A stretch of DNA of 46,116 nucleotides. It comes from a virus. The translations under genes and the position numbers were made by a program. The stretch is from the IMG/VR virus record IMGVR_UViG_3300030943_000039, positions 1 to 46,116 of that record. One strand, 5' to 3'. The notes under the pieces were generated by a model, which saw nothing but the letters and a program-made list of their open reading frames with translations, was not told the DNA's origin and did no database searches. This document shows, piece after piece, positions 1 to 46,116 of the stretch (its first letter is position 1; every line of letters starts with the position of its first letter).

Positions 1-1290
1 CGAGTCGAGCGCAAAGACATTGCCCCGATTGGCGGGCGTGCGGCCATGCAGGTAGGCGTTGACCGCGGCGACTTCTTGGCCCGCGGCGACGCCAGGGATG
101 CCAAGGGTCTTAACGCCGTATGCGGCGACTTCCGCGGTGGTCATTTGGGCGGCGTCGAAAGCGCCAACGAAACCAGACAGTTTGCCGGCGAGCGCATCGC
201 GCGCGGCAACTTCGGCCAGAAGGGCTTTCGCATCCAGGGCCTTCGGCGCCTTGGAAAAATTGGCAATTGTGGCCTCCGCGGCCTTAAGCCGGGCGTCCAT
301 GCCGCTCAGGCACTTGGCGTCGACGGCGGGGGCTGCAGCGGCGGCAGCAGGGACAACGCCCTTCTTTTTCATCTGCGGTTTGCCGAACGCGTCCATGACG
401 GCCTTGCCTTCCGCGTCGAGGACCGGCTCCATATCTTCGTCACCGGCGGGGGGTATGACTTCGTCACCGTCCGGCTCGCCCGACAAGCCCTTGATTGCTT
501 CGGCCAGCTTGGTCAGCACCGGAAGCATGCCCATGAGGTCGGAAACCTTGGGGTCCTTACTGCCCTCGCCTTCCGCTTCGGCCTCTTCGGCGTCCATGGC
601 GGCGGTGACCGCGGCGGGATTGGCCGCAATGGCGGCTTGCAATTTGGCCGGGTCGGTCACACTGAGCGCGTTCATGAGCCGCGCGCGGAGCTTTTTGGGA
701 GTCACCATTGGTCGAACCTCGTTTGAATCGAAGGCGAATGACAGGGAGTCGAGCACCGCGACGCCGGGCCCCATACGGCCGCTGTCAACGTCCGCGATGT
801 GGTTGCCCCGGGGGTTACGTTGGATTGCATCGAACGGTTGCCCTTCAAAAGTCCCGCTCGCTAATTCATACACGCAACGGAAGCCGCAAGAAAGCTCCTT
901 TTTCCCGGCGTCGATTAGGGCGGCCAATTGGCGCCCCCAAATTTTCAAATTGGCGTAAAGCGTCCGCGTTTCGGGGTCGTACTCGACTTGCTCCCCGATC
1001 GTGCCTTGCGCGCCCTTCTTTTCGACCGGCATAAGCCCCTCGGTATCACCCAAAAGCACCGGGGGGTGGTCAACCGTAATCGGAATGAGACGGAATGACG
1101 CAATCGCCTCCGGCGCGCTAAGCTCTTGCTCGGGCCGATAGACGCGATAAATCCGCCCGGGATCGGCCGGTTGGTCGGTATTGGTAAACCTGCCAATTTG
1201 GGCGCCGCTGTATGGGAAGACGCCCACGCGGGAAATTGGATTGCGCGGGACTTCGTACCACCCATTAAAATCAGGAATGCGCACGGTCAT
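1..1290 (-). CDS. DUF2213 prohead protein (prohead core/protease-type), 3' end cut by window edge
   Basis: The frame opens at ATG 1290 and runs without a stop to base 1, so at least 430 residues are present and the C-terminus lies outside. The N-terminal ~190 residues carry the DUF2213 pattern: a DHPPVLL stretch near residue 72, KELSCGF in the middle, and HIADVDSGRMGPGVAVLDS before an internal Met at 708. The rest is Ala-rich with charged, coiled-coil-like segments, as expected of a scaffold or prohead core. DUF2213 proteins sit between minor head and capsid genes in many phages and are thought to act in prohead assembly or maturation. The start overlaps the upstream small gene by ATGA. A near-identical copy of bases 6-530 lies at 45601-46116, where the C-terminus is seen. 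Confidence 0.85.
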   Translation of the reverse strand, partial: MTVRIPDFNGWYEVPRNPISRVGVFPYSGAQIGRFTNTDQPADPGRIYRVYRPEQELSAPEAIASFRLIPITVDHPPVLLGDTEGLMPVEKKGAQGTIGEQVEYDPETRTLYANLKIWGRQLAALIDAGKKELSCGFRCVYELASGTFEGQPFDAIQRNPRGNHIADVDSGRMGPGVAVLDSLSFAFDSNEVRPMVTPKKLRARLMNALSVTDPAKLQAAIAANPAAVTAAMDAEEAEAEGEGSKDPKVSDLMGMLPVLTKLAEAIKGLSGEPDGDEVIPPAGDEDMEPVLDAEGKAVMDAFGKPQMKKKGVVPAAAAAAPAVDAKCLSGMDARLKAAEATIANFSKAPKALDAKALLAEVAARDALAGKLSGFVGAFDAAQMTTAEVAAYGVKTLGIPGVAAGQEVAAVNAYLHGRTPANRGNVFALDS

Positions 1291-1484
1291 TTAGGCTCGC
1301 CCCGCTTGGCCGCGGCCTTCGCTTTGGCGGCGTCGAACACGGTATTTATTTCCGTTTCGGAAATTGTCTTGCCGGGATTTACCGCCTCGAAAAGCCACTT
1401 AAGCGCCTTTGCACCGTTGTAGGTTTTGCCGTCCGGGTTTAACGCCGCCTCACCTAACGTCGCTGCGTGCGGTTGGTCGCTCAT
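1287..1484 (-). CDS. Small conserved phage protein in head operon (65 aa)
   Basis: A 65-residue soluble acidic/basic protein with no membrane segment. Residues 15-60 (LNPDGKTYNGAKALKWLFEA, then a helical Ala/Lys-rich tail) look like a compact helical protein. It starts by ATGA overlap with the minor head protein and ends by ATGA overlap with the DUF2213 gene, so translation is probably coupled to both. I do not recognise a named family. The tight packing between two head genes suggests a small head-assembly factor, but this is inferred from position only. Confidence 0.7.
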   Translation of the reverse strand: MSDQPHAATLGEAALNPDGKTYNGAKALKWLFEAVNPGKTISETEINTVFDAAKAKAAAKRGEPK

Positions 1485-2353
1485 TTAGGCTCGCCCGCTT
1501 CAAACTGAATTACCGGGACCATTGTACACCGGCAGTTGATCGCTTGACCAGGGATGCCGCGTTCCCCGTTTTCCTCAATGATCGGCGGCTTGTCGAACCG
1601 GTAAATTTTGCCGCTCATGTCTTGGTGCATGCGCCGCGGGTGCAGGCCGCCGCCCGAATGCACCCACTCGTAAGATTTGACGCCGACCGCCTGCATGCGG
1701 CCCTTGTTAAAACCGTTGTACGCCTTGTGCGTTTGGTCGATTGCGATGTTCTTGGCACGGCGGGCCGTCATGCCCTCTTGCTGTTCGAAGAACGGCACGA
1801 GGTCTTCAAGGCCGTGCCCGCTCGTAATTGAGCGCATGACCTTGCTTTCGATCTTGGCGAAGTACTCCGCGGGGATGGATTTAATCAACGACACGTTTTC
1901 GCTGATAGACGCCTTAAGCATCTCGCGCATGCGACCCTTGATAAAATCCGTCTTGAGCGACAGGCCGCCGGAAAGCTCTTTTAGGCTTTCGTACGTGGCC
2001 GATGCGCTGGCCCGGTCCGCCTGCCCGAGCATCGTTTGCGCGAGGTCCGACGCGTCGCCGCCAAATATCTGCGACCATTTGTCACGCAACGCGCGGGACA
2101 GGATGCGGGTTTGAGACGCCGGGCTGATATCCATCGCCTGCCCGAAATGCGCCGCAACGTCGGGATGCGCGAGCAATCGGGCAAACTGGCGGGACACGTC
2201 GGCGCACATGGCGACCACGAGCGCGTCAAGTTTCGCCGCGTATCGCAGCGCCACGCCCGCCGGCAACGCCAGCCGCCTGCCCCGCATCACGCCGTCGTGA
2301 TTACGAGCCGCGGCCCAAGCCGCGCGACGGTTAGTGAGAAGCTTGCGCGCCAT
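1481..2353 (-). CDS. Phage head morphogenesis / minor head protein (Mu F, SPP1 gp7-like)
   Basis: 290 residues from ATG 2353, which has an AAGG ribosome site 7 bases upstream; a TTG start at 2368 is less likely. The C-terminal ~110 residues carry the family signature: an alpha-helical stretch with ARRAKNIAIDQTHKAYNGFN, then WVHSGGGLHPRRMHQDMSG, and the closing GQAINCRCTMVPV with conserved Asn-Cys-Arg-Cys. Proteins of this family are injected or capsid-internal minor head proteins made next to the portal. It overlaps the upstream methylase-like gene by 23 bases and the next small gene by ATGA. Fold and role follow from family knowledge; the order portal - this gene - DUF2213 - capsid supports it. 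Confidence 0.9.
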   Translation of the reverse strand: MARKLLTNRRAAWAAARNHDGVMRGRRLALPAGVALRYAAKLDALVVAMCADVSRQFARLLAHPDVAAHFGQAMDISPASQTRILSRALRDKWSQIFGGDASDLAQTMLGQADRASASATYESLKELSGGLSLKTDFIKGRMREMLKASISENVSLIKSIPAEYFAKIESKVMRSITSGHGLEDLVPFFEQQEGMTARRAKNIAIDQTHKAYNGFNKGRMQAVGVKSYEWVHSGGGLHPRRMHQDMSGKIYRFDKPPIIEENGERGIPGQAINCRCTMVPVIQFEAGEPK

Positions 2354-2966
2354 CCGTAGACCTTGCAATTTTCAACAGAAGCTCCCGAAACTCAGGGGGT
2401 GTTTTGGCCCGATCCCGCTTCTTATTTTTACCGCCGATCCGACCCGTCATGCCACAACGACGCGCATATTTATACCCGTGAGTCTTAAGCAGAACCGGGT
2501 CCAAACGTTGCCCCGACGACCCCCACTTAAGCTCGGGCCGATCCGTGCCGACCGCATACAGCCACGTCATTTTGCGTCCATAGTGGCCGTAGTGCCCTTG
2601 CTCGACACAACACGCCCACCCGCCAAAATCATCAACGGGCACCCACCCACCTTTACGTGGCGGCTTTTTCAAACCGAAAGCGGCATAGGCGTGGGTGTCT
2701 GCAGGATGCTCTAGAACGCCACCCCAACACCGCACCGCCATAAGCGCCGCAGCAAAACAGCCCCCATCATTACCGAGCCGGTATTTATTTTTGTCGGGCT
2801 TTAGGGGCGACCCGAACCACATGCGCCCCCAGCGCTCGCATGGCGGATGCGCGACGACCGGGTACGGGCCGGGGTAGCTCCGTGCATCTCGCGCTTCGTC
2901 CCAAGGGTCCACGCCCTTAAGGCCGAAGTATGCGCCCCCGGTTTCTACGAATAACGCCGCGATCAT
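2331..2966 (-). CDS. Methylase-like phage protein with HPPC motif
   Basis: 211 residues, starting by ATGA overlap with the portal gene. It has an N-terminal hydrophobic strand with FVETGGAYFGL, a PYPVVAHPPCERWG segment (residues 35-47, HPPC at 40-43), then GGVLEHPADTHAW-like and GGWACCVEQGHYGH segments, and a basic C-terminus. The Pro-Pro-Cys after a hydrophobic strand resembles motif IV of cytosine-C5 methyltransferases, but I do not see a clear SAM-binding FxGxG motif. Similar proteins are common in phage genomes, usually left hypothetical or called methylase-like. It is not needed for virion assembly, so it is probably a cargo (moron) gene lodged between portal and minor head genes. Activity is uncertain. 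Confidence 0.6.
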   Translation of the reverse strand: MIAALFVETGGAYFGLKGVDPWDEARDARSYPGPYPVVAHPPCERWGRMWFGSPLKPDKNKYRLGNDGGCFAAALMAVRCWGGVLEHPADTHAYAAFGLKKPPRKGGWVPVDDFGGWACCVEQGHYGHYGRKMTWLYAVGTDRPELKWGSSGQRLDPVLLKTHGYKYARRCGMTGRIGGKNKKRDRAKTPPEFRELLLKIARSTDGAQASH

Positions 2967-4606
2967 CGCGCCCCGCTCTCGCCACCCGCGGCCCCCGGCG
3001 GTTGTTGCTCGGTCGGCAGCGGCGCGTTAGGTGCCGTCTTTTCCGCGCCCGGGTCGACCACGCTTGCAGGCCGCGGCCCCTCGGGCTCTGCCGCTTCGAT
3101 CCCGGTGTAACCGCTGTCTGGGTCCTTAATGAGCCGGTTGCGAATATCAATCCCGTCGATTGCGCCCGTCTCGGCGAGTGCTTTGTCGCGATCGGCGTCG
3201 ACCTTGCGGCGGGCGCTCGCCTCTTCGGCCGTTTCCGCGTCCAGCTTTTCAAATTCTAACTGCAACGCAACGGGCGCAATTCCAAATTTGGGCGCCACGT
3301 ACGACCGCATGCAAAGCAAGTGGTGGCGCTCCAGAAGTGGCCGCACGTCGTGCTCAAGGATCGACTCAAGCAGCTCGTGGTAATTGGTTTCCTCGCTCTC
3401 GCCCGTCGCGTCCATACCCTTCGGCGACGTGCCCATGAGCTTTGTAACCGGGATAGGCCCGGCAATTGCGGCGACGATCGTATACTGCCCCATGACGATC
3501 GCGTCAAAATCTGCCAGCGACGTATCGTGCTGCACAAGCTTTTCTTCGCCACCCAAGAACTGGTAGCCGTAATTGTTCCGCCACGACGCCGCGCGCTCCA
3601 TATTCTCTTCGGCGCGGTCTTGGTCGCCCGCGAGGGCTTCCATGTTGACGCCTTCGATGACGTTGAGGCGCTTGGTCAGCGCGAGTTGCGGCGCTTCGTT
3701 TGCGGTGCGCTCGGCAGCATAGACCCGCTCGTAAATTTGCTGCGGCAACGGTATGCCGCCGTAGTAGTAGGTTGGCTTAAGCACGTCCGGCACGTCGCAC
3801 GTACGGATTAGCACCAAGTGCGAGCGATGATAACGACGGCCCGAGATGCGCCAATAGGTCGGCTCGTAGAAATGCCGCGACGCCGGGTCCGCCGCCGCCG
3901 TCGAATCCAACTCGGGCGTAATCCAATATGGATCGACCTGCGAAATGCCCTTGTAAGAGCCGGGCGCCACGCCGTCAGGATTGAACGGTTTTTCGTAATA
4001 CTCGGGGTCAAGGCTGTCGACTTCGAATAGCGCAATGCGGATGCCGAAGATGTTTTTGTTACGTACAAACTCCCGCGACTGCGTGCGCACGTCGAAACGC
4101 TTGTCGAGTTGCTTAATGTACTCGACTTGCGCGGGGGGTAGCGCCTGGCCGCCGTCCGCAAGCACCTTGTAACCGACGCGCGTTGCGTCGCGCGCGGGCA
4201 TGGCGCAGGCCCGATCAACCAGCCAATGCTGCGCGAGGATTGCGCACATTTGATAGCCGATGAAACTTTGCGAGCCAAACCACCCGAGCAACTCAGGCGA
4301 AACGCCACCCATTTGCAAATTCCACGCCTGCTTAAAGCTCGGAGTATTCCAATCGTCCGAGTCCATCGCGGACCCGTCGGCATTTACGCCGCGCACGTCT
4401 TTACAGGTACGAGGGAATGCAACGCGCGCGAAGTCCGCCATCGTCGGCATTTTGCGCGCGGGGAGGTCGGTCGAAAACATGCCGGTGCGCGGCGTGGCGC
4501 TATTCGCGGGCTCGGTCCCTTTGACGCCCTCCACGTAGACCGCGTCGAACGCGTCGAACGCGCGCGGCGCAATCGCCCTAAGCAACCAAGCGGTGAATCG
4601 GTTCAT
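2963..4606 (-). CDS. Portal protein (DUF1073 / Acb1-like portal family)
   Basis: 547 residues, the usual length for this portal family. The N-terminal part has the family-type stretch around residues 90-140 (WNLQMGGVSPELLGW, FIGYQMCAILAQHWLVDRAC), followed by MPARDATRVGYKV. The middle includes YHRSHLVLIRTCDVPDVLKP, and later TKLMGTSPKGMDATGESE before NYHELLESILEHDVRPLLER. These segments are characteristic of DUF1073 portal proteins, which form the dodecameric DNA gate at the capsid vertex. The C-terminal 60 residues are Pro/Glu-rich and probably disordered. The next gene starts by ATGA overlap. A 10-base gap separates it from the upstream fibre-like gene. Confidence 0.9.
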   Translation of the reverse strand: MNRFTAWLLRAIAPRAFDAFDAVYVEGVKGTEPANSATPRTGMFSTDLPARKMPTMADFARVAFPRTCKDVRGVNADGSAMDSDDWNTPSFKQAWNLQMGGVSPELLGWFGSQSFIGYQMCAILAQHWLVDRACAMPARDATRVGYKVLADGGQALPPAQVEYIKQLDKRFDVRTQSREFVRNKNIFGIRIALFEVDSLDPEYYEKPFNPDGVAPGSYKGISQVDPYWITPELDSTAAADPASRHFYEPTYWRISGRRYHRSHLVLIRTCDVPDVLKPTYYYGGIPLPQQIYERVYAAERTANEAPQLALTKRLNVIEGVNMEALAGDQDRAEENMERAASWRNNYGYQFLGGEEKLVQHDTSLADFDAIVMGQYTIVAAIAGPIPVTKLMGTSPKGMDATGESEETNYHELLESILEHDVRPLLERHHLLCMRSYVAPKFGIAPVALQLEFEKLDAETAEEASARRKVDADRDKALAETGAIDGIDIRNRLIKDPDSGYTGIEAAEPEGPRPASVVDPGAEKTAPNAPLPTEQQPPGAAGGESGAR

Positions 4607-4616
4607 GCCGTGCCCT

Positions 4617-5171
4617 TTACGGTGACGTTGTAATTTGCGCGTCCCCGCGTAGCAGCGTGATGACGCTGCCGTCTAACAATACCGCCTTAATGGAGAATGC
4701 GGAAGAGTACGGCGCGGCCAGGCCTCCGGTTTGCAGCTTTGTCAACTCAAACCTAAGCTTTTGCGCGGCGTATCCTGACGACAGCCGCCAATCACCCTTG
4801 CCATTGAGCGCCGACGTGGCGATGCCCGCCGCAGTCAACCAATTGGCCGGGACGGCAGGCAGGTTGGTCAAGGCCGTAACAGTCGTGAGCGTGCCGCCCG
4901 TGATGTTTGTCGGCGTCGCATACCCGACCGCCGCCGCGCCAAATATCGCGTCATAGGCCGATTGCGTGAGCACATCAAAATCGCGCCATACCGGAAGGCA
5001 TGAGGCAGCGGCGGCAAACTGCACACGAAGACGGCCGACCGTTCCGGTGTCAGTGGTGTCGAGCGTAACCAGATAGTTACCGTAAGCGTCGTAAGTGGTT
5101 GCCGTTACCTCAGCGTGGCGCACTGCGAAGGCGCCCAAGCCGTCTATAGCCGACAGCCCTCGCTTAGTCAT
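4617..5171 (-). CDS. Probable virion-associated / fibre-like beta-rich protein
   Basis: 184 residues from ATG 5171, an 8-base overlap (ATGACTAA) with the stop of the preceding secreted protein; the longer frame to 5255 is unlikely because its N-terminus is Arg/Pro-rich shadow sequence. The N-terminus (AEVTATTYDAYGNYLVTLDT) and later Thr/Gly-rich repeats (NITGGTLTTVTALTNLP, TAAGIATSALNGKGDW) are of the sort found in phage fibre and baseplate-upper proteins. No enzymatic motif is visible. It sits with two other fibre-like genes between terL and portal, an accessory position. Function is inferred only from composition and context. Confidence 0.6.
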   Translation of the reverse strand: MTKRGLSAIDGLGAFAVRHAEVTATTYDAYGNYLVTLDTTDTGTVGRLRVQFAAAASCLPVWRDFDVLTQSAYDAIFGAAAVGYATPTNITGGTLTTVTALTNLPAVPANWLTAAGIATSALNGKGDWRLSSGYAAQKLRFELTKLQTGGLAAPYSSAFSIKAVLLDGSVITLLRGDAQITTSP

Positions 5172-5733
5172 ACGTGCCGGAGCCGACGGACGTAATGGTT
5201 GCGGTCGCGGCGCCCGTAAAGTTGCCCACGAACCGGCGGCATACATTCTGCGCAACCGTCATCGTGCCAGACAAGGTAACCGTGGCGCCCGAGTCGGCCG
5301 TCAGGGTCAACGTGCCCGCGCCGCTGTTGCAGACGCTGAAATTCCAGGTAAAGCCCGAAGCAACGCCGAAGTCCGACAGCATTTGAGCCGCAGTCCGCAC
5401 GAGCTGCGCACCTGGGGTGGCATTGGAGCTGATAAGCGTGACGTTGAGCGCCCCGGTGATTTTGCCGGCGGCGAGCGAACCGGTCGTCGCATTGAGCGTG
5501 CCGACCTGAGCGTTCGGCAAAAGCTGCGCGGTTGGGACGAAATTGGTCGCGACCGTCGGACCCTGGCCGGTAGGGTCGGTTACGCGCGTCACGTAGAGGA
5601 CGCCGCCGGTAACCGGGGTCGCGTAAATCGCCGCGGCGCCGACGTTGGTATCCGCGGGGATTGTCGCAATGGGGGCCGCGAAGGCCGCGCCTCCCAAAAG
5701 GACCGCCGCCAGCAAGGTCATAAGGTGTTTCAT
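5164..5733 (-). CDS. Secreted beta-rich protein with Sec signal peptide
   Basis: 189 residues. The N-terminus is a clear Sec signal: Met-Lys-His, a hydrophobic core (LMTLLAAVLLGGAA) and an Ala-Phe-Ala cleavage site near residue 19. The mature part is Thr/Gly/Ala-rich and beta-predicted, with two Cys (in FSVCNSG and VAQNVCRRF) near the C-terminus that may pair, and a closing TATITSVGSGTYD. This C-terminal pattern resembles phage fibre or decoration proteins, but a signal peptide would send it to the periplasm or outer surface. A GAGGG ribosome site lies about 10 bases upstream. It is the first gene after two tandem promoter-like repeats and a terminator. Role unknown; periplasmic or surface-acting is inferred. 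Confidence 0.65.
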   Translation of the reverse strand: MKHLMTLLAAVLLGGAAFAAPIATIPADTNVGAAAIYATPVTGGVLYVTRVTDPTGQGPTVATNFVPTAQLLPNAQVGTLNATTGSLAAGKITGALNVTLISSNATPGAQLVRTAAQMLSDFGVASGFTWNFSVCNSGAGTLTLTADSGATVTLSGTMTVAQNVCRRFVGNFTGAATATITSVGSGTYD

Positions 5734-5791
5734 AGCTTTAGAGCCCTCAAAGCATGGACGACCGAGCCGCGGCCCGGCTTGTGTGGCGGGG

Positions 5792-5820
5792 AATATACGC
5801 GCCTGGGGACTTTAGGTCTA
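5792..5820 (-). promoter_or_regulatory. Sigma70-like promoter P2 (minus strand), copy 2 of a repeat
   Basis: On the minus strand TAGACC is followed after exactly 17 bases by TATATT, a good -10 box. The predicted start site is about 50 bases before ATG 5733. The block is repeated at 5910-5938 with the same hexamers, the same 17-base spacing and a shared GCGCG just before the -10 box. No experimental support. Confidence 0.5.
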
Positions 5821-5839
5821 GCCGCCCGCCCCAAAAGCA

Positions 5840-5866
5840 AAGCCCCGGAAATACGCCCCGGGGCTT
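5840..5866 (-). terminator. Rho-independent terminator (minus strand)
   Basis: Perfect 9-bp stem AAGCCCCGG / CCGGGGCTT (5840-5848 with 5858-5866) around a 9-base loop. Read on the minus strand it is followed by TTTGCTTTT. It lies between the two copies of the promoter-like repeat and downstream of the 6121-6705 gene, so it would stop transcripts from that side while P2 restarts transcription for the 5733 gene. Confidence 0.65.
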
Positions 5867-5909
5867 CGGCGGCCACGCAAGGGTGACCTCGTGGGCTAGG
5901 CCCGGGGAG

Positions 5910-5938
5910 AATATACGCGCTCGAGCCTCTTAGGTCTA
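5910..5938 (-). promoter_or_regulatory. Sigma70-like promoter P1 (minus strand), copy 1 of a repeat
   Basis: TAGACC-N17-TATATT on the minus strand, with the same elements as 5792-5820. Transcripts from here would run straight into the terminator at 5840-5866, so this copy may be a duplicate relic or part of an attenuation arrangement. The rest of the 5734-6120 gap holds no gene I can support. Confidence 0.4.
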
Positions 5939-6101
5939 GGGGAGGGTGGGCGTCTCTCCGCCCTGTCACCGCGTCCCGGATTTGAAAGCTGCGGTTGCTC
6001 CTCAACATTGCCGGGATCAAGCGACTAGGGGCTTGGCGACCGATTCCCTACGCCGATGGCTTTACAGATCGCCAGTCAATGAGCCGTCTTTATGCCCCGT
6101 A

Positions 6102-6117
6102 TTGACCGAAGCGTCAA
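6102..6117. promoter_or_regulatory. TTGAC-N6-GTCAA operator-like palindrome
   Basis: Spacer CGAAGC. On the minus strand an 18-base stretch from this site (6117 to 6100) is identical to 21971-21988. It lies 4 bases beyond the stop of the 6121-6705 gene, at the head of the gap that leads to the secreted-protein gene at 5733. One of seven intergenic copies of the motif in the window. Confidence 0.55.
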
Positions 6118-6120
6118 CGG

Positions 6121-6705
6121 TTACTGCACCCCGAAGGCAAAGACCACGCCGCCGATGATGACCACGAAAGCAAAGGCCATCCCGCCGTTAATCAGCACGA
6201 GGGGGAGGGGCGTGCCCGCGTCGTCCTGGAGCACGAGGGGAATTTGCGTCTCGCCCGTTTTGGCGATTACGAGCGTTTTTGTCGCACCCGCCTGCCCGAG
6301 CGCCCGGGGGATTGTGACCACGAATGCCCCGCCGTCGGTGTCCGCCAGGATAGCGCCGTCGCCCGCCAGCGCCACGGTCGCCGCCGCCACCGTCCGCACC
6401 GTGCCGCCGAACATGCCGAGCGCCGCCGCCAAATTGCTCAGGCTGACAAGGCCGGCTGGCGTGACGACGTTTGAGACGCTGTCCGCCGCAGCCATGCCCT
6501 GGATTTGGGTAATGTCCCGGTTGACGCCCCGCGCCGCTGCCCCGATCGCTTGCCGCGCCGCCGCGGTATTGGCCGCCTGAATGAGCGCTGCGCCAATTGC
6601 CGAGATAGCCGACAACGGCAAATAGGGACCGTCTTCGGTTCCGTCCGGCTCTAGGACGATGATGGTTTGCTTGGGGGTAACGTAGGTTTCTACGCTAATC
6701 GGCAT
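6121..6705 (-). CDS. Tail-fibre-like protein with hydrophobic C-terminus
   Basis: 194 residues from ATG 6705, chosen because AAGGA lies 9 bases upstream; a start at 6735 would add a Pro/Gly-rich decapeptide. The N-terminus (ISVETYVTPKQTIIVLEPDG) and an Ala-rich helical middle with ITQIQGMAAADSVSNVVTPA resemble phage tail fibre shaft sequences. The last ~30 residues are strongly hydrophobic (AFAFVVIIGGVVFAFG), unusual for a fibre tip, and could be a membrane segment or a buried trimer interface. It lies in the accessory cluster between terL and portal. Function inferred from composition. Confidence 0.55.
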   Translation of the reverse strand: MPISVETYVTPKQTIIVLEPDGTEDGPYLPLSAISAIGAALIQAANTAAARQAIGAAARGVNRDITQIQGMAAADSVSNVVTPAGLVSLSNLAAALGMFGGTVRTVAAATVALAGDGAILADTDGGAFVVTIPRALGQAGATKTLVIAKTGETQIPLVLQDDAGTPLPLVLINGGMAFAFVVIIGGVVFAFGVQ

Positions 6706-6755
6706 GGCGCGCGGTCCTTGCGGGTGGCCCGGCAAGATACCGCGGGAGCGGGCGG

Positions 6756-7181
6756 TTAGCTAGGTACCAGCGCAACCAACGGAAACGCAGCTAAGATATC
6801 TTGACGTTGGTTTTCACGTTCCGCCTCCGCCGCCTTTTCCAAATCGACAGAATCGTCCCCAGCGCACCAAGCTTCGATTGCGGCAATGCAGTCGCGCACC
6901 CGCGAATCCGTCGTATGGACCGCGGCCCGCCTAACCGCCGGTAGGATCGCGCCCGCAATGGCCGCGCGGCGAACCGCAGTATCCGACCAATCCAACGCAC
7001 GGACCGCCCAAATCGCATCCGCGGCGTCGTTGGTTGTTGCAATATCCCCGAGGCTCACGACTCGCTCGGGGTCGTAGTTGCCGTTGGCATAGCCGAGCCC
7101 GGTAATCAGCTTTTGCCAACCAGAAGCGCACGGGTGCTGCGCGCGAATACTGGCGAGAGTCATTGTCGGGTTAATTGTCAT
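6756..7181 (-). CDS. Conserved phage protein, helical-repeat (DUF7666-like) type
   Basis: 141 residues. The N-terminus MTLASIRAQHPCASGWQKL and the following DIATTNDAADAIWAVRAL are typical of a widespread phage/prophage family, often annotated as putative immunity protein or hypothetical, that has HEAT-like helices. The C-terminus is a charged helix rich in Glu/Ala. It is the first gene downstream (minus strand) of two TTGAC-N6-GTCAA sites, so it may be under that regulator. No catalytic residues are evident. The family assignment is by recollection of the N-terminal pattern; molecular role unknown. Confidence 0.6.
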   Translation of the reverse strand: MTINPTMTLASIRAQHPCASGWQKLITGLGYANGNYDPERVVSLGDIATTNDAADAIWAVRALDWSDTAVRRAAIAGAILPAVRRAAVHTTDSRVRDCIAAIEAWCAGDDSVDLEKAAEAERENQRQDILAAFPLVALVPS

Positions 7182-7223
7182 GGGCGTAGGCCTCGGTTAG
7201 TTACAAGGTAACTTTGCGCCCTC

Positions 7224-7239
7224 TTGACACGACGGTCAA
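7224..7239. promoter_or_regulatory. TTGAC-N6-GTCAA operator-like palindrome
   Basis: Spacer ACGACG. It lies 43 bases upstream of ATG 7181. The left arm, with the following A, makes a consensus -35 hexamer TTGACA on the plus strand; the minus strand reads TTGACC. Confidence 0.6.
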
Positions 7240-7315
7240 TAGTGAAAATAAGAGCCGCCTTGCCGCGGGCTAACCTACCCCCTCGCGATTCCCCGTCTTA
7301 AGGCAAGAGCAAAGC

Positions 7316-7360
7316 CCCGCCGCGTTTTTGGACGCGAGAGACAAGGCCGAACGCGGCGGG
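7316..7360. other. Long GC-rich inverted repeat / hairpin
   Basis: CCCGCCGCGTT (7316-7326) is perfectly complementary to AACGCGGCGGG (7350-7360), an 11-bp stem with a 23-base loop. It lies in the 7182-7492 gap between terL and the 7181 gene and lacks a clean T-tract on either side. It could be a weak terminator or RNA processing site after terL. The rest of this gap holds two operator-like palindromes and a duplicated terL end, with no supportable gene. Confidence 0.45.
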
Positions 7361-7364
7361 CACC

Positions 7365-7396
7365 CCTCACCCAAAGAACCCCCGCGCCCGCCGCAC
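7365..7396 (-). repeat. Duplicated 3' end of terL (relic)
   Basis: 30 of 32 bases match 7491-7522, the true end of terL. On the minus strand both copies encode the same last nine residues and stop (VRRARGFFG, then TGA). The two differences are synonymous. This looks like the remnant of a second, diverged terL allele left by recombination. Confidence 0.7.
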
Positions 7397-7400
7397 ACTC

Positions 7401-7416
7401 TTGACATAGCAGTCAA
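7401..7416. promoter_or_regulatory. TTGAC-N6-GTCAA operator-like palindrome
   Basis: Spacer ATAGCA. It lies directly next to the duplicated terL end and 76 bases beyond the terL stop. TTGACA on the plus strand is a consensus -35 hexamer. Confidence 0.55.
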
Positions 7417-7492
7417 TAGCGGGTACCCCTAAAAACTCAGGGGGCCCGACGGTTCGACTCCGTTAATCCGTGCGGCTCACGCGCCCCCGCCC

Positions 7493-8908
7493 TCACCCAA
7501 AAAATCCCCGCGCCCGCCGCACGCGCTCCACCGCGTAGCGGCATGAGTCGATCGTGTGGTTTTTGGCGTCCTGTAGCACCGGCAGGATGTTGCCCGTGCG
7601 CGGGTCAACCTTGAAGCTGTAATATAAAAATTCATCCGCGACGTGCTTGCACCGCGGGTGAATCCAAATGCTGTAGGCTTTTAGGAACTCGACGCCCTCT
7701 TGCACGCTGCCCGGGCCCTTAATCGACGGCTCAAGGCGCACAAAGCCGTGACGCTTTAGGTAGCTGATATTTTGCGGCAGGGAGCTGTCGGCAACCGCCG
7801 GCCAATCAAGCGCGCCGGGAATGCCGGGGTCCCCGTACGGGTTTTTCCAATGCCGCGCATCGCTCGGGGGGAACGGGCACGGCCCGGCGAACAGCGCGGG
7901 CGTGTAGTCAATATCGCAGCCGACGCGCCACGCCTCGTAATCAATAAACAAATCGCGCCCGCTGTCGTCGGCAATGACGCGCGACGCGCCCGGCTCGCCT
8001 TCCCAGCGACCGATAAAGCAACGGATACACACCGCGGGGTCAATGCTAAAACCCCAATCCATGCCAAAGCGGAAGGTCGCGCCGACCGGCGTCTCATACT
8101 CGCAAACTTTCCAGTTGTGGAAAACGCGCCGGTCCGAGCGGACTTCATACGCGCCCTCCCAAATGTGCGCGTAATCCTCGAGCGTGCGGCGCTTTAGGGC
8201 GTCGCGCCGTTCCGCCTCAAGGTCCTCGGGAAACCATGGGTTATCTTGCCAACCACAATCGACCAAAATGCCGCCGCTCGGTAGATCGACCGTCCAGGCT
8301 TTTTGATATCCGGGGATTTGCTTGCGGTCGTTGAGTGTAAACATGCCGTCGACCGATGCGAACGGGCGTTCTTTGTCGGGCGGGTCTTTCGGATTCCAGC
8401 TGAACCAAAGCTCCGCGCCGCCCGTGCGCGGCCGCAGCGTCGGGCGCAAAAGGTCAAGCGACACGCTGCCGGCACTTTCCGCCTCTTCCCACCACGCACG
8501 TTTGAAGCCTTCCAACGATTTGATGCTGGCCGCGTTATAGCTCTGCATACCGTTGAAGATGATTACGCCGTCGCCGGGCGTCTCGATCGCTTCGCGAAAA
8601 ACCTTAAAGCCGTCCGCCTCGCCAAGCCCCGACTCTACCAGCTTCGCTTCGATCAACGACTTGGACGAATGCTTAAGGTCCTTTTGTACCTCTCGCAAAC
8701 AAACGGACAGCAAGCCCTCTTCGGCCCACGCGTCCTCTACAAGTTTGCCCGCAAAAAAATGAGACTTAGCGCCGCCACGCCCGCCGCGCGCACCCTTGTA
8801 GCGGGCCGGGGCAAGCAACGGCTCAAAGCATTCGGCCGTCGGGATAAGCAGCTCCTGGACGCGCCTAATCCTCCCCAACGTCGTCGTCCTCGGTCGACGC
8901 GTGCGCAT
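7493..8908 (-). CDS. terL: Terminase large subunit (Terminase_3 / PBSX type)
   Basis: 471 residues. The ATPase domain has a Walker A variant GGRGGAKS at residues 42-49 and a Walker B ending in acidic pair WWEEAES at 139-145, followed by the coupling region LWFSWNPKDPPD. The nuclease domain starts near FRFGMDWGFSIDPA (first catalytic Asp) and ends with DAKNHTIDSCRYAVER, which carries the last acidic residue of the RNase H-like fold. The enzyme pumps DNA into proheads and cuts it. The start at 8908 overlaps terS by 44 bases; a TTG start at 8878 is an alternative. Its final codons are duplicated at 7365-7396. Confidence 0.92.
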   Translation of the reverse strand: MRTRRPRTTTLGRIRRVQELLIPTAECFEPLLAPARYKGARGGRGGAKSHFFAGKLVEDAWAEEGLLSVCLREVQKDLKHSSKSLIEAKLVESGLGEADGFKVFREAIETPGDGVIIFNGMQSYNAASIKSLEGFKRAWWEEAESAGSVSLDLLRPTLRPRTGGAELWFSWNPKDPPDKERPFASVDGMFTLNDRKQIPGYQKAWTVDLPSGGILVDCGWQDNPWFPEDLEAERRDALKRRTLEDYAHIWEGAYEVRSDRRVFHNWKVCEYETPVGATFRFGMDWGFSIDPAVCIRCFIGRWEGEPGASRVIADDSGRDLFIDYEAWRVGCDIDYTPALFAGPCPFPPSDARHWKNPYGDPGIPGALDWPAVADSSLPQNISYLKRHGFVRLEPSIKGPGSVQEGVEFLKAYSIWIHPRCKHVADEFLYYSFKVDPRTGNILPVLQDAKNHTIDSCRYAVERVRRARGFFG

Positions 8909-9263
8909 CGGGGCTCATGGCCGCCGCATCGCCCGGCCGCACGAGCACGCGCTTAATCGTGCGCTCAATTTTGATCGGCGCGCCGTTCGGGTCACCAGCA
9001 ATTTGCAGCGGCAGCACGCGACCGAGCAACGCCATAAACGCCTTGGGCTCTAGGTACATTTGAGTAAGCAGGTAATCGACGCCGCCGCCGCGATTAAGCG
9101 CCTCAATAATCATTTCGCGGATCATCGTCGGGATTTTGTTGGGCGAGCCTTTCGGCCGACCGTCCCGATTGCCCGAGTGTTTCCGGCCCGGCGCAAATTT
9201 GCCGTTCGGGGCATGACTCGGGGGGATGACCACGACAGAGCCGCGGGGCATTTCGGCACTCAT
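8865..9263 (-). CDS. terS: Terminase small subunit-like DNA-binding protein
   Basis: 132 residues. Residues ~20-43 contain FAPGRKHSGNRDGRPKGSPN, the DUF5681-type basic N-terminal pattern seen in many small terminase subunits and DNA-packaging proteins. Next comes a helical segment (MIREMIIEALNRGGGVDYLL) and a short central motif (FMALLGRVLPLQI). The C-terminus is acidic (TEDDDVGED). Position immediately upstream of, and overlapping, terL fixes the role: recognition of the packaging site. It is the first late gene after the divergent regulatory gap. No classic HTH is obvious by eye. Confidence 0.8.
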   Translation of the reverse strand: MSAEMPRGSVVVIPPSHAPNGKFAPGRKHSGNRDGRPKGSPNKIPTMIREMIIEALNRGGGVDYLLTQMYLEPKAFMALLGRVLPLQIAGDPNGAPIKIERTIKRVLVRPGDAAAMSPDAHASTEDDDVGED

Positions 9264-9422
9264 GCTTGACCTACAGTCTCTTAAATTACTGGAAAACCCT
9301 ACGCTATTTGCAAAACCCCCGCAACTGGCCGTTAGCTCCGTTTGGGATACTTTTCATAGGGCGTAGTAAGTCCTTGTATTTATTTAAGATACTACTTTAC
9401 CAACAGCTAATATTTGAGACGT

Positions 9423-9501
9423 GGGAAAAACTAAGAAGTATGTAGTATTACATGTTACGTACGTTTCGTGTAGTTACTATATATGTCTTAGTTTTTGTCC
9501 C
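9423..9501. repeat. Large imperfect inverted repeat
   Basis: GGGAAAAACTAAG (9423-9435) pairs with CTTAGTTTTTGTCCC (9487-9501) apart from a two-base bulge. The enclosed 51 bases are AT-rich and contain a second, weaker dyad (TAGTATTACATG against CGTGTAGTTACTA). It could form a cruciform or a structured leader RNA. Confidence 0.55.
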
Positions 9502-9564
9502 TACCCAATTGGAAAAGGTTGGTAACGGGTGGAATTGTGCTTTATCAAGCGCTTGCTACGCCCG

Positions 9565-9593
9565 TTGACGGCAGGTATGCGACCGGTTATACT
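9565..9593 (+). promoter_or_regulatory. Strong sigma70-type promoter for early genes
   Basis: TTGACG, 17 bases, TATACT. The spacing is ideal and both hexamers are close to consensus. The predicted start lies near 9600, just before the CGGAG ribosome site and ATG 9618. It probably drives the early rightward operon with host RNA polymerase. Confidence 0.7.
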
Positions 9594-9617
9594 TACTTTT
9601 AGATACGGAGATTTCCC

Positions 9618-9821
9618 ATGGTTTTTGTAGCGCCCCACAACCGCATTCCGCCGGACACTTTAGCGCTTACCCGCAAAGAGGCGGCATACATTGGTTACCT
9701 TAGATTTTGGCCGGGGGTACCCTGCGGGCGCGGCCACCGCGCCATGCGGCATGTCAGTACGGGAATTTGTACCCAATGCCTCGCCGAAGATTATGCCGAA
9801 CGAAAGGCCGCCCGCAAATGA
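9618..9821 (+). CDS. Small zinc-knuckle protein (paralogue of next gene)
   Basis: 67 residues from ATG 9618 with CGGAG 7 bases upstream. The core has VPCGRGHRAMRHVSTGICTQC, a Cys-x2-Gly-His ... Cys-x2-Cys pattern like the zinc-binding region of endonuclease VII/HNH-type phage proteins. The catalytic HNH part is absent. The neighbouring gene has the same core at about half identity, so they are tandem paralogues. It is the first gene after the early promoter and thus possibly a host-takeover factor, which is inference. Confidence 0.75.
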   Translation: MVFVAPHNRIPPDTLALTRKEAAYIGYLRFWPGVPCGRGHRAMRHVSTGICTQCLAEDYAERKAARK

Positions 9822-10378
9822 CCCCCCGCCCTGTCCGAGCCCAAATTACCGACCGAAACACTGACGCGGGGGACGACACGCCCATAATGACGCGCGGACA
9901 GGCCGAAGCGATCGGGCGCCTAAAATACTGGACCGGGCGCCCTTGCCGGCGCGGCCATTGGTCCTTTCGGTACGTCTCGACCGGCATGTGCATGCGGTGC
10001 AATCGCGAGCACGCCCGGGAGCACCGGGTTGCCCGCAACCAAGCCCGTGCGGCCCGCGCCGACGGCCTGACCGAGACGCGCACGACGCGTTTGCGGGTGG
10101 ACGAATGCGCCGCCTTTGACGCCTTTGTACTCGCCCTGGATCTGTCCCGGCCTGACCCCGCGCCCTTTGTCGTGCCGTCGCACATTGCCCGCCTGCCGCC
10201 CGGCGCCATCTCAGGGGCCCCCGACCCGGTCGTGCTAACCGGGGACCTTTCCGCGCAAGTCGCCGCGACCATTGCGCAACTGACGGGAGGCCACGAGCCA
10301 CCGCCCGCGCCACCGTGCGACGACGCCACACCCTACGACTTGCCCGAGGGCGTCTTGCTTCCCATCCGGCGCCCGTAG
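9818..10378 (+). CDS. Zinc-knuckle protein with Pro/Ala-rich C-terminal extension
   Basis: 186 residues from ATG 9818, set by ATGA overlap with the previous stop. Residues ~30-62 repeat the Cys-x2-Gly-His ... Cys-x2-Cys core (RPCRRGHWSFRYVSTGMCMRC), aligned with the previous protein. The stretch after it is Arg/Ala-rich and helical, and probably binds nucleic acid. The last ~100 residues are Pro/Ala/Asp-rich with little structure. No HNH catalytic triad is visible. It may be a DNA/RNA-binding regulator derived from an endonuclease VII-like ancestor. Confidence 0.75.
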   Translation: MTPRPVRAQITDRNTDAGDDTPIMTRGQAEAIGRLKYWTGRPCRRGHWSFRYVSTGMCMRCNREHAREHRVARNQARAARADGLTETRTTRLRVDECAAFDAFVLALDLSRPDPAPFVVPSHIARLPPGAISGAPDPVVLTGDLSAQVAATIAQLTGGHEPPPAPPCDDATPYDLPEGVLLPIRRP

Positions 10379-10414
10379 CGCTATCTTGTGACTGCCACCC
10401 TCTCGAGGTCCCTC

Positions 10415-12961
10415 ATGCTTCGCCGCACGCTCTTAGCCCCCGCCGCTCTTATCGCTCTTGCCGCCCCCGCGCTGGCGGGCAGCGGCTCGGATACCATCTA
10501 CCCGACGCAAGGCGCGGTGGTTTGCGCGCCGGCAACGGATGCGGGCTGTACGGCGCTCGGCTATCTCCAGGTCCGCAACGTCTCGGGCGCGATAGCCTGG
10601 TACAAATGGGCGTCGGGGAGTTGCACAGGGCTAACAGCTGCGCAGTGTTTCCGCCCCGCAACGGGCACTTACACGGGGGCGTTCAAGTGGTCCCCCCCAT
10701 TAGTTCTGGATACGCAAACGACGGCGGGGCTTCTGACCTACATGGCGACGGTCGCGGCCCCTGATATTGGCCCGTACACCACTTACGGCTATGCCACGGT
10801 CGGCGATATGGGCGGCGGATCATTTTTCTACGACTCGTCCGATACCACGACTGCTGACAACGGCGGCACGGTTCGGGTTGATGGCGCGGGGCATCGGTTC
10901 AAGTTGGTCGCAGGCGAACGCGTCTATATCTCAATGTTTGGTGTGCTGACGACCAACAGCGCATCGGCCAATTCTGTGGCATTCCAAAAGGCAGCGGATT
11001 GGCTGCGGGGAACGTGCTACGGCGCTTGGGGCGGTGCTTGGACGCGCGCGCTATGGGGTAAGGGAGGAACTTACAACTTCGACACTAGCATCAATTTCAC
11101 GGCTGACTGGAATGGCTACGCTACGGGCGCGGCGGCGGCAAATAAGTATTGCACTGGGATGACGGTCAAGGGTGAAGAGGGCGGCAACCTGCAGCTGCCA
11201 TTTGTTCTGAGCGGAAACCTAACGAGCGGCCACAAGGGGATGTTCCTCGACTTTAGCGGCCAAGCCAACACCACCCTGGACAACGTCTATGTGAAGGCGC
11301 TCGGCTACTCGACGGCGGGGGTTGCCAATCTTCGGGTTGCCGCTCCTGGTGGTGGTGTTGGCGGCGTTAATTTTGGGATGCACTTTGCCAATAACACTTT
11401 TGTCGATGGCTACACAAACCCCAATTTAGTTGTGGCAGTGGCGCTTCAAGACGCTGACCTGACAATATTTGATCCCACCTTTTCCGCTCGGGCCAGCCTG
11501 GACACTTCGATTGTAAACCGCTGGGGGTTCATGGGCCAGACGTTATACCATGCGCCGAACGGCGTAGGGATTGCGCAGGGCGGTACTTCGAGCACTATTA
11601 CGCTGGCGTCTACCGCCTCGTCAGTGAACGATTTTTACAAGGGTCTCCCGATTCATGTGTGCTCAGCTCACACCGCAAGCGGGGCATGCGACGGAACTAG
11701 GCAGCTGGGGTACATTGACAGCTATACGGGGTCCTCGCGGCAAGCGCATGTCGAAATACCGTGGCTATACTTCACGCCGACCAGCTCTTCGGCCTATTCG
11801 ATTGGCGCGGTGGGGTCGCAGTATCAGCATCTTGCCGGGCTGTCCTCTGCCAACGGAGCAACCCAGTACATCATCGGCGGCCAAAACCTTACTGGGCAAC
11901 TCATCTGGACTGGCGGGCTGATGCTTAACTTCACGGCGCCGTATATGGCGGGGTACGGAAGTGTCGCCGACAACATCGTGAAAGATGACGGCATTTTCTG
12001 CTCAACTGGTTCTCAGATGATTACCGGCACGGTGAATACGGAAGTGCAGGGCGCGAGCACGGGCGGGTCTTTCATCCGGTTGGTAAGCGGCGCGGTGACG
12101 GACGTAAACGTTACTGGGCGGGTCACCAATATCGGGTCGGCGCGGGCGGTATATTCCGCTGACGCAGGTGGCGCGTGCAGTACTTACTTCACCAACATCA
12201 ACGCCAAAACCGGCAGTATCGGGCCGACCCCGATGTTTTCCATGGCGGCCGGAACTGGGGTTCCGACGCAGTGGGCGGGCTCTGATGTGACGGCAACGGC
12301 TTTTGGGTCGATTGGGGACTTGAGCGCCACGGCGAAAATCCCCTACTGCGGTTATATGTCGGAAAACCAGGGCACGCTGCGCGATTCCGATATGCCGAGC
12401 TACTGCGAAACTTGGAGGTTCGGAAGCCTCGTAGGTGAAAACAAAACCGCCTTTACGAAAAATGTCTCCGGTCGCGTTACACCATCGTATCAGTACCTAA
12501 GCTATTTCGTCACCTGTAGCCAACTGACTGGCGACTCCGCTGCGCATGATGTCTGCACGTTTCCTATCCCAGGCGGCGTACTGCAAGCGTATGCGGGGGG
12601 TTCATACACCAACGGCTACAACACGCTTTCCATGCATTGCCACAGTTCATTCACAACTACTGGTGTTGTGGTTACCCTGAGACTGAACCAGGGCGGCTAC
12701 AGTATGCCATCTGACACGGTCACGCTGACCAGTACTGATATTTCTTGGGACGTCCATGTCTCCTCCTATCAACGGGCGGGCAACAGCGGCTTTATTTCCT
12801 GGGATTGGAAGATTTATTCTGGCAAGGACTTGCTCGCATCAGGAAAATCGGGCGTCGCCAATGGTATCGCCGTCGAGAATGCCTCTAGCCTGATACTCAG
12901 CGCGGCGTCGTCCACAACCCAGACCCCTGATCCGTGCTACGTGCAGAAGAACGGGAATTAG
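10415..12961 (+). CDS. Large secreted-type beta-helix protein, tailspike-like
   Basis: 848 residues from ATG 10415, which has GAGG 6 bases upstream; a GTG at 10388 is less likely because the signal peptide begins at 10415. The N-terminus is a textbook Sec signal (MLRRTLL, hydrophobic Ala/Leu core, APALA cleavage near residue 22). Residues ~100-190 have the linker pattern of phage pectate-lyase-fold spikes (GDMGGGSFFYDSSD, then GTVRVDG, then ERVYISMFGV). This is followed by a long Gly/Thr/Asn-rich right-handed beta-helix and a C-terminal beta-domain. Such proteins bind or depolymerise surface polysaccharide. It is odd in carrying an export signal and in lying on the early strand away from tail genes. 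Confidence 0.7.
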   Translation: MLRRTLLAPAALIALAAPALAGSGSDTIYPTQGAVVCAPATDAGCTALGYLQVRNVSGAIAWYKWASGSCTGLTAAQCFRPATGTYTGAFKWSPPLVLDTQTTAGLLTYMATVAAPDIGPYTTYGYATVGDMGGGSFFYDSSDTTTADNGGTVRVDGAGHRFKLVAGERVYISMFGVLTTNSASANSVAFQKAADWLRGTCYGAWGGAWTRALWGKGGTYNFDTSINFTADWNGYATGAAAANKYCTGMTVKGEEGGNLQLPFVLSGNLTSGHKGMFLDFSGQANTTLDNVYVKALGYSTAGVANLRVAAPGGGVGGVNFGMHFANNTFVDGYTNPNLVVAVALQDADLTIFDPTFSARASLDTSIVNRWGFMGQTLYHAPNGVGIAQGGTSSTITLASTASSVNDFYKGLPIHVCSAHTASGACDGTRQLGYIDSYTGSSRQAHVEIPWLYFTPTSSSAYSIGAVGSQYQHLAGLSSANGATQYIIGGQNLTGQLIWTGGLMLNFTAPYMAGYGSVADNIVKDDGIFCSTGSQMITGTVNTEVQGASTGGSFIRLVSGAVTDVNVTGRVTNIGSARAVYSADAGGACSTYFTNINAKTGSIGPTPMFSMAAGTGVPTQWAGSDVTATAFGSIGDLSATAKIPYCGYMSENQGTLRDSDMPSYCETWRFGSLVGENKTAFTKNVSGRVTPSYQYLSYFVTCSQLTGDSAAHDVCTFPIPGGVLQAYAGGSYTNGYNTLSMHCHSSFTTTGVVVTLRLNQGGYSMPSDTVTLTSTDISWDVHVSSYQRAGNSGFISWDWKIYSGKDLLASGKSGVANGIAVENASSLILSAASSTTQTPDPCYVQKNGN

Positions 12962-12972
12962 GCGGGCCGTTG

Positions 12973-12988
12973 TTGACCTAACCGTCAA
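12973..12988. promoter_or_regulatory. TTGAC-N6-GTCAA operator-like palindrome before helicase
   Basis: Spacer CTAACC. TTGACC plus 17 bases leads to TATTGG (12996-13001). A start site there would fall at about the ATG of the helicase (13007), giving a very short or leaderless transcript. Confidence 0.6.
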
Positions 12989-13006
12989 TTGCTGGTATTG
13001 GGCGGC

Positions 13007-15547
13007 ATGTCTCAACCAACGTTCCGCCCGTATCAGACCACCCTATCCGACGACATTGACTTGGCTTGGGCCGCAGGCGCGCGCAACGTGCTTGCCAAGC
13101 TCCCGTGCGGCGGCGGCAAAACCGTCATCATGGCCCACAAGGCCCGCACGTACCGCGGCGCCTCTATCTGCATTGCACACCGTCACCACCTTGTCGCCCA
13201 AATGTCGCTTGCGCTCGCCCGCAACGGCGTGCGCCACAGACTCATAGGCGCAACGGACCTTGCGCGGCTCATTGTCACGCAGCATGTAGAAAAGCTCGGG
13301 CGGTCTTTCTACGACCCGCAGGCATGGGTGGGTGTCGCCAGCGTCGACACGCTTGCCCGACGCGCGCCGGATGACGCCTGGTTTAAGCAAATCACCCTTT
13401 GGCAAACTGACGAATGCTTTCCAGCGGGGACGTTGGTTGACGGTCGGCCGATCGAAACCCTGCGAGTCGGTGACGTGGTCGCGTCGTTTGATGAACGATT
13501 CGGCGTCTTGCGCTCCCGCCGGATCGTTCGATTATTCAAAAACCCCGCGCCGCGGCACATGGTGCGGCTTTACACCCAAGCCCATCACGTATTAGAATGC
13601 ACCCCCAATCACCCGATTTTCACGCAACGCGGCTGGGTTGCCGCAGGGGGCCTAAATGCCGACGATAAAGTGCTTTATGTGCCCGAAGCCCGCGGACCTA
13701 AGCGGCTTTCGACAGGGGCAATACGAGAGGACCGGGCGGGCGTATTGCAGTCGAGAGTGTTCGACGGCCTACCGAGCGAGGCGGTCATCCGAAACGGCAA
13801 CCAAAACCAACCTCAAGTATGCGTCGGCGCGCATGAAACTAAACAACCCGATGCGCCACAAAAAATCGCGGGACAAGATGCGCAAAACGCTGTTGCGGAT
13901 TGGGCACCGACCGAGCGTCCAGGGCGGCAACGGGACGCCGCCACCCCCAGCGGAAGCGGCGCTTTTTGCGATCTTCGGGGGCATGGGCTTCGTGATGCAA
14001 TTTGCGATTCGGACGGGGAAACGCAAAGGCGACGGGAAGAAAATCCCGCACAGTTACAAAGTGGACTTGGCCAATCCGACGCTGCGGCTGGCGATCGAAG
14101 CGGACGGGGGCTCTCACGGAATGCGGGAGCGCAAGGAACAGGACCGGAAGAAAGAGGGGGTCTTAGGTGGATTGGGCTGGACCGTATTGAGGTTTACGAA
14201 CCTGGAAATTCTCAACGACCCGACGGCGGTTGTGGTGAGGGTTTTGTCTACAATCTCGAAATTGAAGACTTCCACACTTATGTCGCTGGCGGGATCGTAG
14301 TCCACAACTGCCATCATCTTTTGCGTAAAAATAAATGGGGTAAAGCCGTCGCACTTTTTCCTAACGCCCACGGGATAGGTTGGACCGCCACACCGGGGCG
14401 CGCGGACGGTTATGGCCTCGGGCGCCATGCGGACGGGGTTTTTGATGCGATGGTGTCCGGCCCGGGAATGCGGGAGCTTATCACTGCGGGGTACCTGACC
14501 GACTACAAGCTGCTTTGCCCGCCGTCCGACCTAAAGCTTGACGAGTCGGACCTTGGCGAGAGCGGGGAATTTAAGCAGGCCGCGGTATCCGCGGCAGTGC
14601 GCGGCTCGCACATTACCGGCGACGTGGTTTCCCACTATCTGCGGTACGCCGCCGGCAAGCTCGGCATGGTCTTTGCGGTCGACGTTGACCACGCGACGCA
14701 ACTCCTGGCCGGGTTTCAAGCCGCTGGGGTGCCCGCCGAAGTCATCACGCACCTAACGCACCCGACGGCGCGCGCGGCGGTCATGCGGCGATATGAGCGG
14801 CGCGAGGTACTTGTCGTTATCAACGTCGATCTATTTGGCGAGGGGACCGACTTCCCGGCCCTGGAGGTTGTGAGCCTCGCGCGGCCAACCGCCAGCTACC
14901 CACTTTACGAGCAGCAATTTTGTCGCGCGCTGCGGCTCCTGGAGGGTAAAGCGTATGGGCTTATCCTGGACCACGCGGGCAACACGATGCGCCATGGGGG
15001 CCCGCCAGACTGCCCGCGGCATTACAGCCTAGACCGGCGCGAGAGGCGCGGGCCGCACCTGCCGGCCGACGGCGTGCCGATGCGCGCTTGCACGGCCTGC
15101 ACGGCGCCCTATGCCCGCACGCGGCTGACGTGCCCCTATTGCGGCGCGGAGGCTCCCGAACCTGCCGGCCGCGCCTCGCCCGAGCAAGTCGAGGGGGACT
15201 TAGTGTTGCTGGACGGCGCGGCGCTGGCGGCTCTACGTGGCGAGGTCGCGCACATTGACGGCCCGGCGCGCGTGCCCGGGCACCTGGACGGCCCGGCGCG
15301 CATATCATGCGAGCGGCGCCACCTAGAGCGGCAGCAAGCCCAAGCGACCTTGCGCGCCACGATCGCGCTTTGGGGCGGCTGGCGGCGGCGTGAGGGCGAG
15401 GACGACCGGGAGGCGCAACGGCGCTTTTGGTTCCGGTTTGGCGTCGACGTGGCGACCGCTCAAACGCTGGGTGCGCGTGAGGCTGGGGAGCTTTGCAGTC
15501 GGGTCGCGGGGGACTTGTCGACGGCGGGCGTCGTCGCCGCTACTTAG
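13007..15547 (+). CDS. Superfamily II DNA helicase interrupted by an intein in its DECH box
   Basis: 846 codons from ATG 13007 (a TTG at 12989 overlaps the operator). The N-extein has a Q-motif-like start (FRPYQ), Walker A PCGGGKT at residues 33-39 and motif Ia-like sequence, and runs to TDE just before residue 137. Residues 137-434 are an intein. The C-extein resumes with CHHLL, restoring the DECH box, then motif III-like GWTATPGR, GEGTDFP, motif VI QFCRALR, and a zinc ribbon (CTACTAPY, CPYC). After splicing the helicase would be about 548 residues. It is related to phage replication/recombination helicases found near DUF2800/DUF2815/PolA modules. Without splicing the ATPase cannot work, because Walker B is split. 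Confidence 0.9.
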   Translation: MSQPTFRPYQTTLSDDIDLAWAAGARNVLAKLPCGGGKTVIMAHKARTYRGASICIAHRHHLVAQMSLALARNGVRHRLIGATDLARLIVTQHVEKLGRSFYDPQAWVGVASVDTLARRAPDDAWFKQITLWQTDECFPAGTLVDGRPIETLRVGDVVASFDERFGVLRSRRIVRLFKNPAPRHMVRLYTQAHHVLECTPNHPIFTQRGWVAAGGLNADDKVLYVPEARGPKRLSTGAIREDRAGVLQSRVFDGLPSEAVIRNGNQNQPQVCVGAHETKQPDAPQKIAGQDAQNAVADWAPTERPGRQRDAATPSGSGAFCDLRGHGLRDAICDSDGETQRRREENPAQLQSGLGQSDAAAGDRSGRGLSRNAGAQGTGPEERGGLRWIGLDRIEVYEPGNSQRPDGGCGEGFVYNLEIEDFHTYVAGGIVVHNCHHLLRKNKWGKAVALFPNAHGIGWTATPGRADGYGLGRHADGVFDAMVSGPGMRELITAGYLTDYKLLCPPSDLKLDESDLGESGEFKQAAVSAAVRGSHITGDVVSHYLRYAAGKLGMVFAVDVDHATQLLAGFQAAGVPAEVITHLTHPTARAAVMRRYERREVLVVINVDLFGEGTDFPALEVVSLARPTASYPLYEQQFCRALRLLEGKAYGLILDHAGNTMRHGGPPDCPRHYSLDRRERRGPHLPADGVPMRACTACTAPYARTRLTCPYCGAEAPEPAGRASPEQVEGDLVLLDGAALAALRGEVAHIDGPARVPGHLDGPARISCERRHLERQQAQATLRATIALWGGWRRREGEDDREAQRRFWFRFGVDVATAQTLGAREAGELCSRVAGDLSTAGVVAAT
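13415..14308 (+). other. Intein (298 aa) in the helicase DECH box
   Basis: Cys1 is codon 13415-13417 and the terminal His-Asn are codons 14303-14308; the +1 residue is Cys (14309). Block A is CFPAGTLVDGRPIETLRVGD. Block B is LECTPNHPIFTQRGWV with the Thr-x-x-His. Block F is GFVYNLEIEDFHTYVAGG and block G is IVVHN. All residues needed for class 1 splicing are present. The roughly 160 residues between B and F in this frame are Gln/Gly/Arg/Asp-rich, show no LAGLIDADG or HNH motif, and look like a non-selected reading of another gene (13656-14300). It excises itself and joins E and C of the helicase. Confidence 0.92.
13656..14300 (+). CDS. Vsr/EDxHD-type homing endonuclease nested out of frame inside the intein
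   Basis: 214 residues, in the +1 frame relative to the helicase, wholly within the intein coding region. ATG 13656 has AGGGGG at 13645-13650, 5 bases upstream. Domains in order: zinc finger (Cys6, Cys9, Cys31, Cys35 with AYCSREC); a NUMOD3-like DNA-binding helix (LNNPMRHKKSRDKMRKTL, 62-79); and a Vsr/PD-(D/E)xK nuclease with Glu100, SYKVDLANP (Asp137), AIEADGGSH (Glu148, Asp150, His154) and Asp163, then GWTVLRFTNLEI. The Glu-Asp-x-His-Asp constellation matches the EDxHD homing endonucleases known from phage introns and split inteins. The stop lies 8 bases before the intein end. Its likely target is the uninterrupted DECH-box site in an intein-free helicase gene. Confidence 0.88.
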   Translation: MPTIKCFMCPKPADLSGFRQGQYERTGRAYCSRECSTAYRARRSSETATKTNLKYASARMKLNNPMRHKKSRDKMRKTLLRIGHRPSVQGGNGTPPPPAEAALFAIFGGMGFVMQFAIRTGKRKGDGKKIPHSYKVDLANPTLRLAIEADGGSHGMRERKEQDRKKEGVLGGLGWTVLRFTNLEILNDPTAVVVRVLSTISKLKTSTLMSLAGS

Positions 15548-15552
15548 CGCCG

Positions 15553-15747
15553 CTAATCGGTATCGGGGGGTAAGTCCGTCGGTTGCACGGGCATTTCCGC
15601 GTGTTCTTCGCCGGTGCCACCGCATCCGGCGCATAAAGTACGCCGGCCCAACCCTTCGCCCGTGCCGCTGCAATCGGGGCAGGTTTTGCCGGTCCAACCG
15701 TAGAGCTTGCCGCCCTTGGTATATTCGCCCGCTTTTAATTGATACAT
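15553..15747 (-). CDS. Small DnaJ-type zinc-finger protein (64 aa)
   Basis: 64 residues from ATG 15747, supported by GAAGGAG 7 bases upstream. It contains the paired motif CPDCSGTGEG ... CAGCGGTGEE, i.e. two CxxCxGxG half-sites like the DnaJ zinc finger. The C-terminus is acidic and Pro-rich. It is the last gene of the gcrA cassette and converges on the helicase gene 5 bases away with no visible terminator between them. Probably a metal-binding accessory protein; partner unknown. Confidence 0.75.
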   Translation of the reverse strand: MYQLKAGEYTKGGKLYGWTGKTCPDCSGTGEGLGRRTLCAGCGGTGEEHAEMPVQPTDLPPDTD

Positions 15748-15760
15748 GCCCGTGCTCCTT

Positions 15761-16024
15761 CTAAGTGTGCGCCACGCGCGCATTGGCCGATCGGTCCCTT
15801 GCGGGCGTCGTCGCGGCGTGAGCCTTAAGGTACGACGCGCGATGTATCCAATGGCAAAAATGCAGGTAGGTGTTGCTGCCATCGGCGCGGAAGTGCGTCC
15901 ACCCGGCGGCGCGCGCCTCGGTCCACGCCTTCGCGGTGTTGTGGGTGGCCGTGGGATGCGTCGCGCGGCAGTCGGCGCAATCGCACGCAAAGACGGTGCC
16001 CGAGACGGTGCGGCGCTTAGTCAT
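15761..16024 (-). CDS. Small Cys/His-containing phage protein (87 aa)
   Basis: 87 residues from ATG 16024, starting by ATGA overlap with the tiny membrane protein. FACDCADCRATHPTATH near the N-terminus and AAGWTHFRADGSNTYLHFCHW later give a Cys/His set that could bind one zinc ion. This layout is common in small phage proteins of unknown role. The C-terminus is basic and Ala/Thr-rich. Part of the minus-strand gcrA cassette. Confidence 0.7.
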   Translation of the reverse strand: MTKRRTVSGTVFACDCADCRATHPTATHNTAKAWTEARAAGWTHFRADGSNTYLHFCHWIHRASYLKAHAATTPARDRSANARVAHT

Positions 16025-16107
16025 AACCACACCCAAAGGGCCGCACCCACCGCCAACCAAAAAAGCGCGCAAAGCCCCGTCGCGATGGTAGCTCCATAGT
16101 TGCTCAT
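16021..16107 (-). CDS. Tiny membrane protein (28 aa)
   Basis: 28 residues: MSNYGATIATG followed by one hydrophobic helix ending in WVWL. It is supported by GAGGGA 6 bases upstream of ATG 16107 and by ATGA overlaps on both sides (with gcrA and with the 87-aa gene), a pattern that chance frames rarely show. Probably a single-pass inner-membrane peptide; role unknown. Confidence 0.6.
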   Translation of the reverse strand: MSNYGATIATGLCALFWLAVGAALWVWL

Positions 16108-16550
16108 TTTTTGTCCCTCGGTTGGTACGCGCGGGCGGCGTGCGCCTCGCAATATGGATAGTTTTGGTGGGTGGCGTGGCCACAATAGCAGAAGTCCGGT
16201 GTAAGCGGGTCGCCGATCGGCCAGCGGCATTGATTGGCCTGGAGGGTCTCAAGGGTGGTGTGTGCGCCCGTAACCGACGACACGGGCGGTTCGGCTTCTT
16301 GCTGGCGGAGTATAGCGGGGCGGGGCTTGCGGGAGATACCGCCAGCGACTCGCGGCGCTCGGTTTTGTGAGGATCCCGGCTGTTGCGCGAGAGTGGGCGC
16401 CCCGTCGGTCCCTTTGAGGCGGTGAATTTTGCCGATTATGGCGCTACGGGAGGTATCCCCGAGCGCGTGAGCAATTTGCAAGGCGGACAACCCTTCGGCG
16501 GCCAGCACTTTAAGCTGCTTTAATTTTTCATCGGTCCAAACGTCAGCCAT
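16104..16550 (-). CDS. gcrA: GcrA-family cell-cycle regulator homologue
   Basis: 148 residues from ATG 16550. The N-terminus WTDEKLKQLKVLAAEGLSA, followed by IAHALGDTSRSAIIGKIHRL, is the GcrA DNA-binding helix-turn-helix. The C-terminus has QCRWPIGDPLTPDFCYCGH and YCEAHAARAYQP, matching the conserved GcrA tail that contacts the sigma70 subunit. The linker is Pro/Gln-rich. Host GcrA activates transcription at GANTC-methylated promoters in alphaproteobacteria, so a phage copy could redirect host or phage promoters. It is first in a four-gene minus-strand cassette and faces the operator at 16570-16585, shared with the divergent early gene 16605. Confidence 0.9.
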   Translation of the reverse strand: MADVWTDEKLKQLKVLAAEGLSALQIAHALGDTSRSAIIGKIHRLKGTDGAPTLAQQPGSSQNRAPRVAGGISRKPRPAILRQQEAEPPVSSVTGAHTTLETLQANQCRWPIGDPLTPDFCYCGHATHQNYPYCEAHAARAYQPRDKK

Positions 16551-16569
16551 GGGGCTTCTATAAACGCTA

Positions 16570-16585
16570 TTGACACTCCGGTCAA
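16570..16585. promoter_or_regulatory. TTGAC-N6-GTCAA operator-like palindrome between gcrA and gene 16605
   Basis: Spacer ACTCCG. On the plus strand TTGACA-N17-GATAAC (16570-16598) forms a promoter whose start would fall at about ATG 16605. On the minus strand it sits 20 bases before the gcrA ATG. A bound factor would control both directions. Confidence 0.65.
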
Positions 16586-16604
16586 GACGGGAGATAACCG
16601 GGGC

Positions 16605-16805
16605 ATGGACTTTGACGCCTACGCCGCTGCTCTTGCCCGCGCCGATTGGTTTTACCAAATGAGCGACGACCCTGCCGCCTATGCCGCGGGGTGCTGGGAA
16701 ATAGCGGCGTTGCGAGCGTTATGGGGTGCGTCGGAATTGCACGGGGTGCTATTCGACTGCACGCAGGAATGGGCTAACAGAGTCATGAGGGAACACAATG
16801 CGTAA
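16605..16805 (+). CDS. Small acidic phage protein (66 aa)
   Basis: 66 residues, Ala/Trp-rich and acidic, probably all-helical, with no recognised motif. It is the first gene of a rightward run of overlapping small genes, directly behind the divergent operator. The next gene starts 8 bases before its stop. GGGAG lies 11 bases upstream, so initiation may be weak or leaderless. Function unknown. Confidence 0.65.
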   Translation: MDFDAYAAALARADWFYQMSDDPAAYAAGCWEIAALRALWGASELHGVLFDCTQEWANRVMREHNA

Positions 16806-16980
16806 GACAATGTGGGCTATCAAGCGCCAATGTGGGGCCTACCAGCAATGCCCTAGCGGGTCAGGCGCGCCCTGGCTTTTCAGGACTCGGCATCTTGCTA
16901 ATTGGGAGATTCAATACGGCCGAGCCTCCGCTTTTGGTAAGGCCGTCCCTGTTATTGTCACGATTGAGTTGCGCAAATGA
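16798..16980 (+). CDS. Small basic phage protein (60 aa)
   Basis: 60 residues, basic, with two Cys (QCGAYQQC) and a C-terminal beta-like stretch (PVIVTIELRK). It overlaps the previous gene by 8 bases and the next by ATGA, supporting real translation. No family recognised. Confidence 0.6.
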   Translation: MRKTMWAIKRQCGAYQQCPSGSGAPWLFRTRHLANWEIQYGRASAFGKAVPVIVTIELRK

Positions 16981-17297
16981 GAGTCTATATCGCCGGGCCG
17001 ATCAAAGGTAACGACTCAGCGCGAGAGTGTTTCGCGTTGGCGGCCAAAATGCTTAGGGACCTAGGCAAGTATGAAGTCGTCAACCCTTTTGAATTGAACG
17101 TCTCGGCTATAGAAGCCGACGCGGGGTATGCGGCGTACATGCGCGCGGACCTTAAGGCTCTTGTGGGTTGCGACGCAATTCACCTTTTGCGCGGGTGGGA
17201 AAATAGCGCCGGGGCGCGCCTGGAGTTCCAAGTCGCGCAAATGTGCGGACTTTTGGTTACGTACCAATGCGCTTTGGGCTTGAGCCTACATCCATGA
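16977..17297 (+). CDS. DUF4406 / nucleoside 2-deoxyribosyltransferase-like protein
   Basis: 106 residues. It starts with the Rossmann-like MRVYIAGPIKGN typical of DUF4406 and nucleoside deoxyribosyltransferases. It continues with YEVVNPFELN, a metal/substrate region YMRADLKALVGCDAIHLLRGWENSAGA, and LEFQVAQMCGL with the family's acidic residue. These enzymes cleave or transfer deoxyribose on nucleotides; in phages they may remodel nucleotide pools. It starts by ATGA overlap, and the next gene does so too. Confidence 0.8.
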   Translation: MRVYIAGPIKGNDSARECFALAAKMLRDLGKYEVVNPFELNVSAIEADAGYAAYMRADLKALVGCDAIHLLRGWENSAGARLEFQVAQMCGLLVTYQCALGLSLHP

Positions 17298-17665
17298 CCC
17301 GCGAGTCGCCCCTCTATCTCGCATTGCGCGAAGAGGCCGCCCGTAAAGGGATGCGGCTTTGGCGCAATAACTGCGGCGCGTTTCAAGACGCGACGGGCCG
17401 GTGGGTGCGCTACGGCCTCGCCAACGACTCCAAGGTTTTGAGTGCGCACATTAAGAGCGGGGACTTGATCGGTATCCGGCCGGTGCTCATTCTGCCCGAG
17501 CACGTCGGGACGGTCATTGGCCAATTTATCAGCCGGGAGTGCAAGCCTGCCGAGTGGCACTTTTCACCAAAGGATGATCGCGAGGCGGCACAAGAGCAGT
17601 GGAACATGCTTGTGCGGGCCCTTGGTGGCGACGCTCAATTTGCAACACGAGAGGGGACGCTATGA
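17294..17665 (+). CDS. VRR-NUC domain nuclease
   Basis: 123 residues from ATG 17294, fixed by ATGA overlap with the DUF4406 stop. It contains GMRLWRNNCGAFQD, KSGDLIGIRPVLI with an acidic metal ligand, FISRECKPAEW (the Glu-x-Lys pair) and QEQWNMLVRALGGDA, the layout of phage VRR-NUC (PD-(D/E)xK) nucleases. This is about the usual length for a stand-alone VRR-NUC. Such nucleases act on branched DNA and often accompany SNF2-type helicases and PolA in phage replication modules, as here. Confidence 0.82.
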   Translation: MTRESPLYLALREEAARKGMRLWRNNCGAFQDATGRWVRYGLANDSKVLSAHIKSGDLIGIRPVLILPEHVGTVIGQFISRECKPAEWHFSPKDDREAAQEQWNMLVRALGGDAQFATREGTL

Positions 17666-17943
17666 CCCCCGCCGCAGCTGCCCACTTTGCGCAACGCCTG
17701 GCCGCCCCGCTCGTACTTGAGCCCGGCGCGGTGTGTCGCCTGCGTGGCGGCCGCATAGCGGTTATTGACCGCGGCTTGCGGTATCGCCACGTCGACGCCC
17801 CCGGCGGCGCGCAATATGACGGTTGGGGCGGCCGGGCGCTCTTTGAAGACGGCGGCGACGTGCTGGCCTTTTGGTGCGCGGACGGCGCCGCAAGCGTCGA
17901 CTATAACCCTGACCCCTACGACCTAATGGAGCGGATAGCGTGA
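17662..17943 (+). CDS. Hypothetical phage protein (93 aa)
   Basis: 93 residues from ATG 17662, ATGA-coupled to the VRR-NUC gene. The middle is beta-rich (GAVCRLRGGRIAVIDRGLRY) and later has AFWCADGAASVDYNPDPYDL. No catalytic motif is recognised. The SH3- or beta-barrel-like composition suggests a small binding protein; this is only a guess. Confidence 0.6.
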   Translation: MTPAAAAHFAQRLAAPLVLEPGAVCRLRGGRIAVIDRGLRYRHVDAPGGAQYDGWGGRALFEDGGDVLAFWCADGAASVDYNPDPYDLMERIA

Positions 17944-18305
17944 CGTATCAGGCTAGAGTGTGGCGTTGGGTGGTCCAATGCTTCGGTACGGGCTTCGCGT
18001 GCGACCCGATTGAACGCGCGCACCGCTTTCTTGAAGAGTCGCTAGAGCGGGCGCAAGCCGTGGGGTGTACCGAAGAGGACGCCGTAAAGCTCGTAGCATA
18101 CGTCTACGGGCGCCCGGTCGGCGTGGTCTTCCAAGAAGTTGGCGGCGTCTCGGTCACGTTGGTCGCTCTTTGTGCGGGGCTTGAAGTGGACGGGGACGAC
18201 GCCGCCGAAACAGAGCTTGCGCGGTGCTGGCAAAAATTTGACCGCATCCGCGAAAAGAATGCCGCGAAAGCGCATGGCATGCCGCTCCCGGGGTCGGTCA
18301 CATGA
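17940..18305 (+). CDS. MazG-like nucleotide pyrophosphohydrolase-type protein
   Basis: 121 residues from GTG 17940 (GTGA overlap with the previous stop). RAHRFLEESLERAQAVGC and VFQEVGGVSVTLVALC resemble the two acidic helices of all-alpha NTP pyrophosphohydrolases (MazG/phage family). The first has the Glu-Glu-x-x-Glu set, and a C-terminal helix RCWQKFDRIREKNAAK follows. Such enzymes clear aberrant or alarmone nucleotides. The second metal-binding Glu-x-x-Asp is not obvious, so activity is uncertain. Confidence 0.72.
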   Translation: MTYQARVWRWVVQCFGTGFACDPIERAHRFLEESLERAQAVGCTEEDAVKLVAYVYGRPVGVVFQEVGGVSVTLVALCAGLEVDGDDAAETELARCWQKFDRIREKNAAKAHGMPLPGSVT

Positions 18306-18526
18306 GCACCTTTGTCGTCACCCGAGATTACGCCGGCCGTCCGTGTCACGCACTTTGCGCGGAGCCGCCCCGCTTGACCAAAGAGGCGCGGCGCGAGGTC
18401 GTTGTCGCGCTGACGTTGAGCCCGATCGGCGAGCGGCTGACGTTCCGCGAGTTGATCGCCTGCTATGAGGCGGATGGCTTCCGCGGAGCATTGACCGCGC
18501 GGTGCGTGGTGGAGCGTTTGGTTTAG
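18302..18526 (+). CDS. Hypothetical small phage protein (74 aa)
   Basis: 74 residues, ATGA-coupled to the MazG-like gene. It is a mixed alpha/beta sequence with RLTKEARREVVVALTLSP and TFRELIACYEADGFRGAL, possibly a small winged-helix-like protein. No reliable family recognised. Confidence 0.55.
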   Translation: MSTFVVTRDYAGRPCHALCAEPPRLTKEARREVVVALTLSPIGERLTFRELIACYEADGFRGALTARCVVERLV

Positions 18527-18538
18527 AGGAGAGACGAT

Positions 18539-18640
18539 ATGTCTAAAATCACCGCGCGGTTTGTTGGGGCATGGTTTGGACTTTGGGCGGTATTGGGCCC
18601 GGTGTCTTTCGGCTTGCTTCTCTGGGTCTTAACCCGTTAG
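18539..18640 (+). CDS. Tiny membrane protein (33 aa)
   Basis: 33 residues: MSKITARFVGAWFG then one hydrophobic helix ending in LLLWVLTR. Supported by a strong purine-rich site (AGAGGAGAG) 5 bases upstream of ATG 18539. It lies between two genes of the early run. Single-pass inner-membrane peptide; role unknown. Confidence 0.55.
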   Translation: MSKITARFVGAWFGLWAVLGPVSFGLLLWVLTR

Positions 18641-18656
18641 GGAGCGCGCTGCTATA

Positions 18657-19004
18657 ATTTGCCCAACATGCCTTGGTGCCGGTGCGCAGCTTGCGGGTAA
18701 CGCCGCGGGCGCGACGTGCGGCAAATGCGGCGGGTCCGGCGCGTTGCCCGACGCGGGGCTTGTCGTGGGCGGCACATACCGTAGCCGGGGTGGCGACGAA
18801 GCGGTAGTGCTCGGCGCGCGTGAGGACACTATCCGTAGCGCGCTGTCCGGCCTCGACATACCCTGCCCGACGTACTACGGCGTGCTGGGGACCGGGCGCG
18901 TCACAACTTGGGAACCCGACGGTTTTTGCCGTTGGGATAGACAACCCACCCCGCACGACCTACTATTGACCAAACTGTCAGACTCGCAAGAGGTTGCCCG
19001 ATGA
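18657..19004 (+). CDS. DnaJ-type zinc-finger protein with apparent non-standard start
   Basis: The first ordinary start in this frame is TTG 18744, but in-frame sequence upstream encodes ICPTCLGAG ... TCGKCGGSG, a complete CxxC/CxxCxGxG zinc finger. It is continuous with GLVVGGTYRSRGGDEAVV downstream. The frame is closed by TAA at 18630, and the only candidates between are ATA 18654 and ATT 18657, with AGGGAG at 18639-18644 at suitable distance. I set the start at ATT 18657 (115 residues); translation from a rare start, or a base-call error, is possible. The finger resembles that of the 15553-15747 protein. The next gene is ATGA-coupled. Confidence 0.6.
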   Translation: MCPTCLGAGAQLAGNAAGATCGKCGGSGALPDAGLVVGGTYRSRGGDEAVVLGAREDTIRSALSGLDIPCPTYYGVLGTGRVTTWEPDGFCRWDRQPTPHDLLLTKLSDSQEVAR

Positions 19005-19216
19005 CCCCGCCGCCCGACCCGCCTCGCCCCGCACCAAGACGCCCCGTTGCCGCCACACAGTGCGAAATTGCGCTATTACGGCTTAAGGCTTTCGAGCTGC
19101 TTAACGGGTATGACCCCCATTCTAGGGCGGGAGCACCCACAACATTTAATCTCGAAGGTCGTAAAGACGCGGCGCTTGCTTTGGCCGAATGGGCTCTTAA
19201 GGATAGCGACCGATGA
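19001..19216 (+). CDS. Hypothetical small phage protein (71 aa)
   Basis: 71 residues, ATGA-coupled on both sides. The Pro/Arg-rich N-terminus is followed by a helical region (CEIALLRLKAFELLNGYDP) and a C-terminal helix (GRKDAALALAEWALKD). No family recognised. Confidence 0.6.
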   Translation: MTPPPDPPRPAPRRPVAATQCEIALLRLKAFELLNGYDPHSRAGAPTTFNLEGRKDAALALAEWALKDSDR

Positions 19217-19521
19217 CTCGCCCCCGCCTACTCGCCACCGATCGTAAGGCCCAAATCTTGGAGTCAGCCCTGCTTTATGCGGTCGCCAACAATTTCGCGC
19301 AAATCACCTTTGCGGCGGTTGGTCGCTTGAGCGGCTGCGGCCGTACGACGGTTATCTATCACTTCCATTCTATCGTGCGACTGCGGTCCGCTGTGATGCG
19401 ACTCGCCGTCAAACGCGGTGTGTTCAAGGTCGTTGCGGAAGGGCTTGTCGCGCGGCACAGTGCGGCCCTGGCCGCGCCGGACGATCTTAAAGCGCGGGCG
19501 TTGGCGTCGCTTCGGTCATAG
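19213..19521 (+). CDS. TetR-type helix-turn-helix regulator (DNA-binding domain only)
   Basis: 102 residues. RKAQILESALLYAVANNF, then ITFAAVGRLSGCGRTTVIYH and FHSIVRLRSAVMRLAV, match the N-terminal TetR HTH: helix 1, the recognition helix with Gly-Cys-Gly-Arg-Thr-Thr, and the conserved Tyr-His-Phe. A normal TetR is about 200 residues; here the ligand-binding domain is lacking. As the only recognisable HTH of this kind besides GcrA and in the early operon, it is a candidate binder of the TTGAC-N6-GTCAA palindromes. That link is inference. Confidence 0.75.
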   Translation: MTRPRLLATDRKAQILESALLYAVANNFAQITFAAVGRLSGCGRTTVIYHFHSIVRLRSAVMRLAVKRGVFKVVAEGLVARHSAALAAPDDLKARALASLRS

Positions 19522-19544
19522 CATCTTGCGGGGATACCTGGGGT

Positions 19545-21974
19545 ATGTGGCAACTGCCGCCCGCATTGTCTGCGTTCGGGGCTTATAGGCGATTTATTGT
19601 CTATCAAGCCGTGCCGAGCACGACGCGCGCCGGCAAAACCGACAAATTCCCAATCGACTACCGCACGGGGCGCAAGGGCGACTCGCAGGACCCCGCAATT
19701 TGGCTGACGTGGCAAGAGGCCGCGGCATATGCCGAAGTGTTTGGCCCCGCGTTTGGCGTCGGCTTTGTCTTCACGCGCGAGGTCGGGCTATTTTTCATAG
19801 ACCTTGACAATTGCCTACGCGACCCGGCGCACCGTGAGCTGGGATGGAATGATACGGCCCTAGCATTGCTTGCGCAGTTTACCGGCGCAGCGGTTGAAGT
19901 GTCGCTATCGGGCGAGGGGCTCCATATTTTTGGCCGCGGCCATGCCCCCGAGCCGCGGCGTAAGAAGTCTGCGGACCCTGCTTTCGCTTTTGATCTTTAT
20001 ACGGAGGGCCGCTTTGTTGCACTCACGGGTTGGAATGCTCTAGGCGACGCGGCAACCGACCACACCGCCGCGCTCACTGATATAACCGCACGCTATCTGC
20101 ATCGTGACGCGGCCGCGATTGTAGAGGGTGACGGCCCATGCGCTGAATGGAACGGCCCGGCCGACGATGTGGAGTTACTGCGACGTGCGCTCAAGTCCCG
20201 CGGCGTCGGTGCGGTCTTTGGTGGCAAAGCCTCCTTTGCGGACCTTTGGGATAATAACGTGCCCGCGCTTGCCGCGGCTTTCCCTGACGATCATGGCCGC
20301 GCGGACTATGACGAATCGCGCGCCGACGCCGCCCTTGCCCAACACCTAGCTTTTTGGACGGGCAAGGATTGTGAGCGCATTGCCCGGCTTATGCTGCAAT
20401 CCCAGCTCGTACGTGAAAAATGGGAACGGCCAGACTACCTGCCCCGCACGATCGAAGCCGCCGTAGCGCGGCAGGTCGACGTGCTGCACGACAAGCCCAC
20501 TGCGTTGCCGGCGGTCGTACCCCCACCCCCGTCGACCCCGGCCGTAGCGCCCCCCAAGGTTGTGAGCGGCGACCGGTACTTGTCCGCCCCGGCGCAAATG
20601 AACCTTTTTAAGGGTTGCGTCTATGTGTCGGCACTCCACCGCATCCTTGTGGAAGGCGGCTATCTCCTAAAGCCGGATCAATTCCGCGCCGTCTTTGGCG
20701 GCTACTCTTTCCCGATGGACCCCGCCAACGAGCGGGTCGTACGGGATGCATACGAAGCCTTTACTCAGTCACAATGCTTTAGGTTCCCACAAGCCGACTC
20801 GGTTTGCTTCCGCCCCGAGCTGCCGGCGGGGGTCATCATCCAAGAGGGCGGCGCGCGCCTCGCAAATGTGTGGTGGCCGATCGACACGCCGCAAGCTGAC
20901 GGCGACGCCGGGCCGTTCCTGCGGCACATGGAAAAGCTCTTTCCGATTGACAGCGACCGCGCCGCAATTCTCGCTTACATGGCCGCGCTCGTGCAAAACC
21001 CCGGGCGCAAATTCCAATGGGCGCCGGTCATCATCGGCGCGGAAGGCAACGGCAAGACGCTACTTGCGACGGCGCTTACGCATGCGGTCGGGGAGCGCTA
21101 CAGTCACACGCCAAATACAAAAGACCTAGGCGACAACGGCCTTAAATTCACCGGATGGTTGGCAAGCAAGCTCTTGGTGGTGTTTGAAGAGATTTACACC
21201 GCGGAGCGTCGCGAGGTCCTGGAGGGCCTTAAGCCCCTCGTGACCAACTTACGGGTGGAAATCCAGGGCAAAGGGCAAGACCAAGTCACGGGCGATAACC
21301 GCGCCAACCTCATATTTTTTAGCAACCATAAGGACGCGGTGCCCTCGCACCCCGACGCGCGGCGCTATGCGATTTTTTACACCGCGCAGCAAAACGCGGA
21401 GGATATGGACCGCGACGGATTGACCGGGGGCTACTTCCCCGACCTTTGGGACTGGTTCGAAGGGCGCAACGCCTATGCGGGCGGCCCGTCCGGCAAGGCG
21501 ATCGTCAACGGATACTTGCGGTCCTACGCGATACCCGACGCACTCAACCCCGCTACGCAATGCCAGCGCGCGCCCGCCACGTCTAGCACTGCCGAGGCCG
21601 TGCGCCTGTCGCTCGGAACGATCGAACAAGAGGTACTAGAGGCCGTGGCGCAAGAGACGCCCGGATTTGCCGGCGGGTTTATCAGTTCCCTTGCGATGAC
21701 AAAGCTAGTCGAACGCCTCAAATTTGAGCGCCGCATGCCGCCGCGCCGTCGCCATGAGCTGCTAATCGGGCTTGGATACGAGCCGCACCCGGCATTGCCT
21801 GACGGCCGGGTCAACACGGTCGTTATGCCGGATGTGGGCAGGCCGCGGCTTTACGTCAAAAAAGGGTCGTTGCTCTTAAATTTAACGTCAGGGGCCACGG
21901 TGCAAGAAGCTTACGAGCGCGCGCAAACCAAGACTGTGACGCGCGGCGCGGCTTTTATTTCCCCGGCCTCTTGA
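19545..21974 (+). CDS. Primase-helicase (PrimPol-like N-domain, DUF5906/SF3-type C-domain)
   Basis: 809 residues. The N-terminal archaeo-eukaryotic primase/PrimPol-like domain has FFIDLDNC (DxD at residues 86-88), SLSGEGLHIFGRG (about 121-132) and FDLYTEGRFVALTG. A linker helical domain follows, then a Pro-rich hinge near residue 325. The C-terminal ATPase has Walker A GAEGNGKT (about 498-505), Walker B LLVVFEEI and sensor-like NLIFFSNHKDAVP. It should prime and unwind DNA at the phage origin. The start ATG is 23 bases after the TetR-like gene. An operator-like palindrome overlaps the stop codon. Confidence 0.9.
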   Translation: MWQLPPALSAFGAYRRFIVYQAVPSTTRAGKTDKFPIDYRTGRKGDSQDPAIWLTWQEAAAYAEVFGPAFGVGFVFTREVGLFFIDLDNCLRDPAHRELGWNDTALALLAQFTGAAVEVSLSGEGLHIFGRGHAPEPRRKKSADPAFAFDLYTEGRFVALTGWNALGDAATDHTAALTDITARYLHRDAAAIVEGDGPCAEWNGPADDVELLRRALKSRGVGAVFGGKASFADLWDNNVPALAAAFPDDHGRADYDESRADAALAQHLAFWTGKDCERIARLMLQSQLVREKWERPDYLPRTIEAAVARQVDVLHDKPTALPAVVPPPPSTPAVAPPKVVSGDRYLSAPAQMNLFKGCVYVSALHRILVEGGYLLKPDQFRAVFGGYSFPMDPANERVVRDAYEAFTQSQCFRFPQADSVCFRPELPAGVIIQEGGARLANVWWPIDTPQADGDAGPFLRHMEKLFPIDSDRAAILAYMAALVQNPGRKFQWAPVIIGAEGNGKTLLATALTHAVGERYSHTPNTKDLGDNGLKFTGWLASKLLVVFEEIYTAERREVLEGLKPLVTNLRVEIQGKGQDQVTGDNRANLIFFSNHKDAVPSHPDARRYAIFYTAQQNAEDMDRDGLTGGYFPDLWDWFEGRNAYAGGPSGKAIVNGYLRSYAIPDALNPATQCQRAPATSSTAEAVRLSLGTIEQEVLEAVAQETPGFAGGFISSLAMTKLVERLKFERRMPPRRRHELLIGLGYEPHPALPDGRVNTVVMPDVGRPRLYVKKGSLLLNLTSGATVQEAYERAQTKTVTRGAAFISPAS

Positions 21975-21986
21975 CGCTTCGGTCAA
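21971..21986. promoter_or_regulatory. TTGAC-N6-GTCAA operator-like palindrome
   Basis: Spacer GCTTCG. It overlaps the primase stop codon and lies 13 bases before ATG 22000. 18 bases (21971-21988) are identical to the minus strand of 6100-6117, which argues for selection. Confidence 0.6.
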
Positions 21987-21999
21987 TAGGGTGCTAAAA

Positions 22000-22188
22000 A
22001 TGCTTACGCTCTTAAAAAGGACCGCCGTCGTGCTCCATTTCCGCCCGCTTACAAAAGTTGTTGCCGCGCTGCGTTGGCGCCGCCAGCCGCTTCTGGTTCA
22101 TGTGGACGACTCGGGGATGATTATCAACGTCGGCCCCGCCGAAGGATATGCAACGCGGCGCGACCTACGCGCCTGGAGGAACAGGTAA
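22000..22188 (+). CDS. Small basic phage protein (62 aa)
   Basis: 62 residues from ATG 22000 (a GTG at 21991 is the alternative), with AGGG a few bases upstream. It has a basic N-terminus and a short hydrophobic stretch, then RQPLLVHVDDSGMIINVGP and a basic tail. The next gene begins inside its stop (TAATG). No family recognised. Confidence 0.6.
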   Translation: MLTLLKRTAVVLHFRPLTKVVAALRWRRQPLLVHVDDSGMIINVGPAEGYATRRDLRAWRNR

Positions 22189-22370
22189 TGGGACCCTGGG
22201 TTACGTACACTTGCGAAGGCGGCCGGTATTGGCGGGTTATCCGGCGAAATCCTATATGGGTTGGCGGCATTGAAGTGCTTCGCACCCACACCGGTCGCGC
22301 CCGTTGGTTTATGACATACGAGGCCGCTAGAAAGGCCGCCCGTAAAGCAAACGCAAAGGCCAAACCATGA
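22188..22370 (+). CDS. Small basic phage protein (60 aa)
   Basis: 60 residues from ATG 22188, TAATG-coupled. It is an aromatic-rich beta-like N-terminus (WVTYTCEGGRYWRVIRR) with a Lys/Ala-rich helical C-terminus, suggestive of nucleic-acid binding. No family recognised. Confidence 0.6.
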   Translation: MGPWVTYTCEGGRYWRVIRRNPIWVGGIEVLRTHTGRARWFMTYEAARKAARKANAKAKP

Positions 22371-22525
22371 CCCGCACCGACCGCAGTTTGACGCCCGAGC
22401 AAGAAGCCGACTTTTTTGCCGGTCGTCCGGTGCCGCCACTACGTCGTCGCAATAGCGGGTACTTTTGGCCCTTGTTCTTTTGGGCGCTGGCGGTCGCGCT
22501 ATACGCACATGTCCGCGCTTTTTAA
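22367..22525 (+). CDS. Small membrane protein (52 aa)
   Basis: 52 residues from ATG 22367, ATGA-coupled to the previous gene. The N-terminus is charged (LTPEQEADFFAGRPVPPL) with an Arg cluster. One hydrophobic helix follows (FWPLFFWALAVALYAHV). Single-pass membrane protein with the N-terminus probably cytoplasmic; role unknown. Confidence 0.65.
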   Translation: MTRTDRSLTPEQEADFFAGRPVPPLRRRNSGYFWPLFFWALAVALYAHVRAF

Positions 22526-22574
22526 TTGGTGCCGCCGCACCTGGCGCGCCGCAACCTCGGGAGAATGCAAGCCT

Positions 22575-23345
22575 ATGCCCTCTATCACGATCACACTGCC
22601 CCTGGACCCGAGCGGTTCGGACCTACGCAAGGCGCGCGAGTTGCTCGCCTTCTTGCGCTCACTCAGTCAAGACCCGTCGGCGCGCTCGGCCAGTACCGCG
22701 GACGTTGACGATGATGACGGCGAGGATGCCCCGGCCGTCGCGGGCTTTGCGCCGCCGGTTGCGTCGGTCAACGCCCACGCCAGCGCGGCGCTGCACGAGG
22801 CTCTTGCCGTGTCCGCCTCGCCGGTCGTAATGCCGCCCGCGGCGGACAATGGCGCAGTCATGGGTGCCGTTGACTCCACCGGCCTGCCCTGGGATGCGCG
22901 CATTCACGCCAGCAACCGCAGCACCAATGCCGACGGCTCGTGGCGCCGCAAGCGCAACCTGGACGACGCGACGTACGCCGCCGTCGTTGCCGAGCTGCGC
23001 GGCGCCAAGACCGTGTCGCCCCCCGCCCCGATGGTCGCGGCTACTCTCGCGCCACCTCCGCCGCCCCCGGTCCCGGTTGCCCCGCCAGCGCCCCCGCCGC
23101 CCGCCGCGTCCGGCAAGTCAAAGTTTGTGGTCTTTATGGAGTCGTACGTGCAGCCCGGCCTTGTCGCGGGCAAATTTAAGCGCGAGCAACTCAACGAGGC
23201 GGCGGTCGCGGTCGGCCTGCAAAACCTCGTGGGCCTCAGTATCCGGCCCGATCTTGTGCCCGCCGCGACGACCTACCTTGACGCCATTGTTGGCGGTCAA
23301 GACGCCGCGACGGCCGCCGTCCTCGCGCAATCCATGATCGGTTAA
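22575..23345 (+). CDS. Conserved phage replication-module protein with PWDARIHAS motif
   Basis: 256 residues from ATG 22575; an upstream ATG 22509 would overlap the membrane protein and add unlikely sequence. The N-terminus ITITLPLDPSG is beta-like. The middle has GLPWDARIHASNRSTNADG and WRRKRNLDDATYAAVVAELR, a motif pair seen in proteins next to DUF2800/DUF2815 in many phages. A Pro-rich linker precedes a C-terminal helical domain (VVFMESYVQPGLVAGKFKRE, GLQNLVGLSIRPDLVP). Probably DNA-metabolism related by context; biochemical role unknown. Confidence 0.7.
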   Translation: MPSITITLPLDPSGSDLRKARELLAFLRSLSQDPSARSASTADVDDDDGEDAPAVAGFAPPVASVNAHASAALHEALAVSASPVVMPPAADNGAVMGAVDSTGLPWDARIHASNRSTNADGSWRRKRNLDDATYAAVVAELRGAKTVSPPAPMVAATLAPPPPPPVPVAPPAPPPPAASGKSKFVVFMESYVQPGLVAGKFKREQLNEAAVAVGLQNLVGLSIRPDLVPAATTYLDAIVGGQDAATAAVLAQSMIG

Positions 23346-23349
23346 GCCT

Positions 23350-24537
23350 ATGAGCGCCGCCCAACACGCTCCGTTGCCCCCCAGCGCCGCCGCGCGCTGG
23401 GGTGGCCAGTGCGCCGCCTCTGCTGCCCTTGAGGCGCGGTACGCTGACTTTGGCGCCGACACGCACGCCAGCGCCCGGGAATGGGGGGACGCGGCGCATT
23501 GGCTGGCGGCCGGGTGCTTACGTGCGGACGGCATACCGTCGCGGGGCGCGATCGGGGAGACTGCCACCCCCAACGGCGTCGTCATTGACGATGAAATGGT
23601 CGAAGCCGTCGACCTTTACGTGTCCGACGTGCTGGCCAAGCTCGCCGAAGTCGGCGTGTCGCTGGCCGATTGTCACATTGAAAGCCGCCTGGACCCGACC
23701 GGCATAATCCACCCCGACAATTGGGGGACGGCGGACCTTTGGGTTTTTGTGTGGCGCGGGCCGACCGCTGGGCTGTTGCTGCTTTGGGACTTCAAGGGCG
23801 GCCATCGCTTTGTCGACGCCTACCTGAATTGGCAGCTTATCAATTACGCCGCGCTAATCCTTGGGCGCAAAGAATTTGCCCACCTGGACCACCGGCAGGT
23901 GCAAGTCGTGATGACCGTCGTACAGCCGCGCAATTACGCCCCGGTCGGGCCGGTGCGGCGTTGGGCGACAACGGCCGTTGACCTTGCCGGGTACTGGCAG
24001 GACTTGCGCGATGCCGCGGCCGAAGCCCGGGGGCCGTCGCCACGCACGCAAGTCGGGCCGGAATGCGCCGACTGCAAAGGCCGCCACATATGTCCGGCTC
24101 TCGCCCGTGCGGCAGACAGTGCCGCCGACGTGGCGGGTGACGCCGCGCCTGTCGAGTTGCCGCCCGACGCGCTCGGGATTGAATTGCGCATCTTGCGCCG
24201 CGCCAAAGACCTACTCGACGCGCGAGTCGACGGCCTGGAAACCCAAGCCCTCGCGTTGATTAAAGCGGGCAAATCAATTCCGTTCTTTAAGGCCGAAGCG
24301 TCACCGGGCCGGGAGTGGTGGAGCGGCGACACCGCCGAAGTCATCGCGCTCGGGGCCGCGCTTGGGTTACCGATCGCCAAGCCGCCCACGCCGATCACAC
24401 CGGGGCAAGCGCGCAAAGCGGGCATGGACGCTGCTATCGTCGCCGCCTATTCCGCCCGCACGCCGGGCGCCGTCAAAATTGTACCCGCCGACAGCGCTGT
24501 CGCTGCCAAAGTTTTCACCGCAACCCCCGGAGCTTAA
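23350..24537 (+). CDS. DUF2800 family nuclease (Cas4/RecB-like)
   Basis: 395 residues. It begins with LPPSAAARWGGQCAAS, the usual DUF2800 opening, then AREWGDAAHWLAAG, HIESRLDPTG, GTADLWVFVW, LLLWDFKGGHRFVDA (Asp-x-Lys) and WQLINYAALIL. Together these form a PD-(D/E)xK (RecB-like) active site: Glu, Asp, Asp-x-Lys, Gln/Tyr. A Cys cluster CADCKGRHICP near residue 250 could hold zinc or iron-sulphur as in Cas4 relatives. Likely role: exonuclease in phage recombination or replication. It is followed by a repeated 34-base leader. Confidence 0.85.
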   Translation: MSAAQHAPLPPSAAARWGGQCAASAALEARYADFGADTHASAREWGDAAHWLAAGCLRADGIPSRGAIGETATPNGVVIDDEMVEAVDLYVSDVLAKLAEVGVSLADCHIESRLDPTGIIHPDNWGTADLWVFVWRGPTAGLLLLWDFKGGHRFVDAYLNWQLINYAALILGRKEFAHLDHRQVQVVMTVVQPRNYAPVGPVRRWATTAVDLAGYWQDLRDAAAEARGPSPRTQVGPECADCKGRHICPALARAADSAADVAGDAAPVELPPDALGIELRILRRAKDLLDARVDGLETQALALIKAGKSIPFFKAEASPGREWWSGDTAEVIALGAALGLPIAKPPTPITPGQARKAGMDAAIVAAYSARTPGAVKIVPADSAVAAKVFTATPGA

Positions 24538-24549
24538 AGCACCATGACC
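24516..24549 (+). repeat. 34-base direct repeat, copy 1 (translation leader)
   Basis: 33 of 34 bases match 24722-24755. It spans the end of the DUF2800 gene, a GGAG ribosome site and the ATG plus first codon of the 55-aa gene. Confidence 0.85.
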
Positions 24550-24711
24550 CCCGAACAGCGAGAGTCATTCACGCAGGCGGCTCGCCCGCTGATCGAATGG
24601 CTTAACCAAAACGGCCACCCGCATTACACCGTAGTGGTGACCCCCACGAATGCCGAGCTTCTTGAAGGGCGAATCTCTACGGGTCCAATCCTCGACTACG
24701 TGCGCGACTAA
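24544..24711 (+). CDS. Small conserved phage protein (55 aa)
   Basis: 55 residues from ATG 24544 with GGAG 11 bases upstream. The N-terminal helix (EQRESFTQAARPLIEWLNQN) is followed by a beta hairpin (YTVVVTPTNAELLEGRIS) and TGPILDYVRD. This is a recognisable small phage family often found beside recombination genes. It is flanked by the two copies of the 34-base leader repeat, so it could be lost or gained as a 206-base unit. Role unknown. Confidence 0.75.
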   Translation: MTPEQRESFTQAARPLIEWLNQNGHPHYTVVVTPTNAELLEGRISTGPILDYVRD

Positions 24712-24721
24712 GCGCATTCCC

Positions 24722-24755
24722 CACCGCAACCCCTGGAGCTTAAAGCACCATGACC
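24722..24755 (+). repeat. 34-base direct repeat, copy 2 (translation leader)
   Basis: It carries the GGAG ribosome site and start codon of the DUF2815 gene and differs from copy 1 by a single C/T change. Confidence 0.85.
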
Positions 24756-25634
24756 TCACTAAACCTTACGCTGCCCGTTGGACGTGTCGTCCAGGGGTCA
24801 CTTTACACCGCCAACGACAAAGACTTCGACGGCAACCCCCTCGTGGTCAAGCGCGGGCCGAACGCCGGCAAACCGACCGTGCAATACTTCTTTGCCATCG
24901 CCATCCCGAAAGGCCCCGAGCGTACGTGGTTCGAAACGGCCTGGGGTCAAGAAATTCTTAAGGTCGGCGCTGCGGCGTTCCCGTCGCAGCACCAGCACCC
25001 GGACTTTTCTTGGAAAGTCGCGGACGGCGACTCGGCTGTGCCCAACAAGCGCGGCGGCAAGAATTGCGACAAAGAGGGATTACCAGGCCATTGGATTGTC
25101 AAGCTGTCATCCGGCTTCGCGCCCAAGACGTACCGCAGCGTTGACGGCGGCAAGTCGTGGCAATCGATCGTGGAACCCGAGTTTATCAAATGCGGCTATT
25201 TCGTGCAGGTCAACGTCACGGTTGACGGCAACGGCCAGTCGGGCAACCCGGGCGTCTATCTCAACCACAACCTCGTGGCGTTCAACAACTTCGGCCCCGA
25301 GATTGTGCAGGGGCCGGACCCGGACGCCGTCGGCTTTGCTGCCCCGGTCGCTGCCGCCAACGCCGCGCCGCCCGCAATGCCGATGCCGTCGGCCCCGGTC
25401 GTGCCGCCCGTAGCGATGCCCAACGTCGCTACGCCGCCCGCCATCCCCGTCACGCCTAACCCCGGCATTCTCGACGTGCCTGCCGTCCCGGGTGTGCCGG
25501 CCGTCGCCCCGCCGCCTCCCGCGGCTCCGGTGCATCGGATGACCGCGGCGGCGGGCGGCGTGTCGTACGAGGCGTACATTACCGCCGGGTGGAATGACGC
25601 CTTGCTCGTGCAACACGGAAAGATGGAAGCCTAA
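24750..25634 (+). CDS. DUF2815 family protein (ssDNA-binding-like) with Pro-rich tail
   Basis: 294 residues. The N-terminal ~190 residues form the DUF2815 OB-like domain: LPVGRVVQGSLYTAND, YFFAIAIPKG, VGAAAFPSQHQHPDFSWK and GYFVQVNVTVDGNG. A Pro/Ala/Val-rich linker of ~80 residues follows, and the tail ends with YEAYITAGWNDALLVQHG, similar to tails that contact partner proteins in ssDNA-binding proteins. DUF2815 is typically found with DUF2800 and PolA and is considered a single-strand binding or annealing-type factor; that role is inferred from context. Confidence 0.85.
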   Translation: MTSLNLTLPVGRVVQGSLYTANDKDFDGNPLVVKRGPNAGKPTVQYFFAIAIPKGPERTWFETAWGQEILKVGAAAFPSQHQHPDFSWKVADGDSAVPNKRGGKNCDKEGLPGHWIVKLSSGFAPKTYRSVDGGKSWQSIVEPEFIKCGYFVQVNVTVDGNGQSGNPGVYLNHNLVAFNNFGPEIVQGPDPDAVGFAAPVAAANAAPPAMPMPSAPVVPPVAMPNVATPPAIPVTPNPGILDVPAVPGVPAVAPPPPAAPVHRMTAAAGGVSYEAYITAGWNDALLVQHGKMEA

Positions 25635-25635
25635 A

Positions 25636-25995
25636 ATGTCAGAGGTCAGGCCGCTAGAAGTGCAGGATTTATTTTTGGCCCTAGCGGCCTGCCCGATGAC
25701 GGCGCAAGTGTGGGTTGGCGTGCCCGACTGCGACGCCCAAAGCCCAGTACTGTCCCTGGACCCCTATGCGGGGCCGGGCGTGCGGTTGGAAATGGGTCCG
25801 GTCTATGACCCCGATGACGACCAACCGGCGGCGGTTATCTTAAAAAAAATTCGGGCTGCGGTAAAAGCGTTCAAGCGCGGCAGTCTCTACGTCGACAAAA
25901 CAACCGGCGCGGTCCATATGGTGACGCAGTCTGAGGTCCGCGACTTTGCCGCGAAACTGGACCACATCCTTGCGATTGATGAAAGCGGCAAGTGA
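25636..25995 (+). CDS. Hypothetical phage protein (119 aa) between DUF2815 and PolA
   Basis: 119 residues from ATG 25636, one base after the DUF2815 stop. It is acidic in the middle (VYDPDDDQPAAVI), with a C-terminal pair of helices (KIRAAVKAFKRGSLYVD, EVRDFAAKLDHILAIDE). The DNA polymerase start overlaps its stop (GTGA). A polymerase accessory role is possible from coupling; no motif supports it. Confidence 0.65.
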   Translation: MSEVRPLEVQDLFLALAACPMTAQVWVGVPDCDAQSPVLSLDPYAGPGVRLEMGPVYDPDDDQPAAVILKKIRAAVKAFKRGSLYVDKTTGAVHMVTQSEVRDFAAKLDHILAIDESGK

Positions 25996-28313
25996 TCCCG
26001 CCCCCGCCGTCCCTTGAGTCCCTGCCGTACGGAACGCAGCTCGTAGCAGGCTGCGGCGTGTCAACCGTCATTGCCGACATGGATTTTGAGACGTACTGCG
26101 AGGCCGGGTTTGTCTGGGACCCGACGGGCGGCAAGCTCGAGCTCGGCTCCTGGGGCCTCTTGCACGGCGCGCGATTTAAGGGCCTGTCGACGGTCGGTGC
26201 CGCCGCGTATGCCGAGCACCCAACGTGCGAGGTTCTATGCCTCGCCTACGATCTAAAGGACGGCCGCGGCCGGCGGCATTGGCGCCCAGGTCTGCCGCCG
26301 CCCACCGAGCTATTCGAGCACCTGGCCGCCGGCCGCCTCATTGAGGCGCACAACGCCGCGTTTGAGGCGTGGGTGTGGTCGCGGGTTTGCGTGCCGCGCT
26401 ACGGCTGGCCGCCGCTCCAGCTTGGGCAGGTGCGTGACAGCATGGCAAAGGCCCGCGCCCACGCACTCCCGGGCGCGCTGGGGGACTTGTCATCCGTCTT
26501 GGACCTCGAGCACGGTAAGGACCGGGCGGGCTCTGCGTTGCTCGGGGTCTTTAGCGTTCCGCGCAATCCAACCAAGACCGACCCGCGCCGTCGCATCACG
26601 CCCGCGGAAGACCCTGACCGCGCCGCGCGGCTCTACGCCTACAATGACCGCGACATTGTGGCCGAAGCCGAAGCGTCGTCACGCTGCCCCGATCTTAGCC
26701 CGACCGAGCTGGCCTATTGGCAAGACGATTGGGAAATTAACATGCGCGGCGTTGCGGTCGACCATGAGGGCGTCGCCGCGTGCGTTGCGATTATTGAGCA
26801 AGCCTACGAGCGATATAACGCGGAGCTGCGGCAGGTGACCGGCGGCGCCATTGAGCAAGCGTCCCAAGTCGAACGGCTCAAGGGCTGGTTGCACGGTCGC
26901 GGCGTCCACACCGACCCACTGGACGAAGAGGGATTGGACGAAGTCCTAAAGCTCCCCGGGCTCCCCGGCGACTGCCGCCGCGCCCTGGAAATACGCCAGC
27001 TTATCGGAAGCGCCGCGGTCAAAAAGCTCTACGCGCTCGCCAACCAAATGACGGCCGCGGGCCGCGTTCACGACCTTTTTAGCTACCATTCGGCCCGCAC
27101 GGGGCGGGCCGCCGGCAACGGCCCCCAGCCGCAAAACCTGCCCAACAGCGGCCCGGCGGTTTACCAGTGCCACGCTTGCGGCCATTGGTTCGGCGCGGGC
27201 GACCCGAACGATTGCGAGCCGCATTGCCCATGGTGCGGTCAGCTCGTTCCCCTCGACCGATTAAAGCCTCTGGAATGGAGCGCCGACGCCGCCATGGACG
27301 CACTGACGATCATCGCCATGCGGTTGCTGCCGTTGGTTGAAATGTACTTCGGTAACGCAGTCGCGGCCGTCTCGGGGTGCTTACGCGCCCTTTTCGTGGC
27401 CGCCCTCGGGCACGACCTAATTTGCAGCGACTACAACGCGATTGAAGCGGTCGTACTGGCCGCGCTGGCCGGTTGCCAATGGCGGCTAGACGTGTTTGCC
27501 ACGCACGGCAAGATTTACGAGGCCAGCGCGTCGGCAATTTCCGGCATTCCGCTTGCGGATTTTCTAGCCTACCGCAAAGAGCACGGCGCGCACCATCCGC
27601 TGCGTAAGAAGCTCGGCAAGGTGGCGGAATTGGCGTCGGGTTATCAGGGTTGGATAGGCGCCTGGAAAAACTTTGGCGCCGATGAGTACTTTACCGATGA
27701 TGAAATTAAGTCCCATATTTTAGCGTGGCGCGCGGCGTCGCCCGAGATTGTCGAATTTTGGGGCGGCCAGCACCGCGGCAAGCCGTGGCAAGCGGGCTAT
27801 CGGGCGGAGTACTTCGGTGTGGAAGGCGCGGCAATTCAAGCCGTATTACGCCCGGGCGAGACGTTCGCCTATCGCGATGTTGCCTACTTTATGCGTGGCG
27901 ACGCGCTCTATTGTCGCCTGCCGTCCGGCCGGCTGCTCACGTACCACCACCCGCGCCTAACCGTCAGCTCGCGCGCGGAGGATGAATACGCGCTGTCCTT
28001 TGAGGGTTGGAACACCAACCCCAAAATGGGACCGATCGGCTGGCAAACCATGTGGACCTACGGCGGCAAGCTGACGGAAAATATCGTGCAGGCTGTCGCG
28101 CGGGACATTCTGTACGACGCCAAGCTGCGGCTACGCAACGCGGGATACCGAGTCGTCCTGCACGTCCATGACGAGGTCGTGTGCGAGCAACCCGAGGGCT
28201 GGGGATCGGTAGAAGAGGTTGAACGGCTTATGATGGTGCGCCCATCGTGGGCGTCGACGTGGCCCATAAAAGCGTCGGGCGGTTGGCGCGGCAAGCGATA
28301 CCGGAAGGACTAA
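25992..28313 (+). CDS. polA: Family A DNA polymerase
   Basis: 773 residues from GTG 25992. The 3'-5' exonuclease-like part has DMDFETY (DxE at 31-33), LIEAHNAAFEAWVW and YNDRDIVAEAE. The polymerase domain has motif A CSDYNAIEAVV (about 478-488), motif B KLGKVAELASGYQGW and motif C HVHDEV (about 724-729). A four-Cys zinc ribbon (YQCHACGHWF ... HCPWCGQL) is inserted before motif A. In motif B the usual Phe/Tyr-Gly context is replaced by Leu-Ala-Ser-Gly-Tyr-Gln. It should be the replicative polymerase of the phage. Confidence 0.92.
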   Translation: MIPPPPSLESLPYGTQLVAGCGVSTVIADMDFETYCEAGFVWDPTGGKLELGSWGLLHGARFKGLSTVGAAAYAEHPTCEVLCLAYDLKDGRGRRHWRPGLPPPTELFEHLAAGRLIEAHNAAFEAWVWSRVCVPRYGWPPLQLGQVRDSMAKARAHALPGALGDLSSVLDLEHGKDRAGSALLGVFSVPRNPTKTDPRRRITPAEDPDRAARLYAYNDRDIVAEAEASSRCPDLSPTELAYWQDDWEINMRGVAVDHEGVAACVAIIEQAYERYNAELRQVTGGAIEQASQVERLKGWLHGRGVHTDPLDEEGLDEVLKLPGLPGDCRRALEIRQLIGSAAVKKLYALANQMTAAGRVHDLFSYHSARTGRAAGNGPQPQNLPNSGPAVYQCHACGHWFGAGDPNDCEPHCPWCGQLVPLDRLKPLEWSADAAMDALTIIAMRLLPLVEMYFGNAVAAVSGCLRALFVAALGHDLICSDYNAIEAVVLAALAGCQWRLDVFATHGKIYEASASAISGIPLADFLAYRKEHGAHHPLRKKLGKVAELASGYQGWIGAWKNFGADEYFTDDEIKSHILAWRAASPEIVEFWGGQHRGKPWQAGYRAEYFGVEGAAIQAVLRPGETFAYRDVAYFMRGDALYCRLPSGRLLTYHHPRLTVSSRAEDEYALSFEGWNTNPKMGPIGWQTMWTYGGKLTENIVQAVARDILYDAKLRLRNAGYRVVLHVHDEVVCEQPEGWGSVEEVERLMMVRPSWASTWPIKASGGWRGKRYRKD

Positions 28314-28322
28314 AAGTAACTA

Positions 28323-28338
28323 TTGACACTTAGGTCAG
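28323..28338. promoter_or_regulatory. TTGAC-N6-GTCAG operator-like palindrome / promoter
   Basis: Spacer ACTTAG, with one mismatch in the right arm. TTGACA-N16-TAGAGT (28323-28350) reads as a rightward promoter 28 bases before ATG 28378. Confidence 0.55.
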
Positions 28339-28377
28339 TAGGCGTAGAGTGCCGTCATCAAACGAGGACGCCACGCT

Positions 28378-28539
28378 ATGAGGTTTACTTCTCGGGAACT
28401 GGTAACACTGGAAGAGGCCCTGCGCGACATGGTGCAGACATCCGAAGTGCAGAAACTGCTAGCACGGGTTTTGCGCGAAAAGCCTCGCAAGCTGATGAGC
28501 GTAATCCCCAATCGTACCCCACGGGTCGCCACGCCATGA
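28378..28539 (+). CDS. Small basic phage protein (53 aa)
   Basis: 53 residues from ATG 28378, with GAGG about 11 bases upstream. The helical N-terminus (LVTLEEALRDMVQTSEVQKL) is followed by a basic tail. It is ATGA-coupled to the SLOG-type gene. It lies right behind an operator/promoter, so it may be expressed separately from the polymerase operon. No family recognised. Confidence 0.65.
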   Translation: MRFTSRELVTLEEALRDMVQTSEVQKLLARVLREKPRKLMSVIPNRTPRVATP

Positions 28540-28952
28540 CTGACATCGGATTTACCGGAACGCAAAACGGCATGACGTGGGGGCAGCGCTCCCGGCTTGC
28601 GGATAAGCTGTCGCACTACGCGATCGGCACGCGGTTCCATCACGGGTGTTGCATCGGTGCGGACGCGGGCGCGCACATTATCGCCCGCGGATACCGCTAC
28701 TACATCATCCTGCACCCGCCTCTAAACCCCGCAAAGCGTGCGTATTGTAATGGCGCGGACGAAGAGCGGGAGCCCCTGGAATATCTCGCCCGCAACCACG
28801 CCATCGTAAACGAGTGCGGCCTACTCATTGCGGCCCCAAAATCCCCGGTCGAAGAGCTGCGGTCGGGAACGTGGGCGACGGTGCGTTACGCTCGGAAGCG
28901 GGGCGTTCCCATATGGTTCGTCCTCCCCGACGGGACGGCACGGGCCGGGTAA
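28536..28952 (+). CDS. SLOG-fold (Rossmann-like) nucleotide-binding protein
   Basis: 138 residues from ATG 28536. GFTGTQNGMTWGQRSRL, then FHHGCCIGADAGAHIIA, LHPPLNPAKRAY, LARNHAIVNECGLLIAAP and TWATVRYARKRGVPIWFVLPDG follow the pattern of small phage/bacterial SLOG (DUF2493/YspA-like) proteins, which bind nucleotides or nucleotide-like ligands. SLOG domains occur in signalling and defence contexts, so a nucleotide-sensing or counter-defence role is possible but not shown. Last plus-strand gene before the terminator. Confidence 0.78.
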   Translation: MTDIGFTGTQNGMTWGQRSRLADKLSHYAIGTRFHHGCCIGADAGAHIIARGYRYYIILHPPLNPAKRAYCNGADEEREPLEYLARNHAIVNECGLLIAAPKSPVEELRSGTWATVRYARKRGVPIWFVLPDGTARAG

Positions 28953-28958
28953 AAACAA

Positions 28959-28989
28959 AAGCCCCCAGCGAGCTAGTCACCGGGGGCTT
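28959..28989. terminator. Rho-independent terminator between converging operons
   Basis: AAGCCCCC (28959-28966) pairs with GGGGGCTT (28982-28989) around a 15-base loop. On the minus strand it is followed by TTGTTTTT, so it is strongest for the late leftward transcript. In the plus direction the T-tract is poor, but the hairpin may slow early transcripts. Confidence 0.75.
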
Positions 28990-29036
28990 AAGGGTCTTGG
29001 GGTGTTCCGGGGGGTGGAACGTAGGTACTTTACCCC

Positions 29037-29294
29037 CTACCGGGCCGCTCGGCAAGAGGCCCGCAGCGCCCCATAGTCCTTGACCGCGCCGACGATCACC
29101 TGCCAGCCCGTGGGCTTGACCCGTGCCAACTCTGTGACCGCCGCCGCAAGGTCGGCCTGTTGTGCCGCGTTATACTCGACATACGCCGCGCACGGGGCTG
29201 GGCCGGGCGCCGCAGCTGGCGGCGTCGTGCTGGGGAAAGATACGCAGCCCCCGAGCACGAACGCCGCCAGCACGCACGCGCCGCCCACACGCAT
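29037..29294 (-). CDS. Small lipoprotein, possible outer-membrane spanin
   Basis: 85 residues. The N-terminus MRVGGACVLAAFVLGGC is a lipoprotein signal with lipobox LGGC (Cys17). A Pro/Ala-rich stretch follows, then a helical C-terminus (AAQQADLAAAVTELARV). The place at the end of the lysis cassette and the Pro-rich mature start resemble o-spanins (Rz1-type), though it is not embedded in an Rz gene. It overlaps the holin-like gene by one base (TAATG). Lysis role is inferred. Confidence 0.6.
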   Translation of the reverse strand: MRVGGACVLAAFVLGGCVSFPSTTPPAAAPGPAPCAAYVEYNAAQQADLAAAVTELARVKPTGWQVIVGAVKDYGALRASCRAAR

Positions 29295-29569
29295 TAGAAC
29301 TGCCCCGCTTTGGCCGCGGTGACGATATCGGCCGCATCGGCAGGCGTCCCCGCTGCGGCGGCCTGCACTGCCGTTGTAAGCGTTTCATGCGAGACGGTGG
29401 TCGCCGCGGCATGCTTCTTTTGCCAAACCCCCCAAGCAACCGAGACGACGGCGGCCAGCGCCCCGGCCACGACCCCGAGTTGGTCACCGCTAAGAAGGCC
29501 GCCCGCGCCAACCATGGCGAGGATAGACCGAATAAGGCCACCGACAATTGCTTGGTTTTCCGGGCTCAT
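29294..29569 (-). CDS. Holin-like membrane protein
   Basis: 91 residues with two hydrophobic helices: IVGGLIRSILAMVGAGGLL (about 8-26) and GVVAGALAAVVSVAWGVW (about 32-49). They are followed by a Lys pair and a soluble Ala/Thr-rich tail. The size, topology and position downstream of the endolysin fit a class II holin. The long soluble C-terminus is slightly unusual. It would form the inner-membrane lesion that releases endolysin. Confidence 0.65.
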   Translation of the reverse strand: MSPENQAIVGGLIRSILAMVGAGGLLSGDQLGVVAGALAAVVSVAWGVWQKKHAAATTVSHETLTTAVQAAAAGTPADAADIVTAAKAGQF

Positions 29570-29575
29570 GGCTGG

Positions 29576-29920
29576 TTATTCCTTGAGAGCATTGCCGGCA
29601 ATGACCTTGAGGGTATTGACGGCCGCCTCGGTCAAGAGGTTGACGAACGCGCCAAAGCCGTCCGCCATGATATCGTGGCCGACGCCTTCAAGGTGTTGTG
29701 TGAGGTCGCCCACGACTTGGCTGCGCTTTTCGGCGCCGCTGAGTAGGTCGGGGTTGTTGGCCGCGGCCTGGACAAAGCCGAGCGCGACGGGGAGATACTT
29801 TTTCACGAGCGCGTCGAAATCGACGGCGGCGTGTTCGGCAGCAGCGGTAATGACGATTCCGAGGCCCGACAGAATGCCGGACACCACTTCGTTAAGGTAG
29901 GCCAAAATCCGTTTGAACAT
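29576..29920 (-). CDS. Lysis-cassette protein of unknown function (114 aa)
   Basis: 114 residues from ATG 29920, chosen for AAGGA 9 bases upstream. The N-terminal amphipathic/hydrophobic part (LAYLNEVVSGILSGLGIVI) may touch the membrane. The remainder is helical with LTEAAVNTLKVIAGNAL at the end. It lies between the XhlA-like and holin-like genes. No family recognised; a lysis or superinfection role is possible from position only. Confidence 0.6.
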   Translation of the reverse strand: MFKRILAYLNEVVSGILSGLGIVITAAAEHAAVDFDALVKKYLPVALGFVQAAANNPDLLSGAEKRSQVVGDLTQHLEGVGHDIMADGFGAFVNLLTEAAVNTLKVIAGNALKE

Positions 29921-29967
29921 TGGGCGTAGTCCTTTTAGAGAGCGGCCAGCATACCCCCGTCCGGCGG

Positions 29968-30263
29968 CTACTTCAAATGCAGAAGAAACGACGCCACGAT
30001 AGCTCCCGCCCCGCCGACCATGGCCGATAACCCGTTGCGCACCGCGCCGGCCCACCGGTCCTTGCGGGAATCAATGGCTTTTTCAGTCGCTTGGTCGGTC
30101 GCAGTTTTTTTTGGAGCAATTCGGTTAACTCTTCAAACCGACGGGAATTTGTAGCCTCGAATGAATCAAAGCGTTTATTGAGATGGTCCAGGCTGGCGAC
30201 AATCCCCGTCACCCGCCCCTCTATCCGCCCGAGGTCGCGCTGCGTATCTCCCTCAGTGCCCAT
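29968..30263 (-). CDS. XhlA-like coiled-coil/membrane protein requiring a -1 frameshift
   Basis: In the zero frame (30263 to 29973, 96 residues) a good coiled-coil N-terminus (RVTGIVASLDHLNKRFDSFE, RRFEELTELLQKK) runs into Arg/Pro-rich nonsense after a run of eight A on the minus strand (30112-30105). In the -1 frame after A_AAA_AAA the protein continues with TATDQATEKAIDSRKDRWAG and a membrane helix (LSAMVGGAGAIVASFLHLK), ending at 29968. Coiled coil plus C-terminal helix is the XhlA (haemolysin-type, lysis cassette) layout. Either programmed -1 slippage or a miscounted homopolymer explains this. It overlaps the endolysin end by 11 bases. Confidence 0.7.
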
Positions 30264-30825
30264 CGTCGCTCCAGTGTGGCGGGTCGGAGGTTAATTTTAC
30301 AACACCATACCCGGCGCCAACCGCGACTAAAAGGGGGTGCGCGCCTCGCCCGGGACCGGTAAGCCCAATTGTCGCACCATCGGCTTTCTGCACCCACACC
30401 TTGCCGGTCCAAGCCAGAGACATGTCAATCGCCCGCCCCTGAATGTGGCGGCTCGTAAGCGACGGGGGGAACACGATCATGTAGGCGCCGCACATGGCCC
30501 GCGCCGCGCGCACCGCGGCCTTGAGGTCACTGCCATGCGTCCAATCAATCCCGAGCGCTGCGGCGCTGGCGTCTTGCATTGTGGCCGGGTCGGCCTGCAC
30601 CCACGGCCCCACTTTGCTTCGGTATCCAGCAATCACGGCTGCGTGGTGCATGAGGTACGCGCGCTCTATTGGCCGCACGGTCGTTTGGATGGTGACGCAA
30701 ATTCCGGCAGCGTAGAGCGCGGCAAGAAACCGTTGCACGCTGCCGCGGAACGGCTCGGCAAGGTCCGCCACGTTGCGGCTTGTCGGAAACCGCGCGCACC
30801 AATCGGGGCCGGAGGGCGTGAGCAT
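30253..30825 (-). CDS. Endolysin, M15/VanY-like peptidase
   Basis: 190 residues from ATG 30825, which overlaps the tail fibre stop (TGATG). Zinc-peptidase motifs of the M15 type are visible: SRHIQGRAIDMSL (Ser-x-His ... Asp) near residue 137 and DPPHWSDDGH at the C-terminus. VRPIERAYLMHHAAVIAG upstream is typical of phage L-alanyl-D-glutamate or D-Ala-D-Ala peptidases. It should cut peptidoglycan cross-bridges or stem peptides at lysis. There is no signal peptide, so it needs the holin. Confidence 0.8.
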   Translation of the reverse strand: MLTPSGPDWCARFPTSRNVADLAEPFRGSVQRFLAALYAAGICVTIQTTVRPIERAYLMHHAAVIAGYRSKVGPWVQADPATMQDASAAALGIDWTHGSDLKAAVRAARAMCGAYMIVFPPSLTSRHIQGRAIDMSLAWTGKVWVQKADGATIGLTGPGRGAHPLLVAVGAGYGVVKLTSDPPHWSDDGH

Positions 30826-31676
30826 CACCAACCCACCCCGAAAACCCACGCACGAGTCTGCACGGTGTAATCCCCCGCATACCGTTGCCGCTGCACGTAC
30901 ACCCCCGCCGCGGCCTTTCCGTACCATTGGTAGGTTTGGTCAATTTGGGTACTTTGGGCCGCAATCTCGGTTGACACCATGGCGGCAAGGCACGCATTCG
31001 GAAAGGCCAACGCCCACGGGATAAAATGATAGGGTTCGGAATTGTCCGCGGGGTCCCAGGGGCCAACGGCCCATTTAACGTAGAAAGTACGCGCGACGCC
31101 ACCCACAACGACCGGAATCGCAACAGACCCCGCGTCCCCAAAGACCGCAACAAAAGCCGATAGTGGCGCGCGTAAAAGGTCCGCCGCAGCCCGCGCCGCG
31201 GCTTCGTCACCAAGCGCCCCGGCTAAGTCCCCCTCCGCGCCTTCCGCCCGTGCAATCTCCGCGGCGAGTGCCGCGCTACTCGCGTTGTTGGATTGAAACA
31301 CAATCCACTTTGTCGCGTCGGTCCCCGGCGTCGCGGTATTGGCGGGGATGAGAGATTGCCACACCTGCCCGTCGGTGTAGAGCACGAGGGCCTTGGCCGC
31401 GTAGGCGAAGGGCGCGCCGCCGTTGTCGGCCGCGCTAATCCATTGCGGTGCAAAAAATTCCTGTAACGCCCGCACCGAGTCGGTCACGGCGTGCAGAATG
31501 CCGTTGTGGTCGGGGCGTAGAATATCCTTTGCGCTCGGGTCCGTCGCCGGGTCCAATTGGTAGTCGACGCCGAAGCCGCTTTCGTAGCTTACCGAGCCGT
31601 CAACGGGAGCCGCGTTGGGCACCGCGTTTTTGTCGCCTGAGGCCGCAAAGGGGGTCTTAAAGTACTTGGTATCCAT
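30825..31676 (-). CDS. Tail fibre protein
   Basis: 283 residues. The N-terminal baseplate-attachment-like part has FKTPFAASGDKNAVPNAAPVDG and YESGFGVDYQLDPATDP, both common in phage tail fibres next to DUF2612 genes. The middle contains an Ala-rich coiled coil (AALAAEIARAEGAEGDLAGA). The C-terminal ~90 residues, ending VQTRAWVFGVGW, resemble the gp53-like beta-sandwich fibre tip. It follows the last baseplate gene and precedes lysis genes, as usual for a receptor-binding fibre. Confidence 0.8.
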   Translation of the reverse strand: MDTKYFKTPFAASGDKNAVPNAAPVDGSVSYESGFGVDYQLDPATDPSAKDILRPDHNGILHAVTDSVRALQEFFAPQWISAADNGGAPFAYAAKALVLYTDGQVWQSLIPANTATPGTDATKWIVFQSNNASSAALAAEIARAEGAEGDLAGALGDEAAARAAADLLRAPLSAFVAVFGDAGSVAIPVVVGGVARTFYVKWAVGPWDPADNSEPYHFIPWALAFPNACLAAMVSTEIAAQSTQIDQTYQWYGKAAAGVYVQRQRYAGDYTVQTRAWVFGVGW

Positions 31677-31679
31677 GGC

Positions 31680-32270
31680 CTAAACCTCACTGACGATCGT
31701 GACGGACGTTGCGGCGGAATGCGGCAGCAAATCATAGAACGAAAAAATGAGCCGTAGCGCGCTGGGGATGACAAAGCCAAAAACGAAAGTCACTGACATA
31801 TCGTGATTGTCGATCACGTATGCCGGGCCGTAGTCCTTAAAGAGGTACTTTAAGAATCGGTTGGTCTGTGGCACCGTGCAGCGCGCGAAGAGTTGGAAGT
31901 ACCGCAGCCGCAGTACGAGGCGTTTTTGCTCTAGAGTCAACGGCAAGAGAGCTTGCGCGCCGATGCCAAAATTGGAACCGTGGAAATTTGCCCGATACGG
32001 GGAAAAGCCAAAGGTCACTTTGTCCGGCGCGGGGTCCTGGACGATTGAGATTGGAATGCCGAGGATGATCGCCCACACTGCGCAGCCGAAGTCGTTGGCC
32101 GTGCGCAAGTCAAAAACGTCCCGCACCCAATCATTCCAAAAGCCTGTAAAATTGGCGTCATACCACGCCTGCTTAGCCTCAAGCAGCGCCTGCAAATTGG
32201 GCGCGCTGTTGTGGCGCCACAAGAGTGCTTGCAGGAGGTTAACCGAAAAATCTATGGGCTGATTTTTCAC
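31680..32270 (-). CDS. DUF2612 baseplate protein
   Basis: 196 residues. FNDWVRDVFDL-like sequence, NDFGCAVWAIILGIP, FGFSPYRANFHGSNFG and LEQKRLVLRLRYFQLFARCT match the DUF2612 pattern, a P2 gpI-like component of contractile-tail baseplates linking J-type wedge protein to fibres. Its start overlaps the baseplate J-like stop by ATGA. Confidence 0.85.
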   Translation of the reverse strand: MKNQPIDFSVNLLQALLWRHNSAPNLQALLEAKQAWYDANFTGFWNDWVRDVFDLRTANDFGCAVWAIILGIPISIVQDPAPDKVTFGFSPYRANFHGSNFGIGAQALLPLTLEQKRLVLRLRYFQLFARCTVPQTNRFLKYLFKDYGPAYVIDNHDMSVTFVFGFVIPSALRLIFSFYDLLPHSAATSVTIVSEV

Positions 32271-33472
32271 GTCACCAAATCCACCGTTATGTGCGCCGCG
32301 GCGATAGACGCTTGTTCATTGAGTGCAAGGGCGATCTCAACGGCCACCCAAGCAACGTCCGTAACCTTTTTAACCTCTAATTTTTTCACGTAGAGGCCCG
32401 AGACTTGACCCGTGATCGCCCCGGAAATTTCAAAGGGCGACACGCTTAGCCCGACCTTAAAGCCATCCATCCCAGAGATGCCGCCCGCGGCGTAAAGCAA
32501 CACCGCATTTTTAACCGCAAGGGTCGGGTCGGTTGAGGACGTGGAGGACTTGACCGTCGCGCGCACCTGCATAGGAACGTCGTCGGGCCGATCAAAGGAC
32601 ACCGTGTAGCTCTGCCCGCTGGCGGGCTCCACAATCGTCACGTCCGTTGCGCCATTCCAGGCCGCGCCGTCGCTCTTATTTTCAAGCAACGCAGCGGCCA
32701 CGTCGGCGTCGGTCCCGCCGTCGACGCACGCCCAAACCGACTTAGGCGCGAGGGTTATGCCGTCAATAATTTGCTCGGTCGGCGCTTGGTTGGTGCGGTA
32801 TTGCAGCGACCGCACGCCCGGCACGGCGCGCACGCCGGACATGACCGCGGCGTCGCTAGACGTGCCCTGTAGCCCGAGCGTTTCAGCCCGCAAGGTGCGC
32901 AGCGCTTCGTCGGATAGCTCATCCGTCCCCAGCGTGGCCGCCGTCGGGTTGTCGATCGTTTCCCAGCCTAAGACCGGCGTGACGATCGTGGTCAGTGCGT
33001 GCGCTGCGCACGGGACCGCGCCAATTTCAACCGCCTGGAAGTCGACAACCGCAAGGCCGCTATCGTCCAGGGTCACATCGGCAACACTCTGGAAAAGTGC
33101 ACCCCCGGCGCTGGCCTGCGACCCGGTGGGGATGATACGAGTTGCCACGCCGGCAAGCTGCACGCCGGGCACGACGCTATGGGTGCCCGCCTCGGGCTCA
33201 AGGCCCGTCAGCGCGCAAAGTGCCAAAAGGAACACGCCGCCCGATTCGTTCGGGTTGATTTGGTTGGCCACAACGGCGTTGTTTGTCACCATCTTTTCGC
33301 GGGCGAGAGTTTCCGAAACCATCTGCGCACCTTGGGGCGTCTCAGGGTTGTCAGAGAGGTCGTCGCCCCCGAGGCCCGGCAAAGCGCGCCATTCAGCCAC
33401 AACGTCGCTCTTAATCGTGGCCGTGTCCGGCACAATGACGCCCGAGGTCGTGACGTACCCGTAATCAGCCAT
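32267..33472 (-). CDS. Baseplate J-like (gp47/J) wedge protein
   Basis: 401 residues from ATG 33472; longer readings to 33676 are Arg-rich shadow. It starts with DYGYVTTSGVIVPDTATIKS, a typical baseplate J N-terminus. It continues with NPNESGGVFLLALCALTGLE and a central domain (LGTDELSDEALRTLRAETLG, AVMSGVRAVPGVRSLQ), then beta-rich C-terminal domains. It forms the peripheral wedge of the baseplate. It overlaps the gp25-like gene by 8 bases. Confidence 0.9.
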   Translation of the reverse strand: MADYGYVTTSGVIVPDTATIKSDVVAEWRALPGLGGDDLSDNPETPQGAQMVSETLAREKMVTNNAVVANQINPNESGGVFLLALCALTGLEPEAGTHSVVPGVQLAGVATRIIPTGSQASAGGALFQSVADVTLDDSGLAVVDFQAVEIGAVPCAAHALTTIVTPVLGWETIDNPTAATLGTDELSDEALRTLRAETLGLQGTSSDAAVMSGVRAVPGVRSLQYRTNQAPTEQIIDGITLAPKSVWACVDGGTDADVAAALLENKSDGAAWNGATDVTIVEPASGQSYTVSFDRPDDVPMQVRATVKSSTSSTDPTLAVKNAVLLYAAGGISGMDGFKVGLSVSPFEISGAITGQVSGLYVKKLEVKKVTDVAWVAVEIALALNEQASIAAAHITVDLVT

Positions 33473-33812
33473 CGATCGTACCCGTCCCGTAAATCGTCTC
33501 AATTTCCGCGGTGTAGTGCATAACGTGCGCCGCCCGGGTAATCGTGAAGCTTTTGACCGATACGACGCCCGCAATCGTCGCCAATAGCGCGCGGGCGGTC
33601 GCTTCAAATTGCGCCGGTAACCAGGCGCTCCACACCGTCGCGTCGGTCGGTACCCCGCGCGTGAGGTCAAGCACACACTCCCCGAATTGCGTTTGCATCG
33701 ATGCCCGGCAAAGCGTGAGCACGGCCATAAGCCCGGTCACTACGGCAAGGTTGCCCGAACGATCCAGGTAGAGATCATTGTTGCGCGTTTCGCCAAGGGT
33801 TGTCACGGTCAT
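33465..33812 (-). CDS. Baseplate wedge protein (gp25/W-like)
   Basis: 115 residues with DLYLDRSGNLAVVTGLMAVL and CVLDLTRGVPTDATVWS, characteristic of short gp25/GpW-like (DUF2634-related) wedge proteins. The C-terminus ends in a beta pair (YTAEIETIYGTG). ATGA-coupled to the spike gene. It probably bridges sheath and baseplate. Confidence 0.8.
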   Translation of the reverse strand: MTVTTLGETRNNDLYLDRSGNLAVVTGLMAVLTLCRASMQTQFGECVLDLTRGVPTDATVWSAWLPAQFEATARALLATIAGVVSVKSFTITRAAHVMHYTAEIETIYGTGTIDG

Positions 33813-34486
33813 ACGGGTTTACCCGTGTTGGCGCCGCCAGCCGTCACGCCGGAATGCACATGGTCCTTGAGCGACTTGCCGCCGCCCACGCAGTCGGTCG
33901 TTCCGGTCACGGTGCCCTGCACCTGGAGGTTCCCCGACATTGTAACCGTTGGGGTAACAATCTCAACCTTAGTCGGATGCACGACCCGGATTTTGCCCGG
34001 GGATAGGGCAATTTTTACCGCGCCGTCGTTGGACTGCCAAACCGCCGCGTCCGCATCGTCGCCGGAAAGCACCCACCGCCGGGCCGCGTCGGGGATGAAT
34101 ACCCCATCCGAAAAGCTTTTGAGCCGGTTGGTGTTGGGGCCACTCTCCCCGTCCGTTTGGAGCACGAGCGATATGTCGCGGTCGCCCGCAAAAATCCATC
34201 CCAAATCCCCCGCCTTAATTGGGAAACTCATAACGAAGCCGCCGGCCCCGAGGGTAAAAATGGGCACCTTGGCAATTTGTGGCCGACTCGTCAGCGCCCC
34301 GTCGGTCGCCTGCACCATCACGAGCGGCTGCACCGTGGCGTATTCGCGCTTGGCGTCGGCCGCTATCACCCGCGCGGGCAGCATGCCGTCGGTCGACTGC
34401 ATGAGCTTGCGGAAGGCGCCGCGCAACACCCCGGCCAGCGTGCCAAGGTCCGCGGGGTTTTGGGACGGGTTGGCGTGGCCGCTCAT
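33809..34486 (-). CDS. Baseplate spike / membrane-puncturing protein (gpV, Gp138-like)
   Basis: 225 residues. The N-terminal OB-like Gp138-type domain has MLPARVIAADAKREYATVQP, FPIKAGDLGWIFAGDRD and FSDGVFIPD. The C-terminal part is a repeated beta-helix (VEIVTPTVTMSGNLQVQGTV). It ends in KDHVHSGVTAGGANTG, whose His-x-His matches the iron-binding apex of phage spikes. It pierces the outer membrane on sheath contraction. ATGA overlaps on both sides. Confidence 0.88.
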   Translation of the reverse strand: MSGHANPSQNPADLGTLAGVLRGAFRKLMQSTDGMLPARVIAADAKREYATVQPLVMVQATDGALTSRPQIAKVPIFTLGAGGFVMSFPIKAGDLGWIFAGDRDISLVLQTDGESGPNTNRLKSFSDGVFIPDAARRWVLSGDDADAAVWQSNDGAVKIALSPGKIRVVHPTKVEIVTPTVTMSGNLQVQGTVTGTTDCVGGGKSLKDHVHSGVTAGGANTGKPV

Positions 34487-35388
34487 TTCTTACCCCGTGT
34501 ATGCTTCGGTACCGGATTGGGCCGTACGATTGCGCCACCGTCGCTTCGGCGGGAGCATTCTGCAATCCAGTAGAAGGGGGTTGACCGGGTCGACACACTC
34601 CACTCGAGTTTGTAAATCGTGTAGTTGCCGTTGAGCGCCGGGTAAAGCGCGCTTTCGATCCGCAGCGCCCCGCCAAGCTTGCTTTGGTTGTCCAGGAGAT
34701 AAAGCACCTTAACGCCGTGCTCGGTCGGCTCGGGGGTTCCGATCATACCCGACGCCGCGTTAAGGACCCGCATTTGCCCCTTAAGCGGCACGCCGCGGTT
34801 TTTGACGACTAGCGCTCCGTCGTCCACATAGGCGTCGTAATTGCCCGCGTCTTCCAACCTGGGCACCTGCCCGAGCGCGCTGCCAGCGTGGCAGTAGTTG
34901 GACACACTGCAGTCGTCGCCCTCAAAGTTGAGCGACAGGCTGTTGTCGGATGCCACGCCGCGGGCAATGTCCGAAAGCTTGCTTACGCCCGGCCGGCTCA
35001 CGCTGACGATTTTGCCCTTTTGGTACGCGCCCGTTTGGCACTTGAGGGTCAGCCCAATGTCCGGCGGCTGCGTTAGGGTGCAGGTCGTTATGTTGCCTTC
35101 GTAGAGTTTGGAAAGCCCCGTCGACACGCGGCCCGCTTCCAAAATCAGCTTTTTGGGCGTGCGGTTTTTATTGAACGGGGGGCACTCGGTGAGCAGGTAG
35201 TCGCGGTCGGATTTGGAGAGGTTAAAAATTTTAACCTCTGCCTCATTTTGAAGCGGGCTCGCAAATTTGCATCCCGTCGATTCAATTTGAAGCGCCGGGC
35301 CGACGCCGTCCGCCTCGGCGTTGTAGACCTTGAGCTGGCCGTTAATTTCCAGGGACAGGCGGACGAGTCGAAGATCAAGCGAGGCCAT
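34483..35388 (-). CDS. Baseplate hub protein (gp27/gpD-like)
   Basis: 301 residues from ATG 35388. LVRLSLEINGQLKVYNAEAD and CKFASPLQNEAEVKIFNLS are the N-terminal beta-sandwich pattern of hub proteins in this phage type. In the middle, SRPGVSKLSDIARGVASDNS and DDGALVVKNRGVPL fit the second domain. It probably sits between tube and spike. It overlaps the plug gene by 14 bases and the spike gene by ATGA. Confidence 0.8.
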   Translation of the reverse strand: MASLDLRLVRLSLEINGQLKVYNAEADGVGPALQIESTGCKFASPLQNEAEVKIFNLSKSDRDYLLTECPPFNKNRTPKKLILEAGRVSTGLSKLYEGNITTCTLTQPPDIGLTLKCQTGAYQKGKIVSVSRPGVSKLSDIARGVASDNSLSLNFEGDDCSVSNYCHAGSALGQVPRLEDAGNYDAYVDDGALVVKNRGVPLKGQMRVLNAASGMIGTPEPTEHGVKVLYLLDNQSKLGGALRIESALYPALNGNYTIYKLEWSVSTRSTPFYWIAECSRRSDGGAIVRPNPVPKHTRGKK

Positions 35389-35698
35389 TGCGGATAGCCC
35401 CAATCTCCGCGGTCGTCGCAAAAATCAGTGTTTGCGTCGCCCCGAATTGGTCGTAGTACGGCAGGTCGCCGCCTTGCGTGAGAATAGCAAAGTTGCCGTA
35501 TTCGCCCTCAAGTGAAACGAACGGCAAGATCGGGCGGCCCGCAACGACGCGTTTGCCCTGCACGACCACGTCGCCCGCGCGAGAGATATCTGCAGCCATG
35601 CAACCGCCAACGTCGCGAAGGGTAATATCGTAAAGGATACCATCCAACACGACGGTAAGTTGCTGGTTTGGGATTGCCTGAAGCGCGATTGTCTGCAT
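35375..35698 (-). CDS. Baseplate plug-type protein (gp25-neighbour, DUF6983-like)
   Basis: 107 residues from ATG 35698 (TAATG overlap with the upstream gene). IALQAIPNQQLTVVLDGILYDITLRD is split by a Gly-Cys, followed by VVAGRPILPFVSLEGEYGNF and QTLIFATTAEI. This is the standard pattern of a small baseplate plug protein found before hub genes in similar phages. All-beta, cytosolic until assembly. Confidence 0.78.
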   Translation of the reverse strand: MQTIALQAIPNQQLTVVLDGILYDITLRDVGGCMAADISRAGDVVVQGKRVVAGRPILPFVSLEGEYGNFAILTQGGDLPYYDQFGATQTLIFATTAEIGAIRNGLA

Positions 35699-36222
35699 TA
35701 CCCACCCCACCCCAGGCCCTTAAAAAGATCGTGCGCAGCTGACGACTGTGGCGGTGTAGCAGGCGCGGGCTGCTTCTGGCCGGTCTTTACGGTCGACGCG
35801 TGGCGCTTCGTTTTGACCTTGGCCGCGGGCAGTTGCTGGTATTGCGCCTCGACAAGCGGAATCTCTTTGAGCCGCAGTGAGATTGCCACGGTGTCAAACA
35901 GATCGGCCGTCTCTTCGCGCGGCAAAGCCAATATGTACATATCTTTATATGTGTCGACACGCGTGCAAACCGTGAGCGACGACGTACCCGTAAACGCCGC
36001 TTTGATTTGCTGGTATGTGCTTTGGTAATCCTCGGGGTCCAGGATGACCGAAAGCTCAATTTCTACCGGCAAGAAAATGCGGTGGTCGCCGATCGTCGCG
36101 CCGGACTCTAGCGGGTGCTCGGGGAATTTGGCGCTCGGCTTTACCGCCGCTTTGACCGCGCGGGCATTGGCGAAAAGCTGCGTTTGCGAATCGTTATAGA
36201 CGCCTACGACATCGGTTGTCAT
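35698..36222 (-). CDS. Baseplate / Dit-like distal tail protein
   Basis: 174 residues. FPEHPLESGATIGDHRIFLP and VEIELSVILDPEDYQSTYQQ are typical of Dit-like N-terminal domains in myophages. VDTYKDMYILALPREETADLF and ISLRLKEIPLVEAQYQQLP follow. A basic Pro/Lys/Gln-rich linker leads to the C-terminal end. It lies directly after the tape measure, where Dit-like proteins occur. ATGA-coupled to the tape measure gene. Confidence 0.78.
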   Translation of the reverse strand: MTTDVVGVYNDSQTQLFANARAVKAAVKPSAKFPEHPLESGATIGDHRIFLPVEIELSVILDPEDYQSTYQQIKAAFTGTSSLTVCTRVDTYKDMYILALPREETADLFDTVAISLRLKEIPLVEAQYQQLPAAKVKTKRHASTVKTGQKQPAPATPPQSSAAHDLFKGLGWGG

Positions 36223-37871
36223 CCGCGCACCCCGTCGTCAAAGTGGTCGGTGGCCTGACGGAGTTGGTCGGCTAGGGTGTTGTTGACCGCGTCGCTCACG
36301 CCTTGGGGGTCGGTTGCTTGCGTGTTGACGGTCACACCGCCCACGTCGACGCGGACGCTGCGGCTTTGTGCGCCGGCCGTAAGTGCCCCGGCGAAGGCGG
36401 GAGAGGACGCGCTAAACGGCGTCGTGTTGGCTGTCGTAAGCGCAGATTGCCCGGCGCGGACGCCCGCGGTTACGTGTGCGTAGTCCATGCCGCCGCTCAA
36501 GTCGAGGCGAGGCATTCCCTTTTCAAGTTGCTTCGCGGTCCAGGAAAACGCATCGGACACCGCGCCGATGATCTTGCCCAGGTGCTCAAAAAGCCAAATC
36601 ACCGGGCGGAAGACCGTTAGGATTACGTCGGCCGCCAGCTTGAACGCAGGCGCAAGAAGCCGCACGGCCCCCGCCACCATGTTGATAATCGGCACGGCCA
36701 CAAGCAACCCCACGTCCCAGGCCAGCCGCATGAAATTGCCGATCGCCGGGAACACGACGCCAGCGATGCCCTGCAACCATTCGAAAATACTGCCGATCGT
36801 GCGGACTAGGTAATGGATATACTCTCCAATCCACGGCCATTTCGCGGCAAGGTCCCCGATTAGGGACTGGTTTCCCGCAAGGAAATTTTGCACGTCATCA
36901 TAGAGTAGCGCGAAAGCCGCCCCGAGCGCGGCGACAGGAATCACGACGGCCAGAATTGGCGCGAGCAAAGCCCACGTGGCCGCCGCCGCGGCGACAATCG
37001 ACGGGGTGTAGAAGACTGCCACGGCGGTACCGACGCCCACAAAGAAGCCGATTGCAAGCCCGCGGTGCTTGTCGAGATACTCAATCCAGCCCTTGACAGA
37101 CAGAAGCGCGGCGGAGATAGCGGGCAACACGGCGGACCCGATCTTGCGCGCCATGTCCCCGAGGCTGTCCTCTAGCTCAAGGTTGGCGATGCGCCACTCT
37201 TCGGCTTTGCGCGCGTCCTCTTCGCTCGCAACCCCGTTCTTTTTAATCTCTTCCAAAAGCTCGCTAACGCCGTCTTTGCCCTTGCGCAAAAGCAATAGCA
37301 AGCCGTCGCTGATACCGAGTTTTTCGGCATAGCCCGCGCTCTTTTGGGCGCCGTATTCCTTGAATTTGTTGGCGATCAATCCGAGTAAATCGGGCAACGG
37401 CCGCATTCTGCCGTGTACGTCGGTCGCCTTAATTTTCATTTCCTCAAAGAACGGGAGTAACCGGGACTTGCCCGTCGCGTCTACCATTGCAAGGTTTTTA
37501 TTAAGGAAATCGAGGGATTGCGCAAACTCCCCGCTTTTCCCGCCCGCGATCATCGTTGCGCGGTTCCAAGCGTCGACTTCACCTACAGCCCAGCCGAGAC
37601 GCTCGGCAGTGCGGCCCAGCTCTGCGTTAAGCTTCGCCTCTTCGGTGACTTTGGACGCAATCTCAAACACGCCGAACGCGGCAAGCGCGGCGACCGCAAC
37701 GCTCTTGAACGTCTCGACTAGGTGCTCGCCCATCGCCGCGCCCGCGCGGTCGCTGGCATTTAGAGACTCTTCAAGCTTATTGGTGGATTGCTTCGCGTCT
37801 TCATTGCCGCGCTTGACCTTGTCCGCGTTGCTCTCGAACATGATAAAAAAGGTTTCGAGCAGCGACGGCAT
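36219..37871 (-). CDS. Tail tape measure protein
   Basis: 550 residues. An N-terminal coiled coil (DKVKRGNEDAKQSTNKLEES) is followed by a hydrophobic helix (VAVAALAAFGVFEI) and a long helical body. Two to four more hydrophobic segments lie in the middle (GLAIGFFVGVGTAVAVFY, LLAPILAVVIPVAALGAAFA, LLVAVPIINMVAGAV). The C-terminus is Thr/Ser/Ala-rich. The mixture of coiled coil and membrane-active helices is typical of tape measures. Its length predicts a short tail, roughly 80 nm by the usual 0.15 nm per residue rule. Confidence 0.88.
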   Translation of the reverse strand: MPSLLETFFIMFESNADKVKRGNEDAKQSTNKLEESLNASDRAGAAMGEHLVETFKSVAVAALAAFGVFEIASKVTEEAKLNAELGRTAERLGWAVGEVDAWNRATMIAGGKSGEFAQSLDFLNKNLAMVDATGKSRLLPFFEEMKIKATDVHGRMRPLPDLLGLIANKFKEYGAQKSAGYAEKLGISDGLLLLLRKGKDGVSELLEEIKKNGVASEEDARKAEEWRIANLELEDSLGDMARKIGSAVLPAISAALLSVKGWIEYLDKHRGLAIGFFVGVGTAVAVFYTPSIVAAAAATWALLAPILAVVIPVAALGAAFALLYDDVQNFLAGNQSLIGDLAAKWPWIGEYIHYLVRTIGSIFEWLQGIAGVVFPAIGNFMRLAWDVGLLVAVPIINMVAGAVRLLAPAFKLAADVILTVFRPVIWLFEHLGKIIGAVSDAFSWTAKQLEKGMPRLDLSGGMDYAHVTAGVRAGQSALTTANTTPFSASSPAFAGALTAGAQSRSVRVDVGGVTVNTQATDPQGVSDAVNNTLADQLRQATDHFDDGVRG

Positions 37872-37878
37872 GGTGCGG

Positions 37879-38429
37879 TTACTTTCTACGCTTTGCGGCC
37901 TCTACGGCAAGATACTCATTGACCCGGGGCACCACGATCGACTCCCAAATAAGGAAAGCATCCTCTAGGGTGTATATCGTCCTTAACTCGTGGAGCGAGG
38001 CTTTCCCACTTGAGACGATGCAGCCAATGAGTCCGTCAAGATTGACGTAATCAACTGTTTCGCCGTGTCCATGAACCCGCCGAAGAAATCCGAGGTCTTG
38101 CCGTTGGAGAAAAAAGAGCAGTTGTACTCCATCATCCCCAATTCAATACGCGCGAGGGTTTCCCAATCGTGCGTATGGTTGTCTACGAGCGCACGCGTGG
38201 TCAGCAGCAGCGGCGGCCGGTCGTCCGGTTGGGGAACCCCGACACACGACATGAGCTTAAGCATGGTCGCTTCGCTGACGGCGTAGTCACCAATCTTCGG
38301 CAAAATCGAAACGGGATACTTGGCCACAATCTCGCGGCCGAGCACCGCCGGGAATTTGGAAAAGACAAAGGTCCGGGCGACGCCGTCGGGTCCGTCAATT
38401 GTCACTTCTTTGGGCTCAAGAAGTGCCAT
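37879..38429 (-). CDS. Tail assembly chaperone, -1 frameshift fusion product (GT-like)
   Basis: The zero-frame protein (38429-37983) contains the slippery heptamer G_GGA_AAG at 38007-38001, in the correct phase. A -1 slip there continues with ASLHELRTIYTLEDAFLIWE and a helical tail ending AVEAAKRRK, stopping at 37879, 8 bases before the tape measure start. Lambda gpG/gpGT uses the same GGGAAAG heptamer in the same position between tube and tape measure. The extension adds about 40 residues and would give a minor longer chaperone. Confidence 0.85.
37983..38429 (-). CDS. Tail assembly chaperone, unshifted product (G-like)
   Basis: 148 residues. VTIDGPDGVARTFVFSKFPA, LGREIVAKYPVSILPKIGDY and HDWETLARIELGMMEYNCSF form a compact alpha/beta protein of the kind placed between tail tube and tape measure genes in myophages. 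It should coat the tape measure during tail assembly. It ends about 20 bases after the GGGAAAG slip site, so most ribosomes make this form. Confidence 0.82.
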   Translation of the reverse strand: MALLEPKEVTIDGPDGVARTFVFSKFPAVLGREIVAKYPVSILPKIGDYAVSEATMLKLMSCVGVPQPDDRPPLLLTTRALVDNHTHDWETLARIELGMMEYNCSFFSNGKTSDFFGGFMDTAKQLITSILTDSLAASSQVGKPRSTS

Positions 38430-38435
38430 CGGTTG

Positions 38436-38897
38436 CTATGCCCCCCCGGTGCGGTTGGCGAATTTGAACTTGTAGGACTTGGCTTTCATGCGGCCGGCGC
38501 TCGCAACGCTCGGGCCGACCATGCCCGCGGTGATCTTGCCCGGCGTGAGCGTAAGTTGCTTTTCGCTGGGGTAAACCGCGACGACGGTAATCACGTCCTG
38601 CGCGCTTTTCTTGCCGGGGCCGACGCGATTAGCCTCAAGCAAAATCGCCATATTTTGATCGTCCTCGCTGCCCGCGATAAGCGCCAACGCAACTTCGATC
38701 ACTTTGGCCGACGACCACGACACGAGGTCGCCGTTGAGGCCGACCGCAGCGTCCGCAACTTGAATCTCGGGGAGGTCAAAGGGGTCCGCGTCGTCGGCAA
38801 ATTGCGTCAACGTCACGCCCGCGGGGAACGTGTTGGACGCAAAAACCGTGACGCTTAGGCCGAAGCCGGAAGTGTCAACAACACCGGGGGAAGACAT
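38436..38897 (-). CDS. Tail tube protein (DUF3277)
   Basis: 153 residues from ATG 38897; a longer frame to 39068 is Arg-rich shadow. [40 protein letters not shown] and [20 protein letters not shown] match DUF3277. The C-terminus has SYKFKFAN. It polymerises as the inner tube. It lies 14 bases after the sheath gene. Confidence 0.88.
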
Positions 38898-38911
38898 GAG
38901 CGGGAGACTCC

Positions 38912-40438
38912 TTAAATGAGGGCGTGCGTGCCTTCGGCCTTGCGAATAACGTCGTCTTTCGAATATACGAGCGCGTAAACAACTTTCCACTCGGTGCGAT
39001 TGTCGTCGGTCTGGTACGACTCGAAGCCGATCGTCAGCCAATAGCCAATGGTTTGCACCTGGCGCCAAGCCATATCGTCGCCCGTCAGCTCGCCAACAAC
39101 GGCAATTTGCAGCGCGGTCAGGTCCTTGCCGACGGACACCGTACCGTTTTTCACGCCGGTTGCGATAACCGGTTGCAACGCGCCGTTGACCAATCCCCGG
39201 CCGGTCTTATTGATTGGAATCTCCGGTACGGCGATCATCAAATTCATAAGCGCCGCTGCCGCCGCATCCTTGAACCACATTTCATTCGCATAAATGTTCA
39301 TGTCGACGGGGGACGTGATGCCGCCCATCATCGTGCCGCGCTGGTAGAACGCGAGAGTGTTGCCCGCCTCTTGCGTCACCCCGAGGTAGTTGACCCGCAA
39401 CCGGTCATAGGTGTTTGACAACGTCGTGTCCGACACGGTCGGATTTTGACCGGGGAACAACTGGTACATGTAGTTTTGCGTCGCGCCCTTGGCGTTGTAG
39501 TCGGTCGCCGCGACAATGCACATGGAGTCCATTTCCGGGAAGTCGCCAGGAAATGCCGTGGCGTCCGCAAGGGTCAAAGCCGTGCCCGGCGTCGCAATAA
39601 GGGCCGCGCTCCAGGCCGTCGCGTTGGCCGCGGTAACGGGAACCTCAAACATGAAGCTGACGTTTTGCGCCTCGTTCCAAGCCGCCGCGTCCTCGACATT
39701 TTGCAGCGTGAGCGCCGCGGCCCGCGTAAAGCAGAACGACCCGAAATTGTTGGAAGCCGTGACCGACTTGGTAAGCGTGTCGGTGATCGTTTCCGCCGCG
39801 ATGCCGTCGGACAGCGTAGCGCCCGCGGTCCAACCGAGAGCCGCCGCCGGGCTTTCCGCGCCGTCGTCAACAGCGATCACCGCCGCGCCCGCAAGGCCGC
39901 TGACGAACTGGAAGCTGCCGCGCACCGCGTCGAATGTGACGGTTGCGGCTGTCCATCCCGCGCCACTGCCCGCGCCGGCAAGACGGATAGCCGCCTGCAC
40001 CGTGGCCGCAACGGCGGCTAGGTCGGCGTCCAAGTGTAGGTCGACCGTAACCTCGTGCGTCACCGCGCCCAGCGTGAGGTCAAATTTGCCCGCGGCGATG
40101 CCAGTGAAATCCCCCAGCGCGTACGTCCCCTTGAGGCCGTAAATGAGCGGCGCGGTCGCGGCTTGCGCCCAAAACTGAAAGCTGATTCCTTGCGGCCGGC
40201 GGTTCTTTTTGGAAATCCAAGAGCCGTAAAATGCCGCGCGCTTGTACTCTTCCGAGGCCGCGCCGAAATAGGCCTTCACGTCCTCAACGAAGGATGCCCC
40301 CCGAAACTGCACGACCGTCTCGGTCGGCAGCAACGGGTTGATGCTGAAAACACGGGCGATAAGCTCGCGCGTCGACACGGCCGGGGCGCCTGCTACGGTA
40401 CTCAGAATGTTCACGTATTTGGAAAAGCTGATTGCCAT
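38912..40438 (-). CDS. Tail sheath protein (DUF3383)
   Basis: 508 residues. The N-terminus [20 protein letters not shown], with [19 protein letters not shown] and [20 protein letters not shown], is diagnostic for DUF3383 sheath proteins. The variable central domain is Ala/Thr-rich. The conserved C-terminal half contains [38 protein letters not shown] and [15 protein letters not shown]. It forms the contractile sheath and proves the myovirus type. Confidence 0.93.
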
Positions 40439-40487
40439 AGCCGAAAGGCCCCTTTAGGTAGCGCGCCCCAACATACGCCGGGCAGGG

Positions 40488-41069
40488 TTAGACCGCAACG
40501 ACTCCGCCGCGCACGTCGTGCGTATGCGGGGTTTCCGTTACTTGAGATTCGCTATAAACAAGCGTAAAGTCAAACGACGGCACCCGCTCGAATTGGTCGC
40601 GGTCTAACGCGACGCTGGTCTGCCGTACATCCTGCACCCGAAGGATACCGCAGCCGCCGACGGCCAGCGCCGTCCGGCCCGCGTCGCTCTGCAAAATGTC
40701 GGACACCGCGCGCACGAGGTCGCTTGCCGCAGGCGTGGCGGCCAGCCGTATGACGTAATTTGCCACAGTTTCGTTTGCCGCACGCGCCGGGATTGGATAA
40801 AGCGCGTTGACTTGAAACGACGCCTCCCATTGCTGCGTTTCGGTGTGGCGCATTACCGCGGGCGGGGCGGCCGGTACCCATTCGTCTTTGCGTGCAAGAA
40901 ACCCGAAACGCTTAAGCCCCATCGGGGTAAGGATGACCGTAGGCCCCCCGGGCGCGCCCCCGATCCGCGGTTGTTCGCCTTGCTGAGTGCCCACCCCCGC
41001 AAAGCCGCGGGCCGTCAGGGCCGGGGCAACGATGCCGGTAAGCAACGCAAAGAGCGCGCGCTCGTTCAA
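40488..41069 (-). CDS. Neck / tail terminator protein
   Basis: 193 residues from TTG 41069, which overlaps the upstream stop (TTGA); upstream in-frame sequence is Arg-rich shadow. NERALFALLTGIVAPALTA, then PQGEQ-like loop sequence, WEASFQVNALYPIPARAAN, and a C-terminal FERVPSFDFTLVYSESQVTE fit the phage neck terminator (gp12-like, LIC_12616-related) proteins. It caps the tail tube and joins the neck. The position just before the sheath gene agrees. Confidence 0.75.
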   Translation of the reverse strand: MNERALFALLTGIVAPALTARGFAGVGTQQGEQPRIGGAPGGPTVILTPMGLKRFGFLARKDEWVPAAPPAVMRHTETQQWEASFQVNALYPIPARAANETVANYVIRLAATPAASDLVRAVSDILQSDAGRTALAVGGCGILRVQDVRQTSVALDRDQFERVPSFDFTLVYSESQVTETPHTHDVRGGVVAV

Positions 41070-41452
41070 GGCGCCGCCCCCGCCGCGCCAATGTCGACGC
41101 AAATCGAGCCCCGCCAGCCGTTGAGCGCGTACCAATCGGTATTTGATTCGACCGAGTAGCGGCGTCCCGCAAAATCCACAACGTCGACGCCGCCGGTCCC
41201 GCGCGCCACGTCCTGTAACGGCGTGGAGCAATAGACCATGAGGTAAGACTTTTGGAAGTCGAGGCCAAATTTTTCGTACATCGCGCGCGAGACGGCCTGC
41301 ACGCTGGCCTTAATTGTGGCCGCGGCGGCGTAGGTCGGAATGAGCACGCCCGCCCCGCCGTCAGTGTTGGACGCCCACGCGTAGCGCACGATGTCAACGG
41401 GCGGGATTAAGCGCTGCGCGCGGCTCAAGAGGTTGGATGCGAGCAAGCTCAT
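41066..41452 (-). CDS. Neck/head-tail structural protein (128 aa)
   Basis: 128 residues from ATG 41452, ATGA-coupled to the methyltransferase gene. ALSRAQRL-like helix then YAAAATIKASVQAVSRAMYE, FGLDFQKSYLMVYCSTPLQD and GGVDVVDFAGRRYSVESNTD make a mainly beta protein found between head-completion and terminator genes in related phages. No more precise role can be given. Confidence 0.7.
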   Translation of the reverse strand: MSLLASNLLSRAQRLIPPVDIVRYAWASNTDGGAGVLIPTYAAAATIKASVQAVSRAMYEKFGLDFQKSYLMVYCSTPLQDVARGTGGVDVVDFAGRRYSVESNTDWYALNGWRGSICVDIGAAGAAP

Positions 41453-41982
41453 TTTGCTAGGGGCTCCTGCGGCAAAGTAAACTTCCCCCGCCACGTCGTC
41501 CAGGCGCGCGCGACCGCACCGGTTCCGGGGAAAAGGTCCGCCAGGGTATCCTCCGGGCGCGCGGCGACCAATTCAAAGGCCCAATGACAAACCCGCTCCG
41601 GTTTCGCCCCTGTCAGGCCCCGCTTAAGGGTGATGCTTTCCTGAATCCAGTCCCGCAAGGGGACCATACGTTTGCTGACGACCGGCTTGCGGGCGGGTTT
41701 GATAATGACTGGCTCCCACGCGTACCCGACTGGAACGTTTTTCTTAAAAGCAGCAAACCCCTTAACCCACGTACACCACCGAGCGCCGGTCTTTTCAACA
41801 AGGGGCGCAAGCACCGCCATTGACCGCGGGGTTGCCGAAGCGTGAAGCACCCACCCGTCATACTCGGATTGCAACCGATCGATTAGCAAAGCGTGGTCAA
41901 CTTCACCCGCAAAATCCGCGTGGTCGCGGTAAAGGTGGGCGCATCCGATGTACGGCGGGTCCGCGTATGCGAGCAGGCTCAT
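41449..41982 (-). CDS. DNA methyltransferase, beta-class order (DPPY then FxGxG)
   Basis: 177 residues. Motif IV AYADPPYIG is at residues 5-13 (DPPY 8-11). The SAM-binding motif I, DTLADLFPGTGAVARAW, is near residues 143-159. KRGLTGAKPERVCHWAFELV lies between. Motif IV before motif I is the beta-class arrangement, as in CcrM-type adenine methyltransferases, but this protein is much smaller and has no room for a large target-recognition domain. It is wedged by ATGA overlaps among neck genes, a moron position. Probably modifies phage or host DNA; target unknown. Confidence 0.82.
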   Translation of the reverse strand: MSLLAYADPPYIGCAHLYRDHADFAGEVDHALLIDRLQSEYDGWVLHASATPRSMAVLAPLVEKTGARWCTWVKGFAAFKKNVPVGYAWEPVIIKPARKPVVSKRMVPLRDWIQESITLKRGLTGAKPERVCHWAFELVAARPEDTLADLFPGTGAVARAWTTWRGKFTLPQEPLAK

Positions 41983-42482
41983 TTTGCACCCTTCACGTCG
42001 ACGCGGTTCGACACCGAGCCTAAAAGCTCCCCGGTGTCCACAAGGGGCTTTGCGACGGTCAAGGATACGACGCGGCCTTGCTTCTTACCTACCAAGCGCG
42101 CTTTGACCGTGTCGACCTTGAGCGGCGGTTGCGTGACCTTGGAAATATGCTTGCGGATATCGCCCGCCGCCTTAAGCCCGATAGCTTCCATGGCCTGCTT
42201 AGCGGTCATCGTGCCCGCAAGCACCGCCTTTGCGCACTGCCGTGCGACAATCTTCCACGCAGGTTCCCGCTCCTTTGCCGTCTCGCGCATGCCGAGCCGC
42301 GGCGGAATGTTGCCCTCGGGATATCCAAACTCGTGAATGGACGCCACGTAAGCGACCGGCGTACCGTCAGGGTAGTGCGCCGTGTCGAACCACCCGACCT
42401 TGCCGACGACTGAGTCGAGCGCCTTGAGCGCGAGGTCTAGGCGCTTGGCGGCCGGCTCAACCTTGCGGGTTACCTTGGCCAC
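41979..42482 (-). CDS. Tail completion / virion morphogenesis protein (HK97 gp10-like)
   Basis: 167 residues. It has a helical basic start, then [39 protein letters not shown], and a helical part ([20 protein letters not shown]). It ends [16 protein letters not shown], the classic 'D-T-G-x-L' finish of this family. It acts at the head-tail joint. Start and stop overlap neighbours. Confidence 0.82.
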
Positions 42483-42940
42483 ACCCTACCCCCGCCAAAG
42501 ACGCCGCCCGCCGTACGAAAGCCGCCGCGCCCGGGCGCCGCGCCGCCGCCAGTGTAAAAACCGCCTGCCGTCTTGCCCTGCAAAAGCGCAAGCAACGCGG
42601 CGCCGTAAGCCGTGGTCGACAACCACCAACTGAATTGATTTTTGACCGGCGGCGGCGTGACGGTGACGGACACTTTGTCAATCGTGGCCGCCGACTCAAC
42701 CGCGGGTGTCTCGCCCGCGGCGATAAGCGCGGTCAACTTGGTAATGTGCGCCGTCAGTTGGTTGAGCGCGAGGACGCGCGCCTTACCGTTGAGCATGGCG
42801 CAACCGTAATCGCGATCGGAAATGTAGACCGTTGCCGTCGCCCAATTGAGCCCGAGGGTCGCGTCGCTTGGCGGCGTTGCGGCAAACTCGGGGAACATGA
42901 GCCGGAAGGCCGCAACGTCAAAAGTGATCTGCCCGGCCAT
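42470..42940 (-). CDS. Head completion adaptor (DUF4054)
   Basis: 156 residues. It opens with [20 protein letters not shown], continues with [20 protein letters not shown] and [19 protein letters not shown], then [20 protein letters not shown]. This is the DUF4054 pattern of a short adaptor attached below the portal. The Gly-rich, basic C-terminus is extended and overlaps the next gene by 13 bases. Confidence 0.85.
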
Positions 42941-42943
42941 TGG

Positions 42944-43309
42944 TTACCCCGGGGCGCCAACCGTCGGCAGCGCTTTGAAGTCGGCGGGAGTTTTGGGCGC
43001 GGAACCGTCGGCGGCTTCCATGCCCGACGCGACCGCGTCGGGGTCCTCTTTGCGGTTGTCAACCTGCATAAAGCCGTCGTTGACAAAGCGCTGAAACGAA
43101 TCGAGCACCTGGGGGTGGGTCGTCAGCCACAGGTAATCGTCGTCGCTAATCTGCGTCGCTACGCCGCGGGGCGTAATGAGCTGCTTGGTCGCGCAATTGG
43201 CGCCACCGCGAATTACGACCCGGCGCTTGACTTGCGGAATGCTGTTTTCCGGCGCCGGGTGGTACTCTTCGAAAGCAACGTCGGTCGAGACGGTCGAGTA
43301 AACGTACAT
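42944..43309 (-). CDS. Head-associated protein of unknown fold (121 aa)
   Basis: 121 residues. The N-terminal beta-rich part has PQVKRRVVIRGGANCATKQL and a central ISDDDYLWLTTHPQVLDSFQ. It is acidic and Ala/Pro-rich at the C-terminus. It lies between the capsid-adjacent protein and the DUF4054 adaptor, three bases from each neighbour. Probably a virion protein by position. Confidence 0.65.
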   Translation of the reverse strand: MYVYSTVSTDVAFEEYHPAPENSIPQVKRRVVIRGGANCATKQLITPRGVATQISDDDYLWLTTHPQVLDSFQRFVNDGFMQVDNRKEDPDAVASGMEAADGSAPKTPADFKALPTVGAPG

Positions 43310-43312
43310 GGG

Positions 43313-43738
43313 CTATCCCTTGGGCTTGGGGGTCAACAGGGCGGCTTTTTCATCTTCGCTTGCAGCGCCCATCATGGCGTCACGTTCGGCTTCGGGCAAG
43401 GGCGCAACGTCAGCCACAAACGCGTCAAGCGCAGCAATGCGCGCGGCGTAGGCTTTGGCCTTTTCGCCCTCGCGCCGGTCCCAGACAGAGACGGTCGGGG
43501 CGATAAACCCGGGCAGGTTTGGCGAGTCATCCTCGGTCAAGGCGTCGTCAACTACCACAACGTGGCCGCCCGCCTCGTGACGCTGAAAAAGCGGGTTGCC
43601 GCGCAAGCGGTCAAGCTGGCCGGGCGTGACGTTGTTGTCGCCCGGCGCAAGCTCAATCGTCTCAGTCGGGAACGGCGCTTCGTTGCTTGCGGGGTGGGTG
43701 TAGGCGACACGAGTCGGCAAGTGGGAATGGACGCGCAT
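43313..43738 (-). CDS. Head-associated protein (141 aa)
   Basis: 141 residues from ATG 43738; frames extending to 43801 would cross the putative hairpin after the capsid gene. It starts with RVHSHLPTRVAYTHPASNEA, contains NNVTPGQLDRLRGNPLFQRH and a helical Ala/Glu-rich C-terminal half (AYAARIAALDAFVADVAPLP). Some phages have similar small proteins directly after the major capsid gene. Role unknown. Confidence 0.65.
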   Translation of the reverse strand: MRVHSHLPTRVAYTHPASNEAPFPTETIELAPGDNNVTPGQLDRLRGNPLFQRHEAGGHVVVVDDALTEDDSPNLPGFIAPTVSVWDRREGEKAKAYAARIAALDAFVADVAPLPEAERDAMMGAASEDEKAALLTPKPKG

Positions 43739-43759
43739 GTTAGGCCTCTTAAAATTATG

Positions 43760-43786
43760 GCGGCCGACCTTGGAAACCGACCGCCT
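43760..43786 (-). terminator. Hairpin after major capsid gene (weak terminator or attenuator)
   Basis: On the minus strand GGCGG-T-CGG pairs with CCG/GCCGCC-type sequence around a short loop with one mismatch, and ATAATTTT follows. It would reduce, not stop, transcription from the abundant capsid gene into the downstream neck genes. Confidence 0.35.
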
Positions 43787-43806
43787 AAAGCACTGCGGCA
43801 TAGGGT

Positions 43807-45000
43807 CTAGGCGAACAGTTTACGCACGACGGCATAGGGGCGTTTGAGGTACGCGCCGGCCGAAGCCATCGTGTAGTCCTCTTCTAAGCCCTTGACCATT
43901 TGCTGCACTCCGAGCACCCGGAAGCGGGTCGGAACGGCGTGCAGCCACACGCGCTTGTCGTCGGTCGACGCGGTATCGTCCACCGACTCGGCGTACATCA
44001 CCGCGACACTCGCGCCGCCGACCGCATTGGTCAGCTCGGGGGCGTCGACAACGCGCACCTTGGAGTAGGCCTTACTCAGCCACTCGCTGACGGACTGCCC
44101 GCTTCCGTTGGTCGCCGTGGTCGACAGGTAATCGACTTGGTCGGACGGGACGGCCAGCGTAATAGCCGTCTTCTGCGGATCGATCGTTGCGCCGGACTGC
44201 GACCGGAGCGTGGAAATCATGAGCCGGATATCGGCGCAAATTTCCTGGAAAGTCTTGAGCGCCCACGCCCTCGAACCGCTCGCGCCCGCGGGGAACTGCC
44301 CGGCCGCCGGCAGGTTGGGGTCGTTGAGGAAACCGTACGTCCGATTGAGGCCGCTGTTGTAGCCGTAGAAACCGATCGAATTGCGGTCAATTTCCAGCTG
44401 CAACGCCGCGCTGCCGCGCTTCTCTTCGGCGTCGTTAATCTTGATGCGCGAGGCACGGGCGGCGTCCAGAATACCGGAACGCATGCCCTGTTCGATACGG
44501 ACGATGGTTCGGCGTTCCCACGTCGCATTGTAGCCGGACAGCGGCACGTTGCCCAAATCGCTGTAAAGCTGCGACTTGGCCAGCGGCTCTTTGATGCCCT
44601 GCACAATCTCTTCGTCTTCCCAGGCGCCGACCGTCGCCACGCCGATAAGCTCGTCAATTTTGCGGGCTTGCGTGATGACGGAAATAAAGCCGGGAAGCCA
44701 ATTTTGCAGGAACTGAATCGGCGTCAAGACGCTGGCCGTCGTGAGCGGCGCAACCGGCGTGGCGTCCATGGCGTAGCCTAGGCGGCGGCCGGCGACGGCC
44801 CATGCCGCCAGATTGTCGGCGTCGTCAAAGCCCTGAATACCGAGCATGTACAGCCCGGGCAGGACATCCGATAGCGCGGGGAGCTTTTGCGCATCCGCAA
44901 GAGCGTCCATCGCGCACATAAACGGCAAAATGCCCTTGCCGTTCGAACCGCGGGGGCCGATGGCGCCGAATTCGGGCGAGGCGTTGGATTGGCGAATCAT
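43807..45000 (-). CDS. Major capsid protein (DUF2184 family)
   Basis: 397 residues. SVLTPIQFLQNWLPGFISVI, ARKIDELIGVATVGAWEDEE, GYNATWERRTIVRIEQGMRS and AARASRIKINDAEEKRGSAA are typical of DUF2184 HK97-fold capsid proteins. Later NSIGFYGYNSGLNRTYGFLN, then a P-domain-like C-terminal half ending SAGAYLKRPYAVVRKLFA. It forms the capsid shell. Preceded by the cement protein gene and followed by a hairpin. Confidence 0.92.
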   Translation of the reverse strand: MIRQSNASPEFGAIGPRGSNGKGILPFMCAMDALADAQKLPALSDVLPGLYMLGIQGFDDADNLAAWAVAGRRLGYAMDATPVAPLTTASVLTPIQFLQNWLPGFISVITQARKIDELIGVATVGAWEDEEIVQGIKEPLAKSQLYSDLGNVPLSGYNATWERRTIVRIEQGMRSGILDAARASRIKINDAEEKRGSAALQLEIDRNSIGFYGYNSGLNRTYGFLNDPNLPAAGQFPAGASGSRAWALKTFQEICADIRLMISTLRSQSGATIDPQKTAITLAVPSDQVDYLSTTATNGSGQSVSEWLSKAYSKVRVVDAPELTNAVGGASVAVMYAESVDDTASTDDKRVWLHAVPTRFRVLGVQQMVKGLEEDYTMASAGAYLKRPYAVVRKLFA

Positions 45001-45016
45001 AGCGGTTTGGTCCTTC

Positions 45017-45520
45017 TTAATTCGTCAGCTTGACGACGCCGATGCCAGCACCGGTGAGGTTGAAACGCGAAATGGTCGCGTTCGGAATGTTCACGTCGCC
45101 ACCTGCCGCTGCGCCGCCGGGGGCGTGCGTGGTGATTGCGCCCGTTGCGACTGTGTAGTCCACGAGGTCGCCGACTTGGCAGGCCGCGGGGAGCGACACG
45201 AGCAACTCGCCCATCGTCACAAACTCGCCCGGGGTGTACTGCGGCAAGTCCAGTGACGCCGCCAGCGGGCCCCCCGCCGTCGTGCCGCGAAGGGCGTAGA
45301 CCTTGGGGTTGGCCAAGATGCCATAGAACGGAGTGCCCGCGGTGATCGTACCGCCGACGATGCAATGGCCGTCGGCGCCGGCAACCTGCGTAAAGGCGTA
45401 ACCAACCGTATTGGGACCGACGGAGTCGATGATGCCGGGTTGCGCCCGCGACGGGCCGTCGAGATAAAGCGTGCCGATGCTGCCGATACCGAGCGCCGCG
45501 CGCACTGTGGACTGGACCAT
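45017..45520 (-). CDS. Capsid cement/decoration-type structural protein
   Basis: 167 residues, almost entirely beta-predicted and Gly/Thr/Ala-rich: LGIGSIGTLYLDGPSRAQPG, YAFTQVAGADGHCIVGGTIT, QYTPGEFVTMGELLVSLPAA and GDLVDYTVATGAITTHAPGG. This resembles the structural cement proteins that sit between DUF2213 and DUF2184 capsid genes in other phages. It would stabilise the mature capsid surface. GAGC-type weak ribosome site upstream. Confidence 0.8.
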   Translation of the reverse strand: MVQSTVRAALGIGSIGTLYLDGPSRAQPGIIDSVGPNTVGYAFTQVAGADGHCIVGGTITAGTPFYGILANPKVYALRGTTAGGPLAASLDLPQYTPGEFVTMGELLVSLPAACQVGDLVDYTVATGAITTHAPGGAAAGGDVNIPNATISRFNLTGAGIGVVKLTN

Positions 45521-45535
45521 AGTAAAAAGCTCCTA

Positions 45536-46116
45536 TTAGACCGCGGACGACGTGAGGTAGGCGGCGACCGGCGATTTGCCCGGCTTACGCTGTGCCGAAT
45601 CGAGCGCAAAAACATTGCTACGATTGGCGGGGGTGCGGCAGTGCAGGTAGGCGTTAACGGCGGCGACTTCTTGGCCCGCGGCGACGCCCGGGATGCCGAG
45701 GGTCTTAACGCCGTATGCGGCGACTTCCGCGGTGGTCATTTGGGCGGCGTCGAAAGCCCCAACGAAACCAGACAGTTTGCCGGCGAGCGCATCGCGCGCG
45801 GCAACTTCGGCCAGAAGGGCTTTCGCATCCAGGGCCTTCGGCGCCTTGGAAAAATTGGCAATTGTGGCCTCCGCGGCCTTAAGCCGGGCGTCCATGCCGC
45901 TCAGGCATTTGGCGTCGACGGCGGGAGCGGCCGGGGCGGCAACGCCCTTCTTTTTCATCTGCGGTTTGCCAAAGGCGTCCATGACGGCCTTGCCTTCCGC
46001 ATCGAGAACCGGCTCCATATCTTCGTCTTCGGCGGGCGGCACGACTTCGTCACCGTCCGGCTCGCCCGACAAGCCCTTGATTGCTTCGGCCAGTTTGGTC
46101 AGCACCGGGAGCATTC
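45536..46116 (-). CDS. DUF2213 prohead protein, C-terminal part (5' end cut by window edge)
   Basis: The frame is open to base 46116 and stops at 45536, giving the C-terminal 193 residues: an acidic Pro-rich start (DEVVPPAEDEDMEPVLD), the same helical region as the left-end copy (KCLSGMDARLKAAEATIANF), and a unique end (RKPGKSPVAAYLTSSAV). Compared with the left-end copy it has about 25 base differences and a 9-base in-frame deletion in the Ala-rich segment. It is either the missing 3' end of the left gene in a circular genome, or a second allele or tandem copy. Confidence 0.82.
   Translation of the reverse strand, partial: MLPVLTKLAEAIKGLSGEPDGDEVVPPAEDEDMEPVLDAEGKAVMDAFGKPQMKKKGVAAPAAPAVDAKCLSGMDARLKAAEATIANFSKAPKALDAKALLAEVAARDALAGKLSGFVGAFDAAQMTTAEVAAYGVKTLGIPGVAAGQEVAAVNAYLHCRTPANRSNVFALDSAQRKPGKSPVAAYLTSSAV

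Follow-up and report, generated by a model that had tools for sequence, protein, structure and literature searches.

A phage gcrA cassette faces an early gene across a recurring palindrome, a candidate operator of a small TetR-like protein

Repressor sites that are repeated along a phage genome are known from the operators of lambda and the stoperators of mycobacteriophage L5. The phage described here resembles both in carrying many copies of one site, here a proposed regulator site, over its genome, but its sites are symmetric and lie on -35 boxes, the candidate regulator is TetR-like, and the Klebsiella members of its lineage are called lytic. There is a further likeness to the JD001-like Klebsiella phages (Jedunavirus), where a small TetR-like gene stands beside a homologous primase and TTGAC-N6-GTCAA occurs at promoters, as in the window (i.e. 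the whole stretch of DNA analysed, a complete IMG/VR virus record of 46,116 bases). The Jedunavirus regulators are 32–34% identical to that of the window, and gcrA is not annotated in JD001. In the accessible portion of the open-licence literature we found no published palindrome, TetR operator, or promoter study on these phages; of two Jedunavirus papers searched for such terms, one has none (PMC11633184) and the other has only the annotation "transcriptional regulator" (PMC12518310).

The accessible literature describes GcrA as a protein that binds the sigma2 region of the sigma70 polymerase and favours open complexes (reviewed in PMC7403470), and reports a scan of alphaproteobacterial phages for GcrA sites that gave no positional asymmetry (PMC9437464). 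Phage copies are already published: the phiCbK paper of 2012 describes gp222 as GcrA and suggests a possible effect on the replicative state of the host (PMC3556154), and GcrA is listed for cyanophage Pam5 (PMC9382816). Phage GcrA is hence not new. In the same portion of the literature we found no work on what controls it, and the gcrA gene of the window is tied to a definite proposed operator and a candidate regulator. With gp222 and its relatives (Dolichocephalovirinae) the window protein shares a phage-borne GcrA and a serine at the residue-36 column, but identity to gp222 is about 30% across the greater part of the sequence, and gp222 occupies a separate place in the tree. The phiCbK group are large phages, and the phiCbK record, unlike the window, is without TTGAC-N6-GTCAA. 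The GcrA of Caulobacter crescentus (PDB 7ye1, 5yix, and 5yiu) has the same two domains in the same order and the same conserved Cys and His residues in the sigma-binding part, whereas the window protein is shorter, has S36 for N and A17 for W, and is borne by a phage.

The window belongs to a contractile-tailed phage, as its matches to tail sheath, baseplate, and tape-measure proteins indicate. Five records (L001, L009, L024, L111, and L131) come from a single contig that does not differ from the window in the parts compared, and they were left out of the relatives. One independent relative, L010, has aligned DNA stretches that are 76–89% identical to the window and a GcrA that is 62% identical; its contig stops short of the position expected for the TetR-like gene. 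Positions 10001–25000 of the window have no near DNA match in the phage collection. The spread of the GcrA family suggests that the host is an alphaproteobacterium. An assignment of the host by GcrA phylogeny was dropped, the nearest cellular copy having 95/88 support and a long branch.

The open reading frame (ORF) at 16104–16550(-) encodes 148 aa with a DNA-binding part (residues ~1–50), a linker, and a sigma-binding part (~101–148). It matches PF07750 (E = 7.1e-35; 121.1 bits against a curated cut-off of 26.9) at essentially full length, residues 5–147 aligning to positions 3–150 of the 155-position profile. Full-length GcrA of known structure (7ye1) is matched at E = 5.4e-23, and the sigma-binding piece (5yix) and the DNA-binding piece (5yiu) are each matched separately. 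The family match is thus far beyond chance, and the first-pass annotation of this ORF as a GcrA homologue holds. PF07750 is also matched above cut-off in a control genome, that of the archaeon Sulfolobus acidocaldarius.

The ORF map also bears out that gcrA heads a four-gene minus-strand cassette (16104–16550, 16021–16107, 15761–16024, and 15553–15747), which converges with the helicase ORF 12989–15547(+) and diverges from 16605–16805(+). The ORF at 16021–16107(-) encodes a 28-aa hydrophobic peptide, its ATG overlapping the gcrA stop; a longer frame, 16021–16230, gave no match in a family search, and the equivalent position in L010 is occupied by a hydrophobic ORF of 45 aa. Next comes an 87-aa Cys-containing protein (15761–16024, -) with 76% identity to its L010 counterpart over the first 80 codons and a dN/dS of 0.29, and then a 64-aa ORF with CxxCxGxG-type motifs (15553–15747, -). 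L010 has the first three cassette ORFs in unchanged order, and the fourth is missing. The early ORF that faces gcrA (16605–16805, +; 66 aa) is 83% identical in L010, with a dN/dS of 0.24. Family searches with the 87-aa, 64-aa, and 66-aa proteins returned no match.

The neighbouring helicase (13007–15547) carries a 298-aa intein at 13415–14308(+) in its DEAH/DECH box, with splicing-domain matches that are below the curated cut-offs; in the L010 helicase the site is empty and reads DEAHH. Inside the intein, in the +1 frame, a 214-aa ORF (13656–14300, +) matches a DUF559 nuclease (47.6 bits against a cut-off of 20.6) and may be a homing endonuclease read out of frame. The closest parallel in the accessible texts is the ShiLan element, which hides an out-of-frame HNH nuclease but is not itself an intein (PMC11855218), and a scan of viral sequences returned only the twin contig of the window.

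Between the start codons of gcrA and 16605 lie 54 bases that hold a 16-bp palindrome, TTGACACTCCGGTCAA (16570–16585), whose arms form the -35 boxes of two predicted promoters. The rightward one (16570–16598, +) reads TTGACA, 17 nt, GATAAC (16593–16598), 6 nt, and the ATG of 16605; the leftward gcrA promoter (16557–16585, -) reads TTGACC (16585–16580), 17 nt, TATAGA (16562–16557), 6 nt, and ATG. Both -10 boxes match at four of six positions, as do 4.5% of random places, and a stricter promoter scanner listed neither promoter. L010 has both spacings unchanged and TATATA as its leftward -10 box. Counted on the alignment, 6 of the 54 intergenic positions differ between the window and L010, none of them among the 16 of the palindrome, compared with 48% of the synonymous sites of gcrA. 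Because only 6 nt separate each -10 box from its ATG, there is no room for a leader, and the mRNAs would be leaderless in both directions. With the -35 boxes 4 bp apart, simultaneous occupancy of both is hardly possible.

The first-pass annotation placed a single palindrome between the two genes, but TTGAC-N6-GTCAA occurs six times exactly in the window against 0.11 expected. With up to one mismatch there are 12 places (0.95 expected; maximum 4 in 100 shuffles), and among 5-mer inverted repeats with gaps of 0–12 the pattern ranks first both by count and by z (17.8; best of 12 shuffles, 10.5). Apart from 16570, exact copies lie at 6102–6117(-) with a 4/6 match to -10 for the leftward arm, at 7224–7239(+) with 4/6 for the rightward arm, at 7401–7416 where neither side exceeds 2/6, at 12973–12988(+) before the helicase ATG at 13007 with 3/6 only, and at 21971–21986(+) by the primase end with a rightward 4/6. 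Two one-mismatch sites were examined as well: 28323–28338(+), after the DNA polymerase gene, has a 4/6 match on both sides, and 18966–18981, 35 nt before ORF 19001–19216, has no good -10. In total, 5 of the 8 sites examined have a -10 box of at least four matches on at least one side (the exceptions are 7401, 12973, and 18966); a -10 on both sides occurs at 16570, and at 28323 too if the altered arm is counted as a -35. Three exact copies occur in the L010 record; two of them are the gcrA site and the helicase site, the latter identical to that of the window.

A candidate reader of the palindrome is encoded at 19213–19521(+), upstream of the primase: a small helix-turn-helix protein of 102 aa. 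Related proteins are encoded in 71 phage records, of which Klebsiella phages make up 48, and several are annotated TetR. A profile of ten proteins (the window's and nine relatives) matches solved TetR-family repressors, with a best E of 1.3e-12, and nine of the ten aligned proteins match TetR_N (PF00440). The window's protein is the exception, with no Pfam match even at E = 1 and a best phmmer hit of 0.076 (to a TetR protein); its predicted model, built from the single sequence, has a pLDDT of 59.9 and was not used for fold searches. This weak family match and poor model count against the protein as the reader. The large C-terminal ligand-binding domain is missing (102 aa in total, against at least 170 aa in the matched TetR-family chains), and for this reason we call the protein TetR-like only. 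Also counted against it is the position of the sites in the window, where only the imperfect copy at 18966 lies nearby, before the small ORF that precedes the TetR-like gene.

Searches of 25 phage records reveal that the exact palindrome is present in six (JD001, JustaPhage, BUCT_49532, PEAT2, LAPP1, and AAM22; 3–9 copies each) and absent from 19, while a control with the pattern written backwards is found once each in two records. The recorded hosts of the palindrome-bearing phages are Klebsiella, Pectobacterium, Pantoea, and Acinetobacter. A copy stands 58 nt ahead of the annotated start of the TetR-like gene in JD001, JustaPhage, and BUCT_49532; the distance is likewise 58 nt in LAPP1, where an unnamed ORF occupies the equivalent place before the primase, and in AAM22 the palindrome overlaps the annotated start of the TetR-like gene. 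An unbiased scan for palindromes returned other sequences in Scuro (TGACA-N4-TGTCA, 5 copies) and PY6 (GTAGC-N8-GCTAC, 5 copies). Strong palindromes (z = 17.8–36.8, well above shuffles) are present in 9 of the 16 genomes with a TetR-like protein, six of the nine being one related group; the other seven lack one, which counts against the TetR-like reading. Nine of these 16 positives, besides the window, had built the TetR profile, so that their detection is by construction, and five primase relatives meant as controls (SppYZU01, LAPP1, StenoB2, PEAT2, and BUCT_49532) all encode the protein and were counted as positive. None of the nine genomes without the protein reaches z = 14, and two of them (13.4 and 13.2) exceed their own six shuffles. 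The contrast, 9 of 16 against 0 of 9, speaks for the TetR-like reading, with the reservation that the nine belong to other lineages. The scan covered 20,000 of 25,458 bases in one genome (G004) and 39,991 of 41,969 in another (G005).

A search with the primase recovered 69 viral loci, one being the twin contig of the window; of the other 68, 61 encode a TetR-like protein. None of the 68 has GcrA within the span covered, up to 9 kb on each side, which suggests that the cassette is an accessory of this branch; a copy beyond that span would have escaped, and contig ends truncate many of the loci. Across the 61 loci (957 kb; 13,312 combinations), the most widespread inverted repeats are TGACG-N4-CGTCA, with 81 copies in 32 loci, and TTGAC-N6-GTCAA, which is present in 31 loci. 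A site of either kind is present in 43 of the 61, and the 18 loci without one again count against the TetR-like reading; near-copies (L135/L136, L146/L154/L180, L160/L161/L175, L166/L167/L197/L199, L169/L176, and L182/L183) inflate these locus counts. Counted in favour of that reading is the placement of the sites: in 25 of the 61 loci one falls no more than 400 nt ahead of the TetR-like gene, against 2.83 expected, and 15 of these sites lie at 56–60 nt, distances that depend on start codons picked by a simple rule. The 56–60 nt offset recurs before clearly different TetR-like proteins.

Among the seven loci without the protein, one (L186) has a single exact palindrome and another (L195) has TAACA-N5-TGTTA four times (z = 17.7), perhaps the operator of another regulator; both loci are counted against the TetR-like reading. 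Elsewhere in the same lineage, L137 and L139 carry TTCGC-N3-GCGAA 8 and 9 times, respectively.

One symmetric site repeated at promoters is thus seen in the window, in JD001, and in the viral loci, and we propose, with moderate confidence, that the palindrome is an operator of the TetR-like protein, which would also regulate its own gene. This reading is based on the symmetry of the site, on its presence at mostly one-way promoters in phages whose hosts are unrelated, and on its position ahead of a helix-turn-helix protein gene. The foremost alternative has no repressor at all: the palindrome would be back-to-back -35 boxes, i.e. a plain bidirectional promoter for gcrA and 16605. TTGAC is the -35 consensus itself, and both arms at 16570 have a 4/6 -10 box at 17 nt, as such a promoter would. 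However, only 16570 among the six exact window sites has a two-sided -10. In JD001, 9 of 12 sites are intergenic in a genome whose annotation leaves 11.4% between genes, and 11 of the 12 sit 17–83 bp upstream of an annotated start, which counts towards the operator reading. Only three of the 12 have a start no more than 100 bp away in either direction, and the palindrome is kept anyway. Moreover, TTGAC is enriched at a gap of 6 only, with 61 copies in the 61 loci against 1.63 expected and 0–2 at every other gap from 0 to 12. We consider a plain bidirectional promoter unlikely.

Somewhat less probable still is that a host factor, rather than the phage TetR-like protein, reads the palindrome. 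We see no covariation between recognition helix and operator: the helices vary widely and the half-site is unchanged, which counts for a host reader and against the TetR-like protein, and some genomes with the TetR-like protein are without the palindrome. By contrast, the same palindrome is present in phages recorded from four host genera, and it is placed repeatedly just upstream of the TetR-like gene, both of which argue against a host protein and leave the phage protein as our preferred reader.

For the GcrA protein itself, we compared residues with 29 cellular copies from 31 loci (L080–L110), the best-scoring of a family search that gave a match in 48 of 76 genomes of one class; L110 (a split match) and L098 (no clean two-domain ORF) were left out. 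Of the 32 columns conserved in at least 80% of the 29 copies, the window protein keeps 26. The first-pass annotation held that both signature regions are intact, which is true of the sigma-binding part, where 13 of 14 conserved columns are kept, including every conserved Cys and His, but not fully of the DNA-binding part, where 13 of 18 are kept despite the match to 5yiu. Among the losses, residue 36 is N in 28 of the 29 cellular copies and S in the window, and residue 17 is W in 26 of 29 and A in the window. Serine at residue 36 is common to the window, L010, DMCA, phiCbK, and CcrRogue, while JY42 has N, Bajun (aligned via its second repeat) has R, and five environmental viral copies (L011–L015) have N when inspected by eye. 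In cellular GcrA this N adjoins the predicted recognition helix. The S-bearing copies fall in different parts of the tree, and a convergent change of DNA preference in phage GcrA is possible.

The uneven conservation relative to cellular copies would suit a phage GcrA that has lost DNA selection and acts as a sigma70-binding decoy or anti-host factor. Between the window and L010, however, constraint on the DNA-binding part is no weaker than on the sigma-binding part (dN/dS 0.29 against 0.40; 0.41 for the whole gene), and a decoy seems as improbable to us as a host reader of the palindrome. The same ratios indicate that gcrA is under purifying selection and is not decaying. Given the full-length family match, the conserved sigma-binding part, and the dN/dS of 0.41, the phage GcrA most likely works with the host RNA polymerase.

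The targets of this GcrA are less clear-cut, and we favour host promoters, possibly with an altered DNA preference. A take-over of host GANTC promoters is less certain because DNA-binding residues have changed. It had also been suggested that GcrA times the phage's own promoters through GANTC, a notion that finds no backing at the palindromic promoters: none of the six exact sites has a GANTC within the first 40 nt from either -35, and the two one-mismatch sites examined gave one, at 18966. The window as a whole is not enriched in GANTC: it has 95 occurrences, whereas dinucleotide shuffles give 129 ± 11 and a higher-order estimate gives 116. A cluster of seven sites at 16780–17426 was discarded as nonsignificant, as a fraction of 0.118 of random placements reach seven in 650 bp; two of the seven are kept in L010, as judged by eye. 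No methyltransferase family was matched among the subset of ORFs whose proteins were scanned. One ORF, 41449–41982(-), has a DPPY motif, which DNA adenine methyltransferases also carry, and no match in Pfam or PHROGs.

Of the 50,697 records in the phage collection, 30 match the window GcrA; 27 of these are Caulobacter phages, and in 28 the match spans 80% or more of the protein. A scan of genome contigs returned only two distant cellular copies. The GcrA phylogeny that had been called for, with phage copies included, covers 40 copies. Its 11 phage rows are dispersed over the tree, with five label changes of which at least three are forced by supported branches; several long branches leave its details unsure. 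The copies of the window and L010 form a fully supported pair, beside which stands a cellular copy (95/88). Uptake of gcrA by phages probably happened repeatedly. Brevundimonas phage Bajun (L006) has two PF07750 matches, with two DNA-binding repeats followed by a sigma-binding part. The GcrA of Synechococcus phage Ssp-JY42 (L007, a cyanobacterial record) groups with a cellular copy of the sampled class and a viral contig, and the recorded host of this phage may merit a check.

What can be read directly is a GcrA-family protein, a 54-bp intergenic region, and a 16-bp palindrome on both -35 boxes that recurs at promoters. Under the explanation we put forward, this is an accessory gcrA cassette under a palindromic operator that a TetR-like repressor reads, an account that we regard, taken whole, as an even call. 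The phage TetR-like protein would bind the palindrome as a dimer, cover both -35 boxes, and so silence gcrA and 16605 together; in many relatives it would control its own gene. When the repressor is absent, the host sigma70 polymerase would fire one promoter or the other. GcrA, once made, would bind sigma2 of that polymerase and promote open complexes at chosen promoters, most likely those of the host.

Since the arms are both -35 boxes, one occupant would shut off both genes, and the relation between gcrA and 16605 would be co-regulation, perhaps with mutual exclusion of polymerases, and not a choice between two programmes. The switch-like divergent cassette of the first-pass annotation is not supported, given that the palindrome is genome-wide and lineage-wide and lies on the -35 boxes of both genes: opposing regulators with separable operators are not what we find. 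Divergent overlapping promoters can exclude each other, but with a single palindrome over both -35 boxes and no regulator match for the 16605 product, it is very unlikely that gcrA and the rightward early genes form a two-state switch.

For the lineage as a whole, a picture that we hold tentatively, and below even confidence, is that across a wide primase lineage a half-size TetR-like protein reads palindromes over -35 boxes and represses itself, and that one branch added a captured, re-specified GcrA to this genome-wide circuit. The Klebsiella members with the palindrome set are called lytic and are proposed for therapy, according to titles and abstracts. If a TetR-like repressor runs these therapy candidates, the way in which their early genes are controlled is not understood, and the trigger of that control would be of interest. 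And if the wider picture is true, release of the repressor in the gcrA branch would also retune the host RNA polymerase.
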